This document shows, in pieces, positions 1-60,287 of a stretch of 60,287 nucleotides of DNA. The stretch spans positions 1 to 60,287 of the forward strand of contig NZ_JAKVBC010000033.1 in NCBI RefSeq assembly GCF_022447245.1, read 5' to 3'. The notes beneath the pieces are model-generated. The model was not told the origin of the DNA. It did no database searches and saw nothing but the letters and a program-made list of their open reading frames with translations. This DNA is from Kordia sp. (GTDB lineage Bacteria; Bacteroidota; Bacteroidia; Flavobacteriales; Flavobacteriaceae). A program made the position numbers and the translations under genes. The first letter of the stretch is position 1, and the number at the start of each line of letters is the position of its first letter.

Positions 1-9
1 GATACAATT

Positions 10-672
10 ATGAATTCTCTTTGGTATTTTAATGATGTAAATCTCTTTAATATCTTATGTCCGCACAAGTTCAAAAAGTATAAAAAAAGTCACCAATTTG
101 ATACATATAAAAAGCAAGATTATATTTATTTTGAAGATGATTTTGCCAATAAAGTATATCTAATTGATAAAGGAAAAGTGAAGTTAGGATACTATACAGC
201 AGATGGAGAAGAAGTGGTAAAATCCATTTTATCGAAAGGTGAATTGTTTGGGGAAAAAGCAATATTAGGAGAAGAAAAACGAAATGAATTTGCTCAGTCT
301 GTAGATAATTCAACATCTATATGTCCGATCTCAGTTGATACGATGCACGACTTAATGAGAGACAATCAAACCTTTACATTAAAGATCTATAAATTCATTG
401 GTTTTCGTATCAAAAAATTAGAAAGAAGGTTACAATTATTATTGTTCAAAGATACCAAAACACGCCTCATAGAATTCTTAAAAGAGCTCTGTGAAGAGTA
501 CGGATACGAATGCGAAAATACAGGGGATCATCTAGTGAAGCATCCATATACGCAGAAAGATATTGCAAGCTTAATTGGAACTTCGCGCCCTACACTAAAC
601 ATCATAATGAACGAATTGAAAGAAGCAAATATCATCGATTTTAATCGAAAAGAAATTCGTTTTATTAACTAA
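10..672 (+). CDS. Crp/Fnr family transcriptional regulator
   Basis: 220-residue DNA-binding regulator. Residues about 30-120 form a cyclic-nucleotide-binding-like beta barrel, including GELFGEKAI at the usual phosphate-cassette position. Residues about 150-218 form a winged helix with the recognition helix TSRPTLNIIMNELKEA. There is no N-terminal cysteine cluster, so it is not an oxygen-sensing Fe-S Fnr, and the ligand cannot be named. It stands alone; its promoter lies outside the window. A 16-bp CRP-like palindrome in the promoter of the next gene (886-901) is a possible target. The family is clear; the regulon is inference. Confidence 0.9.
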   Translation: MNSLWYFNDVNLFNILCPHKFKKYKKSHQFDTYKKQDYIYFEDDFANKVYLIDKGKVKLGYYTADGEEVVKSILSKGELFGEKAILGEEKRNEFAQSVDNSTSICPISVDTMHDLMRDNQTFTLKIYKFIGFRIKKLERRLQLLLFKDTKTRLIEFLKELCEEYGYECENTGDHLVKHPYTQKDIASLIGTSRPTLNIIMNELKEANIIDFNRKEIRFIN

Positions 673-722
673 AAAATAATATCTTTAAGAGCAACAAGAA
701 GGTTAGATTTACAGCCCAAAAG

Positions 723-763
723 AAGCCCGAAATTGACATGACATCATGACAGTTTCGGGCTTT
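723..763 (+). terminator. Rho-independent-like hairpin after the Crp/Fnr gene
   Basis: An inverted repeat with arms AAGCCCGAAA and TTTCGGGCTT encloses a loop of about 20 bases, 50 bases after the stop codon. The following T tract is weak, so termination is likely but not certain. Confidence 0.55.
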
Positions 764-885
764 GGTTTAGTATTGTTGTTTTTGGTTAATTATTTGGTTT
801 CCATTTTTTTATGATATTTAAAAGTTGCATTTTATTAAATGTTGTAAAATGAGTTTTTTAGAAAAAGTGTAAATTTTTTCAGAAG

Positions 886-930
886 TGTTAGCTAGCTAAC
901 ATTTTACGTGATTTTACTACAATACATTTG
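886..930 (+). promoter_or_regulatory. Promoter with CRP-like palindrome upstream of the lipoprotein gene
   Basis: TGTTAGCTAGCTAACA (886-901) is a perfect 16-bp palindrome with half-sites TGTTA-N6-TAACA, the layout of Crp/Fnr operators. TACATTTG (923-930) matches the Bacteroidota -7 element TAnnTTTG and lies 26 bases before the ATG at 957. The palindrome covers the place of the -33 element, suiting either repression or contact activation. The Crp/Fnr protein at 10-672 is the obvious candidate binder, but that is inference. Confidence 0.55.
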
Positions 931-956
931 TATCATAATCATAAAAAATACTCGCA

Positions 957-1850
957 ATGATAAAAAAAATGTTTTTGGGATTAGCGTTAGGATTCTTCGC
1001 AATCTCATGTAGTAATGATGATGATGCCACAGTTGCGTTATCAAACTTAAATGTGAATTTAAACGGATTAGAAAATCTAGGAAGTGACTTTGTATATGAA
1101 GGATGGATTATTGTAAATGGAAGTCCAGTATCAACAGGAACATTTACAGTAAATGATTCAGGAGCTTTATCAAGAACTTCTTTTGCAGTGAATTCAGATC
1201 AATTAGCAGCAGCAACAGCATTTGTACTTTCAATTGAGCCAACAGTTGATCCAGATCCAGCACCAGCACCAACAAAATTATTAGCTGGAGATTTTTCAGG
1301 AAATACAGCAACCGTAGGACTAGGTCCTGTGACAAGTACGGGAGACTTTAATAACGCTTCGGGAGTATTCTTTTTAAGAACTCCAACAGATGAAGCACCA
1401 GGATCAGGAGACAACGGAAACGATCATTATGGTGTTTGGTATGGTACACCAGGAATGCCACCAACATCAGGTTTGAACTTGCCACCTTTAGCAGATGGTT
1501 GGAAATACGAAGGATGGGTTGTAGTTGACGGTGTAGGTCCATTAACAACTGGAACGTTTACAGGATTTGATACTGCTGATGAATCGAATAGATTCAGTGG
1601 AACAGAAAACAATGCTGGACCTCCAATTCCAGGAGAAGATTTTTTCCTTAATGCACCTGATGGTTTTACATTCCCACTTGATGTACGCGGACGTACCATA
1701 GTAATCTCTGTAGAGCCTTACCCAGACAATAGTCCTGCACCATTCCTATTAAAGCCCCTAGTAGGAACAGCAGGAAATGATACGGCACCAGCTACACACG
1801 ACTTTAACCTAAATGCCGCGTCATTTCCAACTGGAACAATAGTGCGATAA
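957..1850 (+). CDS. Lipoprotein with duplicated RskA-like (anti-sigma-K) domain
   Basis: 297 residues. The N-terminus is a lipoprotein signal (FFAISC at residues 14-19) followed by SNDDD, an acidic stretch typical of surface-exposed Bacteroidota lipoproteins. The body holds two copies of one module: YEGWIIVNGSPVSTGTF near residue 48 and YEGWVVVDGVGPLTTGTF near residue 184. Each is followed by a strand of the type SIEP/SVEP with a Pro-rich stretch and an NTA motif. This resembles the extracytoplasmic C-terminal domain of RskA-type anti-sigma factors, but there is no sigma-binding or membrane-spanning part, so it is probably a stand-alone secreted protein. Function unknown. Confidence 0.75.
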   Translation: MIKKMFLGLALGFFAISCSNDDDATVALSNLNVNLNGLENLGSDFVYEGWIIVNGSPVSTGTFTVNDSGALSRTSFAVNSDQLAAATAFVLSIEPTVDPDPAPAPTKLLAGDFSGNTATVGLGPVTSTGDFNNASGVFFLRTPTDEAPGSGDNGNDHYGVWYGTPGMPPTSGLNLPPLADGWKYEGWVVVDGVGPLTTGTFTGFDTADESNRFSGTENNAGPPIPGEDFFLNAPDGFTFPLDVRGRTIVISVEPYPDNSPAPFLLKPLVGTAGNDTAPATHDFNLNAASFPTGTIVR

Positions 1851-1880
1851 TCTTTATGATTAAGTATCGTTAGATGGAAG

Positions 1881-1912
1881 ACACGTTATCAGTAATGGTA
1901 GCGTGTTTTTTT
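1881..1912 (+). terminator. Terminator after the lipoprotein gene
   Basis: A short stem (ACACG / CGTGT) is followed by eight T residues, 30 bases after the stop codon. The stem is weak and the T run is strong. Confidence 0.55.
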
Positions 1913-2117
1913 TGGTCGCTTCGAGTATTATTGAGATCGAAATATATTTCGATTAAAAATACCAAGCAAATTTGTATTGAGAAGTACTTGGAATTTATTT
2001 GTTTCTAAAATAGTATGGATTGTTCGTTAAAATAATCAGCAACAAATTAACAAATCATTATTATGAAAGTTCACATATAACCAACGACTAATCCGTATCT
2101 TTCAATTTTTAAATCTT

Positions 2118-2696
2118 ATGAAACTCAAAAGAAAACATTGGAGCAATATAATTTTTGTAGCCATCATCGCATTGATCATTTTTACACCTATTGGAACTTT
2201 TGTCAAAGTAAAACTGAATCAAGCAAAGATGTTATTCTTTAGTCCAAGCGCTATTGAGGAAATAAATAGAGTCAATATAAGCAACTTTGATTGGAATTTG
2301 GTAGATAGTTCAGGAAAAACGGTTAACTTCAAGGAAATGGAAGGAGACATTATTCTAGTGAACTTTTGGGCAACTTGGTGTCCGCCATGTGTTGCTGAAA
2401 TGCCAAGCTTGAATGAATTGTACAAAGATTATGGTGATAAAATCACGTTTGTTTTTCTTGCGAATGATAAAATTAAAAGCGTCAATTCGTATCTAAAAAA
2501 GAACGAATATAATTTACCAGTGTATTATAGTAAAGATAACGAGCCAGAAGAATTACGCTCACCAAATATTCCAACTACTTATTTGATTGACGATCAGGGA
2601 AACATTGTGATGAAAGAAGTTGGTTCCTACAATTGGAATAGTACTAATGTCCGAAATCAAATTGATGAAATGTTAGCGTTTTTGTTGGCGGAGTAA
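2118..2696 (+). CDS. TlpA-like membrane-anchored thiol-disulfide oxidoreductase
   Basis: 192 residues. A single N-terminal hydrophobic segment (about 10-28) anchors a periplasmic thioredoxin-fold domain. The active site WATWCPPC has its cysteines at 88 and 91; the cis-proline is in NIPTTYLID (Pro152). The CPPC redox pair and the long linker fit the TlpA/ResA group, which reduces periplasmic disulfides, for example during cytochrome c maturation. The actual partner is not evident from its neighbours. The start is supported by the fit of the membrane anchor. Confidence 0.9.
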   Translation: MKLKRKHWSNIIFVAIIALIIFTPIGTFVKVKLNQAKMLFFSPSAIEEINRVNISNFDWNLVDSSGKTVNFKEMEGDIILVNFWATWCPPCVAEMPSLNELYKDYGDKITFVFLANDKIKSVNSYLKKNEYNLPVYYSKDNEPEELRSPNIPTTYLIDDQGNIVMKEVGSYNWNSTNVRNQIDEMLAFLLAE

Positions 2697-2720
2697 ATTC
2701 TTGTGTAAATCCTGAAACAA

Positions 2721-3179
2721 ATGAATAATCGGAAAGCAAAGTATACCTTATTTAAAATCAATGTGCTAAAGAAAGTATGTTACTTTGCTTACAGAATAAA
2801 GTCTGCTTTTGGAATCAGAACTATTGGATTTAAAGATTTGGATACCTTAGTTTTGATGGAATTGTTGACGCGATATAAACCTGATCTTTTTAGTGTTAGC
2901 GTAGCGTCTGTAAAAGATGACTTAGACACTGTAGATCTTGATGTTATTCATGATAAAGGAATTCGTTATGACAAAGCAGATTATTTATCAATTATATTAA
3001 ATGCAAAAGATCGACAAGTTAGAATTGTAAAGGGCGAAAATCTAAATAACTATATAAGTGATGCTGTTGAATCAGAAATCGTCAAAACCATGCAGCATAA
3101 AGTCTCAAACGGAGAAATTCTCTTGGGACTTCATTTGGGAATAAAGCGGCTTCAAAAATGTCTTGTTGCACCAAATTAG
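2721..3179 (+). CDS. Hypothetical protein, possibly with a partial TPM-like domain
   Basis: 152 residues, 24 bases after the TlpA-like gene and probably cotranscribed with it. No signal peptide or clear membrane segment. The stretch from about residue 95 (RQVRIVKGENLNNYISDAV) through GEILLGLHLGIKRLQKCL resembles the end of TPM domains, where a strand and a helix follow a Gly-rich turn. The N-terminal half of a TPM domain is not recognisable, so this is a weak suggestion. Function unknown. Confidence 0.6.
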   Translation: MNNRKAKYTLFKINVLKKVCYFAYRIKSAFGIRTIGFKDLDTLVLMELLTRYKPDLFSVSVASVKDDLDTVDLDVIHDKGIRYDKADYLSIILNAKDRQVRIVKGENLNNYISDAVESEIVKTMQHKVSNGEILLGLHLGIKRLQKCLVAPN

Positions 3180-3224
3180 GGTACAAGAAGTTAATAAAGC
3201 AGGTAAACTTTTGGGTTAACTAGT

Positions 3225-3677
3225 TTATTTACGTTTAAAGTATTTTCTAGGAACCCATAACATTCCAAAACATTCGCCATCACCTTTGCCTAAGTGTTTG
3301 TGATGAATTTTATGTGCTCTACGAATGCCCCTTGCATACCAATTATTGGCATTTCGGAACATTTTAAAACGCTGGTGAATAAATATGTCATGTACCATAA
3401 AATAGGCGAGTCCGTAAGCAAAAATTCCAACACCAATTGGCAATCCGTACCAAAAAATATCATACTTCCAAAGTAAAAAACAACCAACACTTACTACTGC
3501 ATAAAAGATAAAGAAAGCATCATTGCGTTCAAACCAAGAATCATGTTCCTTTTTATGGTGATCTTTGTGAAGCGACCATAAAAAACCGTGCATCACATAT
3601 TTATGTGTTGCCCAAGCCATAAATTCCATCATACAAAAAGTGGTTAAAAAAGTTGCGATCCAGAGTAGGGTTGTCAT
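3225..3677 (-). CDS. crtZ: Beta-carotene hydroxylase (CrtZ)
   Basis: 150-residue membrane protein of the fatty-acid-hydroxylase superfamily. It has the four histidine clusters of the di-iron centre: H25-H30 (HKYVMH), H37/H40/H41 (HKDHH), H96-H101 (HDIFIH) and H122/H125/H126 (HKIHH). In carotenoid pathways CrtZ adds 3- and 3'-hydroxyls to beta-carotene to make zeaxanthin, the common yellow pigment of flavobacteria. It is the last gene of the leftward operon carH-like, crtI, crtB, crtZ and follows crtB after 10 bases. The cyclase that makes its substrate is at 34836-35984, outside the operon. Confidence 0.95.
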   Translation of the reverse strand: MTTLLWIATFLTTFCMMEFMAWATHKYVMHGFLWSLHKDHHKKEHDSWFERNDAFFIFYAVVSVGCFLLWKYDIFWYGLPIGVGIFAYGLAYFMVHDIFIHQRFKMFRNANNWYARGIRRAHKIHHKHLGKGDGECFGMLWVPRKYFKRK

Positions 3678-3687
3678 TGTTTTTAAT

Positions 3688-4527
3688 TTATATCAAATTT
3701 AACTGATAATTTACATATGATTTCGCTAATAACGCCATTTTTTGATAATTTGGAATACGAATTCGTGCATTTTTAATCTTTACCGAAGGCGTTCGTTTTA
3801 GCTTAAGCAATAGTTTTGAATAATATTTATAGGCAGTAAATACACCAAATTTTGCTTCTATAGGAAGTTTTGCTATTCCTTCTAAGCCGAGCTTAAAGTC
3901 GTGTTCTATTTCTGCAATAATCTTTTGCTTGGAAGCTTCGTCTAAGTTTTTCAAATCAGCATCAGGAAAGTAGGTACGATCTAAATCTTCAAAATCAGCT
4001 TTTAAGTCACGTAAAAAATTCACTTTCTGGAAAGCAGAACCTAAAGACATTGCCGAAGACTTCAGTTCTTCATATTTTTTCTCATCTCCTTTTACAAACA
4101 CTTTTAAGCACATTAAGCCAACAACATCTGCAGAACCGTAGATATATTCTTTGTATTCTTCATTAGTTAGATAGATTTTTTTGTCTAAATCTTGACGCAT
4201 ACTTTTCATAAAGGCATCAATCAAATGAATTGGAATATCGTATTTGTGAACGGTATGCTGAAACGAATTTAAAATTGGATTTAAGCTAATCTTGTGTTCC
4301 AGTGCGGAATCCCAATCTGCTTGAAATTTATCTAGCAAGTATTCTTTGTCATACTCGTGAAAAGAATCTACAATTTCATCTGCAAATCGTACAAAACCAT
4401 AAATATTATAAATGTCTTGTCGGATAGATGGAGCTAACATTTTTGTTGCTAATGAAAAAGACGTACTGTACGTTTTCGTAACGAGAGTACTACAATTGTA
4501 AGAAACAGAATCAAATAGTGTTTTCAT
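3688..4527 (-). CDS. crtB: Phytoene synthase (CrtB)
   Basis: 279 residues of the trans-isoprenyl head-to-head synthase family. Both Asp-rich motifs that bind Mg and the diphosphates are present: D50EIVD54 and D174LKAD178. The enzyme condenses two geranylgeranyl diphosphates to phytoene. Its start overlaps the end of crtI by 17 bases, indicating translational coupling. Squalene synthase is the family alternative, but the place between crtI and crtZ makes phytoene synthase the right reading. Confidence 0.95.
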   Translation of the reverse strand: MKTLFDSVSYNCSTLVTKTYSTSFSLATKMLAPSIRQDIYNIYGFVRFADEIVDSFHEYDKEYLLDKFQADWDSALEHKISLNPILNSFQHTVHKYDIPIHLIDAFMKSMRQDLDKKIYLTNEEYKEYIYGSADVVGLMCLKVFVKGDEKKYEELKSSAMSLGSAFQKVNFLRDLKADFEDLDRTYFPDADLKNLDEASKQKIIAEIEHDFKLGLEGIAKLPIEAKFGVFTAYKYYSKLLLKLKRTPSVKIKNARIRIPNYQKMALLAKSYVNYQLNLI

Positions 4528-5995
4528 GAGTATTTGGTTGATGTTTGGAGATTAATTCGGCTACCAATTTCCCAGAAATCAACGCTGGAGGAACTCCAGG
4601 ACCGGGAACTGTTAATTGACCAGTAAAATATAAGTTAGTCACTTTTTTACTTTTCAAATTAGGTCGAAGAAATGCAGTTTGAAGCAATGTATTTGCCATT
4701 CCGTATGCATTCCCTTTATAAGAATTGTAATCTTTTACGAAGTCATTGACGCAAAAAGACTCTTTAAATATAACATGTTTTATGATATTTTGCTGCGTAA
4801 TTTCCTGAAATCTTTCCATAATGATATCAAAATATTGCTCACGAAGCTCGGGCGTATCCTCTAATCCAGGCGCAATCGGGATCAAAAAGAAACCAGCTTC
4901 TTTGCCTTCTGGTGCTGCCGCAGGATCTGTTTTGGATGGGAAGTTTGCATAAAATAAAGGTTCTTTTGGCCAAGAAGCTTTGTCATAAATTACATGAGCA
5001 TGCGCATCAAAATCTACATCAAAAAATAAGGTGTGATGCGATACATTTTCAATCTTCTTATCAAAGCCTACGTAAAATAGGAGTGAAGAAGGTGCAAAAG
5101 TTTTCTTACTCCAGTAATTTTCAGAGTATTGACGATATTTTGTGTCCAACAATGTTTCTGAATGATGGTAATCAGCTCCAGAAAGAATAATGTCACCTTC
5201 ATATTCACCATTTTCGGTAATTGCTTTTTTAGCTTCTTTTCCTTCTACGTGAATTTTTACAACATTTTCATTCGTTTTAATGGTAACACCTAAGCGTTTT
5301 GCCAGAGTTTCCATAGCTTGAATAATGCTATACATGCCACCGTCAGGATGCCAAGTTCCCAATCCGAAATCAGCATAATTCATAAAGCTGTAAAAAGATG
5401 GAGTGTCACTTGGTTTGGCACCTAGGAATAGTACAGGAAATTCTAATATCTTGATCAATCGGTCGTTTTTGAATTCTTTGCGAACATCTCGTTTGATATT
5501 GCTGAAAAATTGACCAATCTTTTTTATAGTTTTAGTATTAACTAGCTCTAAAGGAGAAACACCAGGTTTGTATACCAAATCTTTGATGGCTACATTGTAA
5601 TTATCTTCTGCATTAGCAATGAACTTTCGAAGTTTAATACTGCTGCCTTTTTCTTCCTCTTCAAAAGCAGCACAGATTTTCTCTAAGGTATCTTCAATAC
5701 GAATGGAGTCGTTCTTCCCAAAATATACTTCATATGCTGGGTTGAGTTTCTCTAAATGATAAAAATTTGAGGGCTTCGTGTTGAAGTCACTAAAAAAACG
5801 TTCAAACACGTCTGGCATCCAATACCACGATGGTCCTAAATCAAACGTAAACCCGTCTCTTTTTAATTGTCTAGCTCTGCCGCCAACAGTTGTATTTTTC
5901 TCAAGAATTGTTACATCGTACCCAGCCTGAGCTAAATAACAAGAAGCAGATAAGGAGGAAAATCCAGAGCCTATTATGATAGTCTTTAATTTCAT
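4511..5995 (-). CDS. crtI: Phytoene desaturase (CrtI)
   Basis: 494 residues, the usual length for bacterial CrtI. An N-terminal Rossmann motif for FAD (IIGSGFSSLSASCYLA, residues about 7-22) is followed by EKNTTVGGRA. The C-terminal family signature is YFTGQLTVPGPGVPPALISG. CrtI desaturates phytoene to lycopene. It follows the CarH-like regulator after 47 bases. That gap contains its own -7 element and a repeated GTTTAAC/GTTAAAC sequence, so it can be transcribed separately from the regulator. Confidence 0.95.
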   Translation of the reverse strand: MKLKTIIIGSGFSSLSASCYLAQAGYDVTILEKNTTVGGRARQLKRDGFTFDLGPSWYWMPDVFERFFSDFNTKPSNFYHLEKLNPAYEVYFGKNDSIRIEDTLEKICAAFEEEEKGSSIKLRKFIANAEDNYNVAIKDLVYKPGVSPLELVNTKTIKKIGQFFSNIKRDVRKEFKNDRLIKILEFPVLFLGAKPSDTPSFYSFMNYADFGLGTWHPDGGMYSIIQAMETLAKRLGVTIKTNENVVKIHVEGKEAKKAITENGEYEGDIILSGADYHHSETLLDTKYRQYSENYWSKKTFAPSSLLFYVGFDKKIENVSHHTLFFDVDFDAHAHVIYDKASWPKEPLFYANFPSKTDPAAAPEGKEAGFFLIPIAPGLEDTPELREQYFDIIMERFQEITQQNIIKHVIFKESFCVNDFVKDYNSYKGNAYGMANTLLQTAFLRPNLKSKKVTNLYFTGQLTVPGPGVPPALISGKLVAELISKHQPNTHENTI

Positions 5996-5996
5996 T

Positions 5997-6024
5997 GTTT
6001 AACAAATATAATAAAAAGTTAAAC
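5997..6024 (-). promoter_or_regulatory. crtI promoter with putative CarH-type operator
   Basis: Read on the minus strand, GTTTAAC (6024-6018) and GTTAAAC (6003-5997) form an inverted repeat and also lie in near-direct copies of TTTGTTTAAC. Between them is TATATTTG (6010-6003), a perfect TAnnTTTG -7 element, 8 bases before the crtI ATG. A 13-base string, TATTTTTGTTTAA, occurs both here and in the promoter of the regulator gene itself, suggesting a shared operator. That the adjacent MerR/CarH protein binds it is inference. Confidence 0.5.
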
Positions 6025-6042
6025 AAAAATAAAAATAGAATT

Positions 6043-6939
6043 TTAGATTTCTTCAACTAAATCAATTATTGACTTGAATACTTTCAGATTTTTGTAGTTT
6101 TTGACATTCTTTATATGTTTGGATTGGTATCCTAGAAGCCATAGGTGGTTGTTGTCAAAACCAATAAACTTATCAAAATCATCTAAATAGTCTTCAAGCT
6201 TGTCCTCTGTGGGCGTGACTGTAAAGTAAGAAATAAAATGCAATTCAGGAAAAAAGGTATGAACATTTGTCAAACTATCTATAGGAATTGTTTGTCCCAG
6301 ATAAATGGTGTGATAGCCTTTTAGCTGTAACTCGTAATTTAAATACAGTAATCCAATTTCGTGGATTTCATTTTCTGGTAAATATAAAACAAAGGTTTTT
6401 GAATTATTCGATTTTTCTAGAGATTGTATACGTTCTGTATTAAGAATAATCTTTTGTTTTATTAGACTGGATATAAAATGCTCGTGAGCAGGGTTTATGG
6501 TTTGTGTATGCCATAGTACGCCCAATTCATTCAATAATGGAATAAACGTATCGTAAAAAATTTTACGAAATGATTTTTCAGCTAGTAATTTGTTGTAGGT
6601 ACTATAAAAAAGGCTATAATCAAAATTAAGCATTGATAACTTAAATGAATTCAAAGCTTGGTTATGAATGTTTTTCTCAGTTGCAATTTCTCTAACAAGA
6701 ATGTGTATTTTATCTTCAGGTATTTGCGCTATTTTTGATATTTTATAACCATTTTTGTAAAGTAGTGTTATATTGAGAAGTTTTTGTAAGCTCTTGATGT
6801 CATAGGTACGTATGTTTGTGTCTGTTCTTTCTGGTGCTAATAGTTCATATCTTTTTTCCCAGATGCGAATTGTATGTGCCTTAACCCCGGAAAGATTCTC
6901 TAAATCTTTAATACTAAACTTCGTTTTTACAGCATCCAT
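6043..6939 (-). CDS. CarH-like MerR-family regulator with cobalamin-binding photoreceptor domain
   Basis: 298 residues. Residues about 7-75 are a MerR-type winged helix. Residues about 90-170 are a helical bundle ending in W143-H144-x8-E153-H154. Residues about 182-298 are a Rossmann-like B12-binding domain with E191-x-H193-x2-G196. These match, with the same spacing, the adenosylcobalamin photoreceptor signature of CarH (W-x9-EH and E-x-H-x2-G, plus the His after the Trp that ligates cobalt after photolysis). In the dark CarH tetramers repress crt promoters, and light releases them. The position directly ahead of crtI, crtB and crtZ strongly supports light-controlled carotenoid synthesis. 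Confidence 0.9.
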   Translation of the reverse strand: MDAVKTKFSIKDLENLSGVKAHTIRIWEKRYELLAPERTDTNIRTYDIKSLQKLLNITLLYKNGYKISKIAQIPEDKIHILVREIATEKNIHNQALNSFKLSMLNFDYSLFYSTYNKLLAEKSFRKIFYDTFIPLLNELGVLWHTQTINPAHEHFISSLIKQKIILNTERIQSLEKSNNSKTFVLYLPENEIHEIGLLYLNYELQLKGYHTIYLGQTIPIDSLTNVHTFFPELHFISYFTVTPTEDKLEDYLDDFDKFIGFDNNHLWLLGYQSKHIKNVKNYKNLKVFKSIIDLVEEI

Positions 6940-6968
6940 TCGTTTACCCTTTTTCTAAATAGCTTAAA

Positions 6969-6976
6969 CAAAAATA
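6969..6976 (-). promoter_or_regulatory. -7 promoter element of the CarH-like gene
   Basis: TATTTTTG on the minus strand matches TAnnTTTG and lies 29 bases before the ATG. It is the first part of TATTTTTGTTTAA, which recurs upstream of crtI, consistent with autoregulation. No good -33 element is visible. Confidence 0.45.
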
Positions 6977-7132
6977 CTAATTTTATCGGTATTTTACTTG
7001 CTTTATTTCACTTTGTTATTATTAAGAATAATTCTAAATAACTAAAACTGCCATTTCTGAAATCCTTCTTTGAGATTACTTTGGTAAGGATTAACAGTTA
7101 ACTACTGAATTGCAGTTATATTGTAATGAATA

Positions 7133-7620
7133 TTAGTTACATACAATTGGTTGCACAGTTAAGGCAACCGTACAATTTCCAGTTGGTCTCGCACAAGTAA
7201 ATGTAAATACATCTGTTTTGTACAGTACCAATTCCTATGCTTGTATTTTAATCTCCTGTATTTATTCTAAAAATGTAAGCTCCAATAAAAAGTTGTTAGT
7301 TCATTTACTAGACCTACCTGCGTTAGAGTTATAATTTAGTTGTTTTAACTTGTAAATATATAGTATATTGACTAAGCGCTGAAGTAGTAGTTATTACTTT
7401 CGGTTGCAGTAGCCCTAAAACTTAAATGGCTGAATAAAATACTGTTAAAAGCTTTAGCGATGATTCAGAGAAGTATCCCACATGCGAAAAAATTGTAACG
7501 CCTCAGAGCCTGTTCCGAAATTTTATGCTGTACCTGTAAAGCATTCACTGAAAATAAAGTGATTCCCGCTATTAACCGATTAAAAAAAAATGTTTTTTTA
7601 TGATTAAATGTTTTATTGTT
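7133..7620 (-). pseudogene. Decayed gene for a secreted repeat/adhesin-like protein
   Basis: In a 1.1-kb stretch without a long open frame, the minus strand keeps scattered coding fragments. One (about 7595-7530) reads FFFNRLIAGITLFSVNALQVQ, a signal peptide. A second reads NFGTGSEAL. The last (about 7210-7133) reads TDVFTFTCARPTGNCTVALT and ends at TAA 7133-7135, like the Thr/Cys-rich repeats of flavobacterial surface proteins. The pieces are in different frames and contain stops, and the middle is missing. Read as the two ends of a large secreted protein that was internally deleted and then decayed. The rest of 6977-7786 shows nothing else. Confidence 0.45.
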
Positions 7621-7786
7621 TTTGGTTACTTAAATGCACACTAAAAGACTGCCAATAAAGTAAGTTATGTATGTGTTAATTACATTTTTTAAGTAATAAA
7701 AATTAAAGTAAAATCCTCAATATAAGTAGTTTAGTGTTGGGATAATACTAGAGGGTAAGAAAAGTGAAATTAAAATAATGTTTGGA

Positions 7787-7924
7787 TTATGATTTTGTAA
7801 GTGCGGCATTCAATTTGCTCCAAAAAAGTATGATAAGATAAAACAGAAAAGCACCAACTAAGCCACTGAAAAAGAATACGACAATATCAAAAAAGAAATC
7901 GTTTTTATATAGTTCATTCATCAT
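7787..7924 (-). CDS. Possible 45-residue single-span membrane protein
   Basis: A small open frame with Met-Met start and an almost entirely hydrophobic centre (residues about 10-35, FFDIVVFFFSGLVGAFLFYL) followed by WSKLNAALTKS. The charge pattern (Asp/Lys before, Lys after) suits one membrane span. There is no ribosome-binding sequence, which is normal here, and no neighbour to suggest a role. It could be chance, but the hydrophobic segment is well formed. Confidence 0.4.
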   Translation of the reverse strand: MMNELYKNDFFFDIVVFFFSGLVGAFLFYLIILFWSKLNAALTKS

Positions 7925-8041
7925 ATAAAAGTGACTACGCACACACAAATTTTAAGCAATTCTAAAAATAGTATGTGTTTTAGCTGTTATTCATACTTAA
8001 AAACCTGATATTAGCTACTTTAACACCAAAAACCAATCATA

Positions 8042-8407
8042 ATGAAATATATAAAGACAGTTTTAGTTGCAGTCACAATTTTTAGTTTTTTATCTTTTCA
8101 AAAAACAGATTCTTTAGTAGGAAAATGGGAAATGTTTAAGATGGAATCTCCTGAAGGTGAAGTTAGAGAAATGGATGGCGGAAAATGGATGGAGTTCATG
8201 AAAGATGGCGTGTTAAAAGGAGGGAATTCCTTAGAAACTACTGATAGAGAAGGGAACTGGGAATACAATGCAAAAACTGACGAAGTCACTATTAGTTTCC
8301 CAAAAAAACGCCCTGGCGAAGGAACTTTTAAAGTTAGTTGGGTTGATGTCAAAACAATTTATGTCACGATTGATAAAGGAATAAAAATATACATGAAAAG
8401 AATTTGA
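8042..8407 (+). CDS. Secreted lipocalin-like small protein
   Basis: 121 residues with an N-terminal signal peptide (residues 1-20). The mature part begins with LVGKWEMFKMESPEGE and has the repeating Trp/Gly strand pattern of lipocalin-like domains (GKWE, GNWEYN, VSWVDVKTIYV). Such domains are common in Bacteroidota and most are uncharacterised. It precedes the ATP-grasp gene by 28 bases and may be cotranscribed. Confidence 0.7.
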   Translation: MKYIKTVLVAVTIFSFLSFQKTDSLVGKWEMFKMESPEGEVREMDGGKWMEFMKDGVLKGGNSLETTDREGNWEYNAKTDEVTISFPKKRPGEGTFKVSWVDVKTIYVTIDKGIKIYMKRI

Positions 8408-8435
8408 TAACAGAAAACACACAGTCTAGCGAGTG

Positions 8436-9254
8436 ATGAAAACAATTTTAGTTGTTAATGGAGAAAAATATTGGAAAGATATTTTGCCAGCTTATAATGT
8501 AGTGCAAAAATCAATTCAGCATACTTCTTGGATTTTAAAATCAGGGAAGTTATATGTGTCAGACCAAAATGGTGTGGTTAAACCTGATGCGATTTTGTGG
8601 AGAGTTGGCGCAATTAAACCAAGTGAAATTCAAACAAATGCACTGGATTTAATAGCGTTGGCTGGAATACCATGTGTAAATTCTCCTGAGACCTTAAAAA
8701 TTGGATTCGACCGTTTGTCTATGTTGGCTACGATTAAAAAGTTAGGTTTGTCAGTGATTGACTTCGATGTAGTGAAACGATCTACCGATTTAAATAATAT
8801 CAAAATGGAATTTCCCTTTGTGGTAAAAGTTGGAAATTATCATGGAGGTTTTGGGAAAGTTTTGGTAGAAGATGAGCGGAAATGGCAAGATATTCAAGAT
8901 TTACTTTTTGTGACAGAGCACTACATCACGATTGAACCGTATATCAATTATATTCGTGATATTCGTTATATAGCTATCAATAATAAAGTTTGGGCCATGT
9001 CTCGTAAAGGAAAGTTTTGGAAAGCCAATATTGAAACTACCGATTTTGAAGAGTTTGAACCTGAAGAAGCATTGGTAAACGATTTAAAAATGTTACAAAA
9101 TGCTATTGGAGCAGACATTATTGCCATTGATATTTTGGAGGAAGAAAATGGAAATCTTCATATTGTTGAATACAACGATACTCTGGGATTATCAGGTTTA
9201 TCAGATGAACTCAAGTATGAACAAGCGGCAGTACTTACTAGAGCTTTAAGTTAA
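8436..9254 (+). CDS. ATP-grasp family ligase (RimK-like)
   Basis: 272 residues from ATG 8436; a GTG three bases upstream is in frame but less likely. The order of motifs is that of RimK-type ATP-grasp enzymes: a pre-grasp domain, FPFVVKVGNYHGGFGKVLV as the phosphate-binding loop (about 130-148), EPYINYIRDIRYIAINNKV, and the metal-binding end DIIAIDILEEENGNLHIVEYNDT. The family couples a carboxylate to an amine with ATP. The substrate is unknown. The downstream metallo-hydrolase is 126 bases away. Confidence 0.8.
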   Translation: MKTILVVNGEKYWKDILPAYNVVQKSIQHTSWILKSGKLYVSDQNGVVKPDAILWRVGAIKPSEIQTNALDLIALAGIPCVNSPETLKIGFDRLSMLATIKKLGLSVIDFDVVKRSTDLNNIKMEFPFVVKVGNYHGGFGKVLVEDERKWQDIQDLLFVTEHYITIEPYINYIRDIRYIAINNKVWAMSRKGKFWKANIETTDFEEFEPEEALVNDLKMLQNAIGADIIAIDILEEENGNLHIVEYNDTLGLSGLSDELKYEQAAVLTRALS

Positions 9255-9380
9255 GCACATAGTTTTTCCATTATTATTACAGTAAAAATCATTGCGATTC
9301 AGTTCGTACAATAGCTTGTAGAATTTAGTTTCCATACACAATTCAAACAAAAATTAAAATATTACAATACTTATAAAATC

Positions 9381-10340
9381 ATGTTTACAGCAGAAGTAAA
9401 AAGCAGGATCGGAGAAGATATTGCCATTATGGTACGTCCCGACAACCATCCTTGGAATTACCTTTGTGAATGCGGAGACGCCGCAGCTATTACAGTAAAA
9501 GAATTTCAAAATGCAAACGCAATATTTATCAGTCATACACATATTGATCACTTTGTAAATTTCGATTCCGTGATTCGTCATCAGTTGGGAATTCAACGTC
9601 GTGTGATTATTTGTGGACCTAAAGGTTTGGCGAAGCAAGTACAATCACGTATTATAAGTTATTCATGGAATTTGATTCAAGAAGGTGCTATTAGTTATGA
9701 AATCAGAGAATTGATCATAGAAAATACCATAGATGTCTATGAATTGGAACCGCCAACTTGGGAATTGAAAAAACTAGAAACCATCAACGGAAATATGCTG
9801 TTTCAAGAAAAGAACTTTCAGGTGACAGGTATTTTATTAGATCATAAAATTCCAACATTAGCCTATAAATTTCAAGAACACGATACGGTAAAAATTGATA
9901 TTACTGCAAGTGGTTTTAAAGGAGGAAGATGGGTAAAAGAACTCAAAGATGCTTTTGAGCAAGATCATTCAGATAAAATTATTGCAATAGAAGACCAAGA
10001 GTTTAAAGCAAATGAGTTGTTTCATTTGTTGCACATTCAAAAAGGAGATACTGTTGGTGTGATTATGGATCATGCTGCAAATGCAGAGAATCATGCGAAA
10101 ATAAAAGCACATTTTTCCAATTCACGAAAAGTGTTTGTGGAAAGTTTTTACAAAGATGAAGACAAGGAGCAGGCAGAAATCAATTATCATAGTTACGCTT
10201 CTATGTCAGGAAAAATTATGAAGGAATCTGAAATTCAAGAACCAGTTCCAGTGCATTTTTCAAGAAAATACAAAGAAGAAGATGTTGCGCAGTTAATCAG
10301 CGAATTTAATGATGCATTGGCAAATTTATCTGTTTCCTAG
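9381..10340 (+). CDS. Metallo-beta-lactamase-fold hydrolase, RNase Z-like
   Basis: 319 residues. The zinc motif HTHIDH (His52, His54, Asp56, His57) is intact, and DHAANAENH late in the protein can supply further ligands. The fold resembles the RNase Z/ElaC branch, but the RNase Z exosite arm is not clear, and the N-terminus lacks the canonical start of that family. It is therefore called only a metal-dependent hydrolase of that fold. Probably cytoplasmic (no signal peptide). Confidence 0.8.
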   Translation: MFTAEVKSRIGEDIAIMVRPDNHPWNYLCECGDAAAITVKEFQNANAIFISHTHIDHFVNFDSVIRHQLGIQRRVIICGPKGLAKQVQSRIISYSWNLIQEGAISYEIRELIIENTIDVYELEPPTWELKKLETINGNMLFQEKNFQVTGILLDHKIPTLAYKFQEHDTVKIDITASGFKGGRWVKELKDAFEQDHSDKIIAIEDQEFKANELFHLLHIQKGDTVGVIMDHAANAENHAKIKAHFSNSRKVFVESFYKDEDKEQAEINYHSYASMSGKIMKESEIQEPVPVHFSRKYKEEDVAQLISEFNDALANLSVS

Positions 10341-10402
10341 ATCAAATAAGACCTTTACTCATTCAAGGTTTCATATCGTTACTACTTTATTTAGTTTTGG
10401 GT

Positions 10403-10927
10403 ATGAAACCTTATTTATATATATGTATCGTTTTTATATTGATAAGTTGTAGTTCTATTTCCACACCTTGTTATATGGGAGTTCCTCCTAATTTTCCAAA
10501 TAATAAGGATTTGCAAAAAAAAGCAATAACAAAATTATCAGCAAAAGAAAATATGGAACGACTTTCTTTTTTTGAAAGCGATATTTCTGTATATGAAAAG
10601 CTACAGCAAATAAGGTATGAAATACGAAACGACATTATGTATACCTTCAAAGACACTACGGCTATGAGAAAGTTTCCAGTACTATGTAAAACAGTTTTTA
10701 GATTAAATTGTAATGGGGATTTTTATGATTTAAATATCAATTGGAATCCAAATACATTAGCCTCTCTAGATCTATTAACAATTAAGAATATTGACTCTAT
10801 AGCTGTTTTAAATAGAGATATGGCAGTCGTTTTATATGGAACTAATGGAAATTGTGGTGTGATTATTCTGCATTCTAATGATAAGCAACTAAAAAGAAAT
10901 TTAAGAAAAGTAAGCCATGATGAATAA
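10403..10927 (+). CDS. Hypothetical lipoprotein
   Basis: 174 residues from ATG 10403; the TTG two codons upstream is not needed. MKPYLYICIVFILISCSS is a lipoprotein signal with the acylated cysteine at 16. The mature part shows helical, charged segments and a C-terminal region rich in beta strands (VLYGTNGNCGVIILHS). I do not recognise a family. Base composition is like its neighbours. Confidence 0.65.
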   Translation: MKPYLYICIVFILISCSSISTPCYMGVPPNFPNNKDLQKKAITKLSAKENMERLSFFESDISVYEKLQQIRYEIRNDIMYTFKDTTAMRKFPVLCKTVFRLNCNGDFYDLNINWNPNTLASLDLLTIKNIDSIAVLNRDMAVVLYGTNGNCGVIILHSNDKQLKRNLRKVSHDE

Positions 10928-11012
10928 TTAATATTTACTATTAAAAAATAAAAATTTATTGTTTTTAAATAAAAAATCGCCGTTATTTGATGTGTGATTG
11001 AAATTTAGACTC

Positions 11013-11534
11013 ATGACATCAATAACAGAAAAATTACTTAAATTCATGCGTTTCCTTGCTTGGTTGGCTTTTATTGGACTTTTAATTAAAGCAGGAGCTA
11101 TTATTATGTCATTTGGTGTGAGCATCCAAAATCCAGAGGCTTCCAAAGATTTATATCAAGGAATGGATTTGTCTCGTTATTTGGATGCAAGTTTTACACA
11201 CTATACGATCATTGTATTTTATTATATAATCCTCTATTTATTACAAGCATACATTGCGTTATTTGTGGCAAAATTGTTAACTATAGTCAATTTAGACAAA
11301 CCTTTTACAATGAGTGTTGTAGCGATTTTACATAAAATTAGCATTACTATTTTTGGTGTATGGATCTTAGCAATGGTGCACAATCTTCATGTGATATTAT
11401 TGGATAAATACGCAGACATTAAAGCGGAACCATTTGCGAGTGAATATATCTTCTTAGCCGGAATTGTATATGTATTGTCGCAATTGTTCAAAAGAGGAGC
11501 AGCTATGCAAAGAGAAAACGAGTTAACGATGTAA
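11013..11534 (+). CDS. DUF2975 family membrane protein
   Basis: 173 residues with four hydrophobic segments (about 15-35, 65-90, 105-130, 145-165), the layout of DUF2975/YoaS-type integral membrane proteins. It is followed after two bases by a YozG-like XRE regulator, the pairing usual for this family. The two are almost certainly one operon; the membrane protein may sense a signal that the regulator responds to. ATG 11013 is preferred to the TTG at 10998 because it puts the first span at the usual distance. Confidence 0.85.
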   Translation: MTSITEKLLKFMRFLAWLAFIGLLIKAGAIIMSFGVSIQNPEASKDLYQGMDLSRYLDASFTHYTIIVFYYIILYLLQAYIALFVAKLLTIVNLDKPFTMSVVAILHKISITIFGVWILAMVHNLHVILLDKYADIKAEPFASEYIFLAGIVYVLSQLFKRGAAMQRENELTM

Positions 11535-11536
11535 TT

Positions 11537-11740
11537 ATGGCGATTGTAGTACACCTAGATGTCATGATGGCAAAGCGAAAAATGTCGCTAAATGAGCTTT
11601 CAGAAAGAGTAGAAGTAACGCTTTCCAATTTGTCAATCTTAAAAAATGGAAAAGCCAAAGCCATTCGTTTTTCTACCTTAATGGCCATTTGTAAAGCTTT
11701 AGATTGTCAACCAGGCGATATTTTGGAATATGTTGAGTAA
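11537..11740 (+). CDS. YozG-like XRE (Cro/C1) regulator
   Basis: 67 residues consisting of one helix-turn-helix (MSLNELSERVEVTLSNLSIL) and the typical end ALDCQPGDILEYVE. It follows the DUF2975 gene with a two-base gap, a conserved pair in Firmicutes and Bacteroidota. Likely a small DNA-binding regulator of its own operon. Confidence 0.9.
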   Translation: MAIVVHLDVMMAKRKMSLNELSERVEVTLSNLSILKNGKAKAIRFSTLMAICKALDCQPGDILEYVE

Positions 11741-11760
11741 CTTGTAATCAAATTATGTGA

Positions 11761-12075
11761 ATGAACAGAATTAACTATTACAAATGGGCTTTTCGCTTTG
11801 CAATTTATATTTTCATTATTCGGATAGTGATCTTCTTTTCAACATTAAATTTAGATTCATTGATCCAATTCAATGAACGTTTCTTTTTAATGATGATTTA
11901 CCTTGGTAAAATTTCGTTAGGATTATTTCTTGCTTCTATCATTTCTTTGATTATTGGTTTTATTCAAAACCAAGAGCAAAATTATCAATTTTGGACAGCT
12001 GTCATTTTATGTATTGGCTTTTCTTTTTATTTAGTTCTAGTTGAATTGTCTTATAATAGTTACGTGCTATTTTAA
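11761..12075 (+). CDS. Small three-span membrane protein
   Basis: 104 residues with three hydrophobic segments (about 10-30, 40-65, 77-97) and little else. It lies 20 bases after the XRE gene and may be the third member of that operon. No family recognised. Confidence 0.65.
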   Translation: MNRINYYKWAFRFAIYIFIIRIVIFFSTLNLDSLIQFNERFFLMMIYLGKISLGLFLASIISLIIGFIQNQEQNYQFWTAVILCIGFSFYLVLVELSYNSYVLF

Positions 12076-12120
12076 TACATTTTTTAAGAATCTACAAAGC
12101 AGATTTAAGTCAATTAATGA

Positions 12121-12246
12121 CAAACACGACCTCATTCAAAGAATTTTGAATCAAATTTTTCAAAATTATTATATACTCTCAATCAGTTCAAAATAACAGA
12201 TATTAAAGGGGATGAAGCCACTTTTTATTCTAAAATAAAGAGATGA
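12121..12246 (+). pseudogene. Possible remnant of a gene 3' end
   Basis: An open frame with no start codon runs 41 codons to TGA 12244-12246 and ends DIKGDEATFYSKIKR, which has the look of a real protein C-terminus. The rest of the gene is absent. Low confidence; it may be chance. Otherwise 12076-12279 shows nothing. Confidence 0.2.
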
Positions 12247-12279
12247 TTATATTTAAAATTTTAAATTTTATTTTAAAAA

Positions 12280-12294
12280 GTTAGGAATCCTAAC
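12280..12294. promoter_or_regulatory. Operator copy 1 (putative MarR site)
   Basis: GTTAGGAATCCTAAC is a perfect palindrome around a central base, 45 bases before the thioredoxin-like gene. Its core TTAGGAnTCCTAA recurs at 12590 and, with one mismatch, at 13619, each time directly upstream of a gene. The MarR-family gene at 13668 is the likely binder. Confidence 0.65.
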
Positions 12295-12338
12295 TATATT
12301 TGTTCCGCAATAATGCAACAAACTAAAAAAACAAAAAC

Positions 12339-12572
12339 ATGAGTACATCAATTTTTTATCATGCAGGTTGTCCTGTATGTGTAAGCGCAGAACACGACAT
12401 TATTAATTTAATAGGAGCTGACAATGTGGAGATTGTTCATATTGGAGAAGACAAGTCTAGAATCGCCGAAGCAGAACAAGCAGGAGTGAAGTCCGTACCA
12501 GCTTTGGTAACACCAACAAAAAATGTATTACACCTAAATTTTGGTGCTTCTATAGCGGATGTTAAAGCTTAA
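12339..12572 (+). CDS. Small glutaredoxin/thioredoxin-like protein
   Basis: 77 residues. A CPVC active site (Cys11, Cys14) follows the first strand, and SVPALVTP supplies the cis-proline loop. The length is that of minimal glutaredoxin-like domains. No signal peptide, so cytoplasmic. It is the first gene of the group controlled by the TTAGGAnTCCTAA palindromes, suggesting a thiol or oxidant response. Confidence 0.8.
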   Translation: MSTSIFYHAGCPVCVSAEHDIINLIGADNVEIVHIGEDKSRIAEAEQAGVKSVPALVTPTKNVLHLNFGASIADVKA

Positions 12573-12589
12573 TTTTTTAATTCAAATAG

Positions 12590-12602
12590 TTAGGAGTCCT
12601 AA
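12590..12602. promoter_or_regulatory. Operator copy 2 (putative MarR site)
   Basis: TTAGGAGTCCTAA, a perfect 13-base palindrome around a central G, 23 bases before the ATG at 12625 and therefore near the transcription start. Same core as the sites at 12280 and 13619. Confidence 0.65.
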
Positions 12603-12624
12603 TATAATTTTAAAACAAAAAAAT

Positions 12625-13347
12625 ATGAAATCAATTGTAATAGCAATAAGTACTGTATTATTTTTTGCAGCTTGTACAGTTTCCTGTGCACAAGAAAGTC
12701 CTTATAATAATGAAGACTTTTCTATTCAAAATGTAAAAGTCACGCATAACAGTGATTTAGCAGTAACCGTTTGGGAAATTAGTGTATCTGGAAAAGCAGG
12801 AAATACAACGCCTAAAACAGCGGGGCAACTTGATGGAGCACCCGTTTTAGGATATGTGTTTCCAACAACTTTAAAACCTACGGATGTAGGATTTAGTATG
12901 ACCGATGGAATTGTAGCTTTGGCACTAACATCACATCCCGATTTTGACGATACACCTTTGTGGGATGAAAATGCTGATCAAATATTTAACAATGATGGAA
13001 TTATTTGGCATCCGCATTGGGTAGTATTGCACAAAGATGAACGTGTAGCTGGCGGACTTTCTGTAAAACAAATTCGAAAAGACGATAAAACAGTTGTATT
13101 ACCGCCAACAAATCCAGGAATGCCAATGTATATGGATTCTCCAGGCTATCCAGTGGTTACCAAAAATAATACGATAAAAGTGATTGTTCCTGATTATAGG
13201 ATGAACCATAAAACAGATTTTAGTTATGATGGTGTTGCTGCTTTTATGAAAGTAAATACGAGCAAAAAGAACCTACCAATGTTGGGTGTCTATGAAGTAT
13301 TTAGTGTAGCGAGTGGAAATTTGTCATTACCTTATAAAGTGCATTAG
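12625..13347 (+). CDS. Secreted or lipid-anchored protein of unknown function
   Basis: 240 residues from ATG 12625, chosen because it begins a signal peptide (MKSIVIAISTVLFFAACTVSC); the frame is open further upstream, but that would bury the signal and the operator. Cys17 follows FAA and could be lipidated. The mature protein is rich in Gly, Pro and Asp, with IIWHPHWVVLHKDERVAGG near the middle. No family recognised. Regulation by the upstream palindrome links it to the redox gene and DUF2024 gene around it. Confidence 0.75.
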   Translation: MKSIVIAISTVLFFAACTVSCAQESPYNNEDFSIQNVKVTHNSDLAVTVWEISVSGKAGNTTPKTAGQLDGAPVLGYVFPTTLKPTDVGFSMTDGIVALALTSHPDFDDTPLWDENADQIFNNDGIIWHPHWVVLHKDERVAGGLSVKQIRKDDKTVVLPPTNPGMPMYMDSPGYPVVTKNNTIKVIVPDYRMNHKTDFSYDGVAAFMKVNTSKKNLPMLGVYEVFSVASGNLSLPYKVH

Positions 13348-13349
13348 TG

Positions 13350-13613
13350 ATGAAAGTTTCAGTTTGGGATACGTATGTAAAACGTACAGATAATCGTGTG
13401 ATGCACTTTGATATTTTGGTGCCAAGTGATGTTACCGCAGAAGAAACCATCTTTTCTTATGGGAAGACGTATTTAAAGTCTAAAGCTATGGAAGGAGCGG
13501 AGCTGACTGCTAGAGAATGTAAATTTTGTCATATCGAAAAAGCTTCTGATGAAGTTATGGTAGCGATTGAACAAAAGGGGTATTTTATTATTGAAATGGA
13601 AAATTGTAATTAA
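13350..13613 (+). CDS. DUF2024 family protein
   Basis: 87 residues from ATG 13350, directly after the stop of the preceding gene. It matches DUF2024 along its whole length: MKVSVWDTYVKR at the start, ARECKFCHIEKAS in the middle and KGYFIIEMENCN at the end. Function unknown; the two cysteines in CKFC hint at metal or redox chemistry. Probably cotranscribed with the secreted protein gene. Confidence 0.9.
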   Translation: MKVSVWDTYVKRTDNRVMHFDILVPSDVTAEETIFSYGKTYLKSKAMEGAELTARECKFCHIEKASDEVMVAIEQKGYFIIEMENCN

Positions 13614-13618
13614 TTTAA

Positions 13619-13631
13619 TTAGGATTACTAA
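13619..13631. promoter_or_regulatory. Operator copy 3 (putative MarR autoregulatory site)
   Basis: TTAGGATTACTAA matches the two upstream palindromes except for one base in the right arm. It lies 37 bases before the marR-family start codon, consistent with autoregulation. Confidence 0.5.
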
Positions 13632-13636
13632 CTTAG

Positions 13637-13667
13637 CCTGTCGAAATTAACTTCGGCAGGTTTTCTT
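13637..13667 (+). terminator. Terminator directly in front of the MarR gene
   Basis: CCTGTCGAA and TTCGGCAGG form a 9-bp stem with one G-T pair, then TTTTCTT, then immediately the ATG at 13668. It can end the DUF2024 transcript. If the marR promoter is at the palindrome just upstream, the hairpin lies in the marR leader and would limit its expression. Confidence 0.7.
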
Positions 13668-14270
13668 ATGAACAATCAAAACATATTCAATCCAAAAGTA
13701 TCGCAAGATGTGTCTAGTAAAATTGTTACTGGGCTCGAACGTATTTCTGAAGTTTTTAAACTATTACTTTGGAAGAAAGCGAAGCATATTGGTTTGAGTC
13801 CTATTCAAATACAAATCTTAGTTTTTGTGGCTTTTCACAAATCAGAACTTTGCAATGTAAGTCATTTGGCGAAAGAATTTAATATTACAAAACCAACCAT
13901 CAGTGATGCAATTAAAGTATTGCTTAAAAAAGAAATGATTTTCAAAGATCATTCACCAACCGATCAACGCAGTTATACAATTCAGTTGACCGATGTAGGA
14001 AAAGATATTGTTGCCGAAACCAATGATTTTGCAGCACCGTTAAAAGCACAAGTCGATTCGTTTGATGAAACTCAGCTGAATGGCTTTTTTGATACTTTAA
14101 GCTCATTGATTTACAAACTTAATCAAAGTGAACTATTAACAGTACAACGAACGTGTTACGCATGTAGATTCTATCAAAAAAATGACAATAACGATTATTG
14201 TAACTTACTACAAGCAACATTAAAAAGTCACGATATTCGAATTGATTGCCCTGAATTTGAAGAGAAGTAA
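13668..14270 (+). CDS. MarR-family regulator with C-terminal four-cysteine cluster
   Basis: 200 residues. Residues about 30-115 are a MarR winged helix (LAKEFNITKPTISDAIKVLL as recognition part, wing near SPTDQRSYTIQLT). The C-terminal tail adds four cysteines, C163-x2-C166-x11-C178-x15-C194, which is not part of the standard MarR fold and could hold an Fe-S cluster or zinc. It follows a redox gene, a secreted protein and DUF2024, and three matching palindromes suggest it controls all of them and itself. A metal- or redox-sensing repressor is the likely role; the ligand is inference. Confidence 0.85.
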   Translation: MNNQNIFNPKVSQDVSSKIVTGLERISEVFKLLLWKKAKHIGLSPIQIQILVFVAFHKSELCNVSHLAKEFNITKPTISDAIKVLLKKEMIFKDHSPTDQRSYTIQLTDVGKDIVAETNDFAAPLKAQVDSFDETQLNGFFDTLSSLIYKLNQSELLTVQRTCYACRFYQKNDNNDYCNLLQATLKSHDIRIDCPEFEEK

Positions 14271-14340
14271 ATAGACATTCATATATTTTTTACTTTGTGC
14301 GATTTATATATTTTTTCAACTATTATCTAGCAATGCATTT

Positions 14341-14705
14341 ATGGAAAGAGAAACTATGATCATTTATAATTTTGAAGCTTTGAAAGAGAAAATGCAAACC
14401 ATGGAATTTTGGGTTGAATGGACTGTATATTCTGATATTGGACCTAATTGGATTGGAAGCTATCGCAAAGTAGCGTTTGTATTAGGAAGTTATAAATTAG
14501 CTTTACTAATTTTCATGAAGAAATAGAGGAAAAACTTGTTACTGCATTAAAAATTCCAAAAACGAGTCAAGATTTAGTTATTTACGGAGACGCAGAAATT
14601 CTATTAGAAAATAATACCTAAAAAGCTGATTATAGTTGGTATGCCGCAGCTCCTTATGATGAGCCTGAAGATTCTGGTGATGGAGAAACGGTTTTTTATC
14701 CATAA
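14341..14705 (+). pseudogene. Broken hypothetical gene (frameshift plus stop)
   Basis: The frame opens with MERETMIIYNFEALKEKM and runs to TAG near 14525. From about 14500 the coding frame continues one position off, reading FHEEIEEKLVTALKIP and then YGDAEILLENN to TAA 14619-14621, and continues in the same frame with ADYSWYAAAPYDEP to TAA 14703-14705. The sensible peptide across both breaks shows a gene of about 120 codons with one frameshift and one stop. The family is not recognised. Confidence 0.65.
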
Positions 14706-14754
14706 GTTGAATTTAATTGTAACAAAACGGTAGGTATGTTACACTAATTGCATA

Positions 14755-16410
14755 ATGATCAAAACAATACTTTATCAAATTAGACATGCATTTTCTAGTT
14801 TGTTTTCAAATCGAAAAAAGGCAGTCCATAAAAGATTAAAAACTTCTTTTGGGAAAGAAAAAGATGAGGATTTCAATTTTTCTATGATTGAAAAGTACTT
14901 TCTTCATAAAGAGCATTCAACAGCGCACCAAGTGATTTCTGATAAAACCTGCAACGATCTGGATTTTGATGAATTGTTTATGTTTTTAGATCGAACGCAT
15001 TCCAAAGTCGGGCAGCAATATCTTTACAATCAACTTCGTGTCATACAACCTAACGATCCAAAAAGGACTTTAAATGAAGAAATTATTTCAGAAGTATCTG
15101 CTAACGAAACAAAGCGAATAGCAATTCAGCAAATATTAGAAAAATTGAATCACAAAGATGCTTATTACATTCGAGCCTTATTTCAAGAGCCGCATATTTT
15201 GCCACCAAAATGGTTTTCAGGTATCAAAATATTGAGTTTTCTAAGCGTAATATCTGTTATACTTTCTTTTTACAAGCCAATTTTCTTTGGTATTTTTTTA
15301 GTGATATTTTGTATCAATTTGATTATTCATTATTGGAACAAAAAGAATTTGGTACAGTATATCAATTCCATTCCGCAATTAATCCGATTGAACGTAGTTG
15401 CCGCTCATTTATTCACATATAAAAATTTGCAAAAACTTGATGCTAAATTACCAGATGCAATACAAGTGATTCGTAAAGTGAAAAATAGAATGTCCTTTTT
15501 TCAATTAGAAGCAAATTTACAAGGAGAATTTGCCATTCTCGCTTGGTTTGTGTTTGAAATTATAAAAATTACATTTCTTATTGAACCTTTATTTTTATTT
15601 GGAGTATTACGAAAATTAGATACTAAACGAAACGAAATTGAATCTGTATTTACCTTTGTGGGTCATGTAGATATGTTAATTTCTATAGCTTCTGTACGAA
15701 AAAGTGAAGCCTATTGCATACCAAAAATTTACACAAAAACTGAAATAGAGATTTCTGAAATTCGACATCCATTAATCTATGATTGCGTTACTAATACCTT
15801 GCATTTACAAAAAAAATCGTTGCTATTGACAGGTTCTAACATGTCTGGAAAAACCTCATTTATTCGTGCAGTTGGAATCAACGTCATTACTGGATTAACG
15901 TTAAATACTTGTTTTGCCAAATCAATGTCGTTTCCGATCATGCGAATCTATTCGGCAATACGTATTAGTGACGATTTAATGAATGATAAAAGTTATTATT
16001 TTGAAGAAGTAACGACTATCAAAGAAATGATTCAGGAAAGTCAAAAAAATGGGGTTAATCTGTTTTTATTAGATGAACTGTTTAAAGGGACGAATACAGT
16101 AGAGCGTATTTCGGCAGGAAAAGCAGTTTTGTCAGCTTTGGCTAAAAATAATAACAAAGTGTTAGTGTCTACACATGATATCGAATTGACAGACATGCTA
16201 TTCGATAGCTATGTATTGTATCATTTTGGTGAAATTATTAATTCCAATAAAGTAGCATTTGATTATAAGTTAAAAGAAGGAAAACTAAAAAATAGAAATG
16301 CAATTAAAATTCTTGAAATGAATAAATATCCTGAAGAGGTTATTCAGGAGGCCATGGACATTTCAAAGAAGCTCGATGCTTCGTATCAAAATAAAAAAAA
16401 GACCAACTAA
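14755..16410 (+). CDS. Membrane-associated MutS-like ATPase
   Basis: 551 residues. The C-terminal third is a MutS-family ATPase: Walker A GSNMSGKTS near residue 362, Walker B LFLLDEL near 438, and the family signature FKGTNTVERISAGKAVLSAL. Two hydrophobic segments near residues 160-195 suggest membrane association, and the N-terminal mismatch-recognition domain of MutS is absent. This matches the short, membrane-bearing MutS-related proteins common in Bacteroidota. Classical mismatch repair is unlikely; the role is unknown. Confidence 0.85.
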   Translation: MIKTILYQIRHAFSSLFSNRKKAVHKRLKTSFGKEKDEDFNFSMIEKYFLHKEHSTAHQVISDKTCNDLDFDELFMFLDRTHSKVGQQYLYNQLRVIQPNDPKRTLNEEIISEVSANETKRIAIQQILEKLNHKDAYYIRALFQEPHILPPKWFSGIKILSFLSVISVILSFYKPIFFGIFLVIFCINLIIHYWNKKNLVQYINSIPQLIRLNVVAAHLFTYKNLQKLDAKLPDAIQVIRKVKNRMSFFQLEANLQGEFAILAWFVFEIIKITFLIEPLFLFGVLRKLDTKRNEIESVFTFVGHVDMLISIASVRKSEAYCIPKIYTKTEIEISEIRHPLIYDCVTNTLHLQKKSLLLTGSNMSGKTSFIRAVGINVITGLTLNTCFAKSMSFPIMRIYSAIRISDDLMNDKSYYFEEVTTIKEMIQESQKNGVNLFLLDELFKGTNTVERISAGKAVLSALAKNNNKVLVSTHDIELTDMLFDSYVLYHFGEIINSNKVAFDYKLKEGKLKNRNAIKILEMNKYPEEVIQEAMDISKKLDASYQNKKKTN

Positions 16411-16445
16411 TAAGCTGATCTTTTTAATTGATAATTGTATATATG

Positions 16446-17735
16446 TTATAATGTTGGAACAATTACATGTCCGCCAACCCAACAATTCATCAAAATCTTT
16501 TCGCCTCCTTTATAACCTTTTTTGAAAATATCGGTTTTGCTAGGTGCAGATTGCATGTAGGTAGCAGCTAAACCACTCGCTTCACCTTTAACAGTAGTGT
16601 CAACATTTCCTGCTTTGCGAGCAGTTTCAGCTGCTTTCCAATAAATGGCTCTTTTACTAAAATCATCTGTTCCACAAACATTCGCACTAGAACCATACAA
16701 GCGCGCCAAGTTTAAATAAGCTCTTCCTGAAGATGGATCCGCTTTTGCGGCTTGTAAATAATACGAACGTGCTTTTGATTTTTGGTTATTCTTTTCGGAA
16801 GTCTTACCTAATTTATTTAAAAATGCTGCTTTTTTAGATGGATCAGCCTCCAATTGAATATATGCATCTAGATACAGTTGCGCTTTCTTATGATTTCCTT
16901 TGCGAGAGTGAATTTGGTACAAATAAAATTTTGAGTTTGCATTTGGTTCAATAGAATCAATGGTTTCAACCATTTGTATAAAGAGTGTACCATCGTCACA
17001 TTTCTTAGCATCTAACTGTCCCGCAGCTTTGCGAAGCCACGCGATGTTTGTAGCGTTTTCTTGATACTTTTTTTGAAGCATTGGAATCAAAGTTTCACAA
17101 GTTGCCACCTTTTCAATATACACATTCATATTGGTGGTAAGTTTCTCAATAGCTTCTGTATTTTTTGGAGCTTTTTCTTTTTCAGCCGCTAACTTTTCTT
17201 TGATAATTTCATACTTTTCTATGAGCTTTTCAAGAGAAATGCCATAAGTGCCAGCTTCATACATTTTGTAGTACAATTCAAAGTAATAATACAAATTCAA
17301 TGGATTTGTGAAATTTTCTTTGTCTTGTGTAAAAGCATCGTCAAACCATTTGTATTGTTCTGCAATGTTGCCGATATTGTATTTCGTCATCAAAGCGCCA
17401 ATCTTCGGTAAAAACTGTCCTTTTTTAGTCTTTTCCGGGAAAAGCTTCAATCGATCTTTTAGCAGCTGAATTAACGAGGAAGCTGCTTGTTTTTTGTCTG
17501 AAGCTTGTTTCAATTCATAATTGAGCAATCGTTCTCCATAGGCATAAATAACATAATTAGTGCTGGCGCAATCTTTCTGTAGTTTTTTTAATTGTGGAGA
17601 CGCTTCTGCATATTGCTTTGTTTTTACATTTTCAGCAAATAGCGATAGCGTTTCATTGCAGGTGTGTTGGGCTTTCATGAAAAAGCTTGTCAACACACAT
17701 AAAATGGTAACTTTTACGGTGTTTTTTGTGTTCAT
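16446..17735 (-). CDS. Secreted TPR-repeat protein
   Basis: 429 residues from the Met at 17735, chosen because it starts a signal peptide (MNTKNTVKVTILCVLTSFFM). Helical repeats fill the rest; clear TPR units lie in the C-terminal half (KAQLYLDAYIQLEADPSKKA, KARSYYLQAAKADPSSGRAY). The protein ends in a Gly-rich stretch with YKGGEKILMNCWVGGHVIV. Such periplasmic TPR proteins are widespread in flavobacteria. Partners unknown. Confidence 0.8.
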   Translation of the reverse strand: MNTKNTVKVTILCVLTSFFMKAQHTCNETLSLFAENVKTKQYAEASPQLKKLQKDCASTNYVIYAYGERLLNYELKQASDKKQAASSLIQLLKDRLKLFPEKTKKGQFLPKIGALMTKYNIGNIAEQYKWFDDAFTQDKENFTNPLNLYYYFELYYKMYEAGTYGISLEKLIEKYEIIKEKLAAEKEKAPKNTEAIEKLTTNMNVYIEKVATCETLIPMLQKKYQENATNIAWLRKAAGQLDAKKCDDGTLFIQMVETIDSIEPNANSKFYLYQIHSRKGNHKKAQLYLDAYIQLEADPSKKAAFLNKLGKTSEKNNQKSKARSYYLQAAKADPSSGRAYLNLARLYGSSANVCGTDDFSKRAIYWKAAETARKAGNVDTTVKGEASGLAATYMQSAPSKTDIFKKGYKGGEKILMNCWVGGHVIVPTL

Positions 17736-17802
17736 AAATTCAATTTTAATCGGTTTTAATTGAAAAGACCACAAAATTTGTTCCGAAAAAGATGAATACT
17801 GT

Positions 17803-18030
17803 TTATCTAGATCGATATCTCTTCTTATTTATTTCATAAAGTATGCTATCTCTTTTGATAGTTTTTTTTGATTTTTTAGGAGCCTTCCTCGAACTGTCCC
17901 AATTGGGTGCGCCTAAACGATATTTTGGATCAAAATAATCACTGGTATCAATATTTAGAGAAAGGATGATACTTACGAGAGCAATTGCTATGAGCAAACT
18001 AAAACCATGTTTTTTTAAAAATCGATACAT
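17803..18030 (-). CDS. Small single-span membrane protein with basic tail
   Basis: 75 residues: a short basic start, one hydrophobic segment (about 9-27), an acidic stretch (DTSDYFDPKYRLGAPNWD) and a strongly basic end (KKSKKTIKRD...KKRYRSR). It lies 67 bases upstream of the TPR gene in the same direction and may share its transcript. Family unknown. Confidence 0.6.
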   Translation of the reverse strand: MYRFLKKHGFSLLIAIALVSIILSLNIDTSDYFDPKYRLGAPNWDSSRKAPKKSKKTIKRDSILYEINKKRYRSR

Positions 18031-18110
18031 CTTGTATTAAATTTGAAAAGTTATTAATGGATTAGCATACTAATTTAAACAATAGTTACAAATGCTACAT
18101 AGAAGTATTA

Positions 18111-18136
18111 AGAAAGAAAAGCGACTCATAAGTCGC
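18111..18136 (-). terminator. Terminator of the 18143-18280 peptide gene
   Basis: On the minus strand GCGACT-TATG-AGTCGC is followed by TTTTCTTTCTT, 7 bases after the stop codon. Confidence 0.8.
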
Positions 18137-18142
18137 CATAAT

Positions 18143-18280
18143 TTAATCACAGCCACGAACTGTGCGTGCGGTTGTAAGTGTTCTAGTTCTGGTACTCCAA
18201 CCTCCTTTGATTCCATTTGAGTGAAAACTAGAAATTGTTTTTTTAGTAAGTTTCAATGAATTTATAGTTCTTTTTTTCAT
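18143..18280 (-). CDS. Gly-Gly leader RiPP precursor (lanthipeptide-like), Thr/Arg-rich core
   Basis: 45 residues. The leader has the basic KKRTINSLKLTKKTISSF pattern that recurs at 20415, 20881, 51284 and 60080, and ends in KGG at 25-27. The predicted core is WSTRTRTLTTARTVRGCD: seven Ser/Thr and one cysteine, so at most one lanthionine ring. Leaders of this kind are known in Bacteroidota from class I lanthipeptide and related GG-family natural-product precursors. No modifying enzyme or peptidase-transporter is in the window, so the modification is inferred. Confidence 0.8.
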   Translation of the reverse strand: MKKRTINSLKLTKKTISSFHSNGIKGGWSTRTRTLTTARTVRGCD

Positions 18281-18392
18281 AATTTTAAATTTGGGTTAAA
18301 CAATGACTGTAAATTATAAAAACTAAAAATGATTCACTTACGGAAATCCCGTATTTAAAATAAAGCTCTGGTGTATAGAATGATCTAAAGAA

Positions 18393-18418
18393 AGAAAAAA
18401 GCGAACCAAAGTTCGCTT
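18393..18418 (-). terminator. Terminator of the 18425-18514 peptide gene
   Basis: On the minus strand AAGCGAAC-TTTG-GTTCGCTT is followed by a T run. The same stem occurs at 20641-20664 (minus) and 51131-51154 (plus), always right after a Gly-Gly peptide gene. Confidence 0.8.
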
Positions 18419-18424
18419 AACAAT

Positions 18425-18514
18425 TTAAATTCCAGTAACGTCTTCTTCTACAATAAATCCGCCGACAATTTGATTAAGTTGTTCAATTTCGAATGTTTCA
18501 AATTTTTCTAACAT
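18425..18514 (-). CDS. Short Gly-Gly peptide of the MLEKFE type
   Basis: 29 residues: leader MLEKFETFEIEQLNQIVGG followed by the 10-residue tail FIVEEDVTGI. The leader resembles double-glycine leaders of bacteriocins and peptide pheromones cut by C39 peptidase-transporters. A sister with the same start (MLEKFEKFKVENPEIITGG) is at 51040. The tail lacks cysteine, so it is not a lanthipeptide; it may be a linear signal or a modified peptide. Too short for usual gene callers, but supported by the sister gene and the dedicated terminator. Confidence 0.7.
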   Translation of the reverse strand: MLEKFETFEIEQLNQIVGGFIVEEDVTGI

Positions 18515-18633
18515 GAAACTAATTTTTAAGATTATTAACTAGTAGTGCATGAAATAGGCAAACGTAACCCTAAAAAAGAATTTAATAGTAAAAATTTTAG
18601 ACAATACTCATTTAAATCTCTTTAGCGGAAACT

Positions 18634-20106
18634 TTATTCATCTACTTTGAAGAATTGAAACCTATTAAGTCCCCAAACTAAGCCAACTTTATCATCCTCG
18701 ATTTGAAACATTCCTTCATCTCCAATGGCTAAATCAATAAATTTTAGATCTCCTAAAGCTGTCAATACTTTGGTATCTCCATTATTAGGGTCATTCACAA
18801 ATAGCTTATCATCTTTAATGCTTATTTCAATAAAATAGTCACCTATGTTGGGTACTTGATAATTCAGTTTGTATTTCCCTGTAAGTCTGCTTAGCTTATC
18901 GTTACTTAATTTGATAGCTTTTACTATTCTAGGGTTACTTATTCCCAAATCATAATAATTTGAAATAGCTCTTAATATTTCATCAATAAGACTATTTCCA
19001 TTATCGGCATTAGTCATAATTATTACAGCAGTTCCACGTTTTGAAAAAGAAATGAATCTATTGGTAAAACCTGCATTTTTCCCACCATGTCTAAAAATTA
19101 AAAAATCTTTCCCAAATTGAAGTGAAGGACCTAATCCCCAGTCATTTTTATGCTTCTTGAGCATTTCAACAACGGTTTCTTTTGTCAGTACAGCATTTTC
19201 TTTACCTTTTAAGATTTCTTGAATTTCGATACAGTATTTCGCTAAATCGGAAGGCGTTGTCCATAAGCCAGCCGCCGCTTTCTCAGGATAATTGTGCCAC
19301 AATCCATCTATGATTCTTCCTTGATAATCATAGGCTGCACTTATATTTCCTTTACGATTTGCTAAAGGTTGTTCAAATGTACTGTTCTTCATTCCAATGC
19401 TTTTCAATACATTAGTATTTACATAGGTTTCAAATGGTTGCTGCGTCATTTCTTCAACTACTTTTTGAGCAATAGTGTAACCTCCTCCAGAATATCTCCA
19501 AATTGTGCCAGGGACAGTATCTACAAATATTTTAGGAGTATTTCCTTCTCCATTTAGCACTTGGGTTGTTGTAGGGATTGTTGTAGATTGTTTATAGCCT
19601 GGAAATCCATGTACCGTCACACCAGCAGTATGCGTCAACAATCTTCTAAGTGTAACTTTTTCATTTTTTGTAAACTCATTATTGGGAACTTTCCAATCTT
19701 TGAGATATGTGTTTACATCTACATCTAAGTCAAGGATACCTTTTTCAACTAACTGTAATAGCGCTAATGCAGCTATAGGCTTACTAATAGAACCAGCTTG
19801 GAATATCGTGTTTTCATCTACTTTTAGATTGGTGTTTGTGTTTGCAGTCCCGTAGCCTTTTGCCCATTTAATCTTTCCATTTTCTACAACGGTAATACTC
19901 ACTCCAGGAACTTTATAAAAATTCATTCGTTCAATAATATTAAATGTCTGAACAACATCGCCTTCTGCTTGCGTTTCTAACAACAAACCATTTTCAATAG
20001 CTTCAATTTCTTTTGAGTCTTGATTCTTAGTTGTGTTTTGTTTTTTAGTTGTTGTTTGACTTTGACATGAAATACATATCAAAAAAATGCAGATTAATTT
20101 TTTCAT
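18634..20106 (-). CDS. Serine hydrolase, class C beta-lactamase/PBP-like lipoprotein
   Basis: 490 residues from ATG 20106. The start is a lipoprotein signal (LICISC). The catalytic motif SxxK is S106-I-S-K109, and YSG near residue 205 and HGG near 360 occupy the places of the second and third motifs. The C-terminal 100 residues form a separate lipocalin-like beta domain, usual in this family. Members are esterases, D-aminopeptidases or peptidases; true beta-lactamase activity is uncertain. It lies among Gly-Gly peptide genes but has no evident link to them. Confidence 0.85.
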   Translation of the reverse strand: MKKLICIFLICISCQSQTTTKKQNTTKNQDSKEIEAIENGLLLETQAEGDVVQTFNIIERMNFYKVPGVSITVVENGKIKWAKGYGTANTNTNLKVDENTIFQAGSISKPIAALALLQLVEKGILDLDVDVNTYLKDWKVPNNEFTKNEKVTLRRLLTHTAGVTVHGFPGYKQSTTIPTTTQVLNGEGNTPKIFVDTVPGTIWRYSGGGYTIAQKVVEEMTQQPFETYVNTNVLKSIGMKNSTFEQPLANRKGNISAAYDYQGRIIDGLWHNYPEKAAAGLWTTPSDLAKYCIEIQEILKGKENAVLTKETVVEMLKKHKNDWGLGPSLQFGKDFLIFRHGGKNAGFTNRFISFSKRGTAVIIMTNADNGNSLIDEILRAISNYYDLGISNPRIVKAIKLSNDKLSRLTGKYKLNYQVPNIGDYFIEISIKDDKLFVNDPNNGDTKVLTALGDLKFIDLAIGDEGMFQIEDDKVGLVWGLNRFQFFKVDE

Positions 20107-20215
20107 CACTTATGAGTGTCAGTTATAATGTTGTTTTATGTGTATGTTGAATGATGATAAAGTTACACATTCATACTGAATAAAATGACTAAACATATTT
20201 TTGATGACATTGAAA

Positions 20216-20241
20216 AATAAAAAAAACGACCCTAGGGTCGC
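20216..20241 (-). terminator. Terminator of the 20251-20415 peptide gene
   Basis: CGACCCTAGGGTCG is a perfect palindrome followed on the minus strand by TTTTTT, 10 bases after the stop codon. Confidence 0.8.
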
Positions 20242-20250
20242 TTTTCAAAA

Positions 20251-20415
20251 TCATTTTATGGGACAAGTAATGTTTGATTCGCATCGACAAGAAGGACCAA
20301 AAGTAAAATAGGTGCAACTTACATTTGAATAGATTGAGCCTCCTTTCAAAATATTTTCAATATTTGAAATAGACTTTTTATTCAGTATTAATGATTTAAG
20401 ATTTCTTTTTTTCAT
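20251..20415 (-). CDS. Gly-Gly leader RiPP precursor with Cys-rich core
   Basis: 54 residues. The leader MKKRNLKSLILNKKSISNI ends in LKGG at 23-26. The core has four cysteines (34, 43, 45, 51) among Ser and Thr: SIYSNVSCTYFTFG, then PSCRCESNITCPIK. This fits a class I lanthipeptide-like precursor, although disulfides or other modifications are possible. Own terminator; no synthetase nearby. Confidence 0.8.
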   Translation of the reverse strand: MKKRNLKSLILNKKSISNIENILKGGSIYSNVSCTYFTFGPSCRCESNITCPIK

Positions 20416-20640
20416 AAAAATCGGTTTTAAAATTAATCTTGAGTAAGATTATTGAAAAATGAGATAGTAAGTGGTAATCCCTGTAAGAATTAAACTAAAA
20501 CATATAATAAGAAAATAATATCCTTATTGAGATTTGATTTTCTTGAAGAAGTTTCTTCGTATGTGTAAAGAATCTAAAATTTAGGTTTAAAAACAACAAC
20601 ATGTTGATAAAAGATATTTAATTAGTAAATACTTTTAAAT

Positions 20641-20664
20641 AAAAAAAGCGAACCGAAGTTCGCT
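20641..20664 (-). terminator. Terminator of the 20708-20881 peptide gene
   Basis: On the minus strand AGCGAAC-TTCG-GTTCGCT is followed by seven T residues. Near-identical stem to 18393-18418 and 51131-51154. Confidence 0.8.
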
Positions 20665-20707
20665 GATATTTAGTAGTTTATTTAAAGCGTAATAGCTGTA
20701 AACAGTA

Positions 20708-20881
20708 TTAACAATAGTTAAGGTTGCTTTTGCAGTCGTCTGCTAATGTAACGTAGCAATCACCAAGAGTATCTCCATTACACCAATAAGAAGGATCAGG
20801 CATATTTCCACCTTTCATTTGATCAAAATTAGAAACAGACTTTTTGTTAAGCTTTAAAGATTTTAAATTCTTTTTTTTCAT
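20708..20881 (-). CDS. Gly-Gly leader RiPP precursor with Cys-rich core
   Basis: 57 residues. Leader MKKKNLKSLKLNKKSVSNF ends in MKGG at 22-25. The core has four cysteines (34, 42, 50, 57, the last residue), with few Ser/Thr (SYWCNGDTLGDCYVTLADDC). The low number of dehydratable residues next to the cysteines makes disulfides as likely as lanthionines. Strong leader match to the precursors at 20251 and 18143, in the same direction. Confidence 0.8.
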   Translation of the reverse strand: MKKKNLKSLKLNKKSVSNFDQMKGGNMPDPSYWCNGDTLGDCYVTLADDCKSNLNYC

Positions 20882-21066
20882 AATGTATAGTTTTAAAAAT
20901 TAATGATTGGCTGAAAATACAAATACTAAACACGAACTAGTTACGGCAAAACCGTAATTAACATATAAGTATTAGCAAGGATAGAAGTAGCACTAAAGGA
21001 AATATGCTAACAAAAAAAATCCTAATATTGCTATCAGGATTTATCCTCTAAAAAGAAGTTTCTTAG

Positions 21067-21150
21067 TACCGAAGATGGGAGTCGAACCCACACGCTCTAA
21101 TGAACACATGGCCCTCAACCATGCCTGTCTACCAATTCCAGCACTTCGGT
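21067..21150 (-). tRNA. tRNA-Leu (anticodon GAG)
   Basis: Acceptor arms ACCGAAG and CTTCGGT pair, the anticodon stem CATGG/CCATG encloses TTGAGGG (anticodon GAG), and a long variable arm of class II type is present. T-loop GTTCGACTC is canonical. CCA is not encoded. Confidence 0.95.
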
Positions 21151-21170
21151 AAATATGTGCTTTGCAAAAA

Positions 21171-21197
21171 TAAAAAAAGTTAAGCTTTTGCTTAACT
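21171..21197 (-). terminator. Terminator between tRNA-Lys and tRNA-Leu
   Basis: AGTTAAGC-AAAA-GCTTAACT followed by TTTTTTTATTTTT on the minus strand, 7 bases past tRNA-Lys. It implies that tRNA-Leu downstream needs readthrough or its own promoter. Confidence 0.75.
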
Positions 21198-21204
21198 CCT
21201 TTTG

Positions 21205-21277
21205 TGACCTGGCTGGGGCTCGAACCCAGGACCCTCTCCTTAAAAGGGAGATGCTCTACCAACTGAGCTACCAGGTC
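21205..21277 (-). tRNA. tRNA-Lys (anticodon TTT)
   Basis: 73 nt cloverleaf: acceptor GACCTGG/CCAGGTC, D-loop AGCTCAGTTGGTAGAGC, anticodon loop TTTTAAG (anticodon TTT), T-loop GTTCGAGCC. Discriminator A; CCA not encoded. Confidence 0.97.
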
Positions 21278-21425
21278 ATCCAAAAAGGAACAGTGATTAA
21301 TTCCTTGAATGCGGGTGCAAATATAACATCATAATTTTATTTTTCAAGTCTTTTTTAATATAATTTTCTCTTTTTTTTTCTGATTTTTGTAAGCGCTTAA
21401 AAATAAATAAATTATAATAGAAGAA

Positions 21426-21941
21426 ATGACGATCGTACTTTTAGGATATATGGCTAGTGGAAAGAGTTCTGTTTCAAAATTATTAGGAACCGAATTAAAA
21501 TTACCTGTACTCGATTTAGATGATTATATTGAAATGAAAGAGGAAAAAACAATTCCAGAGATTTTTGAATCGAAAGGGGAAATTTATTTTCGAATGAAAG
21601 AGCATACGTATTTGAAAGAAATACTAGAAACTAAAAAATCAATGATTGTATCTTTAGGAGGAGGAACACCTTGCTATGCAAATAATATGAATCTGATTCA
21701 TGAATACACAAAACAAACATTTTATTTGCAAACTTCGATTCCTGAAATTATTAATAGAGTAAAAGATGAAAAAGCGAAACGTCCACTGATTAGGATAATT
21801 TCAGATGAAGACTTGCCAGAGTTTATAGGGAAGCATTTGTTTGAACGCAATTCATTTTATCAACAAGCTACGTATAGTATTCTGACAGATAAAAAAACTA
21901 TTGAAAGTTTAGTAGAAGAAATTAAGGCACAATTAAATTAA
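21426..21941 (+). CDS. aroK: Shikimate kinase
   Basis: 171 residues, the standard length. P-loop GYMASGKSS at residues 7-15, shikimate-binding DLDDYIE with the catalytic Asp (about 30-37), and SLGGGTPCY (about 77-85). The lid region KAKRPLI is present. It phosphorylates shikimate in the chorismate pathway. It overlaps the convergent phosphoribosyltransferase gene by 9 bases. Confidence 0.95.
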   Translation: MTIVLLGYMASGKSSVSKLLGTELKLPVLDLDDYIEMKEEKTIPEIFESKGEIYFRMKEHTYLKEILETKKSMIVSLGGGTPCYANNMNLIHEYTKQTFYLQTSIPEIINRVKDEKAKRPLIRIISDEDLPEFIGKHLFERNSFYQQATYSILTDKKTIESLVEEIKAQLN

Positions 21942-22433
21942 ATACGCAGTGTCTTGCTCTGCAAATACGACATCAATATGTTCTTGAATGGAAGTTGATA
22001 AAGAAATACCTTTAAAATCTGCCTTTATAGGGTATTTTTTGTGATTTCTATTAACAAGTACTGCAGTTTTAAAATTCTTTAAAGGAACGTCTAAAAAGTG
22101 CTTTACACCGTAAATTAGAGTTGTACCTGAATTCAAAACATCATCAATAAGAACTAAAGGCTTATTAATGTAAGATTCTTTAGGAATAGAAGTCGAGATT
22201 GTTTGTAATGGGTTTTGTTTATCTATCTTAACTTCACACAAGGTAATAGTACCATTAGTGATTTTTTCTAATTCCACTTTTATTTTTTGTGCAAAAACAA
22301 ATCCATTTTGCGCAATTCCTGCAATGATGATTTCTTCTTCATTCACATTCGATTCCAAAATTTGATAGGCAATACGGCGTGTTTTGTGCTGAATTTGTTG
22401 GTGATTAAGTATAATATTTCCCGTTACGGTCAT
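21933..22433 (-). CDS. Phosphoribosyltransferase-family protein (PyrR-like)
   Basis: 166 residues from Met 22433; an upstream in-frame Met at 22484 would add 17 atypical residues. The PRPP-binding signature VLIDDVLNSGTTL lies near residues 95-107. The general fold is that of PyrR and hypoxanthine/uracil phosphoribosyltransferases. Without the specificity hood clearly matched, neither the substrate nor a regulatory role is assigned. Common in Bacteroidota next to the S4-domain gene. Confidence 0.85.
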   Translation of the reverse strand: MTVTGNIILNHQQIQHKTRRIAYQILESNVNEEEIIIAGIAQNGFVFAQKIKVELEKITNGTITLCEVKIDKQNPLQTISTSIPKESYINKPLVLIDDVLNSGTTLIYGVKHFLDVPLKNFKTAVLVNRNHKKYPIKADFKGISLSTSIQEHIDVVFAEQDTAYLI

Positions 22434-22505
22434 AACTTCAAAATTTAAGTAAACTACTTCGGAGAACATCTGCGAAGCTTTCAAATATGCTATTATCGAG
22501 TAAAA

Positions 22506-22898
22506 TTAAGAATAAGTTTCATCACGATCAAAACCATCATCTAGATATTCGTCAATTTCACGACGATCTTTTTTGGTAGGTCTACCAGTTCCTTGCTTGC
22601 GATAATGATCTTTAGCGTGTTTTAATAATTCTAAATGCTCAAAATTTTCTTTAGGAGTCGTATCCACACGATAAATATCAACGAGTTTAGCACCCAATCT
22701 GCTCGTTGGAATATCGAGTACGGTCAAATGTCGTGTAATTTGATCCTTACGAACTTCAATTTTATCCGTAGGATATACTTCTCGAGATGGTTTTACAGTA
22801 GCACCATTAATTTTAATATGACCCTTTTTACAAGCCGTTGTAGCCATGTTCCGAGTCTTAAAATAGCGCACGCACCATAAGTATTTATCTATCCTCAT
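22506..22898 (-). CDS. S4-domain RNA-binding protein (Hsp15-like)
   Basis: 130 residues. MRIDKYLWCVRYFKTRNMAT begins an S4 RNA-binding domain (residues 1-60), followed by a basic C-terminal tail (KKDRREIDEYLDDGFDRD). The arrangement is that of heat shock protein 15, which binds stalled 50S subunits carrying nascent chains. 72 bases upstream of the phosphoribosyltransferase gene, likely cotranscribed. Confidence 0.9.
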   Translation of the reverse strand: MRIDKYLWCVRYFKTRNMATTACKKGHIKINGATVKPSREVYPTDKIEVRKDQITRHLTVLDIPTSRLGAKLVDIYRVDTTPKENFEHLELLKHAKDHYRKQGTGRPTKKDRREIDEYLDDGFDRDETYS

Positions 22899-22978
22899 AC
22901 AAAAAGTCTAAAAACTGCGTTAAAGAATATACAAAAGTAGGATAAAATTGTATCTTGCAACCCAAAATTTAAAAAACA

Positions 22979-23980
22979 ATGATGAAGTTTGTAAAATTTA
23001 CAATTCTAACGATAATTGCGACTGTGGTTGTTTTTTCGTGTAAAAGTGATGATGATCCAGTTTCTTTTTTAGAACTAAGAGATAGAGGTGAACAGCAGAT
23101 AGAAGATGATGCTGCGCTTGTAGAGTTTTTAAGTACACATTTCTACAATTATGAAGATTTTGATTTTACGAATCCAGAAAGTACAGCGAATGATACTTTT
23201 ACAATGACATTTGGTAAAATTGAAGGTGAAAATGCTGATAAAACACCATTAATTAACCAAGTTGAAACACGTACCACTACCTATTTTGATGTAGAATATA
23301 AGTATTATGTATTAAATTTACGTCAAGGAGGAGGAAAGTCTTTTTCTAGTTTTGATGAGGTGAATTTAACTTACAGAGGTCAAACCTTAGATTTAGAAAC
23401 ATTCGATTTTAGAGTAACACAACAAAATATATTATTAGTTGGCGCAGCCGTAAGTACCGTTCGAGGTTTTCAATTAGGATTACCTGAGTTCAATACCGCA
23501 GAAAATATCGTAGAGGGAAGCAATGGTTTCTTAGAAGCTAGAAATGGAGGAATTGGTGCTATATTTTTCCCTTCAGGATTAGGGTATTTTAGTGTGGCTC
23601 AAGATGGAATTGATGCGTATTCTCCATTAATTTTCTCCTTCAATATATTTGATGCTACTTATGCAGATATTGAATCAGACGGTTTATTATCCTCTATGGA
23701 AGATTTAGATGGAGATAACGATGTAACGAATGATGATACAGATGGAAATGGAGTTCCAAACTTTAGAGATACAGATGATGATGGAGATGGAACGCTGACA
23801 GTGAATGAAGTAGTACAAAATACATATACATTGAATCCAGGTGATCCAGAGCCGACGTATGCATCGAATGAATTTGTAAAAACAAGAGATACAGATGCAG
23901 CTGGTGTGACAACAATTGAAACAGTTGTTTTGACAGATACTGACGGAGATGGTACTCCAGATTATTTAGATAATAACTAG
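22979..23980 (+). CDS. FKBP-like lipoprotein with calcium-binding (TSP3-type) repeats
   Basis: 333 residues. Lipoprotein signal with Cys21 (VVVFSCKSDDD). Residues about 100-220 resemble an FKBP-type peptidyl-prolyl isomerase (VEYKYYVLNLRQGGGKSF, LTYRGQTLD, FQLGLPEF, GIGAIFFPSGLGY). From residue 240 Asp-rich loops follow (DLDGDNDVTNDDTDGNGVP, DTDDDGDGTL) and a last one at the C-terminus (DTDGDGTPDYLDNN), of thrombospondin type-3 kind. Likely an outer-membrane or surface protein that folds other exported proteins; partners unknown. Confidence 0.8.
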   Translation: MMKFVKFTILTIIATVVVFSCKSDDDPVSFLELRDRGEQQIEDDAALVEFLSTHFYNYEDFDFTNPESTANDTFTMTFGKIEGENADKTPLINQVETRTTTYFDVEYKYYVLNLRQGGGKSFSSFDEVNLTYRGQTLDLETFDFRVTQQNILLVGAAVSTVRGFQLGLPEFNTAENIVEGSNGFLEARNGGIGAIFFPSGLGYFSVAQDGIDAYSPLIFSFNIFDATYADIESDGLLSSMEDLDGDNDVTNDDTDGNGVPNFRDTDDDGDGTLTVNEVVQNTYTLNPGDPEPTYASNEFVKTRDTDAAGVTTIETVVLTDTDGDGTPDYLDNN

Positions 23981-24004
23981 AGGATTTCAAAAAAAATATC
24001 AATG

Positions 24005-24034
24005 AAAGCACTTCTTAATCGAGGTGCTTTTTTT
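24005..24034 (+). terminator. Terminator after the FKBP-like gene
   Basis: AAAGCACTTC-TTAATC-GAGGTGCTTT followed by TTTT, 25 bases after the stop. Confidence 0.85.
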
Positions 24035-24160
24035 GTGCTAACATTTTTTTAGAAGATATATGTGATTTGAATAGATGTAATTTAGTTTATTTTCTTTTTT
24101 CTAATTTAGTCACTAAGTTTTCTACAAAGGCATGCATCAATAGCATTTGAAAAGTATTGC

Positions 24161-24649
24161 ATGCATGAATATAAATTAAACAACGCTTTTATTGAAAAGT
24201 TAACTTCAAAAGGATTTTACCAATATTCATATACATTTGAAGATTTTAATTTGGGGAAATTTCAAGAAGACATCAGAGATTTATTTTCTTCATTTTTTAG
24301 TAAAGAATATTTAAAAGAAAATTTGTCCATTCCAGATCAATATATTGATTTCTTATGTTGCATAAGAGGATATTTACACAACAGCTGGGATTATTTTCAT
24401 GGTTCAGGATTGGTGCTAAGTGATATAAAGTATTGGTTAGACTTATATGATGAAGAATTTAAAGAAATGGAAAACACGGAAAATGTCTTAAGATTGCATA
24501 TAAGTATTGCACCTGAAGGTGATAAACATGTAATTCTTTTAAACTGTGATTAAGGCTCTAAAGATACACATCCATAGGATGGATATTCTTATAAAATTCC
24601 CAATTGGGATAATTTGGCGGCTTTTTTTATAGAAGATTATAGCATATAA
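24161..24649 (+). pseudogene. Stop-interrupted SUKH/SMI1-like gene
   Basis: 130 residues are open to TAA 24551-24553 (IPDQYIDFLCCIRGYLHNSW; ending HVILLNCD). The same frame then continues sensibly past TAA and a TAG at 24575-24577: GSKDTHP, then DGYSYKIPNWDNLAAFFIED, ending at TAA 24647. The order, with a Trp-rich last third after the CD-x-GSKD motif, resembles SUKH (SMI1/KNR4) proteins, many of which are immunity proteins to polymorphic toxins. Two substitutions to stop codons without frame change indicate a recent loss. The family is moderately supported. Confidence 0.55.
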
Positions 24650-24686
24650 AACCGATTCAATTTACTTTTGAGAATAACTTGAAAAC

Positions 24687-24715
24687 AAAAAGCACTTCTT
24701 AACCGAAGTGCTTTT
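24687..24715. terminator. Bidirectional terminator
   Basis: AAAAGCACTTC-TTAACCG-GAAGTGCTTTT, with A and T runs on both sides. It serves the leftward outer-membrane gene at 24742 and probably the rightward broken gene before it. Confidence 0.8.
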
Positions 24716-24741
24716 CTTTATGTTATTATTTAATTTAAAAA

Positions 24742-25326
24742 CTATAATCGCAAAGAAAGACTAAAAATTAATTGACTTGGTCTAGAATCTAAAGTTCCAA
24801 TTGCTATATTGTTTGAATCTAAAATAGTGGCTTCGTTTTCTGAGAAACCTCTTTCATAGCGTACATCAAATCCTATATTTCCAATTTTTACAGCAGCTCC
24901 AAAATTGAAACCTACCGTAATGTCATTACGAACATCAGAAATCGTAAAATTTTCATAATCATTGTCCAATATATATTGAAAAGCTGGACCCGCAAAAACA
25001 CTCAATGGTCCAATCACATCAATTCCTAAAAGAACAGGTACATCAATTTTAGACATATCATACGCATTTGAATTGTATTCACTTTTTGTTTTTGTATAAA
25101 CAACTTCTGGACGAAGGTATAATTTGATAAAATTAATTTCATAATACGCTCCTAAATGATATCCAATTTTTGCATCTCCACTATCTTCTAAAATATTTTC
25201 TCCTGCTGTAACAATTTCACGTAACTCACCATTGGAGTTAAAATTTAATCCTGCTTTTACTCCAAATTGTGCAAAGGAACTCACTGAAGCAAGCAGAAAT
25301 ACGAAACATAATAGGTTGTTTTTCAT
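24742..25326 (-). CDS. Outer-membrane beta-barrel protein (porin-family, PorT-like)
   Basis: 194 residues from Met 25326, which begins the signal peptide (MKNNLLCFVFLLASVSSFAQ). The mature protein starts FGVKAGLNFNSN and shows alternating amphipathic strands ending with the C-terminal aromatic-basic strand LIFSLSLRL, as in small eight-stranded outer-membrane barrels of Bacteroidota. Cargo unknown. Confidence 0.85.
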   Translation of the reverse strand: MKNNLLCFVFLLASVSSFAQFGVKAGLNFNSNGELREIVTAGENILEDSGDAKIGYHLGAYYEINFIKLYLRPEVVYTKTKSEYNSNAYDMSKIDVPVLLGIDVIGPLSVFAGPAFQYILDNDYENFTISDVRNDITVGFNFGAAVKIGNIGFDVRYERGFSENEATILDSNNIAIGTLDSRPSQLIFSLSLRL

Positions 25327-25376
25327 AATATTAAAATTTAATGTTATCATAAAGAAACGAATTATTTTCGAATCTA

Positions 25377-26330
25377 TTATTTTCGAATCATAACTTTATT
25401 TACCGCTTTTACAATAGAAGCGGCATTTAAACCATACTTTTCCATCAATTGTGCTGGCGTACCAGATTCTCCAAATGTGTCATTTGTTGCAACAAATTCT
25501 TGCGGAGTTGGTCTATGCAACGCTAGTGTACGTGAAACACTTTCTCCCAATCCACCTAAGAAATTGTGTTCCTCAGCAGTAACTACACAACCTGTTTTAG
25601 CAACAGAGGCTAAAATAGCTTCTTCATCTAATGGTTTAATGGTGTGAATATTAATTACTTCTGCTGAAATTCCAGCAGCTTCTAAGGTTTCAGCAGCTTG
25701 TACTGCTTCCCACACCAAATGTCCTGTAGCAACAATGGTTACATCTGTTCCTTCTGTTAATTGTACAGCTTTTCCAATTTCAAAAGTTTGATCTTCAGGA
25801 GTAAAATTAGCTACTTTCGGACGTCCAAAACGTAAATATACAGGTCCGTGATGTTCTGCAATAGCTAAAGTAGCAGCTTTTGTTTGGTTGTAATCACAGG
25901 TATTAATTACGGTCATTCCTGGCAACATCTTCATCAATCCTATATCTTCTAAAATTTGGTGAGTTGCACCATCTTCTCCTAACGTAATTCCAGCGTGAGA
26001 AGCACAGATTTTTACATTTTTATCTGAATAAGCTACCGATTGACGAATTTGATCGTATACACGACCTGTTGAGAAGTTTGCAAACGTTCCTGTAAATGGA
26101 ATTTTTCCTCCAATGGTCATTCCTGCAGCAATTCCAATCATATTTGCTTCTGCAATTCCAATCTGGAAAAAACGTTCTGGATGATTGTCTTTAAAAGCAT
26201 TCATCTTTAACGAACCTGTCAAATCAGCACAAAGTGCCACTACATTTGGATTCGTTTTTCCAAGTTCAGTCAATCCGTCTCCAAATCCTGAACGTGTATC
26301 TTTATTTCCGGTGTTTGTATATTTTTTCAT
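25377..26330 (-). CDS. Transketolase, C-terminal subunit
   Basis: 317 residues covering the pyrimidine-binding and C-terminal domains of transketolase (SGFGDGLTELGKTNPNVV at the start; GEDGATHQILEDIGLMKMLP; HGPVYLRFGRPKVA). It pairs with the N-terminal subunit at 27039-27884 to form the thiamine-diphosphate enzyme of the pentose phosphate pathway. Its ATG overlaps the stop of the secreted-protein gene upstream by four bases (ATGA), so it is translationally coupled to a gene unrelated in sequence. Confidence 0.93.
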   Translation of the reverse strand: MKKYTNTGNKDTRSGFGDGLTELGKTNPNVVALCADLTGSLKMNAFKDNHPERFFQIGIAEANMIGIAAGMTIGGKIPFTGTFANFSTGRVYDQIRQSVAYSDKNVKICASHAGITLGEDGATHQILEDIGLMKMLPGMTVINTCDYNQTKAATLAIAEHHGPVYLRFGRPKVANFTPEDQTFEIGKAVQLTEGTDVTIVATGHLVWEAVQAAETLEAAGISAEVINIHTIKPLDEEAILASVAKTGCVVTAEEHNFLGGLGESVSRTLALHRPTPQEFVATNDTFGESGTPAQLMEKYGLNAASIVKAVNKVMIRK

Positions 26331-27037
26331 TCTTTTATTTCTAGTGTGTTGTTGATTGTAATTGTTCTTGAAATCTTCTTGATGCTGATTGCTTTTAACA
26401 AAGGTTTATTTTTTTCTGCAACATATAATATGATTCCTTGAGGCAAATCCATTTTTACAGAAAGTTCATTATCACTAATAAACATCGTATTAAAAAGCCC
26501 TCCAAAAACAATATTATTGTTTACAGGATATGATACGTCAAAAACTACATCCAATTTATTTTTTTCCTCAGGCTCGCTGCTAGGATATATTTTATAAATA
26601 GTTCTTTCCTTATTTAAAACTGGAATAGTTTCAGAAGACTTGTCAGCTATTAAATTTATAGGTTCATTGATTTCTTGTGGAGATTTAGGAACCATCGATA
26701 ACAAATCTACTTTCATAAAAAATGATAACTCTTTGTTATATATGCTTATATAAAATTTAGTAGACTGAGTATCATAAATGATACTTGACAAAAAATTTGG
26801 TAAGTTTTCATTTTTAGGTTTTAAAAACATAAAAGAATACCCATCAGCTATTTTCGAATAATTAGTCCATAAATAACGTCCAGATTTGTCAAAGGCTACC
26901 TTAATAGTATCTGTTCCTTTTGTTCGATCTTTAATCTCGTAACTCACTTCATAATCAAAAGTAGCGCTAAGTGTATCTTGTTGTGCTATTACAAATGAAG
27001 TGGCAAAAAAAGCAACTATAAATAAAAACTGTTTCAT
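26327..27037 (-). CDS. Secreted protein inserted between the transketolase halves
   Basis: 236 residues with a signal peptide (MKQFLFIVAFFATSFVIAQQ). The mature protein alternates beta strands (FDYEVSYEIKDRTKGTDTIK; GRYLWTNYSKI), resembling DUF4412-type periplasmic proteins, but this is weak. The gene lies exactly between the two transketolase genes, one base after the first and overlapping the second by four, so all three share one transcript. It has no evident role in sugar metabolism. Confidence 0.75.
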   Translation of the reverse strand: MKQFLFIVAFFATSFVIAQQDTLSATFDYEVSYEIKDRTKGTDTIKVAFDKSGRYLWTNYSKIADGYSFMFLKPKNENLPNFLSSIIYDTQSTKFYISIYNKELSFFMKVDLLSMVPKSPQEINEPINLIADKSSETIPVLNKERTIYKIYPSSEPEEKNKLDVVFDVSYPVNNNIVFGGLFNTMFISDNELSVKMDLPQGIILYVAEKNKPLLKAISIKKISRTITINNTLEIKE

Positions 27038-27038
27038 T

Positions 27039-27884
27039 TTAGTAGTCTCCTAAAGTTTCTGGGTTTTGTGCCAAAGCACTTTCTAATTGCTCATCATTGG
27101 GAGCTTTTCCATGCCATGCATGTGTATTCATCATAAAATCAACACCATTCCCCATTTCTGTATGCAATAATACAACTACAGGTTTTCCTTTTCCAGTCTT
27201 CGCTTTCGCTGCAGCCATTCCATCTTTAATCGCTTGAATATTGTTTCCTTCTTCAATCTCTAATACTTCCCAACCAAACGCTTCAAACTTAGCCGAAAGT
27301 GAACCTAAAGGCAATACATCGTCTGTTGCACCATCAATTTGTTTCTTGTTATAATCAACTGTTGCAATATAATTGTCAACATTGTTTCCAGAAGCATACA
27401 TAGCAGCTTCCCAAATTTGACCTTCTTGCAATTCTCCATCACCATGTAAAGAATAAACAATGTGTTGGTCTCCGTTTAACTTTTTAGTCAATGCAGTTCC
27501 AATAGCAACCGACATTCCTTGTCCTAATGAACCAGATGCAATACGAATTCCTGGCAAGCCTTCATGTGTTGTTGGATGTCCTTGCAAACGAGAATCTAAC
27601 AAACGAAATGTATTCAATTCATCCACAGGGAAATAACCTCTTCGCGCCAAAACGCTATAAATAACAGGAGAAATATGACCATTCGATAAAAAGAAAACAT
27701 CTTCTTCCTTACCATCCATTGAAAAACCATCATTCAGTTTCATGATGTCATTGTATAAAGTAACTAAAAATTCAGCACAACCTAATGATCCTCCTGGGTG
27801 ACCAGAATTTACTTTGTGTACCATTCTCAAGATATCTCTACGTACTTGAGTAACTAAATTTTCTAACGATTTGTTATCAGACAT
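27039..27884 (-). CDS. Transketolase, N-terminal subunit
   Basis: 281 residues from Met 27884; the Met at 27929 is rejected because a perfect promoter lies at 27916-27946, downstream of it. It carries the thiamine-diphosphate domain: HPGGSLGCAEFL, GSLGQGMSVAIG, and HGDGELQEGQIWEA for metal-diphosphate binding. Split transketolases of this sort are common in Bacteroidota; here the halves are not adjacent. Confidence 0.93.
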   Translation of the reverse strand: MSDNKSLENLVTQVRRDILRMVHKVNSGHPGGSLGCAEFLVTLYNDIMKLNDGFSMDGKEEDVFFLSNGHISPVIYSVLARRGYFPVDELNTFRLLDSRLQGHPTTHEGLPGIRIASGSLGQGMSVAIGTALTKKLNGDQHIVYSLHGDGELQEGQIWEAAMYASGNNVDNYIATVDYNKKQIDGATDDVLPLGSLSAKFEAFGWEVLEIEEGNNIQAIKDGMAAAKAKTGKGKPVVVLLHTEMGNGVDFMMNTHAWHGKAPNDEQLESALAQNPETLGDY

Positions 27885-27915
27885 TGTGTATTTGTTAGTA
27901 GTTTTTGTAAAGCAC

Positions 27916-27946
27916 CAAAAGTAAGTCATAAAATAGCGTTAACAAA
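27916..27946 (-). promoter_or_regulatory. Promoter of the transketolase operon
   Basis: On the minus strand TTTG (27946-27943), 19 bases, then TACTTTTG (27923-27916): an exact match to the Bacteroidota consensus TTTG-N19-TAnnTTTG. The expected start point is about 25 bases before ATG 27884. The rest of 27947-28215 shows nothing. Confidence 0.8.
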
Positions 27947-28215
27947 AGAACTTTGCAGGCTTTTATTAACGAATTTGTGTGAATAAGCTAAAAAGTGAAT
28001 AAGACTTCGTAAATATTTGAAAATGAATTGATAAAGTTTTGGATAAATGCTGTTTTATGAAGTGTGTAAAATATATTTTAAATAGTAAGTACAACTAAAA
28101 TATAAAGAAAGAGAAAATCTGTATAAAAAAGTCAGTAGTTTCAAGCCTTTTGAGCCTTAATCTTAAATTCAATATCATTAAAATTTTATGCCTTTAATTT
28201 TAGAATTAAGAAGAC

Positions 28216-28434
28216 ATGGATATTCAATCAAAAAAAATTGAATTAGTAAAAACAATACTAGCTATTGAGAATGTTAATTTCATTCAAAAAGTAGCTGATT
28301 TTGTGAACAAAGAAACTACTGATTTTTGCAATGAATTAAGTCTTTCCGAACAAAATGAAATCAAAGAAGGAATCAATCAACTAGATCAAGGTAAAAGAAT
28401 TCCTTATGACGAGTTTATGAAGAAAATTTCCTAA
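28216..28434 (+). CDS. Antitoxin of a ParDE/RelBE-type pair
   Basis: 72 residues: a helical N-terminus (IQSKKIELVKTILAIENVNF) and a C-terminal segment LSLSEQNEIKEGINQLDQGK with PYDEFM, the layout of small Bacteroidota antitoxins partnered with ParE/RelE toxins. Its stop overlaps the toxin start (TAATG). The antitoxin frame is intact although the toxin is broken. Confidence 0.8.
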   Translation: MDIQSKKIELVKTILAIENVNFIQKVADFVNKETTDFCNELSLSEQNEIKEGINQLDQGKRIPYDEFMKKIS

Positions 28435-28739
28435 TGAAAGTATTTTTATCTGAGTTAGCAGAAAATAAACTTCTTAGTTTATCCAAATACTTGTTAGAAA
28501 ATTGGAATTTGAAAGCTAGAAATCAATTCCTTAAAAAAATCACAGAAAAAACACATCAAATTTTACAGCAACCAGAAAGTTGTCCTCAATCAAAACAATT
28601 CAAATGTTTATACAAATCTGTTGTAAACAAATAAACTACTTTTTATTACAGAATTTTAATTGAACTTTAAGAGATTGAGGTTGTTACGGTATTTGGTTCT
28701 AGACAAAATCCTAATAAATTGAAAAGAGATATTGAATAA
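28434..28739 (+). pseudogene. ParE/RelE-type toxin inactivated by two stop codons
   Basis: The frame reads MKVFLSELAENKLLSLSKYL, through LKARNQFLKKITEKTHQIL, to TAA at 28632-28634. It continues in the same frame as TTFYYRILIEL, a second TAA at 28668-28670, and EIEVVTVFGSRQNPNKLKRD to the natural end at 28739. With those two codons read as amino acids the product is a complete ParE-family toxin of 101 residues. Both stops are one C-to-T change from CAA (Gln). The core catalytic fold cannot form from the truncated 66-residue product, so the toxin is presumably inactive. Confidence 0.85.
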
Positions 28740-28947
28740 AATTCACGCGAACTATTCTTGAAAATAAATTAAAACTAAAAGAATTCTGAATTTTAAGTTT
28801 TCATTAATCAAATCATCAGTAAATCTTACCTATATTTGCCAACTGATGAAGCCGCTATATCGCGCGATTTTAATACTTTTTTTGGGCTTTCACCAGAAAT
28901 ATTTCGCGGTAATAAACAAATAATAAGTAGGCAATAGTGATACGATA

Positions 28948-30078
28948 ATGAAATTTGATTTAAAAGGAAAAGATCCACAAAGCAAAGCAAGGGCAGGAGT
29001 ATTGACAACTGATCATGGAACGATAGAGACGCCTATTTTTATGCCTGTGGGAACCATTGGAACGGTAAAAGGTGTACACCAACGTGAGTTGAAAGAAGAT
29101 ATTAATCCTGATATAATTTTAGGAAATACCTATCATTTATATTTGCGTCCGCAAACAGAAATTTTGGAAAAAGCTGGTGGATTGCATAAATTCATCAATT
29201 GGGATCGTAACATTTTAACAGATTCTGGTGGATATCAAGTCTATTCCTTATCGGCCAACAGAAAAATTAAAGAAGAAGGTGTAAAATTCAAATCGCATAT
29301 TGATGGTTCTTACCATTTCTTTACGCCAGAAAATGTCATGGAAATTCAACGCACAATCGGAGCCGACATCATTATGGCTTTTGATGAATGTACGCCGTAT
29401 CCTTGCGATTATCGTTATGCGAAACGTTCAATGCACATGACACATCGTTGGTTAGATCGTTGTTTGGCACATTTAGAAAAAACACCGTACAAATACGATT
29501 ACAGTCAAGCGTTTTTCCCAATAGTTCAAGGAAGTACTTATAAAGATTTACGTAAACAATCTGCCGAATTTATTGCATCGCGTGAAGCAGAAGGAAATGC
29601 CATTGGTGGATTATCGGTAGGTGAACCAGCAGAAGAAATGTATGCAATGACCGATGTGGTTTGTGAAATCCTTCCAGAAGACAAACCACGTTACTTAATG
29701 GGTGTTGGAACACCAATTAACATTCTTGAAAATATCGCTTTAGGTGTAGATATGTTCGACTGTGTGATGCCAACACGTAATGCCAGAAACGGAATGTTAT
29801 TCACGGCACACGGAACCATTAACATAAAAAATAAAAAGTGGGCAGATGATTTTTCTCCTATTGATGAAATGGGGATTACTTATGTAGATTTAGAATATTC
29901 AAAAGCATACGTACGTCACTTGTTTACTGTAAATGAGTTGCTTGGTAAACAAATTGCCACCATACACAATTTAGGATTTTACCTTTGGTTGGTTAGAGAA
30001 GCTAGAAAACATATATTAGCAGGAGATTTTAACGAGTGGAAGAACAAGATGGTGAAACAAATGGATAAACGTTTATAG
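28948..30078 (+). CDS. tgt: tRNA-guanine transglycosylase (Tgt)
   Basis: 376 residues, the bacterial length. Catalytic and substrate motifs are present: DSGGYQVYSL (first Asp), DIIMAFDECTPYP, GGLSVGEP, and FDCVMPTRNARNG (nucleophilic Asp). It exchanges guanine for preQ1 in tRNAs with GUN anticodons. The usual CxCxxC zinc motif is replaced by GITYVD (about 307-312), although SKAYVRHLF after it is kept, so the structural zinc site looks lost. I believe relatives share this change. It precedes an LptF/G gene by 6 bases. Confidence 0.93.
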   Translation: MKFDLKGKDPQSKARAGVLTTDHGTIETPIFMPVGTIGTVKGVHQRELKEDINPDIILGNTYHLYLRPQTEILEKAGGLHKFINWDRNILTDSGGYQVYSLSANRKIKEEGVKFKSHIDGSYHFFTPENVMEIQRTIGADIIMAFDECTPYPCDYRYAKRSMHMTHRWLDRCLAHLEKTPYKYDYSQAFFPIVQGSTYKDLRKQSAEFIASREAEGNAIGGLSVGEPAEEMYAMTDVVCEILPEDKPRYLMGVGTPINILENIALGVDMFDCVMPTRNARNGMLFTAHGTINIKNKKWADDFSPIDEMGITYVDLEYSKAYVRHLFTVNELLGKQIATIHNLGFYLWLVREARKHILAGDFNEWKNKMVKQMDKRL

Positions 30079-30084
30079 TATTTT

Positions 30085-31164
30085 ATGAAAATATTAGATT
30101 GGTACATCATTAAAAAATATCTATTAACATTCTCTGTAATGTTATTGCTATTTGTTCCTATTGGAATCATGGTTGATATTTCGGAAAATATTGATAAAAT
30201 GTTGGCTACCAAAGCTCCAACAGATGAAATTATCATGTATTATGTAAACTTTGTTCTATATTTTGCCAATCTCTTATTTCCTATATTTTTATTCCTTTCG
30301 GTAATTTGGTTTACTTCCAAAATGGCAAATGATACAGAAATCATTGCAATTTTAAGTTCTGGAGTTTCGTATTTACGTTTCTTACGCCCGTTCTTAGTGG
30401 CGGCTTCGATCGTTGCTATTGTTGCTTTTGTGATGGGAATGTACATTGTTCCCAATGCTAGTAAAGGTTTTAATGAGTTCCGATTTGAATATATCAAAAG
30501 AGGACGAAAACAAGTACGTAACAACTCCGAAATATATAAGCAAATCACAAATAACGATTTCATTTATCTAAAAAACTTCAACTTTAAAAGTAAACGAGGA
30601 GATAACTTTACCTTAGAACATTTTGAAGACAATGTGCTGCAATATAAATTGCAAGCACGTACCATAAAATACAATGAAGAAGACAGTACATATACTTTAC
30701 GGGGTTACAAAAAACGTATTGTTGGCGCTATGAATGATAGTTTAATAAGTGAACGAAAAGTAGATACTATTTTTCCGTTTGACGTGGAAGATTTAACACC
30801 AGTAACGTATATGGCAGAAACTTTAAATTATCAAGAATTAGACGAGTTCATTAAAAAAGAGAAGCAGTCTGGATCGCCAAATGTCAACAAACATTTATTA
30901 GTAAAATACAAACGTTGGAGTTTGCCAATTACGGCATTTATTCTAACCATTATTGCAGTTGCGGTATCTTCTATGAAACGTAGAGGAGGAATGGGAGTCA
31001 ACCTTGCTTTCGGAATTTCCATAGCCTTCATATATATTTTCTTTGATAAGATATTTGGAACCATGGCAGAGAAATCAGGATTCTCTCCAATGTTAGCTGT
31101 TTGGGTTCCAAATATTGTCTTTGGCGTATTAGCCTTATATTTGTTGTACAATGCTAGGCGATAA
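30085..31164 (+). CDS. LptF/LptG-family permease
   Basis: 359 residues with three N-terminal membrane spans, a periplasmic middle domain (about 135-260) and three C-terminal spans, the YjgP/YjgQ layout. These subunits form the permease of the lipopolysaccharide export complex with LptB. The start MKILDWYIIKKYLLTF with the ILDRYI-like motif is typical. LptF and LptG cannot be told apart here. Its end overlaps the EamA gene by 14 bases. Confidence 0.9.
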   Translation: MKILDWYIIKKYLLTFSVMLLLFVPIGIMVDISENIDKMLATKAPTDEIIMYYVNFVLYFANLLFPIFLFLSVIWFTSKMANDTEIIAILSSGVSYLRFLRPFLVAASIVAIVAFVMGMYIVPNASKGFNEFRFEYIKRGRKQVRNNSEIYKQITNNDFIYLKNFNFKSKRGDNFTLEHFEDNVLQYKLQARTIKYNEEDSTYTLRGYKKRIVGAMNDSLISERKVDTIFPFDVEDLTPVTYMAETLNYQELDEFIKKEKQSGSPNVNKHLLVKYKRWSLPITAFILTIIAVAVSSMKRRGGMGVNLAFGISIAFIYIFFDKIFGTMAEKSGFSPMLAVWVPNIVFGVLALYLLYNARR

Positions 31165-32062
31165 ACTCAAAAATTATTTACATCTACATCTATTAGTCTT
31201 TATTGCTGGCTTTACAGCAATTTTAGGAAAATTGATTACCATCAAAGCAATTCCATTGGTTTGGTTTCGTATGCTAATTGCTGGAGTATTGATGTTTGCG
31301 TTTATCAAATTCTCAAAAATCAAACTAAAAATTTCATTAAAAACATTTTTCAAATTTGCGATAGCTGGTATTGTGGTAGCATTGCATTGGATTACTTTTT
31401 TTGGTGCAATAGATGTCTCTAATGTATCCATAACATTAGTGATGTTTTCTACAGGTGCGTTTTTTGCATCGTTTATAGAACCCATTGTCTACAAACGAAA
31501 AATTGTGTGGTACGAGATTGTTTTCGGAATTATTGTGATTGTTGGTGTATCAATTATTCTAAATACAGAATTTAAATATATAAACGGGATCCTTTTGGGA
31601 GTCTCTTCAGCATTTTTGTCTGCTTTATTTTCGGTATTGAATGGTAAATTTGTTGAAAGTCAAGATGCTTCCACCATTTCGTTTTACGAATTTATCTGTG
31701 GCGTGGCATTTATTTCGATCTATTTGGCGTTTGCTTCAGATGGATTTTCAAAAGAAAACTTCTTTTTTTTAGAAACAAATGACTGGATATACATCTTCAT
31801 TTTAGCTTCTGTTTGTACAGCGTATGCATTTATCGCTTCTACATATATCATGCGCTATATAAGTCCATATACGGTAGTCTTAACCTATAATTTAGAAATC
31901 ATTTATGGAATTATATTGGCGTTATTATTGTTCCCTGAAGATGAAAAAATGACACCAGGATTCTACTATGGAAGCTTGCTCGTAGTAGCAACAGTTTTAG
32001 CAAATGGAATCCTAAAAAATCGCAGAAAAAGAAAATCAGGAGATGGCATTGATATTTCCTAA
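31151..32062 (+). CDS. EamA/DMT-superfamily transporter
   Basis: 303 residues with ten hydrophobic segments in two EamA halves (about 10-140 and 150-290). The first half contains the family motif ALHWITFFGAIDVSNVS. Probably exports a small metabolite; substrate unknown. Overlaps the LptF/G gene, suggesting coupled translation. Confidence 0.85.
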   Translation: MLGDKLKNYLHLHLLVFIAGFTAILGKLITIKAIPLVWFRMLIAGVLMFAFIKFSKIKLKISLKTFFKFAIAGIVVALHWITFFGAIDVSNVSITLVMFSTGAFFASFIEPIVYKRKIVWYEIVFGIIVIVGVSIILNTEFKYINGILLGVSSAFLSALFSVLNGKFVESQDASTISFYEFICGVAFISIYLAFASDGFSKENFFFLETNDWIYIFILASVCTAYAFIASTYIMRYISPYTVVLTYNLEIIYGIILALLLFPEDEKMTPGFYYGSLLVVATVLANGILKNRRKRKSGDGIDIS

Positions 32063-32072
32063 ATTAAAGTTT

Positions 32073-32080
32073 TATATTTG
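32073..32080 (+). promoter_or_regulatory. -7 element of the accA promoter
   Basis: TATATTTG matches TAnnTTTG, 33 bases before the accA ATG. The -33 region is poor. Confidence 0.4.
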
Positions 32081-32113
32081 TAAACTTAAATAACTAATCG
32101 TATACTCAAAAGC

Positions 32114-33067
32114 ATGGAATATTTAGAGTTTGAGCTACCTATTAAGGAATTAAAAGATCAATTGACAAAATGCAAGGCAATTGGCGACGAAAGTGACATC
32201 GATGTTACAGAAACATGTCAACAGATCGAGAAAAAATTAGAAGAAACCAAAAAAGATATTTACAAAAATCTATCGGCTTGGCAACGTGTACAACTATCAC
32301 GTCATCCAAACAGACCGTACACCTTAGACTATATCAACGCATTGTGTGGAGACTCTTTCCTAGAATTACACGGAGATCGTAATGTAAAAGACGACAAAGC
32401 AATGATTGGTGGATTGGGTAAAATTGGCGATCAATCATACATGTTTATTGGTCAACAAAAAGGATACAATACTAAAACACGTCAGTACCGTAATTTCGGA
32501 ATGGCGAATCCAGAAGGATATAGAAAAGCATTGCGTTTAATGAAATCTGCTGAGAAATTTGGAATTCCAGTAGTCACATTAATTGACACTCCAGGAGCAT
32601 ATCCAGGTTTAGAAGCGGAAGAGCGTGGACAAGGAGAAGCAATTGCTAGAAATATTTTAGAAATGACACGGTTAAAAGTGCCAATCATCACGGTAATTAT
32701 TGGTGAAGGTGCTTCTGGTGGAGCGTTAGGAATTGGAGTAGGAGACAGCGTATTAATGCTTGAAAACTCTTGGTATTCGGTAATTTCTCCAGAAAACTGT
32801 TCTTCTATCTTATGGAGAAGCTGGGAACACAAAGAAAAAGCAGCAGATGCTTTAAAGTTAACAGCAACCGATGCAATGAAAATTAAAGTGATTGATGAAA
32901 TCATCAACGAACCTCTTGGTGGTGCACATACTGATCGTGAAGGAACATTCATCGCAGTACGTGATGCCATAGTTGCACATTATGACAAATTAAAAAACTT
33001 ATCACAAGAAGATTTGGTAGGTTCTCGCATGGAGAAGTATTCAGAAATGGGAGAATTTAAAAAATAA
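32114..33067 (+). CDS. accA: Acetyl-CoA carboxylase, carboxyltransferase subunit alpha
   Basis: 317 residues matching AccA over its full length: an N-terminal helical region ([12 protein letters not shown]), [23 protein letters not shown], the oxyanion-hole and CoA sites [20 protein letters not shown] and [12 protein letters not shown]. With AccD it transfers CO2 from carboxybiotin to acetyl-CoA for fatty acid synthesis. Followed by a strong terminator. Confidence 0.97.
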
Positions 33068-33091
33068 ACCTGTATACTCATAGGGAAGACG

Positions 33092-33124
33092 AAAAATCCG
33101 AAGTGAAGGCTTCGGATTTTTTTT
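33092..33124 (+). terminator. Terminator after accA
   Basis: AAAAATCCGAAG-TGAAGG-CTTCGGATTTTT with a long T run, 25 bases after the stop. Confidence 0.9.
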
Positions 33125-33225
33125 CCGCTTATTAACAAAAAAAAGAACTTATTAACAATATTTTTGTTGAGATTCTAGTTCAAAAATAAAACCACAAAGT
33201 AAAAGTATTAGTTACTTTCGCAATC

Positions 33226-34775
33226 ATGGAAAATGTAAACCCTAAACAAACATATAAAACAGACAAAGGCAATCTAATTAATCTTGAGAAAGGAAAACTG
33301 CCTCCACAAGCTGTCGATTTGGAAGAAGTTGTACTTGGTGCAATGATGATTGACAAAAAAGGTGTGGATGAAGTAATTGACATTCTAAGTCCTGAAGCTT
33401 TTTATAAAGAAGCCAATAAATACGTGTATGAAGCCATTTTTCAATTGTTTGAAAATTCGGAGCCGATTGACTTACTCACGGTTTCTTCACAACTTCGTAA
33501 AAACGGAAACTTAGAAGTCGTTGGTGGTGATTTTTATTTGATTTCACTAACGCAAAAAGTATCTTCTTCAGCGCATATTGAATTTCACGCACGTATCATT
33601 CTGCAGAAGTTTATTCAACGTAGTTTGATTAAAATCTCAAATGAAATTATAGAAGATGCCTACGATGAAACTACAGACGTTTTCTCATTACTAGATAAAG
33701 CAGAATCACGTTTATATGAAGTAACGCAGGGAAACATTAAAAAGTCGTCGGAAACGGCGCAAAGTTTGGTAATTCAAGCCAAGAAAAAATTGAAGAAATC
33801 TCTAACAAAGAAGGTTTAAGTGGTATTCCTACTGGATTTACCAAACTAGATAAATTAACGTCTGGATGGCAACCGAGTGATTTAATTATTGTTGCAGCGC
33901 GTCCAGGTATGGGTAAAACGGCCTTGACTTTATCGATGGCAAGAAACATTGCCGTTGACCAAAATATTCCTGTGGCATTCTTCTCTTTGGAGATGGCATC
34001 GGTACAGCTAATTACACGTCTAATTTCCTCGGAAACTGGTTTATCTTCCGAAAAACTTCGTACGGGAAAGTTAGCAAAACACGAATGGGAACAATTAAAT
34101 GTAAAGGTAAAAGGACTCGAAAAAGCACCTTTGTTTATTGACGATACGCCATCACTTTCCATTTTTGACTTGCGTGCAAAAGCGCGTCGTTTGGCATCAC
34201 AGCACGGAATTAAGATGATTATGATTGATTACTTGCAGTTAATGACCGCAGGAGGAAGTCAAAAAGGAGGCAACCGTGAACAGGAAATCTCGATGATTTC
34301 TCGTAACCTAAAAGCCTTAGCGAAAGAATTATACGTTCCAGTAATTGCCTTATCACAGTTATCGCGTGCGGTAGAAACACGTGGAGGAAGCAAAAGACCA
34401 TTACTTTCTGACTTACGTGAATCTGGAGCGATTGAGCAGGATGCCGATATTGTATCGTTTATCTATCGTCCAGAATACTATAAAATTGAAGAATGGGATG
34501 ATGAAGAACGTTCGCCAACGGAAGGACAAGCCGAATTTATTGTTGCAAAACACAGGAATGGTGGTTTGGAAAACATTCGTTTAAAGTTCTTAGGACACTT
34601 AGGTAAGTTTGATAATTTAGAAACTTTTGATTCTCCATTCGAATTCCATTCTAAAATGAACGATGCAGCGAACGACGATACGTTCAAAACAGACAATTTA
34701 CCAAGTGCTGATGAAGCTTTTGGAAGTTCTATGAACGATGATTTTAATCCAGACGATAACGAAGTTCCTTTCTAA
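33226..34775 (+). CDS. dnaB: Replicative DNA helicase DnaB, interrupted by a frameshift
   Basis: The first frame (33226-33819) encodes the N-terminal primase-interacting domain (GKLPPQAVDLEEVVLGAMMI; DLLTVSSQLRKNG). The helicase domain follows in the -1 frame: GIPTGFTKLDKLTSGWQPSD, Walker A ARPGMGKTALTL, DYLQLMTAGG, LRESGAIEQDADIV. The switch is in the A6 tract 33784-33789: one more A would restore QAKKKIEEISNKEGLSG and a 516-residue protein of normal length. DnaB is essential, so assembly error, slippage on the A tract, or a second copy elsewhere must be considered. Domain order and both termini are otherwise intact. Confidence 0.9.
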
Positions 34776-34835
34776 GAAATCCGTATTTTTGTAGAAGCCA
34801 GTTCAATTAATTTTTTTTAACAGAATGCTTTATAT

Positions 34836-35984
34836 ATGAAATACGACTACATAATTGCAGGATCAGGATGTGCAGGACTAAGTTTGCTTTACAGAATGCT
34901 GAAAGATCCGCAATTAAGTCAAAAGCGTATGTTGGTTATCGATAAAGAACAAAAAAACAAAAATGATCGTACTTGGTGTTTTTGGGAAAAAGGAAACGGA
35001 TTGTTTGAATCGATTGTAACACATCAATGGAAAACCTTGGCGTTTTTATCAGATGATTTTCAACGAAAATTTGACATGCCAGCATATCGTTATAAAATGA
35101 TTCAAGGGATTGATTTTTATAACTATGTGTTAGATTTTGCCAAACAATTTGAGAATGTGACGTTTGCTTCAGAAACGATTACTCAAATTACTTCTGAAAA
35201 TGATCTGGCAGAAGTTGTTACTGAAAATACTACGTATATAGCGAAGTATGTGTTTAACTCTACCAGTCTTTTCTATCCGAAAATGGACATTGGAAATTCA
35301 CTTTTACAACATTTTGAAGGTTGGGTAATCAAAACCAATGAGCCAGTTTTTGATGCGACTGTTGGACGATTGATGGATTTTCGTTTAGATCAAACCCATG
35401 GCGCAACATTTATGTATGTATTGCCTACAAGCGAAACCGAAGCTTTGGTTGAATACACACTCTTCACGGAAAAAGTTTTAGAAAAAGAAGCATATAAAAC
35501 AGCACTAAAAGATTATATCACAAACCATTTAAAAGTTGACGATTATAAAATTTTGCATACAGAATTTGGAATCATTCCTATGTCATTAGCGAAATTTTCA
35601 AGAAGTGTTCCGAATCAAAAAAATATTATCAACTTAGGAACTGCAGGCGGATTTACAAAAGCGAGTAGTGGTTATACGTTTCAATTTGTGCAAAAGCATA
35701 CTGAAAATGTGATCCAGCTATTGAAAGAAGGAAAACATCCAAATCCGAAATTAACGTTTCGTGACAAGATGTATCAATGGTACGATCGAACGCTGTTGGA
35801 AGTAATTCTATCAGATAAATTAGAAGGAAAAGAAATTTTCGCTACGATGTTTAAAAAACGTGCTATCGAAGATATCTTAGCATTTTTAGGAAATGAAAGC
35901 TCTTTTTGGCAAGATGTTAAACTGATGAGTTGTTTGCCAATTATGCCGTTCTTGACTTCTGGCGTAAAGCAATTGACAAAATAA
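34836..35984 (+). CDS. crtY: Lycopene beta-cyclase (CrtY)
   Basis: 382 residues of the CrtY/CrtL flavoprotein family: dinucleotide-binding YIIAGSGCAGLSLLYRML at the start, DRTWCFWE (about 46-53), MDFRLDQTHGATFMYVLP, and GTAGGFTKASSGYTF near 268-282. It closes both ends of lycopene to beta-carotene. It is 29 kb from the crtIBZ operon and appears in a different operon, so its light control, if any, would be separate. Confidence 0.93.
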   Translation: MKYDYIIAGSGCAGLSLLYRMLKDPQLSQKRMLVIDKEQKNKNDRTWCFWEKGNGLFESIVTHQWKTLAFLSDDFQRKFDMPAYRYKMIQGIDFYNYVLDFAKQFENVTFASETITQITSENDLAEVVTENTTYIAKYVFNSTSLFYPKMDIGNSLLQHFEGWVIKTNEPVFDATVGRLMDFRLDQTHGATFMYVLPTSETEALVEYTLFTEKVLEKEAYKTALKDYITNHLKVDDYKILHTEFGIIPMSLAKFSRSVPNQKNIINLGTAGGFTKASSGYTFQFVQKHTENVIQLLKEGKHPNPKLTFRDKMYQWYDRTLLEVILSDKLEGKEIFATMFKKRAIEDILAFLGNESSFWQDVKLMSCLPIMPFLTSGVKQLTK

Positions 35985-35996
35985 ATCACGATCATT

Positions 35997-36362
35997 TTGA
36001 GGATAAACCTATTAGTAAATCGAACATCCAATCCAGCAGTATCAAAAGCGCAATATGAGCAATTGGATTTTGAATATGCACACCATCAACACGGAAATGG
36101 ACCGTTTCATTATGCTGCTGAAGAGAATGGATTTGTTTTTGAAACTTATCCTTTGACTAAATCGCAAGAAAAAGAAGACACTTCCATCAGGTTGGGTTTT
36201 GACGTCTCAAATCTTGTAGATAAGATAAAAACTTTAGAAAATTCTGCTAGGAAAATTCTATCGCAACCTACAAAAACAGCATGGGGATTAGTGGCTTTAG
36301 TGCAAGATTTAGATGGAAGAAAGATTGAATTAAAAAATAAAATAAGCGACTTTCTTTCATGA
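35997..36362 (+). CDS. VOC (glyoxalase-fold) family protein
   Basis: 121 residues, apparently starting at TTG 35997, 12 bases after crtY; no upstream ATG exists. The pattern NLLVNRTSNPAVSKAQYEQL with DFEYAHHQHGNGPFHYAAE and the final ALVQDLDGRKIEL is that of small VOC-fold proteins such as bleomycin-resistance-like binding proteins. Ends with ATGA overlap onto the next gene, so crtY and the next three genes probably form an operon. Confidence 0.7.
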   Translation: MRINLLVNRTSNPAVSKAQYEQLDFEYAHHQHGNGPFHYAAEENGFVFETYPLTKSQEKEDTSIRLGFDVSNLVDKIKTLENSARKILSQPTKTAWGLVALVQDLDGRKIELKNKISDFLS

Positions 36363-37087
36363 GTTTGTTTTCTAGAATATTTGGTAGCAATGACGATTCT
36401 AAAAGGCAAGAATATGTGCATTATGTACTTTATGAGGCTAAGGGGAAATATTGTTTGAAAAAGATGAAGAAAACGATTTTGATGTTTCCAGATCGAATCA
36501 ATACAAATGCACATGCTGAAGCGAAAACACAACATGTTTTTACTAAAAAATTTCGCTCTCTACTAGAATTTTGGAGCTACATTACAAAATCAAAAAAATG
36601 GTATCTGGAATATCAAGCAGATACAATTGAACATATAGAAAAATATATAGAAACGTTGGCTCCATTGATTGCAAAAGAAACCAATGAATTGAGACGAAAT
36701 ATGGAATTTTCCAAAAGTGACAACTTCATTATTGCACAGTGGGATAATTTACTATTTCGGTATAAGGACAAAAGCGAATTGGTTCTTCAGGAAAGTAAAA
36801 AGCTAAAAACTTTCTGTGCAAATTGTAAAAATGAAAGAAGAGGATTTAGTCAACGATATCCAAAATCAATTTGTCATGAATGTTCATCAAAAGTGACTGA
36901 CAAGAATGGAAGAAGTATTGAATTCTTTAATTCAGAAGCACTAGGTTCTGGTTGCCAAGGATGTTATTCTGGAACAAACCAAAAAGAAAAATACGAACTG
37001 AACGTATGTTATATTGATGGTAAAGAATTTGTAGCAGAAGAAGCCAGATTTGGAGGAATTGTTATTAATCTAAAAGAAGAACTATGA
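36359..37087 (+). CDS. Hypothetical protein with a zinc-ribbon-like segment
   Basis: 242 residues. The N-terminal part is basic and helical. From about residue 155 comes FCANCKNERRGFSQRYPKSI followed by CHECSSKV, a four-cysteine zinc-ribbon-like motif, then GSGCQGCYSG. No signal peptide. Start and stop overlap the neighbours by four bases each (ATGA). No family recognised. Confidence 0.65.
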   Translation: MSLFSRIFGSNDDSKRQEYVHYVLYEAKGKYCLKKMKKTILMFPDRINTNAHAEAKTQHVFTKKFRSLLEFWSYITKSKKWYLEYQADTIEHIEKYIETLAPLIAKETNELRRNMEFSKSDNFIIAQWDNLLFRYKDKSELVLQESKKLKTFCANCKNERRGFSQRYPKSICHECSSKVTDKNGRSIEFFNSEALGSGCQGCYSGTNQKEKYELNVCYIDGKEFVAEEARFGGIVINLKEEL

Positions 37088-37950
37088 AAAAAATCTGTAT
37101 GCTTTGTCTGTGTATTTTATGTTTTTCTTGTAAAAGAAAAAAGGAAGAAGCAAAAAAAGTTTCAGTACCAGAAGAAAGTGCCACTATACCCGAAACAAAA
37201 GATAATTTGATTCAAAAAGAAAGTTTTCAAAAAATCATAGATTCAGCCAGCCTAAAAGGTTCTATTTTGCTATTTGATATCAAAAAAGAGCGCTATTACT
37301 CCAATGATTTTGTTTGGGCAAATACAGGGAAATTGCCAGCATCTACCTATAAAATTCCAAATTCAATCATAGGTTTAGAAACGAAAGAAATCGATTCAAA
37401 TACCATATTCAAATGGAATGGAGAAAAACGAATGTTCAAATCTTGGGAAGCGGATTTGACATTGTACCAAGCATTTCAACGCTCTTGTGTTCCTTGTTAT
37501 CAAGAAGTAGCACGAAAAGTAGGAGTGAAGCGCATGAATCATTATATAGAAAAGTTTCAATATGGAACTATAAAAGTTGATTCTGCAAATTTGGAAAACT
37601 TTTGGCTCATAGGAAAAGCAAAAATTACCCAATTTCAACAAATCGATTTCCTAAAACGTTTTCAGCAAGAAATCTTACCAATATCAAAACGAACCTCTAC
37701 TATTGTGAAGGAAATCATGATTATCAAAGAGACAGAAAATTATGTATTACGAGGAAAAACAGGTTGGTCTATTGAAGGAGAACATCATAATGGTTGGTTT
37801 GTTGGTTATATAGAAAGTAATGATCAATTGGTGTTTTTTGCAACAAATGTAGAACCTATTTCAAAAGACTTTGATCGTAAAAAGTTTCAAAGAAATAGAA
37901 AGTTAATTACTTTTAACGCTTTGGAGCAGCTGTTTGGAATGAAACTGTAG
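37084..37950 (+). CDS. Class D beta-lactamase (OXA-like) lipoprotein
   Basis: 288 residues. Lipoprotein signal with Cys near 17 (ILCFSCKRKK). The catalytic S-T-Y-K tetrad (PASTYKIPN, near 88-91), the SxV motif in RSCVPCYQE, YGT in the place of YGN, and KTGW near 238 follow in the class D order. ENFWL and GWFVGYIE also fit. Whether it hydrolyses beta-lactams or acts as a penicillin-binding protein is open. Last gene of the crtY operon. Confidence 0.88.
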   Translation: MKKICMLCLCILCFSCKRKKEEAKKVSVPEESATIPETKDNLIQKESFQKIIDSASLKGSILLFDIKKERYYSNDFVWANTGKLPASTYKIPNSIIGLETKEIDSNTIFKWNGEKRMFKSWEADLTLYQAFQRSCVPCYQEVARKVGVKRMNHYIEKFQYGTIKVDSANLENFWLIGKAKITQFQQIDFLKRFQQEILPISKRTSTIVKEIMIIKETENYVLRGKTGWSIEGEHHNGWFVGYIESNDQLVFFATNVEPISKDFDRKKFQRNRKLITFNALEQLFGMKL

Positions 37951-37952
37951 AT

Positions 37953-38036
37953 TTTTGAAAAAAATCGTAGCAATCTGCTAGTTTCTTAAAGTATTTTTGA
38001 TTGATCTATAAACAGATTACCTCGTCATGTTTCCTC
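37953..38036. repeat. Dispersed palindromic repeat, copy 1
   Basis: Contains AATCGTAGCAATCTG, then AACAGATTACCTCGTCATG and TTTCCTCGTAATGAC, matching the copy at 38663-38762 in order and spacing. The left end (CGTCATTGCGAG) is missing. It follows the beta-lactamase stop directly. Confidence 0.7.
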
Positions 38037-38078
38037 GTAATGACTTTTCAATTAACTGTAAAATAGAATTTTATTCGG

Positions 38079-38558
38079 TTATTTCACATGTCCAATGCCA
38101 AATGCCATGTCTTCAATTTTATACAAATGATTGTGGTCATGCATTAGTAAATGTCTGAGCATGATGTATGGCGTATAGGTTTTATATTCTGGATGAATTG
38201 CCAACTTATTCCAATCGTTTGCGTCAAATGCTTTTGCTAGTTCAATGGTTTTGTGGCGAATTTCAAAAAAATCTTCAATGGTTTTATGTAAATCTAACTC
38301 TATGAAAAAGTTCTTATCAAAACTATCTCCAGATAAAGGTTCAAATACTGGCTTTTCCTGTTCTTTAAAATCCTTGAGTCGTTTTTGAAACCCATACATA
38401 TCACCAACTCCAATATGTGTGGCATGTTCATGAATAGACCATTTTCCATGAATAATTTGCTTTTTATAAAGAGCTGGATTTATTTCAGAAATTAATTCTT
38501 GCAATAGTCTTGGAGTTTCGCTTAGTGCGTTTAGTATTGGTTCAATTTGTTGATTCAT
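38079..38558 (-). CDS. DinB-family protein
   Basis: 159 residues of the four-helix DinB/YfiT-like metal-binding fold. The three histidines are in IHEHATHIG (first helix pair) and LRHLLMHDHNHLYKIE (last helix). Many members are bacillithiol- or metal-dependent transferases; the role here is unknown. It is flanked by two copies of the CGTCATTGCGAG repeat. Confidence 0.88.
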   Translation of the reverse strand: MNQQIEPILNALSETPRLLQELISEINPALYKKQIIHGKWSIHEHATHIGVGDMYGFQKRLKDFKEQEKPVFEPLSGDSFDKNFFIELDLHKTIEDFFEIRHKTIELAKAFDANDWNKLAIHPEYKTYTPYIMLRHLLMHDHNHLYKIEDMAFGIGHVK

Positions 38559-38662
38559 TTTTAATAGTTCACTAGAATTTTACGGAAGCTAAAGCTAGAT
38601 GAATTTTGATTGAAATCAAAGATTAGATGATGTCAATAATAAACAAAAAGTTAATAATTACG

Positions 38663-38762
38663 TCATTGCGAGATTTTTGAAATAAATCGTGGCAATCTTT
38701 TTGTTTCAAAAACTATAGTTGAATTAAAAACAGATTACTTCGTCATACTTCCTCGTAATGAC
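38663..38762. repeat. Dispersed palindromic repeat, copy 2
   Basis: About 100 bases bounded by CGTCATTGCGAG and CTCGTAATGACG, an imperfect inverted repeat. It includes AATCGTGGCAATCTTTTT and AACAGATTACTTCGTCAT. It is related to the widely seen CGTCATTGCGAG intergenic repeats of bacteria. No coding capacity; a small non-autonomous or REP-like element. Confidence 0.75.
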
Positions 38763-38791
38763 GTATCTAAGCTTTCAGCAACAAAAAAAAT

Positions 38792-39478
38792 CTAAGCATC
38801 ATCAGGATCAGGAGCATTCACGTTAAGAGTAATAATATCATCAGCGCGAATCATACTTGGTTTGTTTACGTCAAAAGCTGGTACTTGTATATCAAAAGTT
38901 GATTCGTCGGTGATAGCTTCATCATCTACATTTTCTCCAAATTCGTATCCAAGTCCGTATTCGGTCAATAAGGTTTTAATTTCTCCAAAACTTCTTTTGA
39001 CCATCGTATTGTTTTCACCTTCTTTTTCAATAATATTTGGTAAAAAACGAATGATTTGTGCTTCTGATGGCGGAACAGGAACAATATCAAATTGAATTTC
39101 TGCCGTAGCGTTCAATCCTAAATTGTACTTATTCGTATTGGAAGCGTTTACAGGAGTTGCATACATTTTTGGTCTAAATGAACGTGTACTTTGCAATGAA
39201 TTTCCAGTACTCTGCTGTGAAATAGATAATGAAATTTTGGCTTTTGCTGTGGTTTTCGGAATCGTATAAAAAGTAGGTTGATAACCAACTTCACGCAGCA
39301 TTTTTAAGGTTTCAGAAGCTTTATCTGGATCACTGTTATATATTTCTAATGTTTGTCTTAATGAGCCTTCGTCTAGCGCTGCTTGTGCTTCTCCAACACC
39401 TTCTCCAATGGAAGCGATAAAATCTCCAAGTGGTGCAGCAAAGGCATCTTTTACATAATCATATGAATTGCTTGACAT
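38792..39478 (-). CDS. Ten-gene operon protein 10: AQ-ALD module plus PASTA-like tail
   Basis: 228 residues, the last gene of the 48.8-38.8 kb operon. It carries the operon's shared module: AAPLGDFIASIGEGVGEAQAALDEGS (residues 14-39, interrupted here only for length: APLGDFIASIG then GVGEAQAALD), VGYQPTFYTIP (64-74) and NATAEIQFDIVPVPPSEA near 133-150. The last third resembles a PASTA domain (SFGEIKTLLTEYGLGYEF). No signal peptide. 7 bases after the coiled-coil PASTA gene. Function unknown. Confidence 0.75.
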   Translation of the reverse strand: MSSNSYDYVKDAFAAPLGDFIASIGEGVGEAQAALDEGSLRQTLEIYNSDPDKASETLKMLREVGYQPTFYTIPKTTAKAKISLSISQQSTGNSLQSTRSFRPKMYATPVNASNTNKYNLGLNATAEIQFDIVPVPPSEAQIIRFLPNIIEKEGENNTMVKRSFGEIKTLLTEYGLGYEFGENVDDEAITDESTFDIQVPAFDVNKPSMIRADDIITLNVNAPDPDDA

Positions 39479-39485
39479 AATTTTT

Positions 39486-41291
39486 TTAGTTTATTGGTTT
39501 TGCGAAAATTACTATTACTTCTTGTCCTTCTTCAACAGCTGCATCTGGTGCTGGCGATTGTTTGAATGATTGTCCTGCGATGAGGGAATTGTCATTTGTA
39601 GCATGGTATACGGCATCGAGTTTTAAGCTATTGTTCAGTAACACTTTTCTAACGGCAGTTTCCGTTAATCCTAAAATATTAGGCATTTTTTGCGCAACGC
39701 TAGTTGCTGTATTTCCGCTTGGAACAATATCAATACTAATATCACTAATTGCGGCACTGTTTACTTCTTTGGCAGATTCATAATCTAACAAACCAAATAC
39801 AGTTCCGTTCGGACCTTTTTCAACCGTTGTTTTCAGATTTAAAGAGATATTGGCGAGTTTATATTTAGAATTTACCAATTCTTCATCAGCCTTAATAACA
39901 TCATTTACGATACTTCCGTAGACTTTACTAGCAGATAATTTATTCGGATGATCCGTTACGGTAAAGTCTCTAGCTTCTTCAAGTTCTTGTTGTAGTTTTT
40001 GATTATCACGTTCTAAAGTTTCTACCAGTGTTTGTTTGTTTTGTATTTCTGTCTCTTTAGCAATAACCAAGGCTTTTTCTTGTCGTACTGTTTCTTGTAA
40101 TTGTGAAATACTTGTTAGGAAAGATACTTTTTCTTGTTCCAAATTGTCTTTTACAATGGTTAAATCTGAGACTTGTTGCTCCAGATTCGTTTTTACAATA
40201 TTAATGTTTGCAACCTCTACTTGTAGATCGTTATATAAAACTTCAAAATTACTTTCGCTTACATTGACAGCTTCCATATTTTCAATTTGCGTTCGCTGTG
40301 CGGCAAGCTGTGTTTCTAAATTAGCTTTATCAGTTTCAAGTGTTTTTCGTAATTCTCTTTCGCTGGCTAAATTTGAAGATACCGTTTGTAAATCGATGCT
40401 TAAATCTGCAACTTGTTGTTCTTTTGTACCTAAATCATTTTGTGCGTTTTTCAACTGATTTTGTAAAGCCGTTCGCTCATTTGTTAAAGAACTTACAGAA
40501 TCATTTAGTTGTGTAACTTCTGCTAATGCAGTATCTCTTTCTATAGCAATAGCACTTATATCACCTGAAGAACTTTCCAAGGTTTCTAGTTGTTCTCGCT
40601 GTGTAGCAATTTGTGTTTCTAGAGTTTCTACAAGTGTTCTTTCATCAGTAAGATTTGTTCTAATAGCTTCTAAGCTTGCATTTAAATCAGCTACTTCTTG
40701 TGAACTATTTTGAATATTGCTTTGTGCAGTCGCTAATTGAGTTCGTAACGATTCACGTTCATCGTACAAAGAAGTAATTGTGGAGTTTAATCCAGAAATT
40801 TGTGCAATAGCATTGTCTTTCTCTTCTTCTATGACGCGAATTGAACTCATTAGTTCAAACATTGGAACTTCAGAAGCGATTACAATATGGTCACTCTTTG
40901 TGATGTATTTCTTAGGATCTAACAACCAACTTTTATTAAAATTGAGGGTAATTTTAGAATCACCTGTAATCGTTACATTAAATGTAGTCGCAATAACTTC
41001 AGGAAGTCCAGCTTGCGAGTTTGCATTAATGATTCTAAACGAAGGAGTTCCTCCAGATTTTAAAACTTCACGAACGACACGTACGGTTTGATTCTTTGTA
41101 GAAATTCGAGAAGGAATCGTTAGCGTATATGCTAATTTTCCGCTTCTTAAAGCAAGTGCATCTGTTAGCGCTAGCCACGATTTTGTATTTACATTGTAAA
41201 ACTGTACTTGTACTTTTATTGTTTTTGCAGCTTTGTTAGATGCATCATACAAAATGTGCTGAAACTGTATGCTTTGTATATTAATTGCCAT
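39486..41291 (-). CDS. Ten-gene operon protein 9: coiled-coil protein with C-terminal PASTA domain
   Basis: 601 residues. Residues 1-140 are beta-rich. Residues about 150-440 are a long coiled coil with repeats such as LNDSVSSLTNERTALQNQLK and VADLSIDLQTVSSNLASERE. Residues about 530-601 are a PASTA-like domain (PNILGLTETAVRKVLLNNSL, then QSPAPDAAVEEGQEVIVIF). PASTA domains usually sit outside the cell on kinases, but there is no signal or membrane span here. Likely a fibrous or spacer component of the putative assembly. Confidence 0.8.
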   Translation of the reverse strand: MAINIQSIQFQHILYDASNKAAKTIKVQVQFYNVNTKSWLALTDALALRSGKLAYTLTIPSRISTKNQTVRVVREVLKSGGTPSFRIINANSQAGLPEVIATTFNVTITGDSKITLNFNKSWLLDPKKYITKSDHIVIASEVPMFELMSSIRVIEEEKDNAIAQISGLNSTITSLYDERESLRTQLATAQSNIQNSSQEVADLNASLEAIRTNLTDERTLVETLETQIATQREQLETLESSSGDISAIAIERDTALAEVTQLNDSVSSLTNERTALQNQLKNAQNDLGTKEQQVADLSIDLQTVSSNLASERELRKTLETDKANLETQLAAQRTQIENMEAVNVSESNFEVLYNDLQVEVANINIVKTNLEQQVSDLTIVKDNLEQEKVSFLTSISQLQETVRQEKALVIAKETEIQNKQTLVETLERDNQKLQQELEEARDFTVTDHPNKLSASKVYGSIVNDVIKADEELVNSKYKLANISLNLKTTVEKGPNGTVFGLLDYESAKEVNSAAISDISIDIVPSGNTATSVAQKMPNILGLTETAVRKVLLNNSLKLDAVYHATNDNSLIAGQSFKQSPAPDAAVEEGQEVIVIFAKPIN

Positions 41292-41293
41292 GA

Positions 41294-42004
41294 CTATTTT
41301 TGAATTGAAATTTTAGTGAGTACATTCCCAACATTCACTTCTATGATTAAAATGTTTCCATTGGCAAAGTCAACACCATCTACTTTTACTTGTGTTTTGG
41401 CTTTTCCATTTGCGTCTGTACGAATCTCACTTGTGTTTAAGAAAGCAGTTCCGTGATTCAAGCTTGCACTCGGATTTAACGCTTCTGTTTTTTGTTGATT
41501 GTAATTAAACTCCACCAATGCATCTGATATTTTTTCACCTGCGGCATTAAAGACTTCAACATCGATATCGTAAATATGAATATTAGAAGTCGCTTTTGGT
41601 GTAGCATTGATGATCATTTGTGGTAAACCTTCGTTTGGTACAACTGCGATAAAGCGTCCAGAAATAGTACTCGTTACTTTATTCGTTTCTTTTGTATCTG
41701 AAGAAACACTTGCCACAGGTTTAAAAGCCAACGATCTGGCATATCCTTTTTGGAAAGATTGTGCTTGTGATAGTGCAGCTGTTCTTCCAGCAACGGCCGA
41801 AGTTGGTTCTGTACTTGTTTCTTTCTCAAATTCGGCTTCTACTTGTAAATTAAAATCCAAATAGGGTAAGGTATACAAGGTGTTTGGTCTACCAAATTCA
41901 TCATAAGGTTTTACATTCCTCAAATGATTTTGCGCCTCATTCAAACTATCGGAAATTCCTAGTAGTATTTGTTTTAGGGTTAATGCGTTATTTGATGTGC
42001 TCAT
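41294..42004 (-). CDS. Ten-gene operon protein 8: divergent AQ-ALD module with Ig-like tail
   Basis: 236 residues. A degenerate first motif (GISDSLNEAQNHLRN, 17-31) and second motif (TLYTLPYLDFNLQVEAEFE) are followed by STISGRFIAVVPNEG, the third motif. The C-terminal half looks like an invasin-type Ig domain: DIDVEVFNAAGEKISDALVE, then TDANGKAKTQVKVDG. No signal peptide. 2 bases from the next gene. Confidence 0.7.
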   Translation of the reverse strand: MSTSNNALTLKQILLGISDSLNEAQNHLRNVKPYDEFGRPNTLYTLPYLDFNLQVEAEFEKETSTEPTSAVAGRTAALSQAQSFQKGYARSLAFKPVASVSSDTKETNKVTSTISGRFIAVVPNEGLPQMIINATPKATSNIHIYDIDVEVFNAAGEKISDALVEFNYNQQKTEALNPSASLNHGTAFLNTSEIRTDANGKAKTQVKVDGVDFANGNILIIEVNVGNVLTKISIQK

Positions 42005-42014
42005 GTGTATATTT

Positions 42015-43418
42015 TTAAAATGCGAAACTATCTTTCTGCTTTTTCCCGTTTTTTAATGTATCAATACCTTTTTTAATATTTTTGATTGTATTGAAATCAA
42101 CATTTAACTTTTTGTCTGCAACAGTAAAGCTTTGTGTTTCTTCTTTTTTTGTTTGTTGTTTTTGAATGAAATCAAAATCGAAAGCATTTTTTGTATTTGA
42201 GTCTTGTCCGCTAATAAAATCAACCGCTTTTAGTTTTTTCTCAAACAGATTGGGCACTGATTTGGTTTTTTCTAGACGTTTGTTAGCAGTATTGAATAAC
42301 TGATTTACCTTGTCTAGTTTTTTTCCAGTTTTATTGACAATATCCATTCCTTGGGAAACTTTTTTGCTGAACGTTTGCAATTCAGGAGATTTTACAACAC
42401 TGGCAACTTTGTTGATGCCAGTTTGTACTTCACTTCCTTTATTACGAATTGTGTGAAACGTATCTGTAACTTTTGATACCTTTTTGGTCACTGTATCAAA
42501 TGTATCTATTGCTTTTGAAACCTTTTTAACAGTAGATTTTACTGTTTGTACTTTCTTTTTCTGAGCCGGATTGTTGACAAACGAATTGAGTTGTTCTTTT
42601 CCTTTCTTAGCAGTTTTCGCAACTGTTTTATTAGTTTTTTTTCTTTGTTGTATAGGCGCAACAACGTTTCGTTTATTTACATTTTGTAAAAGTGTTTTTT
42701 CTTGCCTTTTTGGTTTTTGCGTTTTTGGCTTTGATGTTGAAGGCTTTTGTACGGTTGGTTTCTTTTGTGATTTTGGAGAAACCTTAGCTACGGATGTTGA
42801 TGGTTTCTTGGTAAAATCGTCCATAGTGCGTACTCCTTTTTGAACTTTTCTTGTAAACTCAAGTATAGTAGTAGCTTGCTTCTTTTTCTTTGATACGATT
42901 GTTGTTTCAGGCGTACGTTTGACATTCGGAATGTGAACTTCAGGTTTTGCAGCTTTCTTCTTTTGTATAAAATCAGTATTGGGTTTTGCCTTTTTCTTCT
43001 TTTTTGAAGTTGTCGGCATTCTTGAAATATCCCTCTCTTTTCTTTTTTTAGTAAAAGAAGGAGTTACTTCCCAACGGTCGTCGTGTTTTTTGCGATGACT
43101 TTCTTTGCGTTTTTTGCGTTTTTCCTCTTCTGCAGCTTCCTCTTTCTTCTTCTCATCAATCGTTTTTATTTCATTCTCATACTTTCTATCTGTGTTTGAT
43201 TTCTTCTTCTTACCAGTGAGTTCTGCCATTTGATCTTCGAGCTGTTTTTGCTCTTCAATCAAGGATTTTAGACTCGAATTAAATTCGGCTGCATCTTCTA
43301 ATGATTTGTTTGAATTTTTAGCATCGGGAGAAAGTAACGAAGCTATATTGTCTATAGCCGCGTTTTCCTTCTTCGGTGCTTTTTCCTTTTTAACAAAGCT
43401 TTTCCAATGTTTAGCCAT
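42015..43418 (-). CDS. Ten-gene operon protein 7: very basic low-complexity protein
   Basis: 467 residues, extremely Lys-rich (runs of KKKKK, PSTSKPKTQKPKRQEK), with Gln/Thr/Val heptad-like repeats in the second half (KKVSKAIDTFDTVTKKVSKV). Short motifs F-x-KK-KA(K/A) recur every 20-30 residues in the first half (PSFTKKRKERD, DFIQKKKAAKP, EFTRKVQKG, DFTKKPSTS). Likely disordered and possibly nucleic-acid- or polyanion-binding, a scaffold inside the assembly. No known domain. Confidence 0.75.
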   Translation of the reverse strand: MAKHWKSFVKKEKAPKKENAAIDNIASLLSPDAKNSNKSLEDAAEFNSSLKSLIEEQKQLEDQMAELTGKKKKSNTDRKYENEIKTIDEKKKEEAAEEEKRKKRKESHRKKHDDRWEVTPSFTKKRKERDISRMPTTSKKKKKAKPNTDFIQKKKAAKPEVHIPNVKRTPETTIVSKKKKQATTILEFTRKVQKGVRTMDDFTKKPSTSVAKVSPKSQKKPTVQKPSTSKPKTQKPKRQEKTLLQNVNKRNVVAPIQQRKKTNKTVAKTAKKGKEQLNSFVNNPAQKKKVQTVKSTVKKVSKAIDTFDTVTKKVSKVTDTFHTIRNKGSEVQTGINKVASVVKSPELQTFSKKVSQGMDIVNKTGKKLDKVNQLFNTANKRLEKTKSVPNLFEKKLKAVDFISGQDSNTKNAFDFDFIQKQQTKKEETQSFTVADKKLNVDFNTIKNIKKGIDTLKNGKKQKDSFAF

Positions 43419-43420
43419 CT

Positions 43421-43915
43421 TTACGAACTAGTATTTGAATTATTTGAAGGTCTTTTACTGTCTAACTCAGTTTGAATCATTGCTTGCAAGCGTTGTTCAA
43501 AAACTGGAGGATTAGGAACGGTTACTAATTTGGTTCTGACTAATGAACTTGCTTCTGCGGAATATTGATACTTTTGTGAATAGCTAGCCGAAACTGTGGC
43601 GCTTACAGCTGCAAATCCTACATTGAATCCTCCAGTAACGGATACTGAAGCTCCAAATTCTCTTGATTCCATCATAGAAACAGACATTTTACACTCAAAA
43701 AATGTATCGACAAATTGGTAAAATGTTGGTGTAAACCCCAAGGCTAATAGACTGTATTCTTCACCGCCCATTTCTACTTTGGTGTTTACAAGTTCTTTTG
43801 CCAAATCCATAGAAACTCTATCCAAAGCTCTTTGCGCTTCTGCAATCCCTATACCCAGAGATTTTATCATCTCTGGTAAGGGTGCATTTTGTATTTCTCT
43901 GGTGATTCTACCCAT
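43421..43915 (-). CDS. Ten-gene operon protein 6: AQ-ALD module, minimal form
   Basis: 164 residues, the simplest example of the shared module. Motif 1 is GIGIAEAQRALDRVS (21-35), motif 2 LALGFTPTFYQFVD (57-70), motif 3 YQYSAEASSLVRTKLVTVPN (116-135). Strand ECKMSVSM follows motif 2, and a Gly/Val/Ser-rich strand region lies before motif 3. The order AQ-A, GF, strand, VPxP is reminiscent of DUF2589 as I recall it, but this is untested. 2 bases from the basic protein gene. Confidence 0.75.
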   Translation of the reverse strand: MGRITREIQNAPLPEMIKSLGIGIAEAQRALDRVSMDLAKELVNTKVEMGGEEYSLLALGFTPTFYQFVDTFFECKMSVSMMESREFGASVSVTGGFNVGFAAVSATVSASYSQKYQYSAEASSLVRTKLVTVPNPPVFEQRLQAMIQTELDSKRPSNNSNTSS

Positions 43916-43921
43916 GGATTA

Positions 43922-44833
43922 CTAGTTTTCAGCTTCTTCTCTAGCTAATGCCATTTGTTGTTGAACACGCTCTTCAAGTGCTGCTGGTGGTGGAATCGGA
44001 ACTAACTTTGTTTGTAATAAACTAGATCCTTCAGCCGAATAGCTATACTTTTGAGAGAAACCAGCGTTTACTTGTGTAGTTGTCACAGTTTTATTGGTTT
44101 TTAAACCTCTTCTCCAGCTAAAGCTTGCGCTTCTATCCGTACTTTTTGAGTTACGTTGGTATTGGTATGAAGAAGATCCTTCTCGTGTAAACTTGATACT
44201 AATAGATACTTTGATGATTGTATCCACAAACTGATAGAAAGTGGGAGAGAACCCAAGTTCTAACATGGATAAACGCTGTGGTAAGTACAATGTTTTTTCC
44301 TCTGCAGATGGATTTTTCATCTTTTTTCCAGGAACTTTAGCTGGTTCACTAGCTGATTCGTAGGCCTTTGTTGAAGCATTATACTTATACCAACTAGACC
44401 CATTTCTATAATGAACATCTGCATTATTTTGATCATCAGGTTTATAGGTTGCTGTAGCTGCGTCTGTCGTTAAATCTTTATTTACATCTATTACAGGCGT
44501 AACGTATGCGTCTTGAATATCTGTAGGATTTATTTTTGCTATGATAGCTGATCTATATGCCTGATCTGTATTTGAATTATACAAATCAATAGCATCGCTA
44601 GTTTGTACTTTTTCTTTTCCAAAAAATACACGACTGTCTTTGAAATTGATAAACTCTCTTCCGTTGATAGTAGATTTGACAGGACTTAATCCTCCCATCA
44701 TTTCTGCTACTTCGATCGAGTTGGAATCTAAGGCCATTTGTGCATTGGCAATAGATGTTGCCATGCTCTCGATCATTTGTCCCATAGGTACATTTAGTAA
44801 TTCTTGCCCTATTTCTGGATTTTTATGAAACAT
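43922..44833 (-). CDS. Ten-gene operon protein 5: AQ-ALD module with 120-residue insertion
   Basis: 303 residues. Motif 1 SIANAQMALDSNS (27-39); an insertion of about 120 residues (ending KKMKNPSAEEKTLYLPQR); motif 2 LELGFSPTFYQFVD near 190-203; motif 3 YSYSAEGSSLLQTKLVPIPP near 263-282. The insertion is Asp/Thr/Tyr-rich with no recognised family. Motifs 2 and 3 are closest to those of protein 6, indicating recent duplication. Confidence 0.75.
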   Translation of the reverse strand: MFHKNPEIGQELLNVPMGQMIESMATSIANAQMALDSNSIEVAEMMGGLSPVKSTINGREFINFKDSRVFFGKEKVQTSDAIDLYNSNTDQAYRSAIIAKINPTDIQDAYVTPVIDVNKDLTTDAATATYKPDDQNNADVHYRNGSSWYKYNASTKAYESASEPAKVPGKKMKNPSAEEKTLYLPQRLSMLELGFSPTFYQFVDTIIKVSISIKFTREGSSSYQYQRNSKSTDRSASFSWRRGLKTNKTVTTTQVNAGFSQKYSYSAEGSSLLQTKLVPIPPPAALEERVQQQMALAREEAEN

Positions 44834-44853
44834 ATGTTATAATTTTTAATTTG

Positions 44854-45381
44854 TTACTCTTCTTTGTTGATGGTTCCTTTTAATAATTCAAGATATATAT
44901 CAGGTGCAGGCAACGATACTATCTTTGCTGCAATTGATGAGGAGCCTTCTGCGGATGAAGAAAACTTCCGTGAATAATGCGCTGATACAGAAACTCCAAA
45001 CATTTGTGTTGAGGTAGACTCACTATTGCTATTGTTTGAACTTGAGTTACTGTTGGAGTTACTGTTGGAGTTGCTGCTATTTCCATAGCTGAATCCTAAT
45101 GCGCCTCCGTAGCTTTCAGATTCAGCCATAGAAAATTCCATTTTCATTTCTACAGAAGCTTCTGTAAAAGCGTAAAATGTGGGTGCAAAACCAAGGCTTA
45201 ATAAACTGTATTCTTCATCGCCTATGTTCACTTTTACCGCAGCTAATTCATTAGCCAAACGAATAGAATTAGCATCTAAAGCCGATTGCGCATTGGCAAT
45301 GGACATTCCGAGCTTCTCTAACATCATTGGCAACGGAGCGTTGGTAATTTGCTGTATTACTTTAGGCGTTGTACTCATCAA
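44854..45381 (-). CDS. Ten-gene operon protein 4: AQ-ALD module with Ser/Asn repeat
   Basis: 175 residues. Motif 1 SIANAQSALDANS (27-39), motif 2 LSLGFAPTFYAFTE (61-74), motif 3 FSSSAEGSSSIAAKIVSLPA (140-159). Between motifs 2 and 3, residues 101-124 are an almost pure Ser/Asn repeat, written in DNA as a partly tandem 12-base unit near 45045-45070. The repeat length may vary. 3 bases from the OmpA-containing gene. Confidence 0.75.
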   Translation of the reverse strand: MMSTTPKVIQQITNAPLPMMLEKLGMSIANAQSALDANSIRLANELAAVKVNIGDEEYSLLSLGFAPTFYAFTEASVEMKMEFSMAESESYGGALGFSYGNSSNSNSNSNSNSSSNNSNSESTSTQMFGVSVSAHYSRKFSSSAEGSSSIAAKIVSLPAPDIYLELLKGTINKEE

Positions 45382-45384
45382 TTA

Positions 45385-47196
45385 TTAATTTGAATTTGTG
45401 TTTGTATTTGTCAGTGACTGAATGTAGTTTTCCAGTGCTGTTGGTGGCGGTACAGAAATCATACGTGCCGATACTGAAGCATTTCCTTCTACAGACATGT
45501 TGAACTGACGTGCATAACGAACATCTAATGAACCACTGATAGCTAGTGAACGATCACCTTTAAAATCTTTTTGAGATTGTTTTAGTTTTGAGAATTCGTT
45601 TTGTGTTTCTCCTACATAAACTTTTGTGGTTTCTTTATTCATGTCAGCAGAAGCTTCGTTGTTCACCTTTACATTAACTTCCTTATTTTCTTTAGAGTGA
45701 ATAAAGTAGTTGATCTTGGTTTCTTCATGTAAGAGGTAATAGGTTTCGTTTACTTTTTCAATGTATAACTCCTGATATTTTCCTTTACTATTTACAAGAG
45801 ATGATAGTTGATTTGCAAGCGAATCACGCAATACATACGTTTTTCCACCATACTTGAATGTGATATCTAAACCTGAAGCTGTACTTGAATTATTTGCTTT
45901 TACGTAAACAAAATAATTTGGGCCTACAGTTTTTGGATCAGCGCCACTTACAGTGATTTCACCTCCATTGAATTGGATGTAATCTGCGGCGCCACTAGGA
46001 AATACTACAGTTAATTTACGAATTGTAGCATCTTTTGCAGAGCTTCCATTGGCTAAAGATTCGCCCTCAGTTTCTGTTTTTACACGAGTGTCATCAAATG
46101 TAACACCAGCAATTTTACTGAGTTCGCTTCTGAATGAGTCTGCTCTTTTTTGTCCAAGTGCTTCATTGTATTTAGCATTTTTGTCACTCGTACTTCCGCT
46201 ACCGTCTGTATATCCTTTTACTGTAATATTTAATGATGAATCTCGCTTTAAAAGCATCGCTAATGCCGTAACATCTGCTTGATTTACAGCATCTGACTTA
46301 ACACCGTTAGAATATGCATAATCAATATCATATTTGTCCCAACCAAAGAAAAATTCGTATACTTTTTTTCCTCCAGATCTGTGGATACCATCTGCGTTGA
46401 TTCCGATAACGGTTCCACCATTAACCGATCTTGCACTTGTGAGCGTAGTGGCGAAATCTGTTGCTTTTTCAAATGTTTTCCCAGTTTTGAGTGTAATTAC
46501 GGGTTTCGGATTGCTTGTAGGATATGAAGATGAATCCATTTTTAATAGTCCTTCTGTGTCTGTGTGAACATAAGGTTCTTTTACAACTACATATCCTTCT
46601 TCTTTTGCGATGTATACATCCGTTGAAGAGTTTTCTTCAAGTACTCTTTCATCTTCAATAACACTTTCTACTCGTAATTCATTTGCTTCATCACGCATTT
46701 GCTCTTTTGCTTTTTCTACTTTAGAATATGAGCCTTCTTCTTTGTGAATTTTGAATGATTTTTCATTTACGCTAACATCTTCAGAAGTCTTTGCTTTTAA
46801 GGCAATATCTTTTTGCGTTTTAGAATACTTGCTTAAAGATTTACTTTTGTTTTGTTTTAATTGGTTAAAGAAGTCTTTGTCAAAAGTAGTGTTGTTTTTG
46901 TAGTCAACCGATAAACTGAAATCTACTTCCACTTCTTCTTTAACAGCCATTTTTAAGCTGATAGATGCTGAAATATCAGCATAATCAAAAGCATAAAATG
47001 CGGGTTGAAACCCTAGTTCTAATAATGATTTCCCAGCTACTTTACTTTCGGAAAGTCGAATTAGCTGCGAAACCGAGTTCGTGTCGAGCCGCTCCTGTGC
47101 TTCAGCAATACCTAAAGCCAGCGCGGTAACCATACTACTAACGTCAACGTTTTGTAGTATTTTTGATCCTTGATCAAATGTTTTTACGTCTGCCAT
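45385..47196 (-). CDS. Ten-gene operon protein 3: AQ-ALD module with an OmpA-like domain inserted
   Basis: 603 residues. The N-terminus has motif 1 (GIAEAQERLDTNS, 29-41) and motif 2 (LELGFQPAFYAFDY, 57-70). The C-terminus has motif 3 (MSVEGNASVSARMISVPPPT, about 565-585). Between them lie a charged helical stretch and an OmpA/MotB-like domain (about 270-405): VYEFFFGWDKYDIDYAYSNG, VKGYTDGSGSTSDKNAKYNE, ALGQKRADSFRSEL, TETEGES. The OmpA fold binds peptidoglycan, but there is no signal peptide, so its ligand here is unclear. The insertion is within the module, not fused to an end. Confidence 0.8.
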   Translation of the reverse strand: MADVKTFDQGSKILQNVDVSSMVTALALGIAEAQERLDTNSVSQLIRLSESKVAGKSLLELGFQPAFYAFDYADISASISLKMAVKEEVEVDFSLSVDYKNNTTFDKDFFNQLKQNKSKSLSKYSKTQKDIALKAKTSEDVSVNEKSFKIHKEEGSYSKVEKAKEQMRDEANELRVESVIEDERVLEENSSTDVYIAKEEGYVVVKEPYVHTDTEGLLKMDSSSYPTSNPKPVITLKTGKTFEKATDFATTLTSARSVNGGTVIGINADGIHRSGGKKVYEFFFGWDKYDIDYAYSNGVKSDAVNQADVTALAMLLKRDSSLNITVKGYTDGSGSTSDKNAKYNEALGQKRADSFRSELSKIAGVTFDDTRVKTETEGESLANGSSAKDATIRKLTVVFPSGAADYIQFNGGEITVSGADPKTVGPNYFVYVKANNSSTASGLDITFKYGGKTYVLRDSLANQLSSLVNSKGKYQELYIEKVNETYYLLHEETKINYFIHSKENKEVNVKVNNEASADMNKETTKVYVGETQNEFSKLKQSQKDFKGDRSLAISGSLDVRYARQFNMSVEGNASVSARMISVPPPTALENYIQSLTNTNTNSN

Positions 47197-47212
47197 TTTC
47201 TGTTTTTAAAAG

Positions 47213-47755
47213 TTAGAATGGAGAAACGCCCTCAGGTAAATCCATGGCAATTTTGGGATTTACAGATTCTTTTCTCACAATAAAATAATTATGTTTCTTT
47301 TGGAGTCTTGTCAATTGATCTCTATTGACTTTGTATCCTCTTTGCAACCAACCTAAAAGTTCATCTGTAATAGGTTGTTTACCTCTTCCAAGATCTTTTT
47401 GGATCTCTTGAAGCAATACTTTTGCTTCATCTTGTTCTTCTCTTAATACATGCTGAATTGCTTGACGTTCGCTTACAAAAGCGTTGTGCTTTCTCACAAG
47501 TACATTTTGTTCTTTATCTTTTAAGAAAGAGCGATAGTTTTCACAGAATTCAATCACTTGATCATGCGCTCCAGAAAGCTCTAAGGTTTCCATTACACAT
47601 TGACTGTAATGTTGAAAAAAGAGTTCACTATCTTTTTCTTGTTGTGACATTTTCATTGCTTCCTTATAATGGCGTAATGCTTCTTTATAATTTTTGTCTA
47701 AAGCATGCATTTTTCCACGTTCAGCAATTCGGTAGTGTAGCATATTTGTTTCCAT
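47213..47755 (-). CDS. Ten-gene operon protein 2: TPR-like helical protein
   Basis: 180 residues, all helical. The start YRIAERGKMHALDKNYKEAL, then RHYKEAMKMSQQEKDSELFF is a TPR pair. The C-terminal half (DELLGWLQRGYKVNRDQLTRL) ends in LPEGVSPF. Cytoplasmic, likely an assembly chaperone or adaptor. It abuts protein 1 directly. Confidence 0.7.
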   Translation of the reverse strand: METNMLHYRIAERGKMHALDKNYKEALRHYKEAMKMSQQEKDSELFFQHYSQCVMETLELSGAHDQVIEFCENYRSFLKDKEQNVLVRKHNAFVSERQAIQHVLREEQDEAKVLLQEIQKDLGRGKQPITDELLGWLQRGYKVNRDQLTRLQKKHNYFIVRKESVNPKIAMDLPEGVSPF

Positions 47756-47757
47756 AA

Positions 47758-48819
47758 CTAGTTTATGATTTCAGGGTTACATTGTACTTGTTCTAATTGT
47801 GCTAGAAGGTATCTTGCTATTAATGGAGGCACTTCTTCCTTACTTGTCCAACTTGTTGCATTTGCTTTAGGAAGGTTTTCTATAGCAATGAATTGTGCTA
47901 GAATTTTAGATACATTTTCAGCATCTTCTATTTCATCTATGTGTAACTTTTTCTTAAAGTTGTAATCTTTTTCAATAGTCGTTACCAATCCGATAGCAGC
48001 ACATTCATCGGTAATTACTATTGCGGTATTTCTATTGACATTTTCGAATAATGAAATTGGAAGCGCTGCATGTATATCATCCAAAATTTCTTTTGGCATA
48101 CCTACTTTTTCAATTAAGAAGTTTGTGTGTGCTTCGTTTGCAACGTCAAAGTCTTCCAATAGAATAGAAACAAGTTGATGACTTTGATTAAGAAGTTTTA
48201 CACCTTTGTCAGATTGGTATTGTCTCCACAATAATTGCGAATGATCATAGGATACATTTTCAATTACATAAGCTGTTTCTGTTTCTACAGCCTTGGTTTT
48301 AAGAATTTTTTCAATGTTTTTTAATTGTGAATCGCCATCTTTTTTGCTAATTAAAATGGTGTATGCATCTTTTCGTGGATTCGAAAAATGCACATTGGCA
48401 TCAGTGCGTTTTTGTAATGCTTCTGCAGTAGCTATAGATACATTTCCAAGGACAATACTTGGTTCGTTCAATAATAAATTAAGAACTTCCGATTGCTTAC
48501 ATCCTAAGAAAACAGCTAATTGTTCTATGACTTTTGGTAATAGTAGAATATTATCTAAAGTCACACTAATATCAATAGATTCTGTTTTTAAATTGATTTC
48601 GTCATCTTTAGTACAAACAGAGACATCTAAACCTAATTTGGTAAGTGTATCTTCAGCTTTTTGCGCTGTATCCTTGTCTACTTTTTGAAATAAAATAGAA
48701 GGTGCGTTGTACAATAATTTTAAGATGTAATCTTGTGGAACTTTTAAAGCTTCCGATAATACTTTTGAAGCTCCTGGCGTTGCATTTCCTATAGAGTTAA
48801 TAATTACGGTATTTTCCAT
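47758..48819 (-). CDS. Ten-gene operon protein 1: repeats resembling the L7/L12 C-terminal fold
   Basis: 353 residues, first gene of the operon. Residues about 3-65 and 75-150 are copies of a helix-helix-strand unit: KVLSEALKVPQDYILKLLYN followed by APSILFQKVDKDTAQKAEDT and LTKLGLDVSV; the second copy has LLNEPSIVLGNVSIATAEAL. The pattern (helix, A/EPSI, helix, G-hydrophobic strand) is like the L7/L12 C-terminal domain. A third, divergent copy is near 240-290 (AALPISLFENVNRNTAIVIT). No signal peptide. Function unknown. Confidence 0.7.
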   Translation of the reverse strand: MENTVIINSIGNATPGASKVLSEALKVPQDYILKLLYNAPSILFQKVDKDTAQKAEDTLTKLGLDVSVCTKDDEINLKTESIDISVTLDNILLLPKVIEQLAVFLGCKQSEVLNLLLNEPSIVLGNVSIATAEALQKRTDANVHFSNPRKDAYTILISKKDGDSQLKNIEKILKTKAVETETAYVIENVSYDHSQLLWRQYQSDKGVKLLNQSHQLVSILLEDFDVANEAHTNFLIEKVGMPKEILDDIHAALPISLFENVNRNTAIVITDECAAIGLVTTIEKDYNFKKKLHIDEIEDAENVSKILAQFIAIENLPKANATSWTSKEEVPPLIARYLLAQLEQVQCNPEIIN

Positions 48820-49138
48820 AAAGAGTTGTAGTTAAAAATTAGTGTTGTAAAACTACTTCTGTACGAATTTTTAGCGGCGAGTGTTTTGATGCTTTTTGAT
48901 TCAGTGTTTTCCCCTTTTTTTATAGGGTGAATACATGTGAGACCAATGTTTATAGGCTCTTTTTAACTATTTGTAAAATTGTAATACGCATATTTCTAGT
49001 GATTTATTGAATTTTAAATAGTGTGTTTTTCTTTAAGAAAAGAGAAGCGAACATTAAATTTTAGTAGAAATTGTTACAGAAATGATAAAAACTTTATAAG
49101 GGTATAATTTTTGCGTATCTTTCCGTAGTATAAATATC
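48820..49138. other. Divergent intergenic region upstream of the ten-gene operon
   Basis: 319 bases between the leftward operon and the rightward asparagine synthetase B-like gene. The only candidate leftward -7 element is TAGTTTTA near 48855. No palindrome, no small gene and no repeat stands out. Confidence 0.4.
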
Positions 49139-50410
49139 ATGCAATTGAAAATCAAAAACAGCTTCACATTCATATTATTACTACTGTTTTCAGTGAGTAG
49201 TTATGCTTCATATATTCTGATTCCGATGGATGCAGCATCTCAAAAAGATCATTTAAAAGCGTATGGAATTACCTATTGGTCACTTGAAAAAAAGATCAAG
49301 GTAAAATGGTTGCTGAATTATCGTGGTGGTTCTTTTTTGTTACCTGCCGTTGATGCGTTAGAGAAAGAATGTAAAATTCGAGGTGTTTCTTATGAGGTTT
49401 TATCAGATGCAAAAACGAATACTATTTTAGAAGAAATAGCAAGCCCGAGCAAGAATCAGGAAGCAGTTATTTTAGAAAAAGCACCTAAAGTTGCAGTATA
49501 TTCTCCAAAAGGAAATGTTCCTTGGGATGATGCTGTAACCATGGTTTTGACCTATGCAGAAATTCCGTATGATGTTGTGTATGATGAGGAAGTATTGGCA
49601 GATGATTTGATAAAGTACGATTGGTTGCACTTGCATCATGAAGATTTTACTGGACAATATGGAAAGTTTTATGGGATTTACCGTTCTGCACCGTGGTATA
49701 TTCGTGAAAAGAAAGAAGCCGAAGCGTTGGCAAAGAAGCTAGGATATTCAAAGGTTTCAGAAGAAAAACGCGATGTTGCTTTAAAGATTCGCGATTATGT
49801 AATTGGAGGTGGATTTATGTTTGCGATGTGTAGTGCCACAGATAGTTTTGATATTGCATTAGCTGCGGAAGGCGTTGATATTTGTGAGCCGATGTTTGAT
49901 GGTGATGTGTCTGATAGAAATTATCAAAACAAGATTGATTACAGTAAGACTTTTGCTTTCACAGATTTTGAGTTGGAGCGAAGTCCTACAAAATATGAGT
50001 TTTCTTCGATCGATATGACTTCTAAAAGACGTATTGTAAAAGATGCAGATTATTTTACGTTGATGGATTTTTCAGCAAAATGGGATCCAATACCTACCAT
50101 GTTGTGTCAAAATCATACAGCTTTGGTCAAAGGATTTATGGGACAAACAACAAGTTTTGATCGTTCTCAAATTAAACCATCTGTGTTAATTTTAGGAGAA
50201 AACAGAACCAATGGAGAAGGTCGCTATATTCATGGAATTAAAGGAAAAGGATTTTTTACATTTTATGGCGGACACGATCCGGAAGATTATCAGCATAGAG
50301 TAGGAGATCCGAAAACGGAATTAGAATTACATCCGAACTCGCCAGGATATAGACTTATTTTGAATAATATCTTGTTTCCAGCAGCGAAAAAGAAAAAACA
50401 GAAAACTTGA
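49139..50410 (+). CDS. Secreted protein annotated in relatives as asparagine synthetase B
   Basis: 423 residues with a signal peptide (residues 1-22, ending SSYA). The mature protein has a flavodoxin/glutamine-amidotransferase-like core: KVAVYSPKGNVPWDDAVTMV, YDWLHLHHEDFTGQYGKFYG, FMFAMCSATDSFD with a Cys in the elbow, GFFTFYGGHDPEDYQHRVGD. In Bacteroidota such proteins are often called asparagine synthetase B, but the ATP-pyrophosphatase domain is missing and the export signal argues against that role. A secreted amidotransferase-fold protein of unknown function. Confidence 0.7.
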   Translation: MQLKIKNSFTFILLLLFSVSSYASYILIPMDAASQKDHLKAYGITYWSLEKKIKVKWLLNYRGGSFLLPAVDALEKECKIRGVSYEVLSDAKTNTILEEIASPSKNQEAVILEKAPKVAVYSPKGNVPWDDAVTMVLTYAEIPYDVVYDEEVLADDLIKYDWLHLHHEDFTGQYGKFYGIYRSAPWYIREKKEAEALAKKLGYSKVSEEKRDVALKIRDYVIGGGFMFAMCSATDSFDIALAAEGVDICEPMFDGDVSDRNYQNKIDYSKTFAFTDFELERSPTKYEFSSIDMTSKRRIVKDADYFTLMDFSAKWDPIPTMLCQNHTALVKGFMGQTTSFDRSQIKPSVLILGENRTNGEGRYIHGIKGKGFFTFYGGHDPEDYQHRVGDPKTELELHPNSPGYRLILNNILFPAAKKKKQKT

Positions 50411-50553
50411 TTGTCGATACAAATATAATCCAACTGAACCCAGTTGAATTTTTTGCTTTTGAATAGATTGTTTGGTTTAGTAAGGAACAGTACCTTGATT
50501 GCAGCAGAAGGAAAGACATTTATAACTCCTAAATCTGTAAAAACTAAAGTTGA

Positions 50554-50709
50554 TCAAGAACTTACACCACTAGGTAAGCTAAGTTTTACGAACGTTCCGT
50601 TAATAGTATCGGTGATATTTTCACCAGATTGAAAAGTATGTCAAGGTGATTGCCCGCCATCGTTAGCAATTGTGATTGGGTTTACATTTACAGTTACTGA
50701 TAAAGATAT
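50554..50709 (-). pseudogene. Remnant of a secreted beta-strand protein gene
   Basis: The minus strand reads ISLSVTVNVNPITIANDGGQ, SP, a TGA, HTFQSGENITDTINGTFVKL, SLPSGVSS, then TGA at 50554. The composition is that of flavobacterial surface repeats. No start is near and one stop interrupts it. The rest of 50411-50979 shows nothing coding. Confidence 0.35.
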
Positions 50710-50979
50710 CCCTCAATGATTTACTGCATTAAAATAATTAGTTTATGCCATGATTTCATTTTTTTAAAAATTACTACTTACTCTGTTTTGAGGATTTTCA
50801 GTTTTCTCCTTTTCAAAAAAGAAAACATTCTATTCTATTCTATTTCTCTTTTGATTACATGACAAATTACAAAAGAGTTATGCAGTAGTTTTAGGATACA
50901 ATTACGTATTTCATAAAAACCTGTAGTTATACAACCCTTTTTTGTAAGCATAAATTATCCAATTTACGGTGATTGTAGT

Positions 50980-51009
50980 TTTGATTGCGAATTTTCTTAG
51001 ATAACTTTA
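50980..51009 (+). promoter_or_regulatory. Promoter of the 51040 peptide gene
   Basis: TTTG (50980-50983), 18 bases, then TAACTTTA (51002-51009), close to the consensus TTTG-N19-TAnnTTTG; 30 bases before the ATG. Confidence 0.5.
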
Positions 51010-51039
51010 TAGTATTGTGAACCTTAAAAAGAAATTACA

Positions 51040-51126
51040 ATGCTTGAAAAGTTTGAAAAATTTAAAGTAGAAAATCCAGAAATAATCACTGGTGGAGTAG
51101 AACGAATTGGAAGTATTTACGATTAA
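51040..51126 (+). CDS. Short Gly-Gly peptide of the MLEKFE type
   Basis: 28 residues: leader MLEKFEKFKVENPEIITGG and tail VERIGSIYD. Sister of the 29-residue peptide at 18425-18514, sharing MLEKFE, the helix and the GG end but with a different tail. Own promoter and own AAGCGAAC-type terminator. Probably exported after cleavage behind GG; no transporter is nearby. Confidence 0.7.
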   Translation: MLEKFEKFKVENPEIITGGVERIGSIYD

Positions 51127-51130
51127 CTAT

Positions 51131-51154
51131 AAGCGAACTTTGGTTCGCTTTTTT
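51131..51154 (+). terminator. Terminator of the 51040 peptide gene
   Basis: AAGCGAAC-TTTG-GTTCGCTT followed by six T residues. Same stem as at 18393-18418 and 20641-20664. Confidence 0.85.
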
Positions 51155-51283
51155 ACTGCTTTGTTTTTTTGATAGTTTTACTCTAAATAGCTAACATAAA
51201 TCGTTTAATTTAGGATACTATAAGTTTGAAAACTCCCTATTTATGGCTTGTTTAGCTGTATTATTAATTTTAAAACTTTTATT

Positions 51284-51523
51284 ATGGAAAAAGACAAGCT
51301 CACAAAATTTAGACTCAATAAGAAAACAATTTCAAAGTTAGATGCATTGCAACAACGCGGTGGAAATAATGTTGAATCTTTGGCAAAACCATGTATATTA
51401 ACACTGGATGTAAACGGTATTAATATTTGTTTTGAAACACAAGCTTACAAAACATGTGGCGAAAGCATTTTCATAGATTGTATTACACAAACAGAATTAC
51501 CAACGTGTAGAGATTGTGTATAA
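51284..51523 (+). CDS. Gly-Gly leader RiPP precursor with six-cysteine core
   Basis: 79 residues from ATG 51284; the frame is open further upstream, but the leader begins here: MEKDKLTKFRLNKKTISKLD, then ALQQRGG (21-27). The core of 52 residues has six cysteines (37, 49, 58, 65, 75, 78) and several Ser/Thr, ending TCRDCV. The LNKKTISKL motif ties it to the precursors at 18143, 20251, 20708 and 59894. It is the longest core of the set and likely to form multiple rings or disulfides. Confidence 0.8.
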   Translation: MEKDKLTKFRLNKKTISKLDALQQRGGNNVESLAKPCILTLDVNGINICFETQAYKTCGESIFIDCITQTELPTCRDCV

Positions 51524-51534
51524 AATATTGTTTT

Positions 51535-51564
51535 GCAAAAGCGAGTTGTATGGCTTGCTTTTGC
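51535..51564. terminator. Terminator between the 51284 precursor and the histidine kinase
   Basis: GCAAAAGCGAG-TTGTATGG-CTTGCTTTTGC, an 11-bp stem with one G-T pair, with T-rich ends on both strands. Serves the rightward precursor and perhaps the leftward kinase. Confidence 0.7.
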
Positions 51565-51566
51565 AC

Positions 51567-53912
51567 TTAATTACTCGTTGTTAGTAAATATAAAATTTCA
51601 TTAATCGATTTTGCATTGATGGGTTTTGTGATGTAATAATTTACACCAGCTTCTTCCGCTTTTTGTCTTGACTCTGGAAATACATCCGCAGAACATGCAA
51701 CAATTGGAATATTTTTTTTCTCTTTTTCTAATGCGCGAATTGCAGCAGTAGCTTCCAAACCATCTAAGACAGGCATTTGGATGTCCATCAAAATCAAATC
51801 AAAATCTTGCATTTTTACAACTTCAACTGCTTCTTGACCATTTTCTACAATCGTAGTTTTTGCTTCCCATTTTTTGAGCAATTGTTTTATAAAGAGTTGG
51901 TTCAGTTTATTGTCTTCTGCTACTAAAATTCGCTTGTGTCGTAAATTATGATTGACATCTTGTGTGTTTTGTAATTCGACATCACTTAAATCACTAATGG
52001 TATAGTTTAAATCAAAATGGAAAGCTGTTCCAACATTTTGTTCACTTTTTACTGTTAAATTTCCGTCTAAAAGCGATACAAGTTCTTTGGTAATACTTAA
52101 TCCTAAACCAGTACCTTCTGGCTTCTTTTCACTGTGATTTGACTGATAAAAGCTTTCAAAAATACTATTCAGATTTTCCTTAGGAATACCATAACCAGAA
52201 TCTTCAATAGTAAAATACAATTGAATGGTTTTGTCTTTGAGTTCTTTCGCAGTAATGTTGATATTGATAAACCCTTTTTTGGTGAACTTGATGGCGTTTC
52301 CTATCAAATTGTTCAATATTTGACTCAATCGATATTGATCACCCACAATATATTTAGGAATCGTGTTGGTAATATTCATCGTAAAATCGAGTCCTTTTTC
52401 TTCAGCTTTAATTTTAAATCCTTTGTGCAGGTTGGAAATGAGTTCTGTAAAATTAAAATCTACTTTTTGTACATTCAGTTTTCCAGCTTCAATCTTAGAG
52501 AAATCAAGAATATCATTGACAATCATCAGTAAGTTTTCTGTAGAAAAACGAATGGCCTCAATATTTTCATACTCTTTTTCGTTTCCAGTAAAGTCTTTTC
52601 GATTAAACAATTCTGACAAACCAAGAATCACATTCAATGGTGTTCGAATTTCATGACTCATATTTGATAAAAACGTGGTCTTTGCTTTGGCAGATTTTTC
52701 AGCAATGATACGTGCTTCTTCAATACGAATCATATTTCGAATTTCTGTAGAAATATCACGAATTACACAGAAAAATAATGTTTTACTATTGATATAGATT
52801 GGGTTGATTTTTAAGTTGTAATAGATAATTTCTTCATTTTCATACAACTCAAACTCAAAAAATTCTTGTTCTAATCCTTTTGATGTATCTAAAGAAAATT
52901 TATCGATTACGGTTTTTAATTTTTTAGACAAATCTTCTGGTAAAAGCTTGAAAAAATTGATTTGATTTTCACGAGCATTGATAAATTTTGCTGCTTTTTT
53001 ATTGGATCGAATGATAATTCCATCAATATTAAAAATGATATTGGCATCTAAGGAATTATGAATTACTGCAGAATATAATTTTTCGTTTTCTTCCAGTTCT
53101 TTTTGGATTTGAGACTTTTGAAAAATCTCTTTGCTTAGTTTAACATTGATATCTTCCAGACTTGAAATTTGCGACTTTAACAAACGATGTAATTGTCCTT
53201 TACTTGGAAGATTTAAGTTTTCGGCAACTAATAATTGTTCAGGGACTAAATTTACGATAATGGTGAAATTTTGTAGTAAATAGTAATTGTTAAAGTGTTT
53301 GTTGTACGCACTATTGTATATGCTCAACATGGCATTGGAGCCAAGACTTTCTTGAATTTCCTTTTGAATTAGATTCGAATATTCAAATAGATCTTTTGAA
53401 ATGGAAGCAGCTTTTTGCTGTGTAATTGTTTCAAATTTCAATGGCGAATTGACAAGTAAATCTTCAGCTTTTACCAAAAAACTGTGATCAAAACTTCCAA
53501 GTAAATCTTTTGATTTTAGCAATACATCTCTTAAAAATAGTTCAGATAAAATTACTTTTTGTGTATGATCGTCCTCAATAAACAGTACATGTATTTCATC
53601 TTCTTTCGTAAATAAAGAATATTTTTTTATTATTTTTTGTCTAAAAGCTGTTTTGTTGAATTTTGTATCGGGTTGTAACGATAAAAAATCTTCAATTTCT
53701 AAATATAAATTAGGGAAGTTTGCAATACGTTCCTCTTCAAACATATTGTCAAATACCTTAAGTTTAGAACTCAATTCATAATGAACATAATATTTGTAAA
53801 GTTTCGTTTTTAAATCTTCTAAAAAAGCTGAAATCGTAGCGCTAAGAGATGCGTTCTTATTTTTGGACGCTTTTTGTAGGTTGCGTTTTAAAAATTTATT
53901 AAGATAGGACAT
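51567..53912 (-). CDS. Hybrid sensor histidine kinase (PAS-HisKA-HATPase-REC)
   Basis: 781 residues, no membrane span. The N-terminal 270 residues are a helical sensor of unknown type; about 275-400 is a PAS domain (LYSAVIHNSLDANIIFNIDG). The H box is SNMSHEIRTPLNVILG near 418-432. The ATPase boxes are IGNAIKFTKKGF, DSGYGIPKEN and GTGLGLSITKEL. The receiver domain (about 650-781) has LMDIQMPVLDG with the phosphoacceptor Asp near 707 and ITKPIN at its end. A cytosolic phosphorelay kinase without adjacent regulator; a stop-interrupted small membrane gene lies 2 bases upstream. Confidence 0.92.
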   Translation of the reverse strand: MSYLNKFLKRNLQKASKNKNASLSATISAFLEDLKTKLYKYYVHYELSSKLKVFDNMFEEERIANFPNLYLEIEDFLSLQPDTKFNKTAFRQKIIKKYSLFTKEDEIHVLFIEDDHTQKVILSELFLRDVLLKSKDLLGSFDHSFLVKAEDLLVNSPLKFETITQQKAASISKDLFEYSNLIQKEIQESLGSNAMLSIYNSAYNKHFNNYYLLQNFTIIVNLVPEQLLVAENLNLPSKGQLHRLLKSQISSLEDINVKLSKEIFQKSQIQKELEENEKLYSAVIHNSLDANIIFNIDGIIIRSNKKAAKFINARENQINFFKLLPEDLSKKLKTVIDKFSLDTSKGLEQEFFEFELYENEEIIYYNLKINPIYINSKTLFFCVIRDISTEIRNMIRIEEARIIAEKSAKAKTTFLSNMSHEIRTPLNVILGLSELFNRKDFTGNEKEYENIEAIRFSTENLLMIVNDILDFSKIEAGKLNVQKVDFNFTELISNLHKGFKIKAEEKGLDFTMNITNTIPKYIVGDQYRLSQILNNLIGNAIKFTKKGFININITAKELKDKTIQLYFTIEDSGYGIPKENLNSIFESFYQSNHSEKKPEGTGLGLSITKELVSLLDGNLTVKSEQNVGTAFHFDLNYTISDLSDVELQNTQDVNHNLRHKRILVAEDNKLNQLFIKQLLKKWEAKTTIVENGQEAVEVVKMQDFDLILMDIQMPVLDGLEATAAIRALEKEKKNIPIVACSADVFPESRQKAEEAGVNYYITKPINAKSINEILYLLTTSN

Positions 53913-53914
53913 TT

Positions 53915-54121
53915 CTAAATCTTACTTGACTTATATATTTTGTAAAACCCTAAAGCAGATAATCCCCAAGTAGCAATTAATGCCGTAAACCAGACGATTT
54001 TTCCAATGTTATGTCCAAATAATTCTCAATTTGAGAATATTATGGCAGTGGTAGCATGTTGATGTCTTTGCAATACAATAGCTACATTATCAACCAGTGT
54101 ATTCGATAGAATATTAGTCAT
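53915..54121 (-). pseudogene. Small membrane protein gene interrupted by an in-frame TGA
   Basis: A frame of 68 codons runs from ATG 54121 to TAG 53915, ending 2 bases before the histidine kinase start. It reads MTNILSNTLVDNVAIVLQRH, then to FSN, TGA at 54026-54028, then ELFGHNIGKIVWFTALIATW and GLSALGFYKIYKSSK. The second half is a clear membrane span. The frame is kept on both sides of the TGA and the gene is tightly linked to the kinase, suggesting a membrane partner that was lost by one substitution. Confidence 0.5.
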
Positions 54122-54371
54122 AAGCTATACATAGGAGAATTTGACCTAAAAATATAATAAATTGAAAAAAAATCAAATTTTTAAGAGTTAAATTGAATAT
54201 TATTTTAACTTTTTAGTGATTTACATAGAAATATTCAATTAAATTAAAGAAAAATCTTTAGCTAATCTTAGAGATTTTGTGCAATTTTTAGGGAATTATG
54301 CATTTTTTTTATTTTCAAATTAATGAGTGATTATAACAACAAATTTGTGCTTTGATGAACAAAATGAAAGG

Positions 54372-56290
54372 TTATTTTTTTGAATCTATATATAAAGGAT
54401 CAACGGCTTTGTAACACGCAATAATCTGGGCATTCGTCAATTTGTAGAGTTGTGAAATTGGTGTTTGTGTTGCATCGTAATTTTTAATTTCACCATGATT
54501 TTTAGAATCCATTCTTTGGCAACATCACTAATCATTTTATTAGATAAACCTGTTGGTGATGTGTTTACACCATCTATCATGTTGGCAAGTTCTAATCGTG
54601 ATTTGTGACTAAAAACTATTTGTCATAAACGTCTTTGGTATTCAATAATGGTAGCGCCTAAATTTTATATTCATCTTAGAGAACTTTTCTATCTAACGAA
54701 TGTCTTCCTTCATGTGCAAACATAGTGGCTCTGTTTCTGTAAGCTTCACAGTGTTCGATGGATTTTAATTGTAATTGTACGCTTAGATAGCCTTGGGTTT
54801 TTAACTCATTATATAAACCATCTAAAGCATCCAATTCTAATTTTTGTGATAAGCCAGAGAAAATGGTTTTTTCATCCGAGCTATTGCTGAATAATTTTTC
54901 AGTGATTTCTTTTTCAATCTTTGGTCTTTTTATAGGATCCGTAACTCTTTGCCAAGCATTGATAGGTAGTGATTTAAAAAGTTGTTTTACACATAAAAAA
55001 AATCTTCAACCGCAAATCCGCCTGCGCCGTGATATTCCCAAAACCAACTAGGATAACCATTTGAGATCATCATATCTACTTCTGTAAAAGTAAAATCATT
55101 TTCATGATTATACAGTTTTATGGTTTCCTTACGCTCATTTACAATATGTCCCATGACCAAACCAAGTGTAATAGAACTACTAGTAGAAGCAATAATTTAT
55201 AAAGTTCCAAAATGAGTTCTGAGCTTTCTTCGAAATTCTTTAAAGTTGTATTCTCTATTATTCTTTTCGAAAATAGACATAACTTTCATTAAGTTTTCAT
55301 TCATCGATGTGAAGTTATTCAAATACGTTTCTTTATTTTGAGTGATTTTTTCCTCACTTTTTCTATGACAGATAAGCGATAATATTCATTGGTATTTTCT
55401 TTTAATTCTTGTAGATAGTTCGTGTAATGTATAAGATCCTGAATTTTTGTATAAGCCTTAATTTTGGATTGAAGATTTATATTTTCAGTTAGTGCAATTA
55501 ATTTGGTATACTTATGAAATCTAGAATTACTTAATGCCATAATAATCTCTTTTGTGCGCTGAAAGTCATTTGTAATAGTAGTTCTTGATGGGGAATTCTT
55601 GCGACAGATTTTTCGCTGATTGTTTTAAATACGAAAACGCAGCATTTGCATCTGTGAAGCGGTAATAGGCCTACCAATTTTTTAAAGCTAACTTTCCATC
55701 TTTCAATAAGAGCAAAACACCTAATAAAACTTCAGTGGCGTTTACATGTGTTTGATTTTTTTGCAATATCTTTTGTAAAAGAGTAGCAGCTTTTTGTAGT
55801 TTGGATACGTCAGAAGATTTTCCTTGGAGTGATACGCTAGTAGCTTCTTTTAGAATGGTTTACTATATAGGTATGTTGCATATATACTATCAGCAGAAGA
55901 AGTTACATGTTCAGGCGTTTTTTCTGCAGCCACTAAAGCTTTTGTGTAATTTTCTCTTTCATTTTCAATTCTATTAATAACAACATAGCTTTCAGAAATA
56001 TAGTCTCCAATATGTATGGCTTCCGCAAGTCTTTTCTTTGCCAAATAATAATCATTATAAAACTTCCAATCTTGAACACTCAATTTACGTAATGCTATAT
56101 AACGATCTTTTTTTAGATACAGCATCAAGCTTCAGTAATGAATTAAATAATTCTCGAGAGGTTTCTAGTTGCAAAGAATTTTGAGCTCCAAAAGCAGCTA
56201 ATAACTTTGGTCATTCTTTATTTCTTGGGCTTTAGTAACAACACTTATTAGTAAGAAGAGGAGCGGTGAAAAATTGAGTTTATTCATCAT
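54372..56290 (-). pseudogene. Heavily decayed gene for a secreted TPR protein with an HExxH domain
   Basis: From ATG 56290 the minus strand begins with a signal peptide (MMNKLNFSPLLFLLISVVTK, then AQ). Helical TPR-like pieces follow in shifting frames: RYIALRKLSVQDWKFYNDYY near 56100, IKAYTKIQDLIHYTNYLQEL near 55450. The C-terminal part keeps long sensible stretches: VDMMISNGYPSWFWEYHGAG, LKSIEHCEAYRNRATMFAHE, with HEGRHSLD matching HExxH, and LELANMIDGVNTSPTGLSNK, to TAA 54372. At least six frameshifts or stops are needed, so the gene is dead. HExxH suggests an ancestral metallopeptidase. Family unknown. Confidence 0.7.
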
Positions 56291-56417
56291 GTAAAAAATT
56301 AGTTTAAACTAAAAATTTAGTTCGACTATTTTCAAAGTGATTGTATTGTTACTTATAATAGGAAAGGAGTCTACTTAGTATAAAATGAATATTATTGTTG
56401 ACAGTGAAGTAACCGTA

Positions 56418-56450
56418 TAAAAAAACCGACACTAAAAAGTATCGGTTTCT
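56418..56450 (-). terminator. Terminator of the thrS-infC-rpmI-rplT operon
   Basis: AAACCGATACT-TTTT-AGTGTCGGTTT followed by TTTT on the minus strand, 29 bases after the rplT stop. Confidence 0.85.
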
Positions 56451-56476
56451 AAGCGAAATATATATTGTTTGACGAT

Positions 56477-56821
56477 TTATTTTACTTTATCAACGATTGC
56501 TTTGAAAGCTTCTGGATGATTCATAGCTAAATCAGCTAAAACCTTACGGTTTAATTCGATGTTATTAGCTTTTACTTTCCCCATAAACTGAGAATAAGAC
56601 ATTCCATTCAAACGAGCACCTGCATTGATACGGGTAATCCATAATGCACGGAATGTTCTTTTCTTATTTCTACGGTCTCTGTATGAGTAACTCATAGCTT
56701 TGTCAACCGCATTCTTAGCAACTGTCCAAACGTTTTTACGTCTTCCAAAGTAACCTTTGGCTTGTTTTAATACCTTTTTTCTTCGGGCTCTACGAGCAAC
56801 CGCGTTTACTGATCTTGGCAT
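56477..56821 (-). CDS. rplT: 50S ribosomal protein bL20
   Basis: 114 residues, full-length bL20: [20 protein letters not shown] at the start, [20 protein letters not shown] in the middle and [20 protein letters not shown] at the end. It binds 23S rRNA early in 50S assembly. Last gene of the conserved thrS-infC-rpmI-rplT cluster, 121 bases after rpmI. Confidence 0.98.
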
Positions 56822-56942
56822 ATTTTTAAATGATTTTTTGTAGTAGGCGATTCAAAAATTCTAAATTTTAACTTCTGAATTATGAATTCTTTATATTGGC
56901 CTAACTCCAGGGTTTATAAATTGTTTTAACCGAAAGAACGGA

Positions 56943-57140
56943 TTACTTTAAACGTAATTGTTCTTTAATACTATTAACGTCACTGTCGTGTACTAATGTA
57001 CTGTGCGTTAATTTTAGCTTACGCTTCTTAGACTTCTTTGTTAAGATGTGACTTTTAAAGGCGTGCTTTCTTTTAATTTTACCAGAACCTGTAAGCTTAA
57101 AACGCTTCTTAGCGCTGGATTTTGTTTTCATTTTAGGCAT
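56943..57140 (-). CDS. rpmI: 50S ribosomal protein bL35
   Basis: 65 residues matching bL35: [20 protein letters not shown], then [20 protein letters not shown]. Standard place between infC and rplT; the 82-base gap to infC shows nothing remarkable. Confidence 0.98.
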
Positions 57141-57222
57141 AATTCCTAATTATTTAAAAATACTTCGCTTATTCTTCAATTCAACTCTACAAACATAAAT
57201 TATGTTGAGCGAAGTTGAAACA

Positions 57223-57777
57223 TTATTTCTTTTTTGGTGCGATGAACATAATCATTCGCTTTCCTTCTAACTTTGGCATTTGCTCTACCTTTCCGTATTC
57301 TTCAAGTTCTTGAGCTAATTTCAGTAATAAAATTTGCCCTTGATCTTTATAGATGATAGAACGTCCTTTAAAGAATACATACGCTTTTAGCTTAGCTCCA
57401 TCTTTTAGGAACTTTACAGCATGTTTCTTTTTAAATTCGTAATCATGTTCATCAGTTTGAGGACCAAAACGAATTTCCTTAACAGTAACCTTTGATGCTT
57501 TGGCTTTTAATGATTTCTCACGTTTTTTTTGTTCATAAAGGAACTTCTTATAATCCATAATCTTACAAACAGGAGGATTAGCTTTAGGTGAAATTTCAAC
57601 TAAGTCTAATTCTTGTTCGGCAGCTATGGCTAGTGCTTTCCTTGTTGGATAAACGCCAACTTCAACATTATCTCCTACAAGTCGTACTTCAGGAGCATTA
57701 ATTTTTCTGTTAATTCTGTGTGGATCTTCCTTGATTTCTCGTCTAGGAGCTCTACTTCTTTTTCTTCGTATTGCTAT
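57223..57777 (-). CDS. infC: Translation initiation factor IF-3, probable ATA start
   Basis: 184 residues when started at ATA 57777-57775, which gives (M)[20 protein letters not shown]. The N-domain continues [20 protein letters not shown] and the linker and C-domain follow, ending [15 protein letters not shown]. The first ATG in frame (57558, [10 protein letters not shown]) would remove the entire N-domain. In frame upstream of ATA there is a TAA after four codons and no ATG, GTG or TTG. infC commonly uses a rare start codon as the basis of its autoregulation (AUU in E. coli); AUA would serve the same end. Confidence 0.93.
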
Positions 57778-57794
57778 GGTTCTAAAATTTTAAG

Positions 57795-59738
57795 TTAAAC
57801 ATTAAATGGTTTCAGGCTATTCTTTACTTCTTCCTTAACTAATTCAGCAAATGCTTCCATAGTTAACGTACCGATATCGCCTTCTCCATGTCTTCGTACA
57901 GAAACTGTGCCATCTTTTTCCTCCTGTTCTCCAATGATTAACATAAAAGGAACTTTGCTCATTTCTGCTTCACGAATCTTTTTACCGACAGTCTCGTTTC
58001 GATTGTCAATTTGGGCGCGAATTTCGTTATTTTCTAACAAAGTTAAAAATTTTTTCCCGTAATTTTCATATTTTTAACTCACAGGCAACAGAATTGCTTG
58101 TTCAGTCATGAGCCATAATGGGAAATTTCCACCTGTATGTTCTAGCAAAATTGCGATAAATCGCTCCAAACTTCCAAATGGCGCTCGGTGAATCATTACA
58201 GGTCTGTGTAGTTCGTTATCACTACCTTTATAAGTAAGATCGAAACGTTCAGGTAAATTATAATCCACTTGAATAGTTCCTAATTGCCAACTACGTCCAA
58301 GAGCATCTTTTACCATAAAGTCTAACTTTGGTCCATAAAAGGCAGCTTCTCCATATTCAACAACATAATTTAGTTCTTTTTCTTTAGCAGCATTAATGAT
58401 AGCAGCTTCGGCCTTGTACCAATTTTCGTCAGATCCGATATATTTTTCAGGCTTTTCAGGATCGCGCAATGAAACTTGTGCTGTAAAATTGTCAAATCCT
58501 AAGGACCCGAAAACATACATTACCAAGTCAATTACATTCTTAAACTCCTGATCAAGTTGATCTGGCGTGCAAAAAATATGCGCATCATCTTGCGTAAATC
58601 CTCGTACACGTGTCAGTCCATGTAATTCTCCACTTTGCTCATAACGATATACAGTTCCGAATTCTGCATAACGTTTCGGTAGATCTTTATAGATATATGG
58701 TTTGTGATTGTATATTTCACAGTGATGCGGACAGTTCATAGGTTTCAGTAAAAACTCTTCATCTTCTTTTGGAGTATTGATGGCTTGAAAACTATCTTCT
58801 CCATACTTAGCATAATGCCCAGAAGTTACATATAATTCTTTCTGTCCAATGTGTGGAGAAATAACCATTTCATAACCAGCCTTCTTTTGAGCTTTCTTTA
58901 AGAAGTTTTCTAACTCCGAGCGTAATGCAGCTCCTTTAGGTAACCATAAACCCAAACCTTGACCAACTTTCTGTGAAAAAGTAAATAACTCTAGTTCTTT
59001 TCCGAGTTTTCTATGATCACGCTTCTTGGCTTCTTCTAATAACTCTAAATATTCCTTTAACTCTTTTTGTTTCGGGAAAGAAACTCCATAAATACGAGTT
59101 AACTGTTTATTATTTTCATCACCCTTATAATAAGCACCTGCAACACTCATTACTTTTACGGCTTTTACAATACCAGTATTTGGAATATGACCACCACGGC
59201 ATAAATCAGTAAATGTGTCATGATCACAAAAAGTAATCGTGCCATCTTCTAAACCTTCAACAAGGTCAACCTTATACTCATTTCTACCTTTATAATATGC
59301 TAAAGCTTCCTCTTTTGTTGAAGAGCGCATTTTGAAATCATGCTTTCCTCTAGCAATTTCTAGCATTTTGGTTTCAATAGTCTTAAAGTCTTTATCGGTA
59401 ATCACGTTATCACCCATATCCACATCATAATAAAACCCTCTATCAATAGCTGGACCTACCCATAACTTAGCATCTGGGTACAATTCCAGAATCGCTTGAG
59501 CTAAAATATGAGCAGAAGAATGCCAAAAAGCTTTCTTCCCTTCATCATCTTTCCAGGTATATAAAACTAGGGTTCCATCTTCCGTAAGTGGAGTAGTGGT
59601 TTCTACGGTTGTACCATTAAATTTTGCAGAAATCACGTTTCTTGCAAAACCTTCACTAATATTCTTAGCGACATCCATTGGAGTCACACTCGAATCAAAT
59701 TCTCTAACTGAGCCGTCAGGCAATGTAATTTTTATCAT
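57795..59738 (-). CDS. thrS: Threonyl-tRNA synthetase, interrupted by an in-frame TAA
   Basis: 647 residues if the stop is read through. The N-terminal TGS domain ([20 protein letters not shown]), the editing domain ([26 protein letters not shown]) and class II catalytic domain ([35 protein letters not shown]) are in 58077-59738. TAA at 58074-58076 replaces the Glu of LPVSEKYENY. The same frame then continues with [20 protein letters not shown] and the anticodon-binding domain to 57795. The start 59738 is set by the promoter at 59761-59791. An essential gene with a premature stop: error, lesion or readthrough. Confidence 0.92.
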
Positions 59739-59760
59739 ACAAAAATAAATATTATGCATG

Positions 59761-59791
59761 CAAAGATAATACGAACCTAAAACCTGCACAA
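59761..59791 (-). promoter_or_regulatory. Promoter of the thrS operon
   Basis: On the minus strand TTG (59791-59789), 20 bases, then TATCTTTG (59768-59761), a perfect TAnnTTTG. The expected start is about 15-17 bases before ATG 59738, excluding the upstream in-frame Met. Confidence 0.7.
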
Positions 59792-59893
59792 TATATATTA
59801 GTATAATATCAAAAAAATAGTCGAAAGATATTCTCTTCCTACTTTAATTAATTAAAAGCTGCCCTTTTTCTTTATATTACAAGAAAACGATGT

Positions 59894-60080
59894 TTATTGA
59901 CAATCATCCAAATAGCATACTCTGTATGAGCACATGCCTTCAACATGAAGCGTAAGAGGTTCATTTTTATCAGAAGGTTTTAAAGGGATCATCGTGTCTT
60001 CTTCCTTTAGTATTTTCTTCCCCTAATTTTGAGATTGCAATTTTTTTAAGTTTTAAACTCTTAATACTTTTTTTCTTCAT
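59894..60080 (-). pseudogene. Lanthipeptide-like precursor gene broken by a +1 frameshift
   Basis: The frame from ATG 60080 reads MKKKSIKSLKLKKIAISKLG, the same leader as the other precursors, then runs into a stop at 59970. If one base is removed from the GGGG tract (CCCC 60020-60023 on the plus strand), the frame becomes KKILKEEDTMIPLKPSDKNE, then PLTLHVEGMCSYRVCYLDDC and Q, ending at TAA 59894: a 61-residue precursor with three cysteines at its end. The restored tail is compositionally typical, so a homopolymer indel, natural or technical, is the likely cause. Confidence 0.65.
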
Positions 60081-60287
60081 TTTGTAAGATTTATATGCAA
60101 AATGAAGTATGATAAAAAATGTATAGTACCATAAGCTTGTATATGTTAAGCAATGATAAGATAAATCAAAATACTTTATGGAAGAGATATTTTAATAAAA
60201 CTTTCAAGCAAATCCCTAACACCCTATTTTCCATCTTTCGGTTTCCCTTTGCTTTTTTAATTAGCAAAAAAGCAACTGGTCACGTTT

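What the first reader, a model, noticed from the sequence alone, without database searches (positions are those of the whole stretch)
38792..48819. Ten-gene operon with six paralogues of one unrecognised three-motif module
Ten leftward genes, mostly separated by 0-20 bases, occupy 10 kb. Six products (at 38792, 41294, 43421, 43922, 44854 and 45385) share the same ordered motifs: AQxALD after a Pro-Leu/Met helix, then LGFxPTFYxF, then SAEGSS...VPxP. Two are strongly divergent. The others are a coiled-coil PASTA protein, a very basic disordered protein, a TPR-like protein and a protein with L7/L12-like repeats. No product has a signal peptide or membrane span and no known enzyme is present. Heteromeric paralogues plus spacer, scaffold and adaptor suggest a large intracellular particle, fibre or contact-delivered structure. 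The motif order (AQ, GF, strand, VPxP) recalls DUF2589, which may be a distant relative.
Basis: partly seen in the sequence, partly recalled or inferred. Interest (0 to 1): 0.8.

Follow-up and report, generated by a model that had tools for sequence, protein, structure and literature searches.

The report
Ten-gene cassette, unknown wall-binding apparatus
A block of ten neighbouring genes of unknown function, built around six related copies of one protein module, turns up in the same gene order in very distantly related bacteria and looks like the recipe for a large multi-part protein structure that may grip the bacterial cell wall.

Summary
Ten leftward genes, 2-20 bp apart, encode six paralogues of one module plus a coiled-coil PASTA protein, a basic protein, a TPR protein and an L7/L12-like protein. 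A scan of species genomes found 215 stretches encoding relatives; 79 loci were kept, and 61 of 79 hold all ten genes in the same order (59 of 62 not cut by a contig end), in Bacteroidota, Pseudomonadota and one Gemmatimonadales bin. The paralogues group by operon position, not by organism. Best reading: a heteromeric self-assembling apparatus that engages peptidoglycan, with two cytoplasmic assembly factors. Export route, geometry and purpose are not shown. Nine literature searches found no description.

The parts
47758..48819 (-). Gene 1, 353 aa, L7/L12-C-terminal-domain-like repeats; predicted cytoplasmic adaptor or assembly factor
   Evidence: profile vs 1ctf E 2.2e-5; second repeat vs bL12 E 5e-4; family has ordinary cysteine content
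47213..47755 (-). Gene 2, 180 aa, TPR protein; predicted cytoplasmic chaperone
   Evidence: orthologue in L105: TPR_1 E 5.2e-11; family has ordinary cysteine content
45385..47196 (-). Gene 3, 603 aa, module paralogue with about 430 residues inserted at the tip of the beta hairpin
   Evidence: helix 20-50, strand 67-87, insert 107-540, strand 563-582, helix 586-600
45997..46365 (-). OmpA/Pal-fold peptidoglycan-binding-type domain inside gene 3 (residues 278-400)
44854..45381 (-). Gene 4, 175 aa, module paralogue with long Ser/Asn hairpin tip (TTG start as listed; the next codon is ATG)
43922..44833 (-). Gene 5, 303 aa, module paralogue with an insertion between the AQ helix and strand 1; hairpin tip Lys/Arg-rich in several of the copies shown
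43421..43915 (-). Gene 6, 164 aa, the bare module: helix 13-44, long antiparallel strands 65-83 and 116-133 with a disordered tip, C-helix 137-154 (protein numbering; the modelled query lacked Met1, so model numbers are one lower)
   Evidence: AlphaFold2, mean pLDDT 72; block means of 90 or more for model residues 21-70 and 131-150
42015..43418 (-). Gene 7, 467 aa, Lys/Arg-rich protein, probably disordered (disorder not computed)
   Evidence: 25.7% K+R, net +65
41294..42004 (-). Gene 8, 236 aa, most divergent paralogue (M-prime)
   Evidence: E 3.4e-7 to the 38792 family
41384..41566 (-). Big_1-like immunoglobulin-type region in gene 8 (residues 147-207)
   Evidence: Weak in the window (E 0.015); Big_1 in 26 of 66 sequences scanned at E <= 1, best 1.4e-6
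39486..41291 (-). Gene 9, 601 aa, N-terminal domain, coiled-coil spacer of variable length, C-terminal PASTA
   Evidence: orthologue lengths
39498..39689 (-). PASTA domain of gene 9 (residues 535-598)
   Evidence: E 6.2e-7; PASTA in 64 of 66 sequences scanned
38792..39478 (-). Gene 10, 228 aa, module paralogue with PASTA-type C-terminus
38804..39121 (-). Degenerate PASTA-type region of gene 10 (about residues 120-225)
   Evidence: No Pfam hit in the window protein, but PASTA in 50 of 62 sequences of the family; matches gene 9 C-terminus by profile, E 3.4e-9
35985..49138 (.). Variable segment between two genes shared by congeners (34836-35984 and 49139-50410), in which the cassette and a few other genes lie
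   Evidence: The two flank genes lie 87-231 bp apart in G007-G010 and 920 bp apart in G006

Best explanation
The ten genes are one inherited unit that encodes a heteromeric, self-assembling protein apparatus acting at the cell envelope. Shown: a fixed ten-gene order in relatives from several phyla; six paralogues of one helix / long beta-hairpin / helix module, kept distinct by position, two of whose families are detectably homologous to DUF2589; peptidoglycan-binding-type domains on three of the product families; cysteine depletion of the eight structural families only; no recognised enzyme, ATPase, membrane or lysis gene in the unit. Inferred: the paralogues associate through their helices and long hairpins into a ring or tube; the OmpA-fold domain at the tip of one hairpin and the PASTA ends of two others fasten it to peptidoglycan; the coiled-coil protein is a variable-length spacer with a binding head; the basic protein is an internal scaffold or counter-charge; the TPR and L12-like proteins stay in the cytoplasm as chaperone and adaptor. 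How the eight products leave the cytoplasm without clear signal peptides (borrowed secretion system, lysis, or self-insertion) is unknown. Step confidences: heteromeric complex 0.8; peptidoglycan binding 0.6; works outside the cytoplasm 0.55; ring or tube 0.35.
For: 61 of 79 loci have all ten genes in one order, 59 of 62 among loci not cut by a contig end. Paralogues cluster by operon position in a tree of 95 rows: 4 label changes, the minimum possible. DUF2589 link: probability 92, score 49 over 160 columns against at most 20.4 in 60 column shuffles and 22.7 reversed. OmpA in 63 of 67 with the fold confirmed and G328/D331/N344/L347/R351 at least 90% conserved. PASTA in 64 of 66 coiled-coil proteins and 50 of 62 of the 38792 family. 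Cysteine: 170 of 180,695 residues (0.094%) in the eight structural families, against 1.03% in 427 flanking ORFs and 1.19% in the TPR and L12-like families; in the window 1 cysteine where about 25 are expected. One coiled-coil orthologue has a LamG-type lectin domain (E 1.1e-30; L087 by eye).
Confidence: 0.45

Rival explanations
1. A cytoplasmic scaffold, shell or fibre: the paralogues build an intracellular body, and the OmpA-fold, PASTA and Ig-type domains are reused as protein-protein connectors.
For: No clear signal peptide or membrane span; no recognised secretion gene in the cassette; L12-like and TPR partners look cytoplasmic.
Against: Tenfold cysteine depletion limited to eight of ten families; D331 and R351 of the OmpA-type domain kept in at least 90% of sequences (that these are peptidoglycan-contact positions is recalled); wall-binding-type domains kept across phyla.
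Confidence: 0.22
2. A released or contact-delivered weapon: a particle assembled inside and freed by lysis, or a set of pore-forming hairpins, that attacks other cells through their wall.
For: Wall-binding-type domains; Gly/Ser/Ala/Val-rich hairpin tips in two paralogue families, by eye; insignificant Foldseek resemblances to ring-forming and pore-forming proteins; a lectin domain in one relative; patchy presence within a genus.
Against: Apart from ORFs antisense to the cassette, no neighbour family recurs in more than 18 of 87 loci, so no fixed lysis, immunity or effector partner shows, though neighbours were not searched for such genes one by one; no phage match for the module; fold hits to solved structures are below significance.
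Confidence: 0.17
3. A conflict or defence system whose paralogues are adaptors related to Trypco2.
For: Weak Trypco2 hits in 4 of 66 M-prime proteins (best E 0.0039) and 2 of 123 module proteins (best 0.031); Trypco1/2 are named as products co-occurring with trypsin-like peptidases in conflict systems (PMC7159879, passages read) and as adapter domains (PMC10907252, passages read).
Against: No recognised peptidase, nuclease, NTPase or other effector in the cassette; PADLOC gives only coiled-coil matches and one weak hit; the scores are near chance.
Confidence: 0.08
4. A domesticated phage tail or virus-derived structure.
For: One unnamed viral protein in BFVD resembles the module fold (A0A516MP19, E 1.6e-6, probability 1.00, TM 0.57 by query, 18% identity); a 4-kb unannotated faecal record called Bacteriophage sp. 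encodes a DUF2589 relative; a PHROGs minor-head-protein hit to 39486 (E 3.7e-7), which covers its coiled coil.
Against: No relative of the module, the 603-aa paralogue or the TPR protein found in IMG/VR by peptide-pattern scans and none of the module in 50,697 phage records; apart from the coiled-coil hit no tail or head gene by PHROGs.
Confidence: 0.05

Closest known systems
DUF2589 (PF11655), uncharacterised
   Same: Profile homology to the bare module over 160 columns: N-terminal helix with AQ, Pro strand, later strands and a C-terminal helix region; cysteine-poor
   Different: Sits in its own three-gene operon in Kordia whose two partners are not detectably related to the cassette; no six-paralogue set; no Pfam hit of the window proteins to DUF2589
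Pal / OmpA C-terminal peptidoglycan-binding domain
   Different: Inserted in the hairpin of a protein without a clear signal peptide, instead of following a lipoprotein or beta-barrel anchor
PASTA domains of PknB-type kinases
   Same: Sequence profile of the 38792 family hits PknB PASTA structures (best E 4.4e-13)
   Different: No kinase and no membrane span; attached to a coiled coil and to the module
Flagellar MS-ring FliF RBM3/collar and SpoIIIAG
   Same: Weakly similar arrangement in ring-forming proteins
Trypco2 (PF19631)
   Same: Weak matches in a few members
   Different: Not significant; no peptidase partner in the cassette

Membership tests
DUF2589 (PF11655) | Match to the Pfam model | tested here: not met
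   None of the ten window proteins matches at E <= 1, nor the six paralogues at E <= 10
DUF2589 (PF11655) | Homology over the whole domain by profile-profile comparison | tested here: met
   43421 family, score 49, probability 92, 160 columns; shuffles at most 20.4; 44854 family probability 76. The 43922, 38792 and 45385 families do not show it (probability 9.9 or less), nor the 41294 family (1.6)
DUF2589 (PF11655) | Three-gene operon with its two partners (as seen in Kordia) | tested here: not met
   Partners not homologous to the seven cassette families tested (best probability 2.8)
OmpA-like peptidoglycan-binding domain | Fold | tested here: met
OmpA-like peptidoglycan-binding domain | Conserved Asp and Arg of the diaminopimelate site | tested here: met
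   D331 and R351 in at least 90% of 67; that these are the ligand residues is recalled
OmpA-like peptidoglycan-binding domain | Export to the periplasm by signal peptide | tested here: inconclusive
   Hydropathy only: a stretch at residues 22-31 just passes the crude cut-off (2.25 vs 2.2) but lies in the AQ helix shared with the other paralogues; 15 of 81 orthologues are flagged likewise
PASTA domain | Match above the Pfam cut-off | tested here: met
   39486: 29.7 bits vs 23.2. The window's 38792 has none
Phage tail / contractile injection system | Recognisable sheath, tube, baseplate or terminase-type genes | tested here: not met
   PHROGs scans of the ten window proteins and of nine proteins of L105 and one of L097 show only coiled-coil hits (one named minor head protein, E 3.7e-7), OmpA-region hits and weak ones
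Gas vesicle (GvpA/GvpN) and R-body (Reb) | Pfam match to their structural proteins | tested here: not met
   No such family among the hits of ten proteins at E <= 1
Anti-phage defence systems (PADLOC) | Match to a known system protein | tested here: not met
   Only coiled-coil matches in 39486 and one hit at E 0.0042 in 47213
Ring-building motif proteins (FliF, SpoIIIAG) | Fold | tested here: inconclusive
Beta-hairpin pore-forming toxins | Membrane insertion of an amphipathic hairpin into a ring pore | not testable with these tools
   Tip sequences only suggest it

The most novel reading that the evidence does not exclude
A previously undescribed class of bacterial envelope nanostructure: six specialised paralogues of a DUF2589-type helix / beta-hairpin module assemble into one hetero-oligomeric ring or tube that docks on peptidoglycan through OmpA-fold and PASTA arms, is built without any enzyme or ATPase of its own, reaches the wall by a route that uses no classical signal peptide, and is carried from one lineage to another as a strictly ordered ten-gene cassette.
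Probability: 0.35. Interest if true: 0.92.

Novelty: categorically new. Interest (0 to 1): 0.82.

Why it matters
Gene order this strict over ten genes and several phyla is, from general knowledge, usual for well-known machines (ribosomal operons, ATP synthase, secretion systems) and rare for wholly uncharacterised genes. The cassette gives a defined ten-gene parts list, a related family (DUF2589) of which one passing mention was found in the held library, and direct predictions: heteromer, wall binding, eight products out and two in. It also raises a clear question of how cysteine-poor proteins with wall-binding-type domains but no clear signal peptide would reach the wall.

Tried and rejected
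DUF2589 by plain Pfam search: no hit; it was not among the 25 families listed of 50. Partners of the Kordia DUF2589 operon as relatives of the cassette: no. Solved-structure search with the module profile: nothing at E <= 10; with M-prime: nothing at E <= 1. Foldseek/VIA with the bare module: no significant solved match; pore-forming toxins, FliF and SpoIIIAG appear but only at chance-like scores. Phages, plasmids, viral contigs: no module in phages; one plasmid record with a relative (Sphaerotilus); none for the 603-aa paralogue in plasmids; none in IMG/VR for the module, the 603-aa paralogue, the TPR protein or DUF2589 (these scans need an exact peptide pattern, so remote relatives can be missed). 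Trypco2 lead: two loci only were found in 198 genomes, so no profile comparison was made. Promoter and terminator scans: no excess over shuffles. Literature: nine searches found no description of the cassette; most subscription papers are not held. PMC3949148, PMC7159879 and PMC10907252 were seen by passages only; all other papers by search listing only.

Limits of counts: loci L050-L128 are the best 79 distinct loci out of 215 stretches found by one peptide motif of the 43421/44854 families, so they favour cassettes like this one. Orthologue sets were built as best hit per locus; in five loci (L074, L087, L091, L119, L127) one ORF serves both the 43421 and the 44854 group, so group sizes and cysteine totals hold some duplicates. 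Flanking ORFs of the cysteine baseline were called mechanically and may include spurious ones; 49 of the 427 have no cysteine. The family HMMs that name genes were built from the same loci; gene order was not imposed. L050, L051, L053 and L054 were left out of orthologue sets as copies of L044, L046, L047 and L048. A3 holds 123 of 152 listed rows; A5 holds 66 of 67 listed loci of 500 aa or more plus the window (L080, which has a run of X, left out); A6 65 of 69 loci plus the window; A7 61 of 63 loci over 190 aa plus the window; A8 65 of 66 loci over 250 aa plus the window; A9 and A10 37 and 33 chosen loci plus the window. The cassette tree also leaves out L080, L102 and L116 and all Kordia loci but the window. 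The L105 and L097 scans are chosen examples. The query of A3 and of the first structure job lacked its Met1 by an off-by-one codon of mine; model numbers are one lower than protein numbers.
Full report
What is there. Ten ORFs lie on the minus strand at 38792-48819 with gaps of 2-20 bp. The window is contig C27 of a 5.24-Mb genome; its nearest named relatives by this cassette are Kordia and Tenacibaculum, and I call its genus Kordia on that basis. Read in transcription order: L12-like (353 aa), TPR (180), module paralogue with OmpA insert (603), module (175), module (303), bare module (164), basic protein (467), divergent paralogue M-prime (236), coiled coil with PASTA (601), module with PASTA-type end (228).

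Paralogy. Profile-profile comparison of orthologue groups gives E 1.1e-15 to 1.7e-69 among five of the paralogue families; M-prime joins through the 228-aa family (E 3.4e-7, probability 93) and weakly through others. In the own genome a search with the 164-aa protein at E <= 1 finds nothing outside this cassette. The three motifs are intact or nearly so in the 164-, 175- and 303-aa proteins, altered and split in the 603-aa protein, partial in the 228-aa protein and mostly lost in M-prime.

Distribution. In 60 genomes of kin, six match: the own genome and five congeners; 5 of the 10 other genomes of the genus have it and 5 do not. In draws across the phylum, 2 of 296 and 4 of 395 genomes match, counting the own genome; the others belong to one distant family (f31), where G174 has a short version: a 99-aa protein, two modules, and by eye an M-prime-like 170-aa protein and a coiled coil (only the two modules are found by HMM). 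A Sphaerotilus plasmid holds a similar run of five hypothetical genes, two of them modules. A scan of a collection with one genome for each of 84,980 species found 215 stretches that encode a relative; 79 distinct loci were kept. In these, 61 of 79 hold all ten genes in the same order; of 62 loci not cut by a contig end, 59 do. The three exceptions are L120 and L121 (basic protein not recognised, although a gap of about 1.1 kb is there) and L125 (four modules found, cause not examined). Complete cassettes are in Bacteroidota, Alpha-, Beta- and Gammaproteobacteria and one Gemmatimonadales bin; contig-cut ones in a Latescibacterota and an Opitutales bin; a rearranged one in an Anaerolineales bin (L087). 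Several are metagenome bins and may hold foreign contigs. Apart from the cassette and ORFs antisense to it, no neighbour family recurs in more than 18 of 87 loci.

One old, fixed set. In a tree of 95 module proteins (five families, 19 loci, 146 columns) the rows group by operon position: 4 label changes, the minimum possible, against a shuffled mean of 57.6. The tree has few columns, 15 of 92 inner branches reach the support mark, and M-prime is not in it. So the paralogues most likely became distinct before the cassette reached its present hosts and have not replaced one another, as expected of non-interchangeable subunits. In a tree of 55 complete cassettes the seven class labels need 9 changes where 6 is the least possible; the Gemmatimonadales row lies inside a supported clade with Halomonas and Marinobacter, and two Paracoccaceae inside a gammaproteobacterial clade. 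This suggests transfer but does not prove it.

Movement within Kordia. The genes at 34836-35984 and 49139-50410 lie 87-231 bp apart in G007, G008, G009 and G010 and 920 bp apart in G006; in the window genome and in G001-G003 the cassette, with or without a few other genes, lies between them. In G004 and G005 the first of the two genes was not found. G006 and G008 carry the cassette on contigs other than those of the two genes, with other neighbours. There are therefore at least two chromosomal sites in one genus. No integrase was looked for beyond the ORF lists.

Location. No window protein has a membrane span by hydropathy, and none a clear signal peptide; only the 603-aa protein just passes the crude N-terminal cut-off, with a stretch (residues 22-31) in its AQ helix. 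Across orthologues the crude test flags an N-terminal hydrophobic stretch in 15 of 81 of the 603-aa family and in 2 of 75 each of two other families, and a hydrophobic 19-mer in 14 of 73 of the L12-like family and in 0 to 9 members of each other family. Yet the eight structural families hold 170 cysteines in 180,695 residues (0.094%), against 1,760 in 171,561 (1.03%) for 427 flanking ORFs of 200 aa or more and 477 in 40,145 (1.19%) for the L12-like and TPR families. The window set has 1 cysteine in 2,777 residues where about 25 are expected from the window's own flanks. The DUF2589 operon shows the same split: 1 in 1,596 and 2 in 3,787 for two products, 17 in 2,699 for the third. Cysteine avoidance, wall-binding-type domains and Ig or lectin domains together favour the envelope or outside; this is inference.

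DUF2589. The 164-aa family matches Kordia DUF2589 over 160 columns (probability 92, score 49); 60 column shuffles reach at most 20.4 and the reversed alignment 22.7; the 175-aa family gives probability 76, the other three module families tested 9.9 or less, M-prime 1.6. The DUF2589 set is small (nine sequences, eight distinct). DUF2589 is present in all 11 Kordia genomes searched, in a different operon whose partners do not match the cassette. The cassette proteins are relatives of DUF2589, not members by the Pfam model.

What it is not. No gas-vesicle, R-body or defence family matches, and PHROGs gives only coiled-coil, OmpA-region and weak hits; no relative was found in viral contigs or, for the module, in phage records. 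Two results go the other way: one unnamed viral protein resembles the module fold (A0A516MP19, E 1.6e-6), and a 4-kb faecal record called Bacteriophage sp. encodes a DUF2589 relative.

How it most likely works. The paralogues assemble into one hetero-oligomer; the OmpA-fold arm and the PASTA ends hold it to peptidoglycan; the coiled-coil protein is a spacer with a variable head; the basic protein is scaffold; the TPR and L12-like proteins handle the parts in the cytoplasm. The set, its order, its domains and its cysteine pattern are shown; assembly, wall binding, export and geometry are inferred. I put 0.45 on this reading as a whole.

Novelty. Nine literature searches found no description of the cassette, and DUF2589 itself appears in one held paper in one sentence. 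I rate it categorically new, with the reserve that most subscription literature and predicted structures of cellular proteins could not be searched.

Noticed in passing
L149:8038-10036 (G000:C34), and L129-L148, L150-L152: An uncharacterised three-gene operon with DUF2589 in Kordia: DUF2589, a 227-277 aa protein and a 178-192 aa protein, helical by eye; the first two avoid cysteine, the third less so.
   Followed up: partly
L078: A record titled Glaciecola amylolytica carries a cassette that falls beside Fluviicola, with neighbour genes of the same clusters: a mislabelled record or a recent transfer.
   Followed up: no
L087: An Anaerolineales bin has a rearranged set with more modules; its coiled-coil protein seems (by eye) to carry the LamG-type lectin domain that one search reports for one member.
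   Followed up: partly
L078:13244-14347 and L082:13235-14116: Orthologues of the 228-aa paralogue carry two to three PASTA-like repeats in a row, seen by eye.
   Followed up: no
L114 and L120: An extra module protein of about 310-320 aa follows the tenth gene.
   Followed up: no
window 37084-37950: ORF that looks like a class D beta-lactamase or relative by eye (lipoprotein-like start, STYK and KTG motifs, recalled); not searched.
   Followed up: no
BFVD A0A516MP19: Unnamed viral protein of 178 residues with the module-like fold (E 1.6e-6); identity unknown.
   Followed up: partly
L043:2293-5658 and L049:11640-14419: Short five-gene versions with two modules in a distant lineage of the same phylum and on a Sphaerotilus plasmid: possibly an ancestral or reduced form.
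   Followed up: partly
window 35985-38791: Between the same two flank genes the window also carries several other small genes not present in every congener: an insertion hot spot.
   Followed up: partly
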